From positions 1 to 38,070 of the IMG/VR virus record IMGVR_UViG_3300008217_000017: 38,070 bases of DNA, one strand, 5' to 3'. Position numbers and translations under genes: made by a program. The notes beneath the pieces are model-generated. The model searched no databases. It was not told where the DNA came from and saw only the letters and a list, made by a program, of their open reading frames with translations. Positions 1 to 38,070 of the stretch are shown piece after piece. Source of the stretch: a virus. The number at the start of each line of letters is the position of its first letter. The first letter of the stretch is position 1.

Positions 1-171
1 GCCTACGAGGATTTAACTCAGTCTGATGTTGTGGGCTGGGTTGAAGATGACCTTGGCGATGAATTAGCTGATATGAAATCGAAGCTAGACGCACAAATTG
101 CAGAAGAAGCTAATCCTACAGAGGCGTCTACTAGAGATATGCCTTGGGATGAGGACGATGATTCTAAGTAG
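1..171 (+). CDS. 3' end of a small phage protein, paralogue of the next gene (partial)
   Basis: An open frame runs from the window edge to a TAG at 169-171, giving 56 residues of C-terminus. It is clearly related to the C-terminal half of the gene at 233-598: both have a YEDL-x-QSDV segment, a W-V-x-x-DLG segment, an amphipathic helix ending in A-x-x-NPT, and an (R)-x-M-PW-(E/D)-x-(E/D)-D ending. The two therefore look like tandem paralogues. The start lies upstream of the window. Function is unknown. The acidic C-terminus and position before the structural genes fit a small accessory protein, but this is inference only. Confidence 0.75.
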   Translation, partial: AYEDLTQSDVVGWVEDDLGDELADMKSKLDAQIAEEANPTEASTRDMPWDEDDDSK

Positions 172-232
172 CGTTGCATGGTTCGTTCTCGCACTTCACT
201 GTTGAGCCTGAGAAACCAGAGGAAGAAGAATA

Positions 233-598
233 ATGGCGATTACATACTCATGGTCGTTTTCGGCTCTCGACGTAGAACTCGGGCCTGACGCTGACGATCA
301 CACAGATGTCGTGTACACGATTCACTGGCGGTATACCGCTACGGACGGGGAAGATCCACCGCACACGGCCTCGTCTATCGGCACCTCAAGCGTGACATGG
401 GAGGAAGGTGATCCCTGGATTCCCTACGAGGATTTAGAACAATCCGATGTTCAGTCGTGGGTAGAGGAGGATCTGGGCGAGCGTATAGAGCAGATGGAAA
501 GCTCGCTTGCAGCCAACATAGCTGAACAGATCAATCCGACTCACGAAACGATGCGTACTATGCCCTGGGAGGCAGAAGATGACAGCGAAGAAGGGTAA
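233..598 (+). CDS. Small hypothetical phage protein (tandem paralogue)
   Basis: A 121-residue acidic protein. The start at 233 has a purine-rich site (gaggaagaag) just upstream. The N-terminal half is beta-rich in character, with an aromatic-rich start, an ALDVELGP segment and a VVYTIHWRYTATDG segment. The C-terminal half is a helix followed by an acidic tail. This two-part shape recalls small uncharacterised proteins of marine tailed phages, recalled from general knowledge and not verified here. Its C-terminal half matches the partial gene at 1-171, so a duplication occurred. Its last 20 bases overlap the next gene. No enzymatic motif is visible. Confidence 0.8.
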   Translation: MAITYSWSFSALDVELGPDADDHTDVVYTIHWRYTATDGEDPPHTASSIGTSSVTWEEGDPWIPYEDLEQSDVQSWVEEDLGERIEQMESSLAANIAEQINPTHETMRTMPWEAEDDSEEG

Positions 599-809
599 AG
601 ATAATGGTATCACTCCTATTGAAGAGCAGCTTGATCTGAATTCTGAGACAGCTCAGATGCTTTCTGGATTGTTTGCCGCTAGACAACAGATTGATGAAAA
701 GATCCAGATCGCGCTTACAGGAGCTGGAATGTCAGGCAAGCAGATCACGGGTGGCGTGCTTGAGGGCGACAATCCTCATCTGACGTTTATTCCTGCTGAA
801 ACGAATTAG
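579..809 (+). CDS. Small hypothetical protein
   Basis: A 76-residue protein whose ATG at 579 sits inside the end of the preceding gene (20-base overlap) with a gggagg ribosome site about 7 bases upstream, which supports this start. It is hydrophilic, with a basic N-terminus (TAKKGKDNG) and a predicted helix around residues 18-48 rich in Q, E and A, then a glycine-rich end. No known domain was recognised. The overlap and same strand indicate co-translation with its neighbours. Confidence 0.7.
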   Translation: MTAKKGKDNGITPIEEQLDLNSETAQMLSGLFAARQQIDEKIQIALTGAGMSGKQITGGVLEGDNPHLTFIPAETN

Positions 810-810
810 T

Positions 811-1017
811 ATGGCAATAATTCAGAAGGCCGCTTTCGAGGTTCCGCACGCAATTCAGGATCAGCAAACGCGTCGTTCGTTTGAGACTATGCACACACAG
901 TTGCGTAAGTTTGAGAATCTAACGAATCGTGAAGTCTGGATTACGGTTTCTGACTCAGCTCCTACCAGCGAAGTTCCAAGCGATACGACCAGACCAGCTG
1001 TTTGGTACGTGGTTTAG
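811..1017 (+). CDS. Small hypothetical protein
   Basis: A 68-residue protein starting one base after the upstream stop. No convincing Shine-Dalgarno sequence is seen, so translation is probably coupled. The N-terminal half is a charged helix (around residues 15-40), and the C-terminal half contains WITVSDSAPTS and ends in a hydrophobic WYVV. Short proteins like this before fibre genes are sometimes fibre-associated in phages, but nothing here proves that. Function unknown. Confidence 0.65.
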   Translation: MAIIQKAAFEVPHAIQDQQTRRSFETMHTQLRKFENLTNREVWITVSDSAPTSEVPSDTTRPAVWYVV

Positions 1018-1020
1018 ATA

Positions 1021-2433
1021 ATGGCTTGGCGGCTGATCTCTTCTACTCGCGTTTGGGACGCGGTTACAAATACGTGGAAGACTGTTACGTCCAATCGCGT
1101 TTGGGACACGACCTCGAGCACATGGAAAACTGTTACGGCTACCTATGTATGGGCTGAATCCGTTATCAGTATAAGGCTAGATCAGGTTTGGACAGGTATC
1201 AGTAGTAGCGCAACTGTCGCGGCGGCCAGGGATTTAGCGGTTAATCTTGTTGCTAGAGTGGCAAATGTAACCACAAATCTTGGTGCGGCGTTTGCCCAGT
1301 TTATTGCCGAAGATCGTACTCAAAATAAAGCAATCACAGGTACGCCAGGAAAGTTTTTTGCATCTGTTGCTAGAGGTTTGGTAATTGCTGCTGTTATGGC
1401 TAGGTCAGTAACTATAAATCTTGGTGCTGCCTTTTCTCAGTTTTCAACCGAGTTACGCGATGTTACCAGAACAGTCGCTGGTTCAATGAGTTTGGCTGTT
1501 GCTAGGGGTTTATTAGTTGCCGCTCTTATGGGTAGGTCAGTAGCCACAAACATTAGTGCTGTTGTATCTAGGACCGCAGAACTGCGGGACGTTAATAGAA
1601 CAATCGCGGCTTCTGCGAGTGCGGCGGCCACTAGAGCGATTCATGTTATAGCTTGGTTTTCAAAGTCTCTTAATACGAATATCAGTGCCTTTCTCGTTTT
1701 TTCAGCTGAATTGCGTGATGTGGCTAGATCGGTTGCTGGTTCTATGAGTTTGGCAGCGACTAGAGCTCTGGTAGTTGTTGCTGGTGTTATTAGGCCAGTT
1801 ACTACGAATATGGGTGCGGTCGTAGAGCGTATTACCCCAGAATTGCGTGATGTAATCCGGTCGGTTGCTAGTTCGATGAGCTTGGCGGCTACCAGGGTGA
1901 TTCATGTTGTAGCCTTTATATCCAGATCAGCTACAGCGAACATGAGTGCAGTTGTATCACGTATTGCTTCTGCAAGAGATTCTAGTCCGTTTTCTACCGG
2001 CCTTGCTGCGTCAACCTCACTTGGGGCTAGTAGTACGCTTTCGTTAATGATGGTGCAGACTACAGGAGTAACAATTGATGCTGGTGGTTCTTTTACCACA
2101 TTCAGTTCAGTTGATGCTAGGCCGAATCCTCCAACGAATCCAAGTGCTACAGAGGACTCTGCTCTTAATGGTAATGTAGATTGCTCCTGGTCGAACGCTC
2201 AGACATCACATGACAATAATGTCGTTAATAGAGCCCCTGATAATGGTTCCAATGCTCCCAATACAGGAAGTGAAGTTACGCTTACACAGACTCTTGGGCC
2301 GACTACAACGACCTATGATGATAATTCCCAATTGTCCGATGGAACGTATTGGTATCGTTATGGAGCGAAAAATACTTCTGGCGTAAGATATAGTTCATGG
2401 ACGAGCGTAGAACTTGGAGGAGAATTTGAATGA
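1021..2433 (+). CDS. Repeat-rich structural (fibre-like) protein
   Basis: A 470-residue protein in three parts. Residues 1-48 hold two copies of an R-V-W-D-x-x-(T/S)-x-T-WKTVT unit plus a broken third (YVWAE). Residues about 103-322 hold five copies of a 43-47 residue unit of the pattern R-(S/T)-(V/I)-A-x-S-x-S-x-A-x-x-R, then a hydrophobic run, then N-(I/M)-(S/G)-A, ending E-L-R-D-V. Residues about 365-470 look like a fibronectin type III module (P-x-x-P-T-N-P start, a central W, and a YWYR-Y-GAKN-SG segment). Such a layout fits a fibre or head-decoration protein. Its place just upstream of the portal supports a virion role, but the repeat unit is not one I recognise. It ends in an ATGA overlap with the next gene. 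Confidence 0.75.
   Translation: MAWRLISSTRVWDAVTNTWKTVTSNRVWDTTSSTWKTVTATYVWAESVISIRLDQVWTGISSSATVAAARDLAVNLVARVANVTTNLGAAFAQFIAEDRTQNKAITGTPGKFFASVARGLVIAAVMARSVTINLGAAFSQFSTELRDVTRTVAGSMSLAVARGLLVAALMGRSVATNISAVVSRTAELRDVNRTIAASASAAATRAIHVIAWFSKSLNTNISAFLVFSAELRDVARSVAGSMSLAATRALVVVAGVIRPVTTNMGAVVERITPELRDVIRSVASSMSLAATRVIHVVAFISRSATANMSAVVSRIASARDSSPFSTGLAASTSLGASSTLSLMMVQTTGVTIDAGGSFTTFSSVDARPNPPTNPSATEDSALNGNVDCSWSNAQTSHDNNVVNRAPDNGSNAPNTGSEVTLTQTLGPTTTTYDDNSQLSDGTYWYRYGAKNTSGVRYSSWTSVELGGEFE
1327..1986 (+). repeat. Five tandem 43-47 residue protein repeats
   Basis: Repeat units begin at residues K103, R150, R193, R236 and R280 of the fibre-like protein, giving spacings of 47, 43, 43 and 44 residues. 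Conserved positions are the opening Arg, an AxSxSxA cluster, a central Arg, an Asn followed by I/M and S/G-A, and the closing ELRDV. The DNA copies have diverged (different synonymous codons), so the duplication is not very recent. Confidence 0.85.
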
Positions 2434-3401
2434 GTAATGTTGGGTTTGGCCTTCAAGGTCATGTCACTCTTTTCGAGGAGAGTAGGGAAACCGGCCTCAT
2501 TACGCGTGTTGCCGGTACTCAGAGTGTTCCTATTGACCCGGGTCTTATTACCGGACCAAAGGTTTTCGAGTGGTATAAAAGCGTTAAATCATGGTTGGCC
2601 GGTAAGAATACGATTACTTCAGGCGGCTTGGCTGCATTGATAGATGTTATTGATGGTTCTAAGGACGAGCATTTAGATACTGCCGGAGCTCAACTGGAGG
2701 TAATTCAAGGGAATAATGGGAATAATATAAAAACGCTTACAGGTCAGGTGGCAGGATTTCCTACTGATCCAACTGATTCAAATAACCCTCGTAAGCAATT
2801 TGATACGAAACACGGCGATATCAGCGTAGATACGTATGGATATGCTTCGGGTAATACATATCTAGGTGTTCGCTTAAAGCTTTCAGATGGTACTACGATA
2901 GCTGAATACAACGATACGAATAATGCGTGGGGAGCTAAGACTAATCAGTATAATTGGTATTGGCAGTGGACGATCTCGATGGCTCCGACCGGAACCGATG
3001 CTTCTCGCTGGAAGGATGAGGGCATCGACAATATGCTTGCTTGTATCGCCGAAACTGGTGGATCAAGTGGTCTTGGCAGTAAGCATTGGAATCAGTCGAA
3101 TATGAAAGCTATCGTTTTTGATGCGAATGATGCCTTCGTTAAGCATCCAGGAGCTACAGGTATAACGAATACTGATACAACGCTTCAGTGGGTATTCGCG
3201 GATACTTCGGGAGGTGGTACTTGGACTAGGGTGGAAGTCAATAACCATGCCCAAAATGAACATAGTGGATCTGGTGATGGCGGTAACAGTTTCGATTTAG
3301 ACAAGACTTTGTATGACGATAATGGTGCTGGCTTAGGTAGAACTCAGATATCTGGTGATACCTTCACCTATACGTTCACAATTACGTTCGCGGCTACATA
3401 A
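2430..3401 (+). CDS. Hypothetical structural protein, probably fibre or decoration related
   Basis: A 323-residue protein that overlaps the preceding gene by four bases (ATGA) and the portal gene by one base. The sequence is rich in G, T, N and D with alternating hydrophobics, as expected of a beta-structured virion protein. It ends in a TYTFTITFAAT strand-like segment. There is no signal peptide, membrane segment or catalytic motif. A DTNNAWGAKTNQYNWYWQW stretch near the middle is unusually aromatic. Its position between a repeat-rich fibre-like gene and the portal suggests a structural protein; the exact role is unknown. Confidence 0.7.
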   Translation: MSNVGFGLQGHVTLFEESRETGLITRVAGTQSVPIDPGLITGPKVFEWYKSVKSWLAGKNTITSGGLAALIDVIDGSKDEHLDTAGAQLEVIQGNNGNNIKTLTGQVAGFPTDPTDSNNPRKQFDTKHGDISVDTYGYASGNTYLGVRLKLSDGTTIAEYNDTNNAWGAKTNQYNWYWQWTISMAPTGTDASRWKDEGIDNMLACIAETGGSSGLGSKHWNQSNMKAIVFDANDAFVKHPGATGITNTDTTLQWVFADTSGGGTWTRVEVNNHAQNEHSGSGDGGNSFDLDKTLYDDNGAGLGRTQISGDTFTYTFTITFAAT

Positions 3402-5554
3402 TGGCTTTGACTGATAGGTCCGACTATCCTGCAATCGGAGTTGCAACCGAAGAAGAGATTATAGATCTCTGGGTGCAGAAACGATGGGTAGCACAGGATT
3501 CGTTTCATCGACCGTTTATACGTCAGGTCGAGGATTCGCTTCGTATGGTAGCCGGTCGCCATTGGGATGTGTTTATTGAGTCAGAATCCCGTTTTGTTGA
3601 TGTCAGTCGGTGGATGGATGAGGACGAACGGAAATGGCGGCAACGTCCAGTGTTTAACTGGATCGGGTACTGGTACATGATTACTCACGCCAAGTTGACC
3701 GAAAACCCGCCTGTTCTTACATGGATGCCAGCAAGTCCCGATCGTTCTGATTCTATACTTGCAAGTGTGATGGACCCGATCTTCAAGTATCTATGGGATG
3801 TTATAGGTATGAACGAAAAGATGGATACGCTTGCACGTTGGGATGTTGCTTGTGGGTCTGGGATCATTAAATCGTTCTGGGACCCCGATGCCGGAAGTGT
3901 CATGGATGCAATTGGTCCTGCGATGGTGCCGATGCTTGACCAACAGGGTATTCCAATGCTCAATGAGATGGGTATGCCACAGGAACAGATGGTTCCAGGT
4001 GTTCCTTATCAGTTTGCAAGTGGTAGCGAGAATGAACCAGTGCCTATGATTGAGCCTTTGCCTGGAGGTCAGTATCAGGTTACAGGCGATCCAGCTCGTA
4101 TTCCAAGAGGTCAGATTAATGTACATATCCTGAATCCCCTGTCTGTTCGTTCTTCAAGAGAACCTGTTCCGCATTGGGAAAAGCAATGGGATGTGGAACG
4201 GACGGTAATGCACGTAGACGAGATCAAGGAACGTTGGGGTGTAGAAGTTGAGCCCGAAAAGGGTGTAGGAGAGGATAGTACGCTTGATGAAATCTTGTTT
4301 GGTCTTGGTAATGTTGGAGCTTCTAGACAAGCAATTGCCGCAAACTTTACAGGTCAGAAGGAACGTGATGGTTTTGCCGTAATTTATGAAGGATGGGAGC
4401 GTCCTCGAGATGGCGCAGATGATGGCCGTCATACGGTTATGACGCGTACCAAACTTTTGGAAGACGGACCAAACCCAATATCTCCAAATTTTAGGCCATA
4501 TCAGAAAGTAGATTTTATTGCTTTGCCTGATCGGCCGATGGGTAAAACTCCGGTTGAGGATCTTGGGCCGATCAATCGTGCATATAATCGTGGTTGGGGC
4601 CAAATCTTAGAACACCGGAATCTGATGACTAATCCTAAGTGGATTGTCGATTCCCTTTCTGGTATCAATGAGATCACGAATCGCCCGGGCGAAGTGCTTA
4701 CTGCCCTTAAACGTCCTGGTGTTCATGCTCTTGAGGCCGTTCAGCCTCCACAATTACCACAAGTTGTTTATGAAATTCAGTCTATGCTCAAATCGGAGAT
4801 GCAAGATATTGGCTCTCTCCGGTCTGGATCTGAAGGACGTTCGCCTACTTACGAGGCATCTGGCGAGTTGGTAAAAGAATTGCGTTTTAACGATGATCGT
4901 TATATTGGACCAGCTGGTAGGCGTTTTGTTGATGGTATCGCAAGGATGGCTTATCAATGGCAGGAACTTTTGAAGTTTGGGTGGGATGACGAGCAGATGA
5001 TCCGTGTAGCTGGTGAATCAAATGCCGCTCGCTTTATTACTGTACGTCCCGATATGTTTCAAGGACGTATTCATGTGAAGGGGGTAGCTGAGTCAATGTT
5101 GCCAGAAGGTCGTGGTGAACGGCAACAGCGTTTGGATTTTTGGCTTTCTGCCGGTTTAATTTCACCCAGACAGTATTTTGATATGTTTAACCATCCGCAC
5201 TTGGGTCGTGCTGCGCGACCTGGAGGTGTGGACGCTACTATGGCAGAGTCCGAACACTCTCAGATGTTGAGGGGTATGTTCGTTATGCCTATAGAACCGC
5301 ATGATGATGCGGTACATATTGAGTTGCATCGTGAGTTTATGGCCGCTCCGGAGTTCATGGAATTGGACCCAAATGTTCAAGCTATGTTCTTCCAGCACCA
5401 ACAGCTTCACGAACAACAGCAACTTCAAAAACTCATGAGAGATCAAGCATTAGCTATGGCTCTTGGAGTTGAAGAGCAAGCCGAAGGCGAGGAGCCTTCA
5501 CCCGCTGGCGGTGAGTCGGCGGGTCCAGAGCAAGCCGGAACTGAGGAGGTATAG
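3401..5554 (+). CDS. Portal protein
   Basis: A 717-residue protein, the usual length for P22-type podovirus portals. It forms the dodecameric ring at one capsid vertex through which DNA is packaged and ejected. Supporting features are the conserved portal-like segment RPVFNWIGYWYMITHAKLTENPP near residues 84-106, an internal D-L-G-P-I-N-R-AYNRGWGQILEHRN stretch near 387-408, and an S-E-G-R-SP-TYEASGELV segment near 475-490. The C-terminal part is a Q- and M-rich helix with an acidic tail, as expected of the portal barrel region. It is followed immediately by scaffold and major capsid genes, the standard head order. The start overlaps the previous stop by one base. Confidence 0.88.
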   Translation: MALTDRSDYPAIGVATEEEIIDLWVQKRWVAQDSFHRPFIRQVEDSLRMVAGRHWDVFIESESRFVDVSRWMDEDERKWRQRPVFNWIGYWYMITHAKLTENPPVLTWMPASPDRSDSILASVMDPIFKYLWDVIGMNEKMDTLARWDVACGSGIIKSFWDPDAGSVMDAIGPAMVPMLDQQGIPMLNEMGMPQEQMVPGVPYQFASGSENEPVPMIEPLPGGQYQVTGDPARIPRGQINVHILNPLSVRSSREPVPHWEKQWDVERTVMHVDEIKERWGVEVEPEKGVGEDSTLDEILFGLGNVGASRQAIAANFTGQKERDGFAVIYEGWERPRDGADDGRHTVMTRTKLLEDGPNPISPNFRPYQKVDFIALPDRPMGKTPVEDLGPINRAYNRGWGQILEHRNLMTNPKWIVDSLSGINEITNRPGEVLTALKRPGVHALEAVQPPQLPQVVYEIQSMLKSEMQDIGSLRSGSEGRSPTYEASGELVKELRFNDDRYIGPAGRRFVDGIARMAYQWQELLKFGWDDEQMIRVAGESNAARFITVRPDMFQGRIHVKGVAESMLPEGRGERQQRLDFWLSAGLISPRQYFDMFNHPHLGRAARPGGVDATMAESEHSQMLRGMFVMPIEPHDDAVHIELHREFMAAPEFMELDPNVQAMFFQHQQLHEQQQLQKLMRDQALAMALGVEEQAEGEEPSPAGGESAGPEQAGTEEV

Positions 5555-6642
5555 TGGTAGAAGAAGTGATGGCACAGGAGACTGATCCTCTCAGGGATGC
5601 AATTGCGGAAGCAGCAGCAACGCTTCCACCCGATGAGGGGGACACCGAAGTCTCGACTGAGCCCGAAGTTGATCTGGCCGAGCAGGAAGTGTCTGAGTCT
5701 GAAGATGACGCTACCGAAGAGGTGGCGGCTGAAGCGGACGCCGAAGACGAAGAGCCGGAGATTCAGGAGGGTGAGGATGCTGTTGAAGAAGGTTTCATCT
5801 CGCTCAGGCTACCTAAAGCATTTCAGGAGCAAGGGATAGAGGAAATCGAGATTTCAGCAGAACACGAAGATCTCTTTAGAGCTCTAACCAATTCGTATGA
5901 AACAAAAACGGAACGGGAAGAGAAAGAGGTTGGCGTAAAACAGTATGAAGCGGAGTTGATGGAGGAGCTGGAACAGTTTCGGCTCATCGCGGCAACTGAT
6001 CCGTTTAGGATTGTAGAATCATCGTTTACAAAACCAGAGCAAGCAGAAGATGCGTTCAGATTATGGCTTTTAAGCGATAATGAGCGTTGGTCTAGGTTTA
6101 GTGGATGGGTCGATGAGATGGATGGTCAACAAGATTATGAACAGGCCAAAAGATCTCTTGAACTCGATCATCGTGAGCGTATGGACGTTGCAAAGCGTCA
6201 TCTACAACAAGCCGAAGCGGGTAAACAGGTGGCACGTACAATTATGACGAAAGTAGAGGATGTGATGTCAAACATTGCTTCTGATGATCGTCAGTTTGTA
6301 CGAGCCCGTTTGGAGGATGACATAAAAGCCGCAGTCCGTGAACAACACAGTCGTACTGGTTCAGACATCATTGATCTTGAGATAGTAGACAAGCTCGCTC
6401 AACCCTGGTTGGATCGTTTTGGCAAACGGTCTTCGACTCAACAGCCAGCTACCACAAATGGTAAGCAGACTGACGAGATCGAGGCCGCAACTCGTAAAAT
6501 TCGGATCGCCGCCAAGAGGCGACAGACCGCCAGGAGGACTGCACCATCGTCAGGCCAGCCAGCAAGTGGGTGGTCTCCCCCTAAATCGGGGAAACCGCTC
6601 GACCAAGTTCTGTCGGACCTTAAACGCGGGAGATCCGGCTAA
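5554..6642 (+). CDS. Capsid scaffolding protein
   Basis: A 362-residue protein starting at GTG 5554, overlapping the portal stop by one base, with a strong gaggaggt ribosome site at 5543-5550. Residues 1-85 are extremely acidic (runs of E and D). The middle is a long charged helical region with several coiled-coil-like segments. The last about 40 residues are basic (KRRQTARRTAP, then SDLKRGRSG). This acidic-then-helical-then-basic design is typical of podovirus scaffolding proteins, where the basic C-terminus binds coat protein. The location between portal and major capsid supports the call. The next gene lies in the same frame after a single TAA. Confidence 0.85.
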   Translation: MVEEVMAQETDPLRDAIAEAAATLPPDEGDTEVSTEPEVDLAEQEVSESEDDATEEVAAEADAEDEEPEIQEGEDAVEEGFISLRLPKAFQEQGIEEIEISAEHEDLFRALTNSYETKTEREEKEVGVKQYEAELMEELEQFRLIAATDPFRIVESSFTKPEQAEDAFRLWLLSDNERWSRFSGWVDEMDGQQDYEQAKRSLELDHRERMDVAKRHLQQAEAGKQVARTIMTKVEDVMSNIASDDRQFVRARLEDDIKAAVREQHSRTGSDIIDLEIVDKLAQPWLDRFGKRSSTQQPATTNGKQTDEIEAATRKIRIAAKRRQTARRTAPSSGQPASGWSPPKSGKPLDQVLSDLKRGRSG

Positions 6643-6663
6643 CGTTTAACTTGTGAGGTTATT

Positions 6664-7965
6664 TTGGATCTGACCGCTGCTGGTAATGCGCTCAAGATCA
6701 TGTTCGAGGACCCGATCACAGATCAGGTCATTGCTAAAGCCGATTGTCTGGAATGGTTTGAGCAAAACGCGAATGTGAAGCAGAGCGACTTTGGTAGCTA
6801 TATTGAGGTCAGTTCGATTTATGGTGACCCAGAGGGTGTCGGAGCGCGTGCTGAGAATGATTACATTCCGGTCGCAGTAGACCCCAAATTCCTGAAACAG
6901 CAGATTTATCTGAAATATCTGTATGGCACCGTCCAGATTACAAAGCAGACGATGCAACAGATGCGTTCAGGAAGGGCCGCCTTTATTGGATGGGCAGAGT
7001 CCACGCTTACTAAGCTCGAGCGTGCGATTCGTCAGGATCTCGATAGGCAAATTTATGGTTATGGTGCGGGTATTATTGCCCGTGTAAACGAATCAGACCC
7101 AGATGGAGATGTTAATCTGATCGTTGATTCAGCGTATGGTGTTGATGGAATTACAAACGCCGCAGAGCTTTTCCGTGTTGGTGCGAAGTATCGGTTCTTC
7201 GGAGCCGCCGCCGCAACGAGTGAGCAGAATCAGTCTGGTGCTGTTACTCATGTAACGGTGAACGATGTTAATCGTTCTACTCAGACGCTTACGCTTGCTA
7301 GTGTATGCGGAAGTGATGTAGCCAATAGCGCATATATCATGCGTGGTGACGCCTCTGGTCATACTGGACAGAGTAGCGGAACCGACCGTGAAGTCATGGG
7401 CCTTCTTGGTCACATTGATGACGGTGACATTCTTGGTTCGTACTTCGGACAAGCGCGTGGTAGTTATGGTTGGCTGAAAGCACAGGTAGTTGCTGGTAGT
7501 GCTTCCCCTTATAACGGGAATCTTACCGAAACCCTGTTGATGAAAGCCAATGACGATGCCATACAATTTGGTGGGGGCGACCCTGACGCTTGTATGACAA
7601 CGCGTGGTGTTCTCCGGAATTATTTCGCGCAGTTGCGGAGTGACCGGACGTTCAATGACCCAAGGAACTATACGGGTGGTGCGCGTGATCTCCAGATCTC
7701 CTTAGGAGATAAGGTGGTTACACTTCGTGCCGGTCGGCAATGTCCATCGGGTACTTTGTTCATGCTGGATCGTTCTACGCTCACCCGGGCGCATAATACC
7801 GGATGGGAATGGGATGACACGACCGGAGCCGTCTTCAAACAGGTTACAGACGGTACTGGTAGGAAGGACGAGTTCTATGCGTATGGCCGTTGGTTTATGC
7901 AGACTTTCTGCAAGGCTCCGCAACAGAACGTCCGAATCGACGGGCTCTCTGAGTCAGTCGCGTAG
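6664..7965 (+). CDS. Major capsid protein
   Basis: A 433-residue protein directly after the scaffold gene. It starts at TTG 6664 with a gaggt site a few bases upstream; no in-frame ATG exists between the previous stop and residue 13, so a non-ATG start is likely. The sequence has the mixed alpha/beta, Gly- and Asp-rich character of podovirus coat proteins. It opens with a helix, then a GSYIEVSSIYGDPEG segment, a YLKYLYGTVQITKQTM segment like the spine/E-loop part of HK97-fold coats, and a C-terminal FYAYGRWFMQTFCKAPQQNVR. The call rests on gene order, length and this general resemblance. A possible weak terminator follows. Confidence 0.82.
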   Translation: MDLTAAGNALKIMFEDPITDQVIAKADCLEWFEQNANVKQSDFGSYIEVSSIYGDPEGVGARAENDYIPVAVDPKFLKQQIYLKYLYGTVQITKQTMQQMRSGRAAFIGWAESTLTKLERAIRQDLDRQIYGYGAGIIARVNESDPDGDVNLIVDSAYGVDGITNAAELFRVGAKYRFFGAAAATSEQNQSGAVTHVTVNDVNRSTQTLTLASVCGSDVANSAYIMRGDASGHTGQSSGTDREVMGLLGHIDDGDILGSYFGQARGSYGWLKAQVVAGSASPYNGNLTETLLMKANDDAIQFGGGDPDACMTTRGVLRNYFAQLRSDRTFNDPRNYTGGARDLQISLGDKVVTLRAGRQCPSGTLFMLDRSTLTRAHNTGWEWDDTTGAVFKQVTDGTGRKDEFYAYGRWFMQTFCKAPQQNVRIDGLSESVA

Positions 7966-7998
7966 TATGTAGCGTTGCTGGGATTGCTGTGAGCGAGT

Positions 7999-8029
7999 CG
8001 GGGGGACGCCTCCGGCCGCGTTCCTTTTT
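7999..8029 (+). terminator. Possible weak terminator after the major capsid gene
   Basis: A six-pair GC stem (CGGGGG at 7999-8004 with CCTCCG at 8009-8014, one G-T pair) with a four-base loop is followed by a T-run at 8025-8029. The gap of about ten bases between stem and T-run is longer than ideal, so this may only attenuate transcription. The following gene has its own TTG start and ribosome site. Confidence 0.25.
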
Positions 8030-8048
8030 ACTTTAGGAGAACCAAGTT

Positions 8049-8480
8049 TTGGGTGTTAATAACAGAGATTTTGTATTCGGAGCTGGTGGTGTAGCACCTT
8101 CGGTAACAAATGAAGTTTTGGTGCTTTCATACACTGGCACTCAGGTTCCTGCGAGTCAGACTGATCTTGAGCTCGTATCATTGCGTATACCTCATGACTG
8201 TCAGGTCGTGAGTGCTCATGTTTGGGTTAAGGCTGAAGCTGGGTCTAATGCACAAACCGTAAATCTTCAGGACGATGGCACTGATATTTGTACTGATACT
8301 ACGGTAGATACTGGTGTACAGGTTGAGATGCCGTTGGCTTCTGAGCCTACGCGCATTAAGGCCGCATCTGAGATTCAGTTGACTGCAACGACTGGTAGTG
8401 GAAATACGATTGATGACATTCAGGTAACACTGGTTGTTCGTCCGTATCCGCTTGCTGAAGCAGGAATTGCGGTTACATGA
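8049..8480 (+). CDS. Probable capsid decoration or head-associated protein
   Basis: A 143-residue protein with a TTG start at 8049 and an aggaga ribosome site at 8035-8040. It is rich in V, T, S and D with alternating hydrophobics, so mostly beta strand (for example LELVSLRIPHDCQVVSAHVWVKAEAG). No catalytic motif or membrane segment is seen. Small beta proteins directly downstream of the coat gene are often head decoration proteins. That role is inferred from position and composition only. It overlaps the next gene by four bases (ATGA). Confidence 0.65.
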   Translation: MGVNNRDFVFGAGGVAPSVTNEVLVLSYTGTQVPASQTDLELVSLRIPHDCQVVSAHVWVKAEAGSNAQTVNLQDDGTDICTDTTVDTGVQVEMPLASEPTRIKAASEIQLTATTGSGNTIDDIQVTLVVRPYPLAEAGIAVT

Positions 8481-8998
8481 GTTTAAGAACTAAAGGCTGG
8501 GTCGGGGAGAATTCGGTAGATCAATCTGTGATAGATGCTCTTGAAGCATTTGATCCTATGGCTGATTTCCGGTGGATTCCTGGCCCAGACCTTTGGGAAG
8601 CAGGATGGTGGTGGGAGCCATCTAATGTTCAGGTAGCGGCTGCACGAGAAGCATTAGAGTCACATTTAGATATGCCGGTGCAACATCAGAGCGCAGGACG
8701 GATTCTGTCGTTGCATCAGATTATGGAGGGCTGGAGGCCGGCCTTTGCTATACCACATGGTAGAAATCCGACAATGCGTGATGTCAATGAATTGAGAAAG
8801 CGGGATTGGATTTATCGCCATTCATTTGATAAGACGTTGGCCGAGTTGGAGGAAGCTGTTCTTGGTGATTCGGAGGAGACCAAGGGTGCTCGTATATCTC
8901 GCGTGGCTTCAGAATTATCAAACGATGAGGTGTTGTACGGTCTGTTAACAAAAGGCCGACATTCTGTTCTTGTTCCTGGTCTTAAACAGACTAATTAG
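8477..8998 (+). CDS. Hypothetical head/neck-region protein
   Basis: A 173-residue protein in a four-base ATGA overlap with the previous gene. The N-terminal half is tryptophan-rich (DFRWIPGPDLWEAGWWWEP), and the C-terminal half is helical and charged (KTLAELEEAVLGDSEETKGAR). No domain is recognised. It lies in the head-to-tail gene block, so a virion or assembly role is likely but unproven. Confidence 0.65.
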   Translation: MSLRTKGWVGENSVDQSVIDALEAFDPMADFRWIPGPDLWEAGWWWEPSNVQVAAAREALESHLDMPVQHQSAGRILSLHQIMEGWRPAFAIPHGRNPTMRDVNELRKRDWIYRHSFDKTLAELEEAVLGDSEETKGARISRVASELSNDEVLYGLLTKGRHSVLVPGLKQTN

Positions 8999-9006
8999 GA
9001 GGTTTT

Positions 9007-9390
9007 ATGTCTGGAGCGTTTGGTCCCCGTGTAATTGATGAGCAACAATGGAAAGAGGAGCAACAGATTATCGCGGAGAACCGTGATGTATTTGGTCCTC
9101 GCGTAATTGGAAGCCCACAGGTCGGTGATCCTCCTGATCCAGCTGAACATTTTGGTTCCTTGGTTCAAGAACGAGAAGTCGCTCAGGAGGCCGCCGCGAT
9201 AACTCCTGAAATCTGGCTTAATTCTTCTAAGGCTACTTTGAAAACAGTAAAAGAGTCGGATGATGTAGAGGAGCTGAAGGTTTGGCACGCTCAAGAAGAA
9301 GAGCATCCCAAGTATGAGGGTGGCCGTAAGAGCGTACTTAATGCCATCGAGGATCGTATTGGTGAATTAGAAATCGCAGAATCTGAATAA
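9007..9390 (+). CDS. Hypothetical acidic protein with a duplicated FGPRVI motif
   Basis: A 127-residue protein with an excellent aggaggtttt-ATG start. Residues 5-10 and 29-34 repeat the same FGPRVI hexapeptide, each followed or preceded by an acidic, Q-rich helix. The C-terminus is a long charged helix (residues 80-127). The repeated motif looks like a short binding motif. Its target is unknown. The gene lies between head and neck genes on the same strand. Confidence 0.7.
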   Translation: MSGAFGPRVIDEQQWKEEQQIIAENRDVFGPRVIGSPQVGDPPDPAEHFGSLVQEREVAQEAAAITPEIWLNSSKATLKTVKESDDVEELKVWHAQEEEHPKYEGGRKSVLNAIEDRIGELEIAESE

Positions 9391-9404
9391 TCAGGGGGTA
9401 GTTC

Positions 9405-10070
9405 GTGGCTACATATTCGGATCTAGTTCATGACGTAAGGGCTTTAGCTCCAGAGCTCTCGCGTAGTGTAGCGTCTGACAAGCAGATCGCCAGACTCGTT
9501 TGGCGTAGTTTGCAGCGTATGGTTCGTCGTGCCACCGAGTTATCGCCCGATGACAATAGGCTTGCTAGAACGAGTTCTGCTTTGACTGTTCCGGCAGATC
9601 TTACGGCTGGCATGACACTTCCTACGATGATTAAGCCATTGTCGTTTGAGGTTCGTTATTCAACTGGTCATCGTCTTCCATTAACGCTGGTAGCGGCGTT
9701 TATGAGATGGGATGAGATCAGGCCACTTCCTGCGGCGTTTATTCAGAACGACAAGCTCTATCCTCTGCCTGGAAGCGGTGGTCGAGCTGAATGGACCGAT
9801 GCGAATATTGAAAAATCTGATTGGAAAGATGCTAGTACGGTACAAATCGAGTACATACCTGACGTAACTGAACCAACAGCTATGACTAACTCGATTACTG
9901 TAAATGATCTTTTCCACGATGTAGCTGTCCATGATGCTGCGAGTTCGCTTGTTCGGGAGCCAGGTCGCACACCATTCCTGACAGCACTTCGCCAAGAAAA
10001 GGAAATGGAGGTACTGGGTAGCCTTAGGCGTGAGCCAGCTGGCATGAATCGCGTTAGAGAGGTCTGGTAA
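9405..10070 (+). CDS. Head-to-tail adaptor-like protein
   Basis: A 221-residue protein from GTG 9405 with an AGGGGG ribosome site. The N-terminal region is helical (residues 1-45), with W-R-S-L-Q-R-M-V-R-R reminiscent of helical adaptor domains. A beta-rich middle (residues 50-155) follows, then a helical C-terminus (FHDVAVHDAASSLVREPG). This matches the general shape of podovirus neck/adaptor proteins (gp4-like of P22 or gp11-like of T7), and it sits just before another such protein and a nozzle-like protein. Family assignment is by architecture and gene order, not by a specific motif. Confidence 0.55.
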   Translation: MATYSDLVHDVRALAPELSRSVASDKQIARLVWRSLQRMVRRATELSPDDNRLARTSSALTVPADLTAGMTLPTMIKPLSFEVRYSTGHRLPLTLVAAFMRWDEIRPLPAAFIQNDKLYPLPGSGGRAEWTDANIEKSDWKDASTVQIEYIPDVTEPTAMTNSITVNDLFHDVAVHDAASSLVREPGRTPFLTALRQEKEMEVLGSLRREPAGMNRVREVW

Positions 10071-10669
10071 TGCCTACTGTCCAGAATGTAATTGATGGTG
10101 GTGTTGCTTATTCAACGCTAAATGATACGACGCTCGCGGTCGATTCAGAGCTTATTGGGGTTGTAGACCGTGCTCAGAAGGAGTTAATGGCCCGTCATTC
10201 GTCTAGATTTATAACGAAGACAACTGTTTCAGCTCCTGGTGCTGGTACTGCTTGGACTGCTCCTGCGACATCGAAGATTCATCGTATAGAGAAAGCTGAT
10301 GGAACTAAGGTTCATGTTGTCGATGTAGACGATCAGGAGGCCGCGTTCGATCCGAGAGTTTATCGTCTGACCGATGAAGTATATACCGTTGATAATAATC
10401 CGAATCCGGCTTCTGACGCTTTGGTTTTTATACACTCTACCGTGCCGACTACGTTGTCAGCGACAGGAAACAATCTTCATGGTTTCTGGCCTGAGTGGTG
10501 GACTCGAATCCTTGAGCTGGAGGTCGCGTTATTTCTGGCAGTTAAGGATGGGCGTGCCTCTGAAGCACAGTTGATTCAAGTGGAACTCAATTCTAAAAAG
10601 GCTGAGTTCGATATGGATATGGCTGAAGATCAGACAACCGAAGAACATCGCTATACGGAACCTGGCTAA
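10070..10669 (+). CDS. Second neck/tail adaptor-like protein
   Basis: A 199-residue protein in a one-base TAATG overlap with both neighbours. It has a helical start, a beta-rich middle (residues 45-130), the PEWWTRILELEVALFLAVKDGRASEAQ helix, and an acidic C-terminal helix ending near HRYTEPG. The layout resembles that of the preceding gene, which suggests that both belong to the connector that joins portal and tail nozzle. No specific motif was recognised, so the role is inferred from context. Confidence 0.5.
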   Translation: MPTVQNVIDGGVAYSTLNDTTLAVDSELIGVVDRAQKELMARHSSRFITKTTVSAPGAGTAWTAPATSKIHRIEKADGTKVHVVDVDDQEAAFDPRVYRLTDEVYTVDNNPNPASDALVFIHSTVPTTLSATGNNLHGFWPEWWTRILELEVALFLAVKDGRASEAQLIQVELNSKKAEFDMDMAEDQTTEEHRYTEPG

Positions 10670-12384
10670 TGGCTACCAATACCTTTCCAGAACTCCGTAT
10701 CGAAGGTTTTACTGGTGTTGATTATACATCGGACGATTATCGGCTTCCGCTTGAAGCTGTAACTGCCATAGAAGGACTGCGTGTTGATACAAATGGCAAT
10801 GTTATTGGCTTTGGCGCGTTAGGATCTGGGAAGGCCTTAGGTAGTGGTGGGACCAAGGCGATGGGGGGATCGTGGTTTAAGGCGACTAACCAGATCGTTC
10901 TTGGTACTTATACCGTTGGTTATAACAATAATACGATTGGACAGTTTCATTTACACGTTGCTCCTGTCATTGGTTTTGATGGCACGAGTGATTTTACCGT
11001 AATAAATACTACGGGAATCAATTTTACTCAGGGTCATGAGCTTTTAACGCTTGCTGAGTCGTATGAAAAGATGTTCATCCAGGTATATAAGGAACCACTT
11101 TTATATTGGGATGGGGCGAATACTGGTGGGGCCTACCTCACAGAGCTCTCAACGGCTGATACCGATTTAGATGATTCCGGAGATTCAGATGATACGCTGA
11201 AATTCGCTGGGATAGCTACACATGATGGGCATCTGATGGGTTGGGGGTATGGAGATGAATCGACCGGCCACGATGCTGAAGAAACGAAATATTTGGGTGC
11301 AGATCGGCCGGAAATGCTTAGGTGGAGCCATTTAGGTCAGCCGCTCAAGTGGCGACCAGAGAACTGGCTGATGGTAGGGACCAGGGGGTTGCCGATTCTT
11401 GCTGGTGTTTCTGCGTTTGGACGCTTTGTGGTGCTGAAAGAAGAGGGTGTATGGCTCGTTTACGGTTCGCTCGAGGAGAACCTTCCTATAGCTGAACCGC
11501 TTTATGTAGAAAAAGGGCGAGCGGCTGGTGCTACTGGTTCCCGTGCCTTTGCCGTTTACGACAATGCGCTGTATTGGATGTCGCGATATGGGCCAATGCG
11601 TTGGGCTGGCGGTAATTTTGCGGAATATATTGGTTATCCAGTTGAGGGGGATTTAGTAGAACAATGGCGTAATTCCTCTTGTATGGTTGTCCCTTGTCCT
11701 GAGATGAATGGCGTGCTCTTTATGTGCCATAATTCACCGGAACTTCCATTTATAGGTTGGGGTGACGCTAAGTATTCGGAGGGTTCTCCTCATCAGTTTG
11801 CTTGGCTTTGGGATACAAATCGCGGAGTATGGGCTGGAAAGGCTGATTTGGGTACTTCGATTGTTCAGTCTGCGTTCGTGGCACCGACTGAAAAAGGGAA
11901 GATGCGCGTTCTCTTTGATAAAGCTAAAGAATTGGGTCCGATAACCGCATCTAGTTCTTCTAGTGATACTATGGGTGCAGAAACGGGAACATTTACTACA
12001 TCCAAAGTTAGGTTGAATGAAAATCGTGGGGCTGTTGTTCGTGGTCTTGTGATCGAAGGTGATTTCCAGCCGGATGATAGTGCTACGGCTACGTGGGATA
12101 TTACGATTAACGGTAGCACTGTTAAGCAGTTCTATATTGGAAATAGTGCACCAAGCGCATCAGAAGCTGGTGATATCTGGTATGATGCGGATGGTTCATT
12201 GAGTTATGAAGCGACTGCGGCAGGAAATAACTGGAGAATACAGTCTGGGTTAAGGCCGAAAACGATTCGTTTACCTCTAACTCAGTATCTTCGTGAAATT
12301 CAAATCAAAATGCAGTTAAACGCGCTATCAAATGATCCTAATCTGACCAAGATTCGTAGAATTGCGGTTCAATTTCGGAGTTAA
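10669..12384 (+). CDS. Tail nozzle / tail hub-like protein
   Basis: A 571-residue protein after two adaptor-like genes. It opens with FPELRIEGFTGVDYTSDDYRLP and contains repeated blade-like beta segments, including FGRFVVLKEEGVWLVYGSLEEN, AFAVYDNALYWMSRYGPMRWAGG and GVLFMCHNSPELPFIGWGDA. Such segments are typical of the propeller of podovirus nozzle proteins (P22 gp10, T7 gp12 type), which form the narrow tail tube below the adaptor. The last 150 residues look like an added beta domain with T/S-rich loops. The gene order portal–coat–adaptors–nozzle–ejection proteins strengthens the call. No enzyme motif is visible. Confidence 0.6.
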   Translation: MATNTFPELRIEGFTGVDYTSDDYRLPLEAVTAIEGLRVDTNGNVIGFGALGSGKALGSGGTKAMGGSWFKATNQIVLGTYTVGYNNNTIGQFHLHVAPVIGFDGTSDFTVINTTGINFTQGHELLTLAESYEKMFIQVYKEPLLYWDGANTGGAYLTELSTADTDLDDSGDSDDTLKFAGIATHDGHLMGWGYGDESTGHDAEETKYLGADRPEMLRWSHLGQPLKWRPENWLMVGTRGLPILAGVSAFGRFVVLKEEGVWLVYGSLEENLPIAEPLYVEKGRAAGATGSRAFAVYDNALYWMSRYGPMRWAGGNFAEYIGYPVEGDLVEQWRNSSCMVVPCPEMNGVLFMCHNSPELPFIGWGDAKYSEGSPHQFAWLWDTNRGVWAGKADLGTSIVQSAFVAPTEKGKMRVLFDKAKELGPITASSSSSDTMGAETGTFTTSKVRLNENRGAVVRGLVIEGDFQPDDSATATWDITINGSTVKQFYIGNSAPSASEAGDIWYDADGSLSYEATAAGNNWRIQSGLRPKTIRLPLTQYLREIQIKMQLNALSNDPNLTKIRRIAVQFRS

Positions 12385-12386
12385 CA

Positions 12387-13025
12387 ATGCCTGGATACAA
12401 CCCAAACTTTTATACTGATCCTGGAGAAAAACGGGAAAACCGTAGGTCCAGCGGTCCTAGTGATACTAGTACTAGACCGCCTAGAGGACCGGCAAACACT
12501 ACGTATGTTGGCTCTATTGGTATGCAGAACCGGTTTGTCCCTAACCCAGATCAACAATGGCCGGCACAGTCTACAAATCCGTATGGATCAAGTGATCCGA
12601 CGATGAATTGGTTCAACAGGGCGCAGGATATGACATCCGGTGCTATGACCTCTTTCGCTAATCAACTTACTCCACAGTTGAATAATGCTTTAGAGGCTGC
12701 CAGATCACGGTTTGGTGGAGGTGCTATCCGCTCTGGTGGTGCACAAGAGCGTGAGGAAGATGCTTTCAATCGTATGTTTGGCCGGCCAATGCTGGATTAT
12801 ATGTCAATGATGGCTGGACAGAATCGTGATTGGTCTGGAATGATGCAGAATCGCTTTATGGAAGAACGCGGTGTTCAGGATCGCTTTGATAAGGATCTGG
12901 CATTTAGGCGGGAATCACAGCCGAGTGGTTGGGGCAGTCTACTTGGTTCTTTGGGTGGTTCGTTTCTTGGGCCGGTTGGTACGGCTCTTGGTGGTAAACT
13001 TGGCGAAAAACTCTTCAACGTTTGA
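12387..13025 (+). CDS. Candidate internal virion (ejection) protein with C-terminal glycine-rich hydrophobic tail
   Basis: A 212-residue protein. The N-terminal 75 residues are polar and disordered-looking (P, N, S, R). The middle has M- and Q-rich helices. Residues about 182-208 form a Gly-rich hydrophobic segment (GSLLGSLGGSFLGPVGTALGG) of the glycine-zipper kind found in podovirus ejection proteins that insert into the envelope. The position right after the nozzle gene is the usual place for the first ejected protein (P22 gp7 or T7 gp14 analogues). Function is inferred from these two features. Confidence 0.55.
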   Translation: MPGYNPNFYTDPGEKRENRRSSGPSDTSTRPPRGPANTTYVGSIGMQNRFVPNPDQQWPAQSTNPYGSSDPTMNWFNRAQDMTSGAMTSFANQLTPQLNNALEAARSRFGGGAIRSGGAQEREEDAFNRMFGRPMLDYMSMMAGQNRDWSGMMQNRFMEERGVQDRFDKDLAFRRESQPSGWGSLLGSLGGSFLGPVGTALGGKLGEKLFNV

Positions 13026-13028
13026 TAA

Positions 13029-13493
13029 ATGGCTTACGATAATTATTCGATGTCACCTGAATTCGGGGTCCGTGATACCGGAATCCCTGGACAGCTTGGG
13101 GGTTCGCGTATCCTCGAGTTGCGTGATTGGTGGCGTGAATTAAGTCGTGATCCGCTTGAGTCGATAAGACTGCCTATGGCCGGCGTACCTGATGATCGCG
13201 GTAGTTCTGGTCGCGTGTCCTCAAGGGGTATGTCAGTAGCCGAAGCTTTGCGTCGCATGACAAAGCGCGGTCATTCGGAGAATCAGGAGGTTCCGTCTCC
13301 CACTGCTGATTCTACCCAGCTCCTTTCTGGTTCACAGCGCAAGAACTTGGCTATGACTAAAATGAGAAAGGAGATCAGAAAGAACATCCATCCTGGGCTC
13401 ATAGCTCTTCATTTGGATGATGGCAGAACAACGCGTGGCGCAGTACCGGAACAGGAAGTCAAAGGCTATCACGATCAGTACTGGAGACGATAA
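13029..13493 (+). CDS. Hypothetical protein in the ejection-protein block
   Basis: A 154-residue basic protein three bases after the previous stop, overlapping the next start by one base. It has many Arg, Ser and Gly residues and two helical stretches (VAEALRRMTKRG and NLAMTKMRKEIRKNIHPG). It has no membrane segment or known motif. Its placement between candidate ejection proteins suggests an internal virion protein or a chaperone for one; this is not shown by the sequence. Confidence 0.55.
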   Translation: MAYDNYSMSPEFGVRDTGIPGQLGGSRILELRDWWRELSRDPLESIRLPMAGVPDDRGSSGRVSSRGMSVAEALRRMTKRGHSENQEVPSPTADSTQLLSGSQRKNLAMTKMRKEIRKNIHPGLIALHLDDGRTTRGAVPEQEVKGYHDQYWRR

Positions 13494-15097
13494 TGGGTGC
13501 GTTCATGAGAAGTTTCGCCGAATCCTTTGGACCTTCTTATCGTGCATCCGGTCAGGACTTTCAGGCTAATCGTAGGTATCAGGAGGAAAGAAAGCTCAGA
13601 GAAGAAGAGCTCCAGCGTGCGCGGATATTAGATGACCAGGAACGTCAGCTAAGGGATCAGCAATTAGGTACTGTTCGTGGTGTTACTGAAGGTTATCTGC
13701 CGCCTCTTGAGCTAGATCGCCCATCGCTATTTGGAGGTGCTTCTTTGGGTATGGCCGGTCAAGCTGGTCAGGCTGGTCAGGCTATTCCTCATGTTATGGA
13801 TGCTGTTAATCAGTTAGGGGGATTGGGTATTCAGAACTTTGATACTCAACGTTCATTGTCTCCACAGCACCACGAACAATCTAGTGGTATGTACCAGGAG
13901 CCAGCGGTTCATACCACGAGAGGTCCATCGCCAAGTCCGTTAGCCGTCCCAGATGTAGGATTGGGGCTACGTGAATGGGCGGCACAGTCGGGTATTCAAC
14001 CAAGACAAGCTCAGGTCGGTGGTACTCCTTATGCCTATCACGATCCCCAGCTGAAGGATCAGTTCGATAGATCTCAACCTGGGTGGGAAGATCCTAATGC
14101 AGAGAAGGAAGAGTTTGGACGGTTACAGGATGCGTTTGCTCTTCACTATGGTCAGTCAGAAGAGAACCCCGAAGGTGTTCCACAAGCACTCATATATTTG
14201 AGTGATAGTCAGGAAGATCTTTCCCAATTAGCACAAGATTTTATTCCGGGTATGCAAGCACCTGATTTTGAGGAAGAAGCACCAGAAGAGGAAGATATTG
14301 ATTGGCCCACATACCGAGCAATTTATGAACAGGTACGTGCGAAATATACAGAGCCGGATATGTCTCTAACTTTACCGATTTATGATGATCCAGCTTATCA
14401 GGGGGGTGTAGCTGGTGACATTTTAGGTTACGAACATGATCCAGAAGCACCACGGATATTGATAGAAGGTAAGTCTGAGGCCGATATCGTGCGTGAGACA
14501 ATGGCGATTCTTAGGCAAATTAAAGAAAACCCTATGGGTCTTCAGGAATTGGGATCTCTAGGTTCTGAGCCTGAGCCCGGATCGACAGATGAAGCCCCGG
14601 ATCGACAGAATTTATTTCCGAATACTTGGGATTATGATTCGGAACTATATGGAACTGGTGCCTTACTTCAAAGGCCTGTTAGCGGAGGTGATGTTAGTCC
14701 GACTTCAACCCCAACTGAACCGTCAATTGATTCTGTTTCATCTCAAATGGATAGTGAACAGGTTCGTTTATGGACTGAAACGATTCGGGGAGCTGCTATA
14801 CCTGAAGAGGATAAGGCTATTTTCATGGATGCCGCATCTAATCCAGATATGACAAAAGATAATTTAGGTTCTCTTTATGATGATTTAATAAAAGATTCTG
14901 TTACGGGTTCTTCGTCTTCTGGTGCAGGATCTAGGCCATCAGCTCCGGAGGGTGTTCAAACATCGACATCTTCTCCAGGAGATACGACCACAGCAGTAGA
15001 GCGAGAGATTGATGCCCGGGAGAGGGCCAGTGAATTACAAGATGAATGGGAACGATTACATCTTAGTGATTCTCTTGGTGCAGGATATCAAGGGTAG
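13493..15097 (+). CDS. Candidate internal virion protein
   Basis: A 534-residue protein overlapping the previous gene by one base. Residues 20-65 form a strongly charged coiled-coil-like helix (RRYQEERKLREEELQRARILDD area). This is followed by a GQAGQAGQA stretch near residue 88 and a long acidic, Pro/Ser-rich central part. Helices near residues 420-465 and 510-534 follow. There is no lytic transglycosylase or peptidase motif. The position between a glycine-zipper protein and the giant protein fits an ejection protein. A 20-base DNA repeat occurs within it at 14577-14610. Confidence 0.5.
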   Translation: MGAFMRSFAESFGPSYRASGQDFQANRRYQEERKLREEELQRARILDDQERQLRDQQLGTVRGVTEGYLPPLELDRPSLFGGASLGMAGQAGQAGQAIPHVMDAVNQLGGLGIQNFDTQRSLSPQHHEQSSGMYQEPAVHTTRGPSPSPLAVPDVGLGLREWAAQSGIQPRQAQVGGTPYAYHDPQLKDQFDRSQPGWEDPNAEKEEFGRLQDAFALHYGQSEENPEGVPQALIYLSDSQEDLSQLAQDFIPGMQAPDFEEEAPEEEDIDWPTYRAIYEQVRAKYTEPDMSLTLPIYDDPAYQGGVAGDILGYEHDPEAPRILIEGKSEADIVRETMAILRQIKENPMGLQELGSLGSEPEPGSTDEAPDRQNLFPNTWDYDSELYGTGALLQRPVSGGDVSPTSTPTEPSIDSVSSQMDSEQVRLWTETIRGAAIPEEDKAIFMDAASNPDMTKDNLGSLYDDLIKDSVTGSSSSGAGSRPSAPEGVQTSTSSPGDTTTAVEREIDARERASELQDEWERLHLSDSLGAGYQG

Positions 15098-15099
15098 CG

Positions 15100-18000
15100 A
15101 TGTCTCCCATTCAGGAGCGTCCCCAGGAAACTGATTGGCTTGCACATTATCGCGAGCGTTTGGATGAAATCAGAAACCGTAGGGAAGATGTAGAATCCCG
15201 AGAGACACCAGATCCCTCTCCCACACAAGATTGGCTTTCCTACTATAAAGGTCAGCTGGATTCAACTCGTTCTGCGAGACAGCTGCAATCGGCAGCAGAG
15301 GCCGCTCCGAAGGGGTATCAGTCTGTTATTCCGAGTTCATATACAGAGGATCCCCGTGTTCAGCTTGGCGATCCTGATAAATACACCGGAAGTAGAGCGA
15401 AGACTCAACTGCCTTGGGGTCAGGAGATCGCTCGGGCTTTTGGAAGAGCAGCTAGAACTACATGGCCTAGTGCAATCGGTGGTTTTATGCAGACCATCGG
15501 TACTTCCGGCGCGGCCCGTAGAGATGAATCTGCTGCAAGATATAGGGCTATGGCGGCTAGTGAGCTTGAGAAAGATCCAGATAAAGATATTTCTTTCTAT
15601 GAGCAGATGGCCCAGCAAGCCGAGCAACCAGGATTTGGTAATGAATGGTTGTATGAAACTGGTGGAAAGTTTGCAGAGAAAGGGTTCTTTCCTGGTGGTG
15701 GAGAAGAGTTTGCAGAGAAATATCCTCCATCTGAGTATTTCCCTCCAGGTGTTATAGAGCAAGTAACGGGTAGACCCTTCCCATCTGGTAAAGAAATTGT
15801 TTCAGGATTGCCAGAAGGTCTTTCGAGTGCTGCTCCCTCTTTTGCTCAAGCTCTTTTATATAGAAAACTTGATCCTAAGCTAGTTAAGAAAATCCCGAAG
15901 CTGGCTAGGTTTTTGGGATATGCAACTCCTACCTTAACTCTTGAGGCGGGTCATGCTTATCGAGGTGCAATCCAACGTCATTTAGATGGAGGTATGGGTT
16001 TATCTGACGCACAGGGTATGGCCGCCAGAGAAGCACTTATGACCGGTACTATTAATAGTGGTATCGAGTTCATGGGTTTTATGCGGTTTGTTGAGAGGGT
16101 TGCTCCACAATTTGAAAAGACAATACGAAATACGATTGGGCGACATCTTACGAATGTTCTTACTGGTGCAGCCACGGAAGCAACAGAAGAAGTGCTCCAG
16201 GAACTCGTCAGTTCTTATGTCGGATCAGAAATCGGTAATAATCTACAAGCTTGGGATGATATTGAGAGCCGTTTATATCTAGGTGGAGCTATTGGTGGAA
16301 TTATCGGTGGAGGTATGGGTTTAGCAACACCAACTACTACCGATACTGGAGATCCACTCGCCCCATTAGGAGGGGCAGAACGTACAACAACACCATTACC
16401 TCCTACTGTTATTCCGGGTGCTGAAGATGAAACTGTAGAATCTGCTCCTGAAGAAGAGGTCCTTCCGGAAGGAACGGTAATACCTGCTCCTGAAGAAGAT
16501 ACTCGCTCACCAGCGCGAAGAAGGGCAGACATTCGACTTGAACGAAGGGATAGAGAGGCTAGGAAAGAGGCTAGGGAAAAGGCCGAGCGTGAATCTGAAG
16601 CTCCTGACATCGACTTGGTTCATATTGGCGAAGAAGGTGTTACAACCACGCCTCTTGAGGCCGACCTGGAAGAAGAAACGCTTACACCATCCGAGGAAGT
16701 ACCAACGTTCACTACAGAAACTCTGCAACCTGAGGTTCATCCTTCAAGATTGCCGAGATTACGGGCACAGGTTGAGGAAGCAGAGGAAGAGTTAGAGGAA
16801 GCAAAAGCCTTATTGGAGGCACATCCGAAAGAAGATGTTGTGGGTGCGGCAGAGGGGTCTGCTAAAGAAACAGAGGGTGTTCTAAAGGATTTAGTAGAGG
16901 AATATGAAAAAACGCTTGAAGAAAGAACCTCTACTCTGAGAACTGCTGAAGCAAAGGCTGTGGGGCTTGCTGAGAGCGAAGCACGGGAGCGAGCAGATGT
17001 GACAGAGGTCGCAGAGGTTGCTCCGGAAGTTGAGGAGCCAACGATTTCTGAGAGAGCTTCACAATTTGCAGAACAATGGAAATCGGAGCTCGGTGTAGGT
17101 GTTGTTCCAGGAGAGTTTATTGATGAACCGCCACTTCAGGAATTTGTAGAGAAGGTTGGTGTTAAAAACGTACCCCTTCCTTCTGATATTAAAGAGACAA
17201 TTACGACACGGATTGAACAGGCCGATAAATACACTGACATCGCAGTCATAGAACATCAGTTTGAAAGATATAGAGAAGCTTTTGGTGACGAACTTGCGGA
17301 TGCGTATGCTGCTGAAATCGACCTAGAAGGTTCTCTCAAAAAGATCTCTGATTCTGTTGAGGGGCCTGTTGAGAAGCCCGTTGAGAAGCCTCCTACGAAG
17401 CTTGAAGGTGATGCGGCTGCTGTAGCTGACAGATTATGGGGACCGACCGAGGAGGAAGAGACAACAGATGTCTTTCCGGAACTAACCACTGTTCCTGAGG
17501 ACGTTTTTATGAAAGATCGCATAGAGGGGCCGTCTTTTCTTGAAGATCTCAGAGCAGATAAGGGGACTGCGGATCCCGTTGTTAGGGTAGAAGAAAGAGA
17601 ACGTACTACGAGAGTCTTAGCACAATCTTCGTATCCAGCAGGAGGGTCTGCTACGCCAGAAGGTTCTGTTACAGCTGATGTTTCAGCAACAGAACTCAGG
17701 GGAAAATGGCGATTTGAAATTGATAGTTATGGAACCAAGTCACCGCATCCAGTTGGATATACATGGGATGTGGAAGTTGTTCTTACAAATGACGACTTCC
17801 ATCTCGATGTTAGTGATTTAACTGATGAAATTGATGCTTTGGCCCTCGAATATTTACCGTATCTAGAAACGGGTAGGTGGGTAACTGTAAGTGATCGTTG
17901 GGGCCCAGCTCCTGATAAGAAAGATGAGTATAGGATAGATATTGATTATCGCTGGAAAGAGCCCAAAAGGGGATCGTATGATCTGAAGAATCAGTATTTA

Positions 18001-21000
18001 TGGGATACGGTGCCATCGGAAGAAAAGATTAAGCGTGATAGATATGGTAGAACAATCGTTGGGCATCCTAGTGAACTGAAACATGTAGTAGGTGATGAGG
18101 TCACTTTTACTAAAGATCCTGATCGGTTAACTGAATATTCTGGGCTTCTTGGTCCTAGTGAAGAGCCGGCCCCAAAGATTACTGGTGAGGTTGAGAGTGG
18201 TTGGATTGAAGAAGATGGGCACGATGTACAGAAATTTTATAATGTTGTTGAAAAAACCGAGGATAATCCTGAAGGAACTCTACATGTAGCTAGAGAAGAA
18301 CAGATTTATACTCCACCGTCGGAGACTGAAGTTGAAGATGTTGAAGCTGAAGTTATTGAAACTGAACTGTTGGAGGCTCCTGATGATGTGGGAACAGATT
18401 TGGAAGAAGGACTTACAGAAGAGGTACCCGGAGAAGTATCGGGAGCTGAAGAAGAGCGGGACGTTGGAGAGCCAAGCCCAGAAGGAGGGGAACCGAGCCC
18501 AAGAGGCGAGCGACAGTATAGCCCAGCAGATATTACAGAAGAACCCGTTGCCGAAGACGACCGATTACTTGGAGAAGGTACGGCAGTTGAACCAACTGAA
18601 GAACCGGGCCGACGAGATAGCCTTACAACACGTGCTGCTACCGGCTCAGATTTCCACATCCTCGACGAGTACGGAATTGGAGAAGGAGGCGATTTAGTAA
18701 GAGCAAGACAAAACATCGCTGCAATCGAATTGTTATTTGAGCTTGAGGCCGAAGATCGGTTGCCCAATCCGGAGGAGCAGTTGGTTTTAGCGAAGTATAG
18801 TGGTTGGGGTTCTACCGAATTATCTAAAGTTTTTAATACATGGAGGATTTCACGGGGCGGATTAGAGGAGGTCAGACTTCGGTTAATAGAACTTTTTGCT
18901 GATGACGAAGATACTTTTAATAGAATGCGAAGAGGTGTTCAGTATCAGCACTTTACTTCGATCCCTGTTATTAAGGCGATATATACTGCTATTGATCGTT
19001 TGGGGATTAAGGGTGGCAATTTCTTAGAACCAGCTGGTGGGATTGGCACTTTTTTAGGGTTAACTCCTGATGGTATGAACGCTAAGTGGACAGCAATAGA
19101 AATTGATGGGTTGCTTGCTCGTATGCTCAGTAAGCTTTATCCGAAACAATCTATTGTTCATTCTGGACTTCAGGACGCAGCTGGTGTTCCCCAGGACCGC
19201 TATGATCTGGTTATTTCAAATGTGCCATTTGCAAACATCAAGGTTCATGATGAAACCTGGAGGGGTTCTGAGAAGAAAGCTCTTAAAGCTCGGTTGCATG
19301 ACTATTTCTTTGCAAAGTCTTTAGAGAAGCTTCGCCCGGGTGGGGTCGTTGCTTTTATTACTTCAACCGGCACGATGGATAAGAAAAACTCCACCGTCAG
19401 AGAGTATTTAAGACGACAGGCTTATTTCTTAGGTGCTGTACGTCTGCCACAAAATACGTTTCAAGAGGTAGCTGGTACTGCGGTTTCGACGGATATCATT
19501 TTCTTGCAGAAAAGAGAAAAGCCTCTTCAGCTTGGTTGGGACAGAGGATTGAGTAAGAGTGAGGCCGCACAAGTCGAGGGATCACCAATTCAATATGAGG
19601 GCTTTGCCCAGCCTATTACGGAAGGTTCATTCGGAACTCAATGGATGAATACCATCGAGAGAGAGTATGAAGGAGTTACTTCTAGGATAAATGAGTATTT
19701 CATCGCTAATCCTGATGTGGTTATTGGGTGGCCGTTCCAGCTTTTGTCTGGGCGTTTTGGGAAGACAATGGGAACCGTGCTCGAGGATATGGATGAATTA
19801 CCTCTTGAGCTCCAAAAGGCTCTAAGCACACTTCCTAAAGATATTTTTAAGCCGGCCGAGGGCATTAATACCGATGCGGTAGTTACGGTTTCTAAGAAAG
19901 ACGAGTACAAAATCGGCTCATTACGAGTAGAGGGTAAAGATAGACGTTCTAGTCGTATTGTAATGATGACCGAGGCCGGTCCGGTAGATTTTACGGTTCC
20001 CAAGAATTCTCTTTGGCGTGTAATAGATCTGATCGAGTTACGTGATATCGTTCGGAATTTACTTAATCTTCAGTTAACTGAAGCAACGACAGAAGAAAAA
20101 GAAGAGGCGAGGAGAGACCTTAATGATGCGTATGGTTCTTTTGTTGGACACTATGGACGGATTAACAAGGCTATTCGTAATAAACCTAGAATAAAAAAGG
20201 ATGCAGAAGGCGTAGAACGGGAAGTTATCACTTACAGATATCCTAATCTCAGATATTTCAGTAAAGATCCAGAATCTCCCTTAGTTACTGCCCTTGAGGA
20301 TTATGATCTCAAGACAGGATTAGCTGAGAAGACCGCGATATTTGATAGAGATATAATCACTAAACCCGAGATACTAGAGTCTACTTCTGACCCACAAGAA
20401 GCTCTTCTTGCTACTCTGGGCGAGGTCGGGATTCTCGATCTGGATTTAGTTGCAAAGAAGCTTGACGTTACGGCTGATGTTGTTCCTGGAATGTTGGGTG
20501 AAAGTACCTACTTCAATCCTGCTCTTGGTCGCTGGGAAATAGCTGAACGTTATTTGTCAGGTAATGTTCGTATAAAACTTAAACAGGCTCGTGCCGCAGT
20601 TGTATCTGATCCAGAACTAAAACGTAATATTGAGGCATTGAAGAAGGTTATTCCGACTGAGTTAACGATTGATGAAATAGCTGCTAACCCAGGATCAGCT
20701 TGGATACCAGCAGCTGTTTATAGGACATTTTTCAAGGAGATCGTAGGTCTTAATGCAATTATTGAGTATAACGAGCTGAGTTACACTTGGTTCGTTCGTC
20801 CTAAAAGGAATGGTGATATACATACTTATGAAGCTGTGGATGATTGGGGTACTTCGGATATTCACGCATTTCAGCTTTTTAAGAGAATTCTTAATAACGG
20901 TAAGATTGAAGTTAGAAGATCTATTCCAAATAGTACGAGAACGACACCTGATCTTCCGGCAACTGAAGCGGCCTTAGCTAAGGCTGATGATATCAGAGCA

Positions 21001-24000
21001 GCATTCAAAGAGTTTGTTCAGGTAAAAGAAGGAAAGATTAAACTCGACAGGACTCGATCTGTAGATCTGGTAAAGCTTTATAACGATCAGTTTAATGCAC
21101 ATGCGTTACCCGATTATGACGGTTCGTATTTGTCTTTCCCTGGGATGAATTCAACAATCACCCTTCGGCCGCATCAAACCTCATTTGTATCTCGATTTAT
21201 TCAAGAAGGTAATACACTAGCAGCTCATGTTGTTGGGTCTGGCAAAACCTATTCGATGGTTGCAGCAGCGATGGAAGCGAAGAGGCTTGGTTTAGTTTCT
21301 AAGCCGATGGTTACTGTACCAGATCACATGGTTGCTCAGTTCATTTCAGAAGCCCAAAAATTGTATCCGAATGGTCGTTTTCTAATGGCTAGAACAGAAG
21401 ATATCGGCAATCTAGATAAATTTGCTTCTAGCGTTGCGTTGGGTGATTGGGATCTGATTGTATTGTCTCATACAAGTTTTACGAGAATTCCGGTCAGTTC
21501 TAAAACACAGACTATTTATATAGAAGAGGAATTACAGAGATGGAGATCCTATTTATCTAGACCAGGACTTGATCGGGCATCTCGCAAGAGTATAGAGGCT
21601 CAGATAGAGGCGTATGAAGAGAAGCTCTCTGAGGCTCTTGAGGCCGGTAAGGATAAGATTAAGGCTGTCACGTTTGAAGATTTGGGCGTTGATCTGGTCC
21701 TGGTTGATGAAGCGGATTTGTTTAAGAATCTGCAATTTCCAACACACTTGGGTAGGCTTGGAGTAACACCTGGTAAATACGTTAAGAAGTCTGGTGATCT
21801 TCACATGAAGTTGAGCTATTTGAGGGGTATTAATCCTACTCATAATGCCATTTTTGCAACTGGAACCCCGATTTCTAATTCTTTGCATGAAATATGGACT
21901 GTGATTCGTTATCTCAAACCTGAAGTCTTGGTTCAGAAGAATGTTCAGTATTTCGATAGATTTGCCAGCACCTTTGCTCAGATAACGATAAGAGCTGAAA
22001 AGACAACTGCCGGCGATTATCAGCGCAAAGAACGATTAGCGCAATTTTCCAATGTACCTGAACTCGTAAGAATGTTCAGACAGATAGCCGATATTCAGTT
22101 GGATGAGGATGTCGATTTACCTGTTCCAGATATGCTCGGTGGTGAACCAGAAGTCATTTATCTGCCAGCAAGTGATTACATCTTAGCGGGTATGAAAACG
22201 ATTCTTAGGAGGTCTGAGGTAATTAAAAGCGGTCAGGTTGACCCAAAGGATGATAATCATCTTAAACTGTCTACAGACGCTCGTAAGCTGTCACTCGATG
22301 AGCGACTTTGGGCAACCAAGGATCAGTCCGAGGAAGAAGGAGAGATTTCTGAAAGAGATCGGATAGATGTATCAGAGATTCCTGATAATCCTGATTCTAA
22401 AGCAAATAGAGCTGTTGATAAGATATTTGAAATATGGAAGAGCAATGAAAAATATAAGGGCACTCAGCTGGTCTTCATTGATTTCTCTAAACCACGCCAT
22501 GACAGGTTTAGTGTGCCGGTCGATATGAAGAATAAGTTGGTCAAGCTTGGTGTTCCTGAAAGTGAAATTGCATTTATCAATACGCCGGAATACAAGAAGC
22601 CAGAGGCCAAGTTACGATTATTCGATCAGATGAATAATGGAGATGTCAGAATCCTGTTTGGTTCTACTTTAACTATGGGTGTTGGTACGAATGTTCAGAA
22701 ATTAGGTGTTGCAATGCACTTAATAGATGCTCCTTGGCGACCGCGTGATATGGAGCAGCGCATAGGCCGGTTTATAAGACAAGGTAATTGGCTCTGGGAT
22801 AATAATCTGATCTCAGGGATTCGTGTTATTTATTACGCAGTTGAGCGATCATTTGATGAATTCATGTTTGAAACACTTCGGCGTAAGGCTGCATTTATTC
22901 ATCAGGTGATGAGAGGTGATCCGAACATTCGTGAAATGAAGGATCTTGGTAAAAGTACGATGTTACATGCAGAGATTTCAGCTATTGCGTCAGGTGATCC
23001 ACTTATTCTAGAGCGTGCAACGCTAGAAGCAGATATAGCTAGGTTGGAAGCACGTAAAAGGTCGCATCAGAACAGACAGGGTAAAGCCAGAGGATTCCTT
23101 CGTTACAATGAGGCAAATCTCAGAACAGACCAGAAGCGTTTACCTCTATTTGAGGCTGACGCAGAACTTATAGAAGATGTTAGTGGTGATAAGTTCAAGA
23201 TTACTATAAGAGGCGAGGAAATTGAGGGGCCCGGGGCTCGTGCTAAAGCAGCTGAAGCACTAATGAAGATTTTCCCCACAGAAGGATTTTCTGATCCGGA
23301 CGCATTTATTGTGGTCGGAACATTTGCTGGCATGGAGCTGAGATTGGTAGGTCGGGTTTTTTCACCTCATCCTTATTTTCTACTTACAGGCAACGAGAAA
23401 CACTCAACAGAAGCATCATTAATAGCTAGTCCCGAAGGTCTTATACAGAGATTGGGTAATCTTGCTGCCAAGGTGAGAAATAAATCTGTGCAGTTGCAGA
23501 AGGATATTATCGAGAATAAGGAAAACCAGTTAAAGGCAGAACAGAAGATTCTTGATGCTCCTTTTTCGGCAATTGAAGAACTTGAGAAGAATAAGGCCCG
23601 CCTCGAGGCGATCATTAATCAACAGCTTGGTCAACCTCCAGGACAGATTGAAACTCCAACTGAAATTATGGTTTCAGCTGCTGAGCCGGAGGGTGGCTTA
23701 GATGAGGTTATTAAAACCTTTGACCTCTGGCATTCAGGTGAAGTTCAGGATGTTGAAGAACTTGTTGATCCAGGAGGTCTTGTTGGATTGACTCTTATGA
23801 CGACTAGGGAATTGGAGGAAGGTTCGGAGTATGAGTTCAAGATATCGGAGGGCCTTGCTCCTGGGGAAGTAACAGTGGAGGATCGCGAAGACTTCTTGAT
23901 GCTTTCTTATGATGGCGGCGAAACAGGTTGGCTTCATCCAAATATAGAGAAGTTCCAGGCAAAGACTGTTCCTGGTGAAGAGATAACAGATGTTTTTCCA

Positions 24001-27000
24001 GAATTAACCGATGTGTACGAAGGCTATTATCAGAGAGCTTCAGAAGATATGAAAACTGGTATAGTCCCGATTCCGGTACGTAAGGATCCGGATAATATCG
24101 GATATATGACAACTAAACTGTATACATTTGGTCTTGATGCCATTTTTGCAGGTATCAAGTCTGCGCTTAGTTCTAAGGAATCGAAAGCTGGACTTGCTAT
24201 TGATTCAAATGGAGTTGTTAGAACTTCTCGTAAAGCAGATAGATTGCTTAAAAAGGTTGTTTCTACAGAAGAGAGAGCTGAAAGACTTTTCCAAGAGAAT
24301 AAAGGACTATTGCCTCCTTCTATCCGAGAACGAGTTTCGGAATGGTTGACTACTAGAAAGCACATGTTTACGCGCCATTTCTTGTATCTCGATCCAGAGG
24401 TTTCGGTCGAGGCCGCTGTGGCCGATAAGTTCAGGATATACGAGGCATCGCCTCAGTGGGCGAGTCTACAGGCAATTTCGGCAATACTTAAAACAACAGG
24501 TGATTTAGAGAGTGACGCTGAGTTGGATTTGTTTACGCGTTTATTGATTTTGCCGGATATTCTAAAAGATATCGAAGCGGGTCTTTATGATTCAAAGCCA
24601 GTTCCGTTTTATGGAAAAGATCCAGAAGGTAATCCTAGAACTACTAGTGAGTCTGAAGAAGCTATTAGGCGTGATGCTAGTCATTTCGAGAGATCTCTTA
24701 ATGATCCTAAGAAAGTTCCAGCCGCAGCTGCGGAGCGTATAAGAACGGCGTTGAAGCTTCGTACCCAGATGAACCAGGATATGAAGGAATTATTGGTTGC
24801 AATTGGGTTGCTCGATGACAGAGTTTTGGAGGATGATCGGTATTATCATCGTCAAGTTATGGACAAAGGGCTCGATTCGAAGTTGAAGAAGAAGAGATTC
24901 CTGACTGGTGTTGGTGGTGATGTCAGATTGAAGACCAAGGGTTTCCAGATGCAGCGTATCGGGGGATCTGAATTCAATACTGATTATGTACAGTCAGAAT
25001 TTGAATGGTTGTCAGATGCTTTTGGGCTGATTGCCAGAAAGCGGGTACTTGATGATACAGAGTTGCTTGCAAGTAAGACACATGAAGTAAGAGGCATGGC
25101 AAAGCAGCATAATATTAAGGCAATGGAGGCCGACTTTAACGCTAAACATCCTGATATGGGATACCCTTATTATGGAGAAGCTGAGTATATGCTGCTTCCA
25201 TTTAAGCGTACCCTGCGTTGGACGAACGATGAGTTGCAGAAGTTGGCGTATGAAGGCCAACTACCAATGGGAGAGTTCCAGGGCGTTGTAGAAGAACTCG
25301 CGCAACGTCACAGCATGTCACTTTATGAGAAAGAAGGACTTGGTGGATTTAGTACAGCTCAATATTGGTGGTATTTGAGATGGCTTGCATCAGATAAGGG
25401 TACTTCACGAGAAGGCAGGGGTGGCATACTTGCACGTGTTATTCTCCGTGCACTTGCTGATAAGGATGCGTTTATAAAGCATTGGGCCGGAGATAATTAC
25501 GTAGATATAAGTAGTCCCCAGCAATTGTTGAAGTTTGCGAGATCCATTAATCCCGAGTTTGAGGATTATGAATTATGGCAACCAGAAAAGGGTCACCATT
25601 TCTTTAATGCGATGACCACCAGTGAGCAGATTCTAAATGAAATAGCAGCTGGAGAAAGAGAGTTTAGTTCAGATCAGTTCCAAAGGAATTTGGTTGTTGG
25701 TTCTCAGAAAGAAACTTGGTTAGTACCCGCAGGAGTTGCAGCACATCTTGAGCAGTTTAGGGGAGAGGCCCGTCACGAATTTGATATTGATATCATTTTC
25801 GCTACAGGGACATGGAAAGAATGGACTTTGTTAATGCCCTTGAAGGCTATTCGTTACAATATCAATAACTTGTCGGGAGATCTTGATATCTCTTTAGCTT
25901 ATGATGCTAGGATTACCAAGTATGTCATGGGAGCAATCAAAGAACTTCGTAAAAAGGGCGATCCCGAAGCTTTAGCTGAAGCACAGAGACTAGGTGTTAT
26001 TGGATCCGGATTTGCTATTCAGGAAGTAGAGGGTGTTTCGTCTAGGGGTCTTTTTAATGCGATGTTTGAGGGCGGTCAGGAAATTGTTGAAGCAAAAGGA
26101 AAGCATGGTATTTTCAAGAGATATTGGAAATCGGTTATCGAGTTTACTGCCTTTAGGGAGAACATTCTTAGGTTAGCTACATATAGATATTTCCAGGCCG
26201 AGCTCGCTAAGGGCAAGGATATGTATGGTGCTTCCAGGCCGTCTGAAGTTAGTGCAGTAAAAGATCCCGATGAAAGAGCTGCAAAGTTAGCACGTGAATT
26301 GATTGGTGATTACGGAAATATCAGTTATGCCGGCCAGTTTATCCGAAGGCGAATGATACCATTTTATTCTTGGATCGAGATCAATTCTCCTCGGTATTAC
26401 CGATTGCTCAAGAATTTGAAGCACGAAGGACGTAGTGGGGGCATAACTGTTCCTGGTTATCTCACTCGTAGAGCAGCAGCACTCGGAGTTGGGTTGGCAT
26501 TACGATCTCACCTTCTTTTCATTTTTGTTACTCTTTGGAACAAGATCTATTGGCCCGAAGAAGAAGAAGAGATGGCAAAGCAGTTCCCCGGGCAAAAGCA
26601 TATCATTCTTGGGAGGAATCCTGATACCGGTCTAATCATGAGTTTGCGTTTCGAGGGTGCTCTTGCTGATGCGTTAGAGTGGTTGGATCTGGCTGATTAT
26701 CCCCAAGATATTGAAGATTTTTATAATGGCGATAAATCGGTTCGGATTATTGGTGAGGATGCCATAAAGGCAACTACCAATCGTCTTGTGAATAGTCTTG
26801 TTCCGTGGGCAAAGACAGGGGCCGAATTGGCGGCTGGTGTTTCTTTCTTTCCCTATGTTCTAGATCCAGATCCAGGATTGGAGTTTTCTCCTCGGCCTCT
26901 TAGGGATCGCTGGGAACATTTATCACGTTTGTTCTCAATGCAGACTGCATATAAGGCTATAACGGGTAAGCCGATAAGGACTGAGGGTTGGGGTCATCTT

Positions 27001-27420
27001 ATGAACTTGATTGTTTATGAGACAGACCCGGATGAAGCCGCATTTTACAATGTTAGAAATCGTATTGATGAGTATTTCGATCAACTCGATCAGGCAACAA
27101 AAAGAACTAATTCTTTGTGGAATTGGCGTAAATCAAATGCTTGGGAAGGTTCTGATTCTGAGAAAACAGCCAAATTCCTTCAGGATTATTACGATTATGG
27201 TGGTACTGATCGCGGGTTATCTCAGGCTGTTGCTAGGCAAAATCCCTTTTGGGGAATAGATGAAAATGAAAGAAGAGATTTTATGGAAACCCAAAGTCCT
27301 GAACAAGCGACTGAGATTGATCGTGCAGTAGAATGGTATGAAGGTCTTTACGAAGATGTTCTACCAAGGACTCGTAGAAGAAGGGCAGCAAGACCACGTA
27401 GGCAGAGGCAATCACGATGA
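15100..27420 (+). CDS. Giant (4106 aa) polyvalent virion protein: N6-methylase fold + SNF2-type helicase + large C-terminal polyvalent region
   Basis: Layout in order. Residues 1-60 carry two DWLxxYxxxLD copies (D12, D44). A glycine zipper lies at 394-407, then an acidic linker with coiled coils to about 800. A methylase domain has motif I EPAGGIG at 1310-1316 and motif IV NVPF at 1374-1377. An SNF2-like helicase has Walker A GSGKT 2046-2050, DEAD 2203-2206, TGTP 2254-2257, and motif VI QRIGR at 2553-2557 with R2560. Coiled coils follow (about 2637-2680). The long C-terminal part includes YGNISYAGQF at 3738-3747, a hydrophobic segment near 3792-3813, and an Arg-rich tail. Methylase-helicase fusions of this kind are known from P1 DarB and from the polyvalent proteins described in phages and conjugative elements, where they act as injected protection factors. 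The slot after the nozzle and smaller ejection proteins is where podoviruses encode their largest ejected protein. Packaging and anti-restriction function are inferred. Confidence 0.82.
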   Translation: MSPIQERPQETDWLAHYRERLDEIRNRREDVESRETPDPSPTQDWLSYYKGQLDSTRSARQLQSAAEAAPKGYQSVIPSSYTEDPRVQLGDPDKYTGSRAKTQLPWGQEIARAFGRAARTTWPSAIGGFMQTIGTSGAARRDESAARYRAMAASELEKDPDKDISFYEQMAQQAEQPGFGNEWLYETGGKFAEKGFFPGGGEEFAEKYPPSEYFPPGVIEQVTGRPFPSGKEIVSGLPEGLSSAAPSFAQALLYRKLDPKLVKKIPKLARFLGYATPTLTLEAGHAYRGAIQRHLDGGMGLSDAQGMAAREALMTGTINSGIEFMGFMRFVERVAPQFEKTIRNTIGRHLTNVLTGAATEATEEVLQELVSSYVGSEIGNNLQAWDDIESRLYLGGAIGGIIGGGMGLATPTTTDTGDPLAPLGGAERTTTPLPPTVIPGAEDETVESAPEEEVLPEGTVIPAPEEDTRSPARRRADIRLERRDREARKEAREKAERESEAPDIDLVHIGEEGVTTTPLEADLEEETLTPSEEVPTFTTETLQPEVHPSRLPRLRAQVEEAEEELEEAKALLEAHPKEDVVGAAEGSAKETEGVLKDLVEEYEKTLEERTSTLRTAEAKAVGLAESEARERADVTEVAEVAPEVEEPTISERASQFAEQWKSELGVGVVPGEFIDEPPLQEFVEKVGVKNVPLPSDIKETITTRIEQADKYTDIAVIEHQFERYREAFGDELADAYAAEIDLEGSLKKISDSVEGPVEKPVEKPPTKLEGDAAAVADRLWGPTEEEETTDVFPELTTVPEDVFMKDRIEGPSFLEDLRADKGTADPVVRVEERERTTRVLAQSSYPAGGSATPEGSVTADVSATELRGKWRFEIDSYGTKSPHPVGYTWDVEVVLTNDDFHLDVSDLTDEIDALALEYLPYLETGRWVTVSDRWGPAPDKKDEYRIDIDYRWKEPKRGSYDLKNQYLWDTVPSEEKIKRDRYGRTIVGHPSELKHVVGDEVTFTKDPDRLTEYSGLLGPSEEPAPKITGEVESGWIEEDGHDVQKFYNVVEKTEDNPEGTLHVAREEQIYTPPSETEVEDVEAEVIETELLEAPDDVGTDLEEGLTEEVPGEVSGAEEERDVGEPSPEGGEPSPRGERQYSPADITEEPVAEDDRLLGEGTAVEPTEEPGRRDSLTTRAATGSDFHILDEYGIGEGGDLVRARQNIAAIELLFELEAEDRLPNPEEQLVLAKYSGWGSTELSKVFNTWRISRGGLEEVRLRLIELFADDEDTFNRMRRGVQYQHFTSIPVIKAIYTAIDRLGIKGGNFLEPAGGIGTFLGLTPDGMNAKWTAIEIDGLLARMLSKLYPKQSIVHSGLQDAAGVPQDRYDLVISNVPFANIKVHDETWRGSEKKALKARLHDYFFAKSLEKLRPGGVVAFITSTGTMDKKNSTVREYLRRQAYFLGAVRLPQNTFQEVAGTAVSTDIIFLQKREKPLQLGWDRGLSKSEAAQVEGSPIQYEGFAQPITEGSFGTQWMNTIEREYEGVTSRINEYFIANPDVVIGWPFQLLSGRFGKTMGTVLEDMDELPLELQKALSTLPKDIFKPAEGINTDAVVTVSKKDEYKIGSLRVEGKDRRSSRIVMMTEAGPVDFTVPKNSLWRVIDLIELRDIVRNLLNLQLTEATTEEKEEARRDLNDAYGSFVGHYGRINKAIRNKPRIKKDAEGVEREVITYRYPNLRYFSKDPESPLVTALEDYDLKTGLAEKTAIFDRDIITKPEILESTSDPQEALLATLGEVGILDLDLVAKKLDVTADVVPGMLGESTYFNPALGRWEIAERYLSGNVRIKLKQARAAVVSDPELKRNIEALKKVIPTELTIDEIAANPGSAWIPAAVYRTFFKEIVGLNAIIEYNELSYTWFVRPKRNGDIHTYEAVDDWGTSDIHAFQLFKRILNNGKIEVRRSIPNSTRTTPDLPATEAALAKADDIRAAFKEFVQVKEGKIKLDRTRSVDLVKLYNDQFNAHALPDYDGSYLSFPGMNSTITLRPHQTSFVSRFIQEGNTLAAHVVGSGKTYSMVAAAMEAKRLGLVSKPMVTVPDHMVAQFISEAQKLYPNGRFLMARTEDIGNLDKFASSVALGDWDLIVLSHTSFTRIPVSSKTQTIYIEEELQRWRSYLSRPGLDRASRKSIEAQIEAYEEKLSEALEAGKDKIKAVTFEDLGVDLVLVDEADLFKNLQFPTHLGRLGVTPGKYVKKSGDLHMKLSYLRGINPTHNAIFATGTPISNSLHEIWTVIRYLKPEVLVQKNVQYFDRFASTFAQITIRAEKTTAGDYQRKERLAQFSNVPELVRMFRQIADIQLDEDVDLPVPDMLGGEPEVIYLPASDYILAGMKTILRRSEVIKSGQVDPKDDNHLKLSTDARKLSLDERLWATKDQSEEEGEISERDRIDVSEIPDNPDSKANRAVDKIFEIWKSNEKYKGTQLVFIDFSKPRHDRFSVPVDMKNKLVKLGVPESEIAFINTPEYKKPEAKLRLFDQMNNGDVRILFGSTLTMGVGTNVQKLGVAMHLIDAPWRPRDMEQRIGRFIRQGNWLWDNNLISGIRVIYYAVERSFDEFMFETLRRKAAFIHQVMRGDPNIREMKDLGKSTMLHAEISAIASGDPLILERATLEADIARLEARKRSHQNRQGKARGFLRYNEANLRTDQKRLPLFEADAELIEDVSGDKFKITIRGEEIEGPGARAKAAEALMKIFPTEGFSDPDAFIVVGTFAGMELRLVGRVFSPHPYFLLTGNEKHSTEASLIASPEGLIQRLGNLAAKVRNKSVQLQKDIIENKENQLKAEQKILDAPFSAIEELEKNKARLEAIINQQLGQPPGQIETPTEIMVSAAEPEGGLDEVIKTFDLWHSGEVQDVEELVDPGGLVGLTLMTTRELEEGSEYEFKISEGLAPGEVTVEDREDFLMLSYDGGETGWLHPNIEKFQAKTVPGEEITDVFPELTDVYEGYYQRASEDMKTGIVPIPVRKDPDNIGYMTTKLYTFGLDAIFAGIKSALSSKESKAGLAIDSNGVVRTSRKADRLLKKVVSTEERAERLFQENKGLLPPSIRERVSEWLTTRKHMFTRHFLYLDPEVSVEAAVADKFRIYEASPQWASLQAISAILKTTGDLESDAELDLFTRLLILPDILKDIEAGLYDSKPVPFYGKDPEGNPRTTSESEEAIRRDASHFERSLNDPKKVPAAAAERIRTALKLRTQMNQDMKELLVAIGLLDDRVLEDDRYYHRQVMDKGLDSKLKKKRFLTGVGGDVRLKTKGFQMQRIGGSEFNTDYVQSEFEWLSDAFGLIARKRVLDDTELLASKTHEVRGMAKQHNIKAMEADFNAKHPDMGYPYYGEAEYMLLPFKRTLRWTNDELQKLAYEGQLPMGEFQGVVEELAQRHSMSLYEKEGLGGFSTAQYWWYLRWLASDKGTSREGRGGILARVILRALADKDAFIKHWAGDNYVDISSPQQLLKFARSINPEFEDYELWQPEKGHHFFNAMTTSEQILNEIAAGEREFSSDQFQRNLVVGSQKETWLVPAGVAAHLEQFRGEARHEFDIDIIFATGTWKEWTLLMPLKAIRYNINNLSGDLDISLAYDARITKYVMGAIKELRKKGDPEALAEAQRLGVIGSGFAIQEVEGVSSRGLFNAMFEGGQEIVEAKGKHGIFKRYWKSVIEFTAFRENILRLATYRYFQAELAKGKDMYGASRPSEVSAVKDPDERAAKLARELIGDYGNISYAGQFIRRRMIPFYSWIEINSPRYYRLLKNLKHEGRSGGITVPGYLTRRAAALGVGLALRSHLLFIFVTLWNKIYWPEEEEEMAKQFPGQKHIILGRNPDTGLIMSLRFEGALADALEWLDLADYPQDIEDFYNGDKSVRIIGEDAIKATTNRLVNSLVPWAKTGAELAAGVSFFPYVLDPDPGLEFSPRPLRDRWEHLSRLFSMQTAYKAITGKPIRTEGWGHLMNLIVYETDPDEAAFYNVRNRIDEYFDQLDQATKRTNSLWNWRKSNAWEGSDSEKTAKFLQDYYDYGGTDRGLSQAVARQNPFWGIDENERRDFMETQSPEQATEIDRAVEWYEGLYEDVLPRTRRRRAARPRRQRQSR

Positions 27421-27671
27421 TTCCGGAGAAGGCGTATGCGATTGTGGCTGTAGTTAGCTGGAGTGGATCTCTAATAAGTGCGGTTACACAGGTTGTCGTA
27501 TCAAATGATACACTGGTGCCGTTAGGGATTGCTATTGCGTTGTGTGTGGTACTGATAGGAGCCGCGTGGAAGGCCCGTGGCTGGGTAGAGAAGTGGGAAC
27601 GCAGGATTAGGGCTATAGAGACTTTTTCAGCTGAACTCGATGACAAGTTTAAGGAACAGAGTGAAGAATAG
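27417..27671 (+). CDS. Holin-like small membrane protein
   Basis: An 84-residue protein whose ATG overlaps the giant gene's stop (ATGA). It has two hydrophobic segments (about residues 6-28 and 33-51) separated by a short polar turn, then a charged C-terminal tail rich in K, R and E. This two-segment shape, small size and position ahead of the endolysin fit a class II holin, which would form the membrane lesions that release the endolysin. No sequence signature proves it. An antiholin or other membrane protein remains possible. Confidence 0.6.
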   Translation: MIPEKAYAIVAVVSWSGSLISAVTQVVVSNDTLVPLGIAIALCVVLIGAAWKARGWVEKWERRIRAIETFSAELDDKFKEQSEE

Positions 27672-27849
27672 GTTGCTTGCGTCGCGATGGTTCGCGTCGC
27701 GGTGGTTGATTATATCGTCTGTTCTTTCTGCCGCCGCTCTCTGGTTGAGTGTGTGGTTGGAGGATGCGAGTCCTTTTACGGCTGTGGCTACGGCTACGGT
27801 CGCTCTAGGACAAGCTCGTAATATGTTGGATAAACACATGGAGGGCTGA
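27640..27849 (+). CDS. Second small membrane protein (holin/antiholin candidate)
   Basis: A 69-residue protein that overlaps the previous gene by 32 bases if the ATG at 27640 is used. A GTG at 27661 would give an 11-base overlap and is an alternative start. It has a basic N-terminus, a clear membrane segment (about residues 22-40) and a weaker one (45-58). Residues ASRWF and ASRWL come from a 15-base tandem duplication starting at 27679. Paired overlapping membrane genes beside an endolysin are often a holin with its antiholin; the pairing here is inferred. Confidence 0.55.
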   Translation: MTSLRNRVKNRLLASRWFASRWLIISSVLSAAALWLSVWLEDASPFTAVATATVALGQARNMLDKHMEG

Positions 27850-27850
27850 T

Positions 27851-27913
27851 ATGCCTAAGAAGAAGAAACCAACACGTAGAACGGGGACGAAGAAGGGCGG
27901 TACTGGTTATTAA
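27851..27913 (+). CDS. 20-residue basic peptide
   Basis: A very short frame: ATG at 27851, one base after the upstream stop, with a ggagg ribosome site about 7 bases before it. It reads PKKKKPTRRTGTKKGG then TGY and stops. Half of the residues are Lys or Arg. The good ribosome site and exact fit between neighbours support it as real. It could bind nucleic acid or a negatively charged partner. It also resembles a classical nuclear-localisation-type basic cluster, which may be coincidence. Confidence 0.5.
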   Translation: MPKKKKPTRRTGTKKGGTGY

Positions 27914-27933
27914 TTTTAATATGGGGAGAAAAG

Positions 27934-28311
27934 GTGCGACGGCGGCAGATCTTACTGATTCTGCTTGCGGCATTGGCTTGTGTTACAACACCCTTGGGTG
28001 GTCGGCCTGGAATAGATCTGGTCATCAGTTCTTTCAGCTGGGAGGCCTCCAGGGCTGGTGTTTACTGTGATGGTGCACGGATAGGATCGGTTAATGGACT
28101 AGAGATGACCATGACGACGGTAAAGCATATTTATCTAACGTCTAGTTGTCGCGCGATTACACTTCATGTAATCGGATTAGCCACTGGAGGTACTATTTCT
28201 AGTCTACGTCCTGTTACCGAAGGTGAATGTGTTAGAGCTGAGATAGGCCAACGAATGGTTGTTATATGGCAATCTGGGTGCGTACAACCAACTGATCGTG
28301 TGAGAAGATAA
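27934..28311 (+). CDS. Exported small protein of unknown function
   Basis: A 125-residue protein from GTG 27934 with a ggggagaaaag ribosome site. The N-terminus is a typical signal sequence (RRR, then a Leu/Ile-rich core at residues 6-15) ending in ALAC16. The -3 residue is Ala, so it is an imperfect lipobox. The mature part is beta-rich with Cys residues (for example C29, C72, C98, C116) that could form disulfides in the periplasm. It lies in the lysis region. A spanin partner, superinfection-exclusion protein or other envelope protein are all possible. Confidence 0.6.
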   Translation: MRRRQILLILLAALACVTTPLGGRPGIDLVISSFSWEASRAGVYCDGARIGSVNGLEMTMTTVKHIYLTSSCRAITLHVIGLATGGTISSLRPVTEGECVRAEIGQRMVVIWQSGCVQPTDRVRR

Positions 28312-28330
28312 ACCTTGCAAGGATGGTATT

Positions 28331-29212
28331 TTGGATGTCGTAGTTATTGCTGGCGATTTGCACTGTGGAAGTACAGTTGGCTTATGTCCCCCAGATGGTT
28401 TGGAGTTGGATGATGGAGGCCATTATGTGTGTTCTCCAGCTCAGCTTTGGCTTTGGGAGCGGTGGGAGAAAGCTTGGTCTAAAGTAAAACGCCGTACTCG
28501 AGGTAAGAATCGTTTCCATTTAATTCTTAATGGCGATTTAATAGACGGGGACCATCATCGTACCAGCCAGATAGCTAGTGTTCTTACTGGTATACATTTC
28601 CGTTGTGCAATGGAATGTTTAGAAGTACCGCTATCGCTTAAACCCTCTAGTGTTCACGTAAATCGTGGTACTCCATCTCACGTAGGTCGGTCTGGTGAAG
28701 TAGAAGAGGGCATTGCTAGAGCTTTACGTGGGGAAGGTTGGCCCGTCGTTAAAGATCCGGATACAGGGCAATTCTCTAGTTATCGTCGCCGTTTGGATAT
28801 TGATGGGGTGCGGTTTGATATTGCCCATCACGGACGTATGGGTAGGAGAGCTCATACTACTCGTGGCTATGCTAGCTTGTATTCCTTTGATATATGGGCT
28901 GAACAGATGCTTGAAGCGCAAAGAGCGATGAACTCATCTGATAATCCTCTTGAGGCATTTAACGAAAGGCGTCCTCCTGACATCGCAGTGCGAAGCCACA
29001 ATCATAGATATGTGGACTCTGGACATGATTATAGGGGTCTTACTAGGGTTATAGCGGCACCAGCATGGCAATTAGCTACTGAATATGTTCATAGGATTGC
29101 CGCAGAATCTTTGGCTGACATAGGATTAGTGATGATAATTATTAAGGATGGTAAGTTTACGGTCGAACCCTTGCTCTTCATGCCTGATCGACCCTCTCTT
29201 ATGAGGGCATAG
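28331..29212 (+). CDS. Calcineurin-like metallophosphoesterase
   Basis: A 293-residue protein from TTG 28331 (aagga site upstream). Metal-binding motifs appear in order: D9-L-H11 in GDLHCG, G68-D-L-I-D72 in NGDLIDG, N111-R-G in place of the usual GNHD, H166-H167-G, and H223-N-H225 in RSHNHRY. These match the binuclear-metal phosphoesterase superfamily, with a degenerate third motif. In phages such enzymes act on nucleic acid ends, nucleotides or phosphoprotein substrates, so the substrate cannot be told from sequence. It lies between holin-like genes and the endolysin, overlapping the next gene by one base. Confidence 0.85.
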   Translation: MDVVVIAGDLHCGSTVGLCPPDGLELDDGGHYVCSPAQLWLWERWEKAWSKVKRRTRGKNRFHLILNGDLIDGDHHRTSQIASVLTGIHFRCAMECLEVPLSLKPSSVHVNRGTPSHVGRSGEVEEGIARALRGEGWPVVKDPDTGQFSSYRRRLDIDGVRFDIAHHGRMGRRAHTTRGYASLYSFDIWAEQMLEAQRAMNSSDNPLEAFNERRPPDIAVRSHNHRYVDSGHDYRGLTRVIAAPAWQLATEYVHRIAAESLADIGLVMIIIKDGKFTVEPLLFMPDRPSLMRA

Positions 29213-29472
29213 TGGCCGGCCCTGTTCTTACTGAGGCTGATCTTCTTGCAGAACTGCAGTCTGCCATAGATAATGTTGAAACTTCTGATGATGCGTTTAC
29301 AACACATGAATTGGCTGATTTACTAGGAATTGGGGATGCAGCTGTACGATTGAGATTAAGGCGAATAGCTAAAACTGGTCGCTTGGTGCCGGTGAGAATT
29401 ATGCGTAAAAGTTTAACCGGAAATCTTCGTAAAGTATGGGGATATAGGATACTTCCGAAGCCGGAGGAATAA
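29212..29472 (+). CDS. Small winged-helix DNA-binding protein
   Basis: An 86-residue protein from GTG 29212, overlapping the previous stop by one base and the next start by one base. Residues about 28-60 read FTTHELADLLGI, then AAVRLRLRRIAKTG, a helix-turn-helix followed by a beta-wing. This is typical of MarR/ArsR-like or 'HTH then wing' small regulators. It has no other domain. Being inside the lysis cluster, it could regulate late genes, but no target site can be named. Confidence 0.6.
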   Translation: MAGPVLTEADLLAELQSAIDNVETSDDAFTTHELADLLGIGDAAVRLRLRRIAKTGRLVPVRIMRKSLTGNLRKVWGYRILPKPEE

Positions 29473-29864
29473 TGCCTCATTTTAGTATCAATTCCAGTGC
29501 GCGTTTGAATACGTGTCACGTAGATCTTCAGAGACTTTTTAACCGAGTAGTTAGAGATTTTGATTGTACGATTTTAGAGGGACATCGCGGTGAGATGGCA
29601 CAGACCGAGTATGTTCGTACTGGTAAAAGTAAGGTTCCATATCCTCATTCCAAGCACAATTTTGAGCCGTCATTTGCAGTTGATGTTGCTCCATATCCGA
29701 TTGATTGGAGTGACCATGAGCGGTTTTATTTCTTTGCCGGTTTTGTAAAAGGGATTGCTGCTTCTATGGATCTTAGTATTCGATGGGGTGGCGATTGGGA
29801 TTCCGATACTCAGGTGAAGGATCAGACCTTTATGGATCTCCCACATTTTGAGCTTGTATCGTGA
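29472..29864 (+). CDS. Endolysin: M15-family (VanY-like) peptidase
   Basis: A 130-residue single-domain protein. The zinc ligands of the M15 family are visible: H62 in SKHNF, D71 in FAVDVAP, and H125 in DLPHFEL with D122 as catalytic residue. The RWGGDWD segment at 104-110 is also typical of phage L-alanyl-D-glutamate peptidases (T5 endolysin type), which cut the peptide stem of peptidoglycan. There is no signal peptide, so it needs a holin. Length equals the family's usual small form. It overlaps the spanin-like gene (GTG of that gene over its TGA). Confidence 0.9.
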   Translation: MPHFSINSSARLNTCHVDLQRLFNRVVRDFDCTILEGHRGEMAQTEYVRTGKSKVPYPHSKHNFEPSFAVDVAPYPIDWSDHERFYFFAGFVKGIAASMDLSIRWGGDWDSDTQVKDQTFMDLPHFELVS

Positions 29865-30484
29865 ATCAAAAAACGGTTATTAAGTGTCTTTCTGGGTTTG
29901 TACTTCTTTGCGTCCTGTTCGCTATCAATCAGTGTAGTCAGTCGAGTGATTCTATTGCCGAATCTTTGAGATATCGTGCTCGAGCTGATCTCGCAGACTC
30001 TCTTAGAATAGAGGCTCAAGAAAATCGAGATTCGGTTCGCGTGCTATATGATAGAATTGAAGTAGAGCTCCAGACGGAGAAGTTAAAACTCGATTCCGTT
30101 GTTGTCCGGGCAGGTCAAGACCGCGCCGAAGCACGTGAACTCGCAGCTGTGCTAACCGAACAGATAAACGTCAGTGCTGGAGATTCTGCTGCGACCGTGG
30201 TGCTGGTCGAGCAGCTCATAGATGCCCACCAAGTCGAAGTCTCTGCGCTGGAGTCGGTTAACGAGGCCCTCCTGGACGAGCGAGCCATCCTATACCAGCG
30301 CATAGACGTAGCTGACGATCTTCTCAGCACCCAGCTTGAGCTGACGCAGCTCGCGGAGACATCCATTGCATCATACCAAGCCTCCGCTAACGAAGCGATA
30401 CAGGCGATGAATCAGCGTGTCAGGCGCGATAGACTCATCCAAGCTGGTCTAGTCGTAGCCGCAGTAATCGCCGTTCTTAGGTAG
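29861..30484 (+). CDS. Spanin-like coiled-coil membrane protein
   Basis: A 207-residue protein from GTG 29861. It has an N-terminal hydrophobic segment (residues about 6-24, with C17 and C25), a long charged coiled-coil body (about 30-185), and a second hydrophobic segment at the extreme C-terminus (LIQAGLVVAAVIAVL). It follows the endolysin directly, where Rz/spanin genes lie in Gram-negative phages. Spanins fuse inner and outer membranes at lysis. A unimolecular spanin has an N-terminal lipoprotein anchor and a C-terminal membrane segment; here the lipobox is not canonical. Codon usage and GC shift sharply along the gene, AT-leaning up to about 30060 and GC-leaning afterwards. It overlaps the convergent gene by 8 bases. 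Confidence 0.65.
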   Translation: MNQKTVIKCLSGFVLLCVLFAINQCSQSSDSIAESLRYRARADLADSLRIEAQENRDSVRVLYDRIEVELQTEKLKLDSVVVRAGQDRAEARELAAVLTEQINVSAGDSAATVVLVEQLIDAHQVEVSALESVNEALLDERAILYQRIDVADDLLSTQLELTQLAETSIASYQASANEAIQAMNQRVRRDRLIQAGLVVAAVIAVLR

Positions 30485-30683
30485 AGCTACAGACTCGCGC
30501 TTCGATCCATTCTTGAAGGTCGATGTTCCGGTATCTGACACAGCGAGAGCTGATCCGAACGAATCGGGGACCGTCATCACTATATCGTCGTCCTTCAAGG
30601 AATCGGGGCGTCAGCCCAAGGCGTTTCGCCGCCTGTTTCGGGGTCAGTAGAACTTCATCGTTGTAGGCGATGTCGTTACGCAT
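30477..30683 (-). CDS. Excisionase/AlpA-like HTH regulator
   Basis: A 68-residue protein on the minus strand. Residues 12-60 form a MerR-like winged helix: LLTPKQAAKRLGLTPRFLEG, then a wing with P-R-F-V-R-I, then VRYRNIDLQEWIEAR. That is the HTH_17 / excisionase / AlpA pattern. Such proteins act as recombination directionality factors or small transcription regulators. No integrase is in the window. It faces the late genes convergently and the early module divergently, and several dyads lie upstream of its start, so autoregulation is plausible. The ribosome site (TTAGAGG) lies within the first dyad. Confidence 0.8.
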   Translation of the reverse strand: MRNDIAYNDEVLLTPKQAAKRLGLTPRFLEGRRYSDDGPRFVRISSRCVRYRNIDLQEWIEARVCSST

Positions 30684-30693
30684 TTTTGTGTGC

Positions 30694-30706
30694 CTCTAAG
30701 TTAGAG
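30694..30706. promoter_or_regulatory. Perfect 6-bp dyad over the ribosome site of the HTH gene
   Basis: CTCTAA and TTAGAG are separated by one base. On the minus strand this covers the AGAGG ribosome site about ten bases before the ATG of the excisionase-like gene. It could be an operator or a small mRNA hairpin. Confidence 0.4.
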
Positions 30707-30710
30707 TAGG

Positions 30711-30740
30711 GTGGACGATAGTTGGACATAGTTGATGCCA
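30711..30740. repeat. Three imperfect 10-bp direct repeats
   Basis: Blocks GTGGACGATA, GTTGGACATA and GTTGATGCCA follow one another without gaps. A spacing of 10 bp places each copy on the same face of the helix, a common arrangement for operator or iteron sites. Confidence 0.4.
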
Positions 30741-30741
30741 A

Positions 30742-30773
30742 CACGAGGGTAGAGGAAAAAACCTAACCTCGTG
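30742..30773. promoter_or_regulatory. Hairpin/dyad with an A6 loop
   Basis: CACGAGG at 30742-30748 and CCTCGTG at 30767-30773 are exact inverted repeats. The inner part (GAGG, AAAAAA, CCTAA) nearly extends the stem. On the minus strand the loop is a T-run. Operator or RNA hairpin. Confidence 0.4.
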
Positions 30774-30791
30774 GCGGTGGGGCTAACACTC

Positions 30792-30815
30792 GTATAGTGG
30801 GGGTAGCCACTATAC
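30792..30815. promoter_or_regulatory. Perfect 9-bp inverted repeat carrying TATAGT on both strands
   Basis: GTATAGTGG at 30792-30800 and CCACTATAC at 30807-30815 are exact inverted repeats with a 6-base spacer. Each arm reads TATAGT, a -10-like hexamer, in opposite directions. No convincing -35 hexamer is at 16-18 bases on either side, so an operator is more likely than a promoter pair. Confidence 0.45.
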
Positions 30816-30907
30816 ATCCAAATAAAAACCGAATATCGGCAAAAAGAAACCGGCCCGATTGGGGTCTTAGCTGTCCAGTTACGATCCTTCAAATATCGTC
30901 ACTGTTC

Positions 30908-30937
30908 TTGTAGATTTGTAACCCAGAGTATCTACAA
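30908..30937. promoter_or_regulatory. 8-bp inverted repeat just upstream of the early operon
   Basis: TTGTAGAT at 30908-30915 and ATCTACAA at 30930-30937 are exact inverted repeats with a 14-base spacer, ending six bases before the AGGAGG ribosome site of the gene at 30953. It could be an operator for the rightward module or a leader hairpin. Confidence 0.4.
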
Positions 30938-30952
30938 CCCACAGGAGGCGAT

Positions 30953-31153
30953 ATGCCAATACCCCCCGAAGAGGTTTCTTCACGGACCCATCGAGGGACC
31001 ATTCAGCTCAGTGAAGAAGAGAAAAACGCCCTCCGTTTTGTTGCTGATGTACGCAACGAGACTGAGGGCCTTGTTTTAAGGACCATGACCCCACCAGAGG
31101 TCGTGGAGGAGTACAAACGCTTGCAGGGGGTTATGGGCGAAGAAAGCCCCTAG
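30953..31153 (+). CDS. Small hypothetical early protein
   Basis: A 66-residue protein with a perfect AGGAGG ribosome site 5 bases before the ATG. It is acidic, with a GTIQLSEEEKNALRFVADV stretch and a second helix PEVVEEYKRLQG. The strand-then-helices order vaguely recalls ribbon-helix-helix proteins, but it is not a clear match. As first gene of the rightward early module it may be a regulator. Its stop codon lies in an 8-bp stem shared with downstream sequence at 31183-31190. Confidence 0.65.
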   Translation: MPIPPEEVSSRTHRGTIQLSEEEKNALRFVADVRNETEGLVLRTMTPPEVVEEYKRLQGVMGEESP

Positions 31154-31190
31154 CCCTTATGTGAGTGGCGAACCCAACCGGACTAGGGGC
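31146..31190. repeat. 45-bp element closed by an exact 8-bp inverted repeat
   Basis: GCCCCTAG at 31146-31153 and CTAGGGGC at 31183-31190 are exact inverted repeats enclosing 29 bases. The left arm covers the TAG stop of the preceding gene. On the minus strand it is followed by a T-rich TTTCTTC, so it could weakly terminate leftward transcription. On the plus strand no T-run follows. Confidence 0.4.
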
Positions 31191-31263
31191 CAAGACGGAG
31201 AGAACGCCCCGACCGCGATTGAAGGGGTCGCTCTACCATTAACCCGAAAGATATAGGTGAATT

Positions 31264-32352
31264 ATGAGTCGAACAATGATACCAGCAGCAGATCCAGATG
31301 TGCGGAAAACTGGAATTGGTGGTAGTGACGCAGCTGCGGTCCTGGGCGTATCCAGGTGGAAGTCCCCGCTCCAGCTTTATCTGGAAAAAACGGGGCAAGT
31401 AGACGGCCAGATCGAAGACAACGAGGCGATGATATGGGGCAGGATTCTAGAGCCCACCGTCCTTGCTGAGTATGCTAGGAGATCTTCACAGGTGGTTACA
31501 GGCCGGCTTGAGGATGGCGACATAGTAGCGTGGACCCCAGCGGGGAAGATGGTTGATCCCCCTGCTGACGCTGTTCCGCTGCTAGGCACCCTACGCCATC
31601 CGTTGATGACGCACATGATGTGCCACTTGGATGCTGTCGCAACCGATAGTGTGACCGATGAGGTCACTGAGATAATCGAAGCGAAAACGTCACTATCGAA
31701 GTATCTACCTCGCGACTATTGGGGAGAAGAAGGATCGGACGAGGTGCCCGAAGACTATATATGTCAGACGATGCACCAAGGAGCGATAGTCAGTGCTATC
31801 CTGGGGCGTGACCCAGCCATCGTAGTGCCGGTCCTGCGTGCTGGACCTGAGTGGGCAGTCTACAAGCTCCAGATAGATCACGAGTTTACGGATATGCTTA
31901 TCGCTCGTGAGGCTGAATTCTGGAGGAGAGTTGAAACACTAGACCCACCGGAACCACAGTCGGGTGAGTCCGACAAGAAGGCACTATCCAGCCTCTTCCC
32001 ACAACATCAGGACATTGACCCCATCGAAGTCGCTCCTGATGAGGATTTGCACGATGTCGCAAGGAGACTGAACGCGTATAAAGTCTACGTGAAAGACTTC
32101 GCTGAGAACGCCAAGGAGTGTGAGAACGTCTTGAAGTTTAAGATGGGTGAACACCCTAGCATGGTGGGCCCAGGCTGGAGGGTCACGTGGAAGACGGCCA
32201 AAGGCCGCACCAAGATCGACTACGCAGCGGCGGCAAAGCAGCTGTGTGACGAGTACGAGATCCCAGAGGATCGTTTTATAGAGGTGATTGAGGAACATAC
32301 CCACACTGGCGCAGGATCGCGCCGTTTCCGTTTCACATGGAGTGAAAAATGA
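31264..32352 (+). CDS. YqaJ/lambda-type 5'-3' exonuclease (RecE-like)
   Basis: A 362-residue protein with an aggtga ribosome site. The YqaJ/lambda-exonuclease fold is marked by TGIGGSDAAAVLG (residues 16-28), W58-G-R60 followed by LEP, an acidic D123 in the HLDA segment, and E139-A-K141 in IIEAKTS, with Y165 and Q168 further on. These enzymes resect double-stranded DNA ends to give 3' single strands, which the neighbouring RecT anneals. The ATGA overlap with RecT shows coupling. The C-terminal 100 residues look like an added helical domain, as in other phage RecE-like proteins. Confidence 0.9.
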   Translation: MSRTMIPAADPDVRKTGIGGSDAAAVLGVSRWKSPLQLYLEKTGQVDGQIEDNEAMIWGRILEPTVLAEYARRSSQVVTGRLEDGDIVAWTPAGKMVDPPADAVPLLGTLRHPLMTHMMCHLDAVATDSVTDEVTEIIEAKTSLSKYLPRDYWGEEGSDEVPEDYICQTMHQGAIVSAILGRDPAIVVPVLRAGPEWAVYKLQIDHEFTDMLIAREAEFWRRVETLDPPEPQSGESDKKALSSLFPQHQDIDPIEVAPDEDLHDVARRLNAYKVYVKDFAENAKECENVLKFKMGEHPSMVGPGWRVTWKTAKGRTKIDYAAAAKQLCDEYEIPEDRFIEVIEEHTHTGAGSRRFRFTWSEK

Positions 32353-33374
32353 CCAAAGGAACAGCAGTAGCTAGTACACGAACGCTACGATCTGTCTCGG
32401 ACTTGCTGACCAAGGCAAGGCCCCAGATAGAGTCGGTAGCCACAAAGGCGATTAGCGCGGAACGTCTTATTAAGGTCGCCCTACTCGCGATGTCCAAGAA
32501 CCAGCTCATCCTGGACTGTTCTACGGAGTCGCTGGTACTCTGCCTGATGCAGTCGGCACAGGTGGGCCTGGAGCCAAATGGCAGGGATGCCGCCTTGGTT
32601 CCTTACTTCAACAAGAAAACGAAAAGGTACGAAGCCCAATTCCAAACGATGTATCGTGGTCAGGTGAAGCTCATCGTTAGAGGCAGCGAGTACCGTCACA
32701 TAGAGGCGGTCGCAGTATTTGAAAAGGACGAGTTTGGTTACGAGAGGGGCCTAGAACCTGCACTGGCTCATCGTCCCAGCTTGGAAGGTGATGCTGGACC
32801 GCTGACTCATGTCTACATGATCGCGAGGCCAAGCGATCCCAACACACCACCAGGGCTACACCCGTTTGAGGTGATGACCAAGGCACAGGTCGAACACGTT
32901 AGAAAGAAAAGCAAGAACGCGAGCAGAGGCCCTTGGGTTGATGACTACCCAGAGATGGCTAAGAAGACGGTTATAAACCGTGGCTGCAAGCTCCTGGACC
33001 TTCACGAAGATGCCCGAGAGCAGCTGGACAAGGCTGACGAAATAGAATTCGAGTACATGCCGCCGGAAGCCACCAAGGAGATTGAGGTTCCAAAATCGCG
33101 TACAGCGAAGGTCAAGGAGAAGATCAAGGCTGACGATAAGCCAACGCCGGAGCAGAAGGAGAAGTCGGATTTAGATAAGAAGCGGTTAGACCTACTCAAG
33201 CTCCGGGAAGAAGCCCAGGCCGAGCCGGATATCTTGGATTCTGACGCTCAACAGGATATATCTGATGTTCTGGAAGCCAAGAACGAGGATGGCATAGATA
33301 TGTGGATCGCAGAGCTGAACCACCGTCTAGGGGGTGCCGGTAGGGCAGAAGAGGAGCTGCTGCTGACTGGGTGA
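32349..33374 (+). CDS. recT: RecT single-strand annealing protein
   Basis: A 341-residue protein in a four-base overlap with the exonuclease. Residues about 20-220 match the RecT family well: LAMSKNQLILDCSTESL, SAQVGLEPNGRDAALVPYFN, then FQTMYRGQVKLIVRG and a later W-V-DDYPEMAKKTVI. RecT coats single strands and anneals them, so the pair forms a phage recombination system. The C-terminal part from about residue 240 is a charged, lysine- and glutamate-rich linker ending in a small helical domain, longer than in some homologues. A VRR-NUC gene follows with a four-base overlap. Confidence 0.93.
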   Translation: MTKGTAVASTRTLRSVSDLLTKARPQIESVATKAISAERLIKVALLAMSKNQLILDCSTESLVLCLMQSAQVGLEPNGRDAALVPYFNKKTKRYEAQFQTMYRGQVKLIVRGSEYRHIEAVAVFEKDEFGYERGLEPALAHRPSLEGDAGPLTHVYMIARPSDPNTPPGLHPFEVMTKAQVEHVRKKSKNASRGPWVDDYPEMAKKTVINRGCKLLDLHEDAREQLDKADEIEFEYMPPEATKEIEVPKSRTAKVKEKIKADDKPTPEQKEKSDLDKKRLDLLKLREEAQAEPDILDSDAQQDISDVLEAKNEDGIDMWIAELNHRLGGAGRAEEELLLTG

Positions 33375-33694
33375 AGGAAAGGGACGTTGCACGAGCGGTG
33401 GTATCTCTCCTGCGAGACACCTTAGGTGGACATGTGTGGTCAACCGAGCAGGGCTATCGGCGCGATTCGATTAGAGTGACCGCTGGTATACCTGACCTGA
33501 TCGTGATGTTTCCCGAGCATGGTATCTGGACTTTCGTTGAGCTGAAAAGCCCCAAGGGCCGTCTTCGCTCATCTCAGAAAACGTTCAGAGATTCTAGCCG
33601 CTCGTGCGACTGTCCTTGGCAACTATGGCGGTCGGCGGAGGACGCGATGGAATGGTGCGTCACCGCTGGCATAATCAAAAAGGCGGATACTTGA
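33371..33694 (+). CDS. VRR-NUC nuclease with a locally shifted C-terminal region
   Basis: A 107-residue protein from GTG 33371. The VRR-NUC signature is clear: GIPDL at 39-43, E57-L-K59 in FVELKSPKG, and SSQ at 67-69. The family are PD-(D/E)XK-fold nucleases that cut branched DNA. After Q69 the reading changes: residues about 73-88 do not look like the family, whereas the +1 frame over 33588-33628 gives EILAARATVLGN, and the original frame resumes with RSAEDAMEW. This looks like two compensating indels or sequence errors, which may affect activity. It overlaps RecT by four bases. Confidence 0.8.
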   Translation: MKERDVARAVVSLLRDTLGGHVWSTEQGYRRDSIRVTAGIPDLIVMFPEHGIWTFVELKSPKGRLRSSQKTFRDSSRSCDCPWQLWRSAEDAMEWCVTAGIIKKADT

Positions 33695-34534
33695 ATGGCA
33701 CGAGGCAGGATGCTTGCAAGACGCATAGGAGAGAGCTACAAGGTGTCGCGCTTGTACGAGGCGCACGGTGCTGGGGCCGCGCTCTGCTGGACCTGGATGA
33801 TCGCGTGGCTAGATAGGAACGGTAATATGCGAGGCGATCCGGCATGGATTAAGGTCGCTGTGATGCCGAGAATGGATGTGGCTGTGTCAGATGTAGAAGA
33901 CTGGATACAGAAGATGGTTGAGGTGGAGCTCGTGGTGCCTTACGAGATAGATGGGATGTCCTATCTGCATGTGCCAGGGTTTCGCGGAGAACAGATCGGG
34001 ATGCGCTGGGATCGTGAGCGGCCAGAAGTACCGATACCGGCTGGGTTCGATGAGGAGACAGCGACTATGCTGGCCGCAGCAGCTCCTAAGCAGCTCACAG
34101 CACCGGCCATAATAGACGTTGAGGTTGAGGTCGCATCCATCGGGAAACTGTCGTTAGGCGAGGTGGTAGAGTCTCACGCGGATTTGCCAACCGAATGGCT
34201 AGGGGCCAGCCCCTCAACTGATGAGGTTATCGCATGGTGGATTGACGCAATGCCCGAACGTCCACCAGCCGGCGGGATAAAGCGGATGGGTAAGGTGGCT
34301 GGCCGGATAGCAGCCGCGAACTCAAGGCAGGACATCATAAGGGCAGTCCTGGGCATGTCGCTGATCTTCCCGCACGCAGACAAGAAGGTACTAAAGAACA
34401 GCCCAGGCAGACTATGGGATCTATTTGATCTAGAAAAGAAGTTCACCGCCGCCTGGGGTGCCGTTCGTCCGGAAAACAAGACGGCATCCGAAGCGGCATT
34501 TTATGAGCATTTAGGAGGTAGTTATGGCGATTAA
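33695..34534 (+). CDS. Replication-initiator-like DNA-binding protein
   Basis: A 279-residue protein directly after the nuclease gene. The N-terminal about 105 residues have the pattern of phage replication proteins with a winged-helix N-terminal domain: a start ARGRMLARRI, a hydrophobic LCWTWMIAWLDRNGNMRGDP, an acidic helix, then a VPYEIDGMSYLHVPGF strand pair and R-PEVPIPAG. The middle is a linker. The C-terminus (residues about 170-279) is helical. Such proteins bind the phage origin and recruit a helicase or loader. The neighbouring loader-like gene supports this. Assignment is from pattern and context. Confidence 0.5.
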   Translation: MARGRMLARRIGESYKVSRLYEAHGAGAALCWTWMIAWLDRNGNMRGDPAWIKVAVMPRMDVAVSDVEDWIQKMVEVELVVPYEIDGMSYLHVPGFRGEQIGMRWDRERPEVPIPAGFDEETATMLAAAAPKQLTAPAIIDVEVEVASIGKLSLGEVVESHADLPTEWLGASPSTDEVIAWWIDAMPERPPAGGIKRMGKVAGRIAAANSRQDIIRAVLGMSLIFPHADKKVLKNSPGRLWDLFDLEKKFTAAWGAVRPENKTASEAAFYEHLGGSYGD

Positions 34535-34778
34535 AATGATGTGCGATGTATGTGGGGCCACCACGAAGGAAAACGCAGTTAAAGACGGCGTGACTTCGGT
34601 TGACGGCCAGCTGGTCCTGCATACCAAGATCGTGGGCAACTTCGCGTCTAAAGAAGAAGCGGTGGTATGCCCCAAGTGTGTACGGCTATCGGTTTATCGG
34701 GGTAAGGAACCACGAACCGACACAAAGACGTTTGAACAAAACGTGCAGGAGGTGGTCGCATGGGCCAAGTCAAACTAG
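34524..34778 (+). CDS. Small zinc-ribbon-like protein
   Basis: An 84-residue protein with an aggaggtagtt ribosome site that overlaps the previous gene by 11 bases. Two CxxC pairs, C7-x2-C10 and C49-x2-C52, suggest one zinc site bridging a beta-rich middle. The C-terminal about 30 residues form a charged helix. Zinc ribbons in phage replication modules usually bind nucleic acid or a protein partner. No more specific function is visible. Confidence 0.65.
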   Translation: MAIKMMCDVCGATTKENAVKDGVTSVDGQLVLHTKIVGNFASKEEAVVCPKCVRLSVYRGKEPRTDTKTFEQNVQEVVAWAKSN

Positions 34779-34915
34779 TGGGGTTCGGATGGGTCGGTAT
34801 CGCCCTGGTGGCTGTGTGGTGCTTTCTCGCAGCTGTCACGTGGCTGCATCGGCCGGATAAGAAGCCTGATGAGAAGATCGTCAACCTGGATGACGTAAGG
34901 GGGGCCGGACTGTGA
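34760..34915 (+). CDS. 51-residue single-pass membrane protein
   Basis: A short frame with an aggagg ribosome site about 7 bases before ATG 34760. It overlaps the zinc-ribbon gene by 19 bases and the next gene by four (the GTGA at 34912-34915). Residues about 8-29 are a strong membrane segment (GFGWVGIALVAVWCFLAAV), followed by a polar tail that is basic at first (RPDKKPDEK). The overlaps and ribosome site make it very likely real. Its role is unknown. Confidence 0.75.
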   Translation: MGQVKLVGFGWVGIALVAVWCFLAAVTWLHRPDKKPDEKIVNLDDVRGAGL

Positions 34916-35535
34916 CGATACATGATGCCAAGGCCACCATAGATGTACCGAGGTTCAGGGAAGTATGGGAAGTGCTGTGTGATCGCTGGGGACGGCAGTG
35001 TGATGATCGGGAATCCGCTTTCTACTACAAGTGGCTCCTACAGCGTGGCATGGACTACGAGGGTTTTGTCGCAGCTGCGGAAACGTTATGGGCCACCAAG
35101 CAGTTTTTCCCACGCCCCGTTGACTTCCTGCTTGTTGCAGCTGGCCGAGAATGGGGGAGGGTTATCACCCTCCTGGGGACGGCCGGAGAAACGGAACGAA
35201 TCGAGAGCTATAACGCACTAAGTCAGCGTGCCAAAGATGCGCTCAACCTGTTGGGTGGTAGTGAAGGACTCAACAGATTAGCCGTGCCACGAGCCAGGGA
35301 AGCATTTCTCGAGTCTTTCGCATCGGTGGTGACGGCAGAGGCGTTAGTCGATCCAGGAGCATTGACCTCACTCAATCGCTCTCAACGACCGGCTGTCGCA
35401 GCTGCGGGTTACTCCGGTAAAGGACGCAAAGCCACTGAGGTACTCGCGACTCTTCCGTTTCCCATCGGCGAACACCCCGCTCGGTCGCCTGGAACCCCAA
35501 AGCCTTCAGAGAATCCCGAAACCCAACCTGAGTAA
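34912..35535 (+). CDS. Helicase-loader-like replication protein
   Basis: A 207-residue protein from GTG 34912, overlapping the previous stop by four bases. Residues 1-75 have the pattern W-E-V-L-x-D-R-W-G, then a YYKWLL helix, Y-E-G-F-V-A-A-A-E, and FFPRPVDFL. This resembles the N-terminal helical domain of phage helicase loaders/inhibitors (SPP1 G39P type). From about residue 150 on it becomes Pro/Ser/Ala-rich and probably disordered. That part lies antisense to the convergent HTH gene at 35372-35638 (164 bases of overlap). Position after the initiator-like gene supports a replication role. Confidence 0.5.
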   Translation: MTIHDAKATIDVPRFREVWEVLCDRWGRQCDDRESAFYYKWLLQRGMDYEGFVAAAETLWATKQFFPRPVDFLLVAAGREWGRVITLLGTAGETERIESYNALSQRAKDALNLLGGSEGLNRLAVPRAREAFLESFASVVTAEALVDPGALTSLNRSQRPAVAAAGYSGKGRKATEVLATLPFPIGEHPARSPGTPKPSENPETQPE

Positions 35536-35638
35536 ACCCAAGCGAGGCCCTCCATGCTTTCAGCTCGTTAGCACTGAGCTGGGGCGTGGCGGGTTCTCCC
35601 CTCGCTTCTCGTGCCATCTTTAGCCATTGCAGACTCAT
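35372..35638 (-). CDS. HTH (Xre-type) DNA-binding protein
   Basis: An 88-residue minus-strand protein. Residues 21-72 read as a helix-turn-helix: LSANELKAWRASLGFTQ, then a second helix with F-R-D-S-L-K-A-LG, and RGVRRWETEESRVPQW. This matches small phage regulators of the lambda-repressor-like class. Its start overlaps the upstream gene's stop (ATGA). Its 3' 164 bases are antisense to the loader-like gene, and both frames look real. It could regulate the right-hand operons. The target is unknown. Confidence 0.75.
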   Translation of the reverse strand: MSLQWLKMAREARGEPATPQLSANELKAWRASLGFTQVGFRDSLKALGFQATERGVRRWETEESRVPQWLCVLYRSNPQLRQPVVESD

Positions 35639-35961
35639 TCACCCTCCTGTTCGGCATCACGTTCCTCTTGGCACCAGCTGCATTGTTCATCATCAGCGAA
35701 CTGTAAGTAGTTGCCGCAGTTGTTGGGACATGCCAACCCAGGTGAATTGCGGTCGCGATACCGCTGCAAGGCCTTTTCAGTGAAGAACGGGTTACGTTCT
35801 TCGCTGTCTAGTGGCGAGGTCAGCCATTCTATGTGCGGGTGCTGCGATCCGTATTCGATCACCCACTGCGATACCTGTTCTCGGAGACTAGGGGGCGGTG
35901 CCCCCTCCTCCTCCAAGCGGTGATAATACTCGGCTTCCGATCTAGGTAGGTTCTCCATCAT
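35635..35961 (-). CDS. Zinc-binding small protein
   Basis: A 108-residue protein starting at ATG 35961 (M2 is equally possible) with an aaggaga ribosome site. The N-terminal two thirds are helical and acidic. The C-terminus holds C78-x3-C82 and C94-x2-C97, a probable zinc ribbon. It is the first gene after the likely promoter near 36040, and its stop overlaps the HTH gene. No function is recognised. Confidence 0.7.
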   Translation of the reverse strand: MMENLPRSEAEYYHRLEEEGAPPPSLREQVSQWVIEYGSQHPHIEWLTSPLDSEERNPFFTEKALQRYRDRNSPGLACPNNCGNYLQFADDEQCSWCQEERDAEQEGE

Positions 35962-36023
35962 TTTCTCCTTTTTGGTCTAATCTCAGTAAAAACGAAGCCA
36001 CCAGAGGCCCCAGGACGGACGAG

Positions 36024-36065
36024 GGCCCCCCTCCAGGTATCATAGCATACCCCAAAAAGGGGGCC
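36024..36065. repeat. Concentric inverted repeats around a promoter
   Basis: The outer arms GGCCCCC (36024-36030) and GGGGGCC (36059-36065) are exact inverted repeats. The inner arms GGTAT (36036-36040) and ATACC (36047-36051) are centred within one base of the same point. A CCCCCTTTTTGGGG hairpin on the minus strand lies at the edge. Probable operator and/or weak terminator for the gene at 36080-36352. Confidence 0.4.
36039..36047 (-). promoter_or_regulatory. Likely extended -10 promoter (leftward)
   Basis: On the minus strand the sequence TGCTATGAT is a TGnTATGAT extended -10 element, and TATGAT is close to the consensus. There is no good -35 hexamer, as is usual for extended -10 promoters. 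Transcription would begin near 36032 and reach the gene starting at 35961 after about 70 bases. The element sits inside a dyad, so a repressor could block it. Confidence 0.4.
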
Positions 36066-36079
36066 TCACGCCCGATACG

Positions 36080-36352
36080 CTACCAATCGAGGGATTGCCA
36101 CCCCACATCGTTGGGCATCGTATCGTCAGGGTGCTGGAACGCTTCTATCACCTCCGGATCTAACCCCCTCGCCATCCCCGACATAAGTGCTGCCACCCTC
36201 GTCAACAGGCCGGCAAGGTATTCGTCTGTGGTCGGCTTCTCTGGGTCATCGTGATAAACCGTAAACCCGACAGATGACAGGCTATTCCAGTTCTTTTTAG
36301 CCTTAACGTGCAATAAGCGGTTATCGCTTGGTCCTGTGTGCATCTTAGTCAT
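36080..36352 (-). CDS. Hypothetical small protein
   Basis: A 90-residue protein with an aggaga ribosome site and a start four bases after the preceding TGA (a TAA lies between). It has a short basic N-terminus, a strand-like VGFTVYHDD part, and two helices (TTDEYLAGLLTRVAALMSGM and LDPEVIEAFQHP). No motif was recognised. It belongs to the leftward operon of small proteins. Confidence 0.65.
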   Translation of the reverse strand: MTKMHTGPSDNRLLHVKAKKNWNSLSSVGFTVYHDDPEKPTTDEYLAGLLTRVAALMSGMARGLDPEVIEAFQHPDDTMPNDVGWQSLDW

Positions 36353-36355
36353 TTA

Positions 36356-36628
36356 TCAGTCTCCTACCTCGATTACTTGCGCCCCTGCTATCACGTAGAC
36401 CGCGAGCCATTCAGCTTCGCAGCTGACGCAGCTGGTGTGCTGCTGCGCTACGGGAGTGTGCGCGGGGATCCCGCAGCACTCGACCATAGTGGTCGTTACT
36501 TCTAAAGATCCCCAGTCCAGTTTCTCTCCATCGGCTTTGCACTCGGGGCAGGAATAAACCCCAGGCCAATCGCTATCATTTTCATGATTCTCCTCCGTCT
36601 TAAATGATAAAAGATCGACCGCTTTCAC
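36356..36628 (-). CDS. Cysteine-rich zinc-binding small protein
   Basis: A 90-residue protein from GTG 36628 overlapping the previous stop by four bases (GTGA). C27-x2-C30, C51-C52 and C67-x2-C70 are typical of a zinc ribbon with an extra Cys pair. The middle VTTTMVECCG and the end VYVIAGAQVIEVGD are beta-like. A second ATG in another frame with a better ribosome site lies inside it (see findings). Function unknown; metal binding is likely. Confidence 0.7.
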   Translation of the reverse strand: MKAVDLLSFKTEENHENDSDWPGVYSCPECKADGEKLDWGSLEVTTTMVECCGIPAHTPVAQQHTSCVSCEAEWLAVYVIAGAQVIEVGD

Positions 36629-37209
36629 GGTCTCGGTCTCATACCTGCAACGTCTAGCCGGTCTAAGCGCGTCCTCTTTTCTTCTAGGCTCAGCTCGTCC
36701 CAGTTCTCCGGAAATTGCAGGGATGGCAGCTGGCGATAAAACCGCGCTCGCTGCTCTATACTCCTTTCGCTATCCGGATCACCCTCCGTCAACTTGTATA
36801 CGTGAGACACCAAGGCCACCGTTTCTAGCATCTGCTCCCCTGGGCTGCGCTGGCGTGGCTCTCCGTCTTCATCTTCTTCCACGAAGCACGTGTGCTCCTT
36901 TGTTACCGCGTAGATCGTGAACACATCCCGCTCTGACTCTCTCGGGTCGTAGGGATCTGTTGTGGGGTGCGTAAATTGACCGAGCATCGTTGATCCATGC
37001 TGGCAGAGCTCTACCTTGGTTCTTTCAACCCAGCTGAAGACCTCCTCGCTGTGTTCCGGCCGACATGCCCAGCCGGCAAATGAGCTGCCGCCCTCGCATG
37101 GTCCCCAGCCGGATAGGAACCCGTCCCGCATACATATCACCTCGGTATGCGTTGACATCTGCTCCTCTGTTCTATGGTCGCGCAATTCTCCCGCCTTGTG
37201 TTCCATCAT
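36625..37209 (-). CDS. Hypothetical protein of the leftward operon
   Basis: A 194-residue protein. The start at 37209 was chosen because an AAGGAGG site lies upstream and the ATG forms an ATGA overlap with the 54-residue gene. The longer frame starting at 37275 lacks that support. Another in-frame ATG with an AGAGGAG site occurs at 37158. The protein is acidic, with a Cys/Trp-rich N-terminal half (for example FAGWACRPEHSEEVFSWVER) and a charged C-terminal helix pair. No domain is recognised. Confidence 0.65.
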   Translation of the reverse strand: MMEHKAGELRDHRTEEQMSTHTEVICMRDGFLSGWGPCEGGSSFAGWACRPEHSEEVFSWVERTKVELCQHGSTMLGQFTHPTTDPYDPRESERDVFTIYAVTKEHTCFVEEDEDGEPRQRSPGEQMLETVALVSHVYKLTEGDPDSERSIEQRARFYRQLPSLQFPENWDELSLEEKRTRLDRLDVAGMRPRP

Positions 37210-37370
37210 TCTCCCGCCTCCTTGTCCTTTGGACTTGGTACTAGATACGTGACTTTCTTCGGAGCTGGTGGCCATTGGGCAACCCCCGTGCGAGCCCGTT
37301 CTTTGCAGATCTTACACTGACATCCGTTTATATACTCGGTGTGCAGCTCGCCTCCCGGTTCCCAGCTCAC
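37206..37370 (-). CDS. 54-residue protein with a CxCxxC motif
   Basis: GTG start at 37370 overlaps the upstream gene's TGA (GTGA), with an AGGGGG ribosome site about 5 bases before. The stop overlaps the ATG of the next gene (ATGA). Residues 17-22 are C-Q-C-K-I-C, followed by a basic segment, so a small metal-binding protein is likely. The C-terminal half is Pro/Lys-rich. The tight fit at both ends is the main evidence that it is real. Confidence 0.75.
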   Translation of the reverse strand: MSWEPGGELHTEYINGCQCKICKERARTGVAQWPPAPKKVTYLVPSPKDKEAGE

Positions 37371-37558
37371 AGATCCCCCTGTTTGATTGTGAGCTGTGTG
37401 CGGCCGTTCTTCTCTGTTGTGGACACGACCCAGCCCTTAGCGACTTCTGACGCGTATTTAAGCAGCTGTACCATGTTCTGCGGCTTGCGCCCGGCTGCTT
37501 TCCATTTGCGCCTATTAGAACGCTGTCGTTTGACCTTCGCTGAAAGCTTCTTGCCCAT
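37367..37558 (-). CDS. Small basic protein, possibly nucleic-acid binding
   Basis: A 63-residue protein with an AGGAGGACAG-ATG start. The first about 28 residues are highly basic (KKLSAKVKRQRSNRRKWK), and the rest forms a helix and two strands. Basic N-terminus and small size fit a nucleic-acid-binding protein, but no family was recognised. It follows the tRNA-like element on the same strand. Confidence 0.7.
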   Translation of the reverse strand: MGKKLSAKVKRQRSNRRKWKAAGRKPQNMVQLLKYASEVAKGWVVSTTEKNGRTQLTIKQGDL

Positions 37559-37585
37559 CTGTCCTCCTGGTGAGGGTAACTGCGA

Positions 37586-37630
37586 AAGGGGCGCGGGGAG
37601 TTGAACCCCGCGAGCTGCTCCAGGGCCCCT
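37586..37630 (-). other. 45-nt acceptor/T-arm tRNA-like element
   Basis: On the minus strand, A-GGGGC at the 5' end pairs with GCCCC-T at the 3' end, enclosing a T-arm whose stem is CGCGGGG / CCCCGCG and whose loop is TTCAACT. The T-loop and flanks match the tRNA B-box consensus GGTTCRANYCC exactly. Only about 13 bases lie where the D and anticodon arms should be. No CCA is encoded. It starts inside the TAG stop of the preceding gene. It could be a tRNA remnant, a tRNA-mimicking minihelix, or an attachment-site-like tRNA 3' end. Confidence 0.55.
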
Positions 37631-37997
37631 ACCAGCGTCCTCCGTGGTTCGTGTCTATGAAGCTCACCACACTGGGGACCTCATACATTGGCAAATCCCG
37701 CACGATGTGACGCGGTGGACCCCATTGCCGTCCTGGTAGTCCATTGCCCACGCGGTGATGGACCTCCGCGTTTCGTAGGTCGATGACTTCCACGTGCTCG
37801 GACCACCAGGCTGCGTCAAACCCTTTCACCTCTCGGTACAGGCTTAGGTCGCAGTCTTCTTCCAGGTAGGCACATGCCAACCCGTAGTTCACGTAGCTGT
37901 ACGCTGTCACTTTGTCCACGATGTTGAGCTGTGCCAGCTCCACTAAGGGCACCTCCAACCAAGCATGCCCAGGGTCACGATAGAACTTGTACATCAT
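37629..37997 (-). CDS. Conserved-looking hypothetical phage protein
   Basis: A 122-residue protein with an AGGAGGG ribosome site (M1 at 37997 or M2 at 37994). It opens with YKFYRDPGHAWLEVPLVEL and has a YSYVNYGLACAYLEEDCDLS segment, a pattern I recall from many phage and plasmid hypothetical proteins (recollection only, no name available). It is acidic and probably alpha/beta. Its TAG stop forms the beginning of the tRNA-like element. Confidence 0.75.
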   Translation of the reverse strand: MMYKFYRDPGHAWLEVPLVELAQLNIVDKVTAYSYVNYGLACAYLEEDCDLSLYREVKGFDAAWWSEHVEVIDLRNAEVHHRVGNGLPGRQWGPPRHIVRDLPMYEVPSVVSFIDTNHGGRW

Positions 37998-38070
37998 CCC
38001 TCCTGTTGGATGTATGCGTATGCGATCTTATGATTGGAATTGAACGAAAAGTGGTAGTCGCAGACTTGGA
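37994..38070 (-). CDS. 3' end of a further leftward gene (partial)
   Basis: The frame from the window edge to a TGA at 37994-37996 encodes 24 residues ending in AYAYIQQEG. The stop overlaps the next gene's start in the same way as other gene pairs here, which supports it as the end of a real gene. The product cannot be guessed. Confidence 0.5.
   Translation of the reverse strand, partial: QVCDYHFSFNSNHKIAYAYIQQEG

Follow-up and report, generated by a model that had tools for sequence, protein, structure and literature searches.

A divergent DarB-like giant protein with a methylase and SNF2-type ATPase core, encoded in the virion gene block of a podovirus-type sequence

The virus record IMGVR_UViG_3300008217_000017 (positions 1 to 38,070, analysed over its whole length and called the window here) encodes a giant protein of 4106 amino acids, which by its sequence is a divergent member of the already described DarB-like family, with both ends divergent. 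We consider it likely that this giant is a polyvalent podovirus virion protein that is packaged, ejected and shields the entering DNA from restriction. In the literature, members of the DarB-like family are already viewed as injected methylase-helicases that protect the incoming DNA (Iyer et al. 2017, PMC5512222), and passages of the citing papers PMC6630229 and PMC9144972 credit the same view to Gill et al. 2011. DarB and polyvalent proteins, named as precedents in an earlier note on this DNA, are borne out by the family match, and the idea of an injected protector had already been published.

The open reading frame of the giant is intact, starts with ATG, has the sequence AAGGG ahead of the start and abuts the stop codon of the upstream gene. 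Profile searches with methylase, SNF2 and LPD-type models, suggested as a check in the earlier note, gave PHROG 10089 ('DarB-like antirestriction') at 1323 bits for amino acids 1043–2841, and revealed a core (amino acids 1180–2717) that is built as an LPD36/N6-adenine methylase/SNF2 unit, in that order. The Pfam scan of the giant returned fragments only (Helicase_C, Eco57I, SNF2-rel_dom). Over 99% of its length, the core can be aligned end to end with the DarB-like giants of Bcep22-type podophages, at 33–37% identity. The methylase-helicase of 4106 residues with intact motifs described earlier is confirmed by the reading frame, the PHROG match, the motifs and the modelled methylase fold. The features are listed in Table 1.

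Table 1. Features of the giant protein and of the genes upstream of it (positions in the window; aa, amino acids of the giant).
Feature	Positions	Strand	Basis
Portal protein	3401..5554	+	Profile matches
Major capsid protein	6664..7965	+	NCBIfam capsid_maj_Podo, 133 bits versus cut-off 80
Head-tail adaptor-like protein	10070..10669	+	SU10_adaptor, 26.5 bits versus cut-off 27 (just below)
571-aa protein	10669..12384	+	Weakly related to phrog_511 internal virion protein group
212-aa protein, glycine-zipper/glycine-rich C-terminus, possible ejection protein	12387..13025	+	Sequence
534-aa protein directly upstream of giant	13493..15097	+	JC1 gp68 slot by position only, without sequence match
DarB-like giant protein, 4106 aa	15100..27420	+	ORF, PHROG, alignments
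N-terminal motif copy 1, TDWLAHYRERLDEIRNRRE, aa 11–29	15130..15186	+	Self-repeat
N-terminal motif copy 2, QDWLSYYKGQLDSTRSARQ, aa 43–61	15226..15282	+	Self-repeat
Region aa 266–413, with glycine zipper aa 392–410	15895..16338	+	Weakly similar to VvAW1 gp01 N-terminal region, E 1e-4
Acidic linker, aa 430–1179	16387..18636	+	Composition; net charge about −109
TDVFPELT copy 1, aa 789–796, ahead of enzyme core	17464..17487	+	Repeat search
LPD36-like helical domain, aa about 1189–1284	18664..18951	+	AlphaFold2 model, VIA-align, motif
N6-adenine methylase domain, aa about 1284–1580	18949..19839	+	Motifs, profile matches, model fold
Conserved middle domain, aa about 1585–2030	19852..21189	+	Well modelled
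SNF2-type SF2 ATPase, aa about 2015–2680	21142..23139	+	Profile matches, intact motifs
TDVFPELT copy 2, aa 2963–2970, past enzyme core	23986..24009	+	Repeat search
C-terminal module, aa 3401–4106	25300..27417	+	Related only to L016 giant among relatives compared

The LPD36-like domain contains a GWGS motif of the GXGU type (aa 1235–1238), and the methylase contains motif I (EPAGGIGTF, aa 1310–1318) and motif IV (NVPF, aa 1374–1377). All SNF2 motifs are intact: VVGSGKT (2044–2050), VDEAD (2202–2206), ATGTPISN (2253–2260), GVGTNVQ (2527–2533) and QRIGRFIRQG (2553–2562). Structure prediction in pieces, also proposed earlier, worked well for aa 1175–2036 (AlphaFold2, alignment of 60 sequences, mean pLDDT 88.5); the structure model of the C-terminal module was unusable (pLDDT 34). 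The model of aa about 1189–1580 resembles the methylases HsdM (Type I), CamA, TaqI and LlaGI/LlaBIII (Type ISP), with VIA-align Z values of 16–20, and on this model the region aa 1284–1580 is an N6-adenine methylase fold. In several VIA-align rows the aligned range takes in the N-terminal helices of HsdM, which fits the proposal of Iyer et al. 2017 (PMC5512222), who defined LPD36, that this domain resembles HsdM-N. The middle domain (450 residues), between methylase and ATPase, is also confidently modelled and carries a conserved YLSGNV motif; matches over its length came only from other phage DarB-like proteins or models.

The methylase motif N-x-P-F and the ATPase motifs are conserved in the 90 family members that were compared. 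NVPF is present in 38 of them, the window giant counted, and NVPF or NIPF in 39; P1 DarB has the same NVPF within GNVPF. A methylase that is defective owing to NVPF is ruled out by these occurrences. A separate clade of the NVPF members was not recovered in a FastTree tree, in which the window giant groups with the giant of contig L016 (weak support, 0.23). The intact motifs suggest that the window giant is catalytically active. We found no source in the literature showing that methylase activity is required in any DarB-like member, which counts against an enzymatic shield. In an alternative reading, the giant is packaged and ejected and protects by passive binding or occlusion, with methylase and ATPase activity dispensable. 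This reading is favoured by two points: P1 Dar protects in cis only, from Type I restriction, and physical obstruction is the hypothesis quoted in the 2025 EcoSal Plus review. Since strict conservation of N-x-P-F and SNF2 motifs in 90 divergent relatives argues for selection on catalysis, we regard passive occlusion as rather unlikely.

The gene order in the window is portal, scaffold-like, major capsid, SU10-type adaptor, proteins of 571, 212, 154 and 534 aa, and the giant; an endolysin-like gene and RecE/RecT genes come after it. Judged from their sequences, the head genes around the giant are of the podovirus type. The giant is encoded among late virion genes, with portal, capsid and adaptor upstream on the same strand. 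It is the last gene of the virion block, the place where relatives have giants proven to be virion proteins, which upholds the earlier assignment to the slot of the ejected proteins. Of the nozzle-like and glycine-zipper ejection-like neighbours described in the earlier note, the first finds a weak link in the 571-aa protein (hhalign probability of 71% to a family matching phrog_511, internal virion protein); for the second, the glycine-rich C-terminus of the 212-aa protein stands, and no homologue of this protein was found. No terminase was recognised in the window (1–38070), perhaps because the record is a fragment or carries a divergent terminase. A 470-aa protein encoded before the portal gene (1021–2433) has N-terminal repeats of the WRVWD type and recurring ELRDV..A segments and is possibly a tail or fibre protein.

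The position of the gene also bears on the view that the giant is synthesised after infection, works as an enzyme in the cytosol and goes unpackaged. Methylase-helicase fusions occur in conjugative elements too (PMC5512222), but here the gene closes the virion block, a place it shares with relatives whose product has been detected in virions, and we consider an unpackaged enzyme very unlikely. Gene position and an intact translocase module would likewise suit an ejection motor, in which the SNF2 ATPase would draw the genome into the cell, antirestriction being a secondary role. Gill 2011 reportedly suggested a role of the giant in facilitating DNA entry. Nothing was found in specific support of the DNA-pulling machine put forward earlier; we found no pulling data for any family member, and pulling alone leaves the fused, conserved methylase unexplained, so that a motor appears very unlikely.

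A packaged and ejected protector is supported by the Bcep22-type giants (Bcep22 gp75, JC1 gp69, PEp14, BcepMigl, CSP3). They share with the window giant the full-length LPD36-methylase-SNF2 core, central in a protein of more than 4000 aa, and the position at the end of the virion block, with the lysis genes following. JC1 gp69 (4515 aa) was detected with 51 unique peptides in CsCl-purified virions, its score second to the capsid protein, and gp68, the product of the gene just ahead, was likewise found in virions (PMC9144972). In contrast to the window giant, the Bcep22-type giants have NPPF as motif IV, PEp14 and BcepMigl have an N-terminal transglycosylase, and C-terminal LPD38 (BcepMigl) or LPD37/39 modules are present. 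The best core match was gp01 of Vibrio phage VvAW1, which also shows the weak N-terminal similarity; VvAW1 (38.7 kb) has nearly the same record size and the same virion gene order (terminase, portal, scaffold, capsid, closure, ejection protein, giant). Pfam gave no match in the first 870 aa of gp01, as is the case for the N-terminus of the window giant, but gp01 differs by a C-terminal LPD38 and by motif IV NPPF. P1 DarB, an antirestriction protein packaged into the head, matches in the methylase and SNF2-type ATPase parts. It differs in being a myovirus protein of 2255 aa with the core at its N-terminus and with DarA, Hdf, DdrB and Ulx as partners. In BLASTP at E 0.1, none of 25 window genes examined matched DarA, Hdf, DdrA, DdrB or Ulx, which counts against the protector; the P1 Dar partners are reported to be missing from Bcep22-like phages too (PMC9144972). 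N4 virion RNA polymerase and T7 gp16 are also giant ejected proteins with an enzyme domain, an analogy of function only; they carry a polymerase or transglycosylase instead of a methylase-ATPase and no sequence relation was found.

A search with tblastn of aa 1180–2717 against phage records yielded 116 records, 54 of them covering at least 80% of the query and the best showing about 33% identity; many matches were already annotated as DarB-like antirestriction protein or DNA methylase. An alignment-based IMG/VR search with the core gave at least 565 confirmed relatives, 80 of which were kept. Single-protein patterns for the core, the C-terminus, the 571-aa protein and the portal revealed no close relatives of the window in IMG/VR. 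Among the fetched loci, 72 proteins are complete; their median length is 4514 aa, and 61 of them have at least 3500 aa, usually with a central core. Size and arrangement, which had been called unusual, are the family norm. Genes for homologues of known virion proteins commonly stand directly upstream of, or beside, the giant in relatives of the NPPF type. Among NVPF-type and similar contigs (seven sampled, with ten upstream proteins), an upstream match to phrog_511 (internal virion protein) or phrog_3287 (virion structural protein) was present in L021, L032, L044, L042 and L025, plus L081; L016 is the exception.

Between the N-terminal region and the core, the acidic linker of about 750 aa is probably disordered, judging by its composition. 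The membrane-like segments mentioned earlier come down to two, the glycine zipper at aa 392–410 and a hydrophobic stretch at aa 3792–3810. As the earlier note had stated, the giant carries neither a transglycosylase nor an RNA polymerase domain in scans of Pfam, PHROGs and NCBIfam; a transglycosylase (SLT) match was absent even at E 1, and the same library detects SLT in PEp14 and BcepMigl. By hmmscan no LPD37, LPD38 or LPD39 was found in the window giant, while relatives were positive in the same scan. The C-terminal 700 or so residues match the L016 giant (IMGVR_UViG_3300034150_000083) alone, with 29% identity. Comparison of C-terminal profiles by hhalign gave at most 4% probability between the window and any other C-terminal group, among them the groups carrying LPD38 or LPD37/39. 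A hidden LPD38 in the C-terminus was rejected on this result; a second search was also empty, but its controls were silent. The L016 giant (4172 aa) shares the layout, the C-terminal module and a doubled N-terminal motif with the window giant, and differs in the sequence of the doubled motif and in the upstream proteins. Apart from the weak N-terminal VvAW1 match, the N- and C-terminal parts of the window giant are not homologous to those of relatives proven to be in virions. Packaging and translocation functions are expected in those ends, and the missing homology weighs against packaging and ejection.

The octapeptide TDVFPELT occurs twice, once before and once after the enzyme core. The DNA of the copies differs synonymously, and an 8-residue repeat was found in 0 of 300 shuffled proteins. 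It was not seen in relatives of the window giant, and its interpretation as a family-wide processing signal was discarded, as flanking 6-mer repeats in relatives were at chance level (10 observed versus 10.2 expected).

On reading the N-termini of all giants we noticed, post hoc, a doubled motif. In the window giant, the self-repeat within the first 90 aa was equalled by 0/100 and 0/200 shuffles. Other giants carry, twice each, sequences that differ by phage, e.g., GAFDDLIP, SVW(E/D)EID or DQKPWESF; doubled motifs are also present in the giants of L010, L016, L017, L025, L043, L057, L062, L076, L077 and L085. An N-terminal self-repeat at p ≤ 0.005 was found in 12 of 49 non-redundant giants versus 7 of 167 other long ORFs of the same loci (Fisher 8e-5). 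The motif of a giant is generally absent from other proteins of the same loci, and a motif shared among the proteins of one phage was rejected on this ground. Where the copies have identical residues, the codon is identical as well in 61 of 118 cases, with 57 expected from codon usage alone. This argues that the copies are not recent DNA duplications and are kept at the protein level. The doubled motif in a significant minority of DarB-like giants looks new. The N-terminal 30 residues of P1 DarB are enough to carry a reporter into the head (PMC9024508), and by analogy to P1 the doubled motif is possibly a capsid-targeting or packaging tag; no doubling is apparent at the N-terminus of P1 DarB itself. 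More tentatively, it could be a lineage-specific, two-site capsid-docking tag, each phage matching its own head or scaffold.

Taking together the position in the virion block, the presence of JC1 gp69 in virions and P1 DarB as head protein, we infer packaging, ejection and protection in cis for the window giant. An intact DNA-modifying enzyme injected as entry protection, as the earlier note had suggested, is the best explanation in view of this position and the virion-proven relatives. The giant would be made late and packed into the head, possibly by means of its C-terminal module or of the doubled tag at the N-terminus. It would leave through the tail, either together with the DNA or ahead of it. 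Once in the cytoplasm, its SNF2 ATPase would move along the entering duplex. The adenine methylase fused to it would modify this DNA, or the bound complex would mask it, in cis. Type I-like restriction by the host would thereby be blocked during DNA entry.

With this member, the DarB-like antirestriction proteins delivered by virions come to include that of a small, deeply divergent podovirus; the family has only its enzyme core in common, and both ends are exchanged. The doubled N-terminal motif is a concrete candidate for the head loading of giants that lack the P1 loading proteins, and such a candidate is relevant to counter-defence and to phage-based protein delivery in laboratory strains. 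If true, the doubled motif would act as a general address label by which giant enzymes are directed into phage heads, in place of the DarA/Hdf route of P1.
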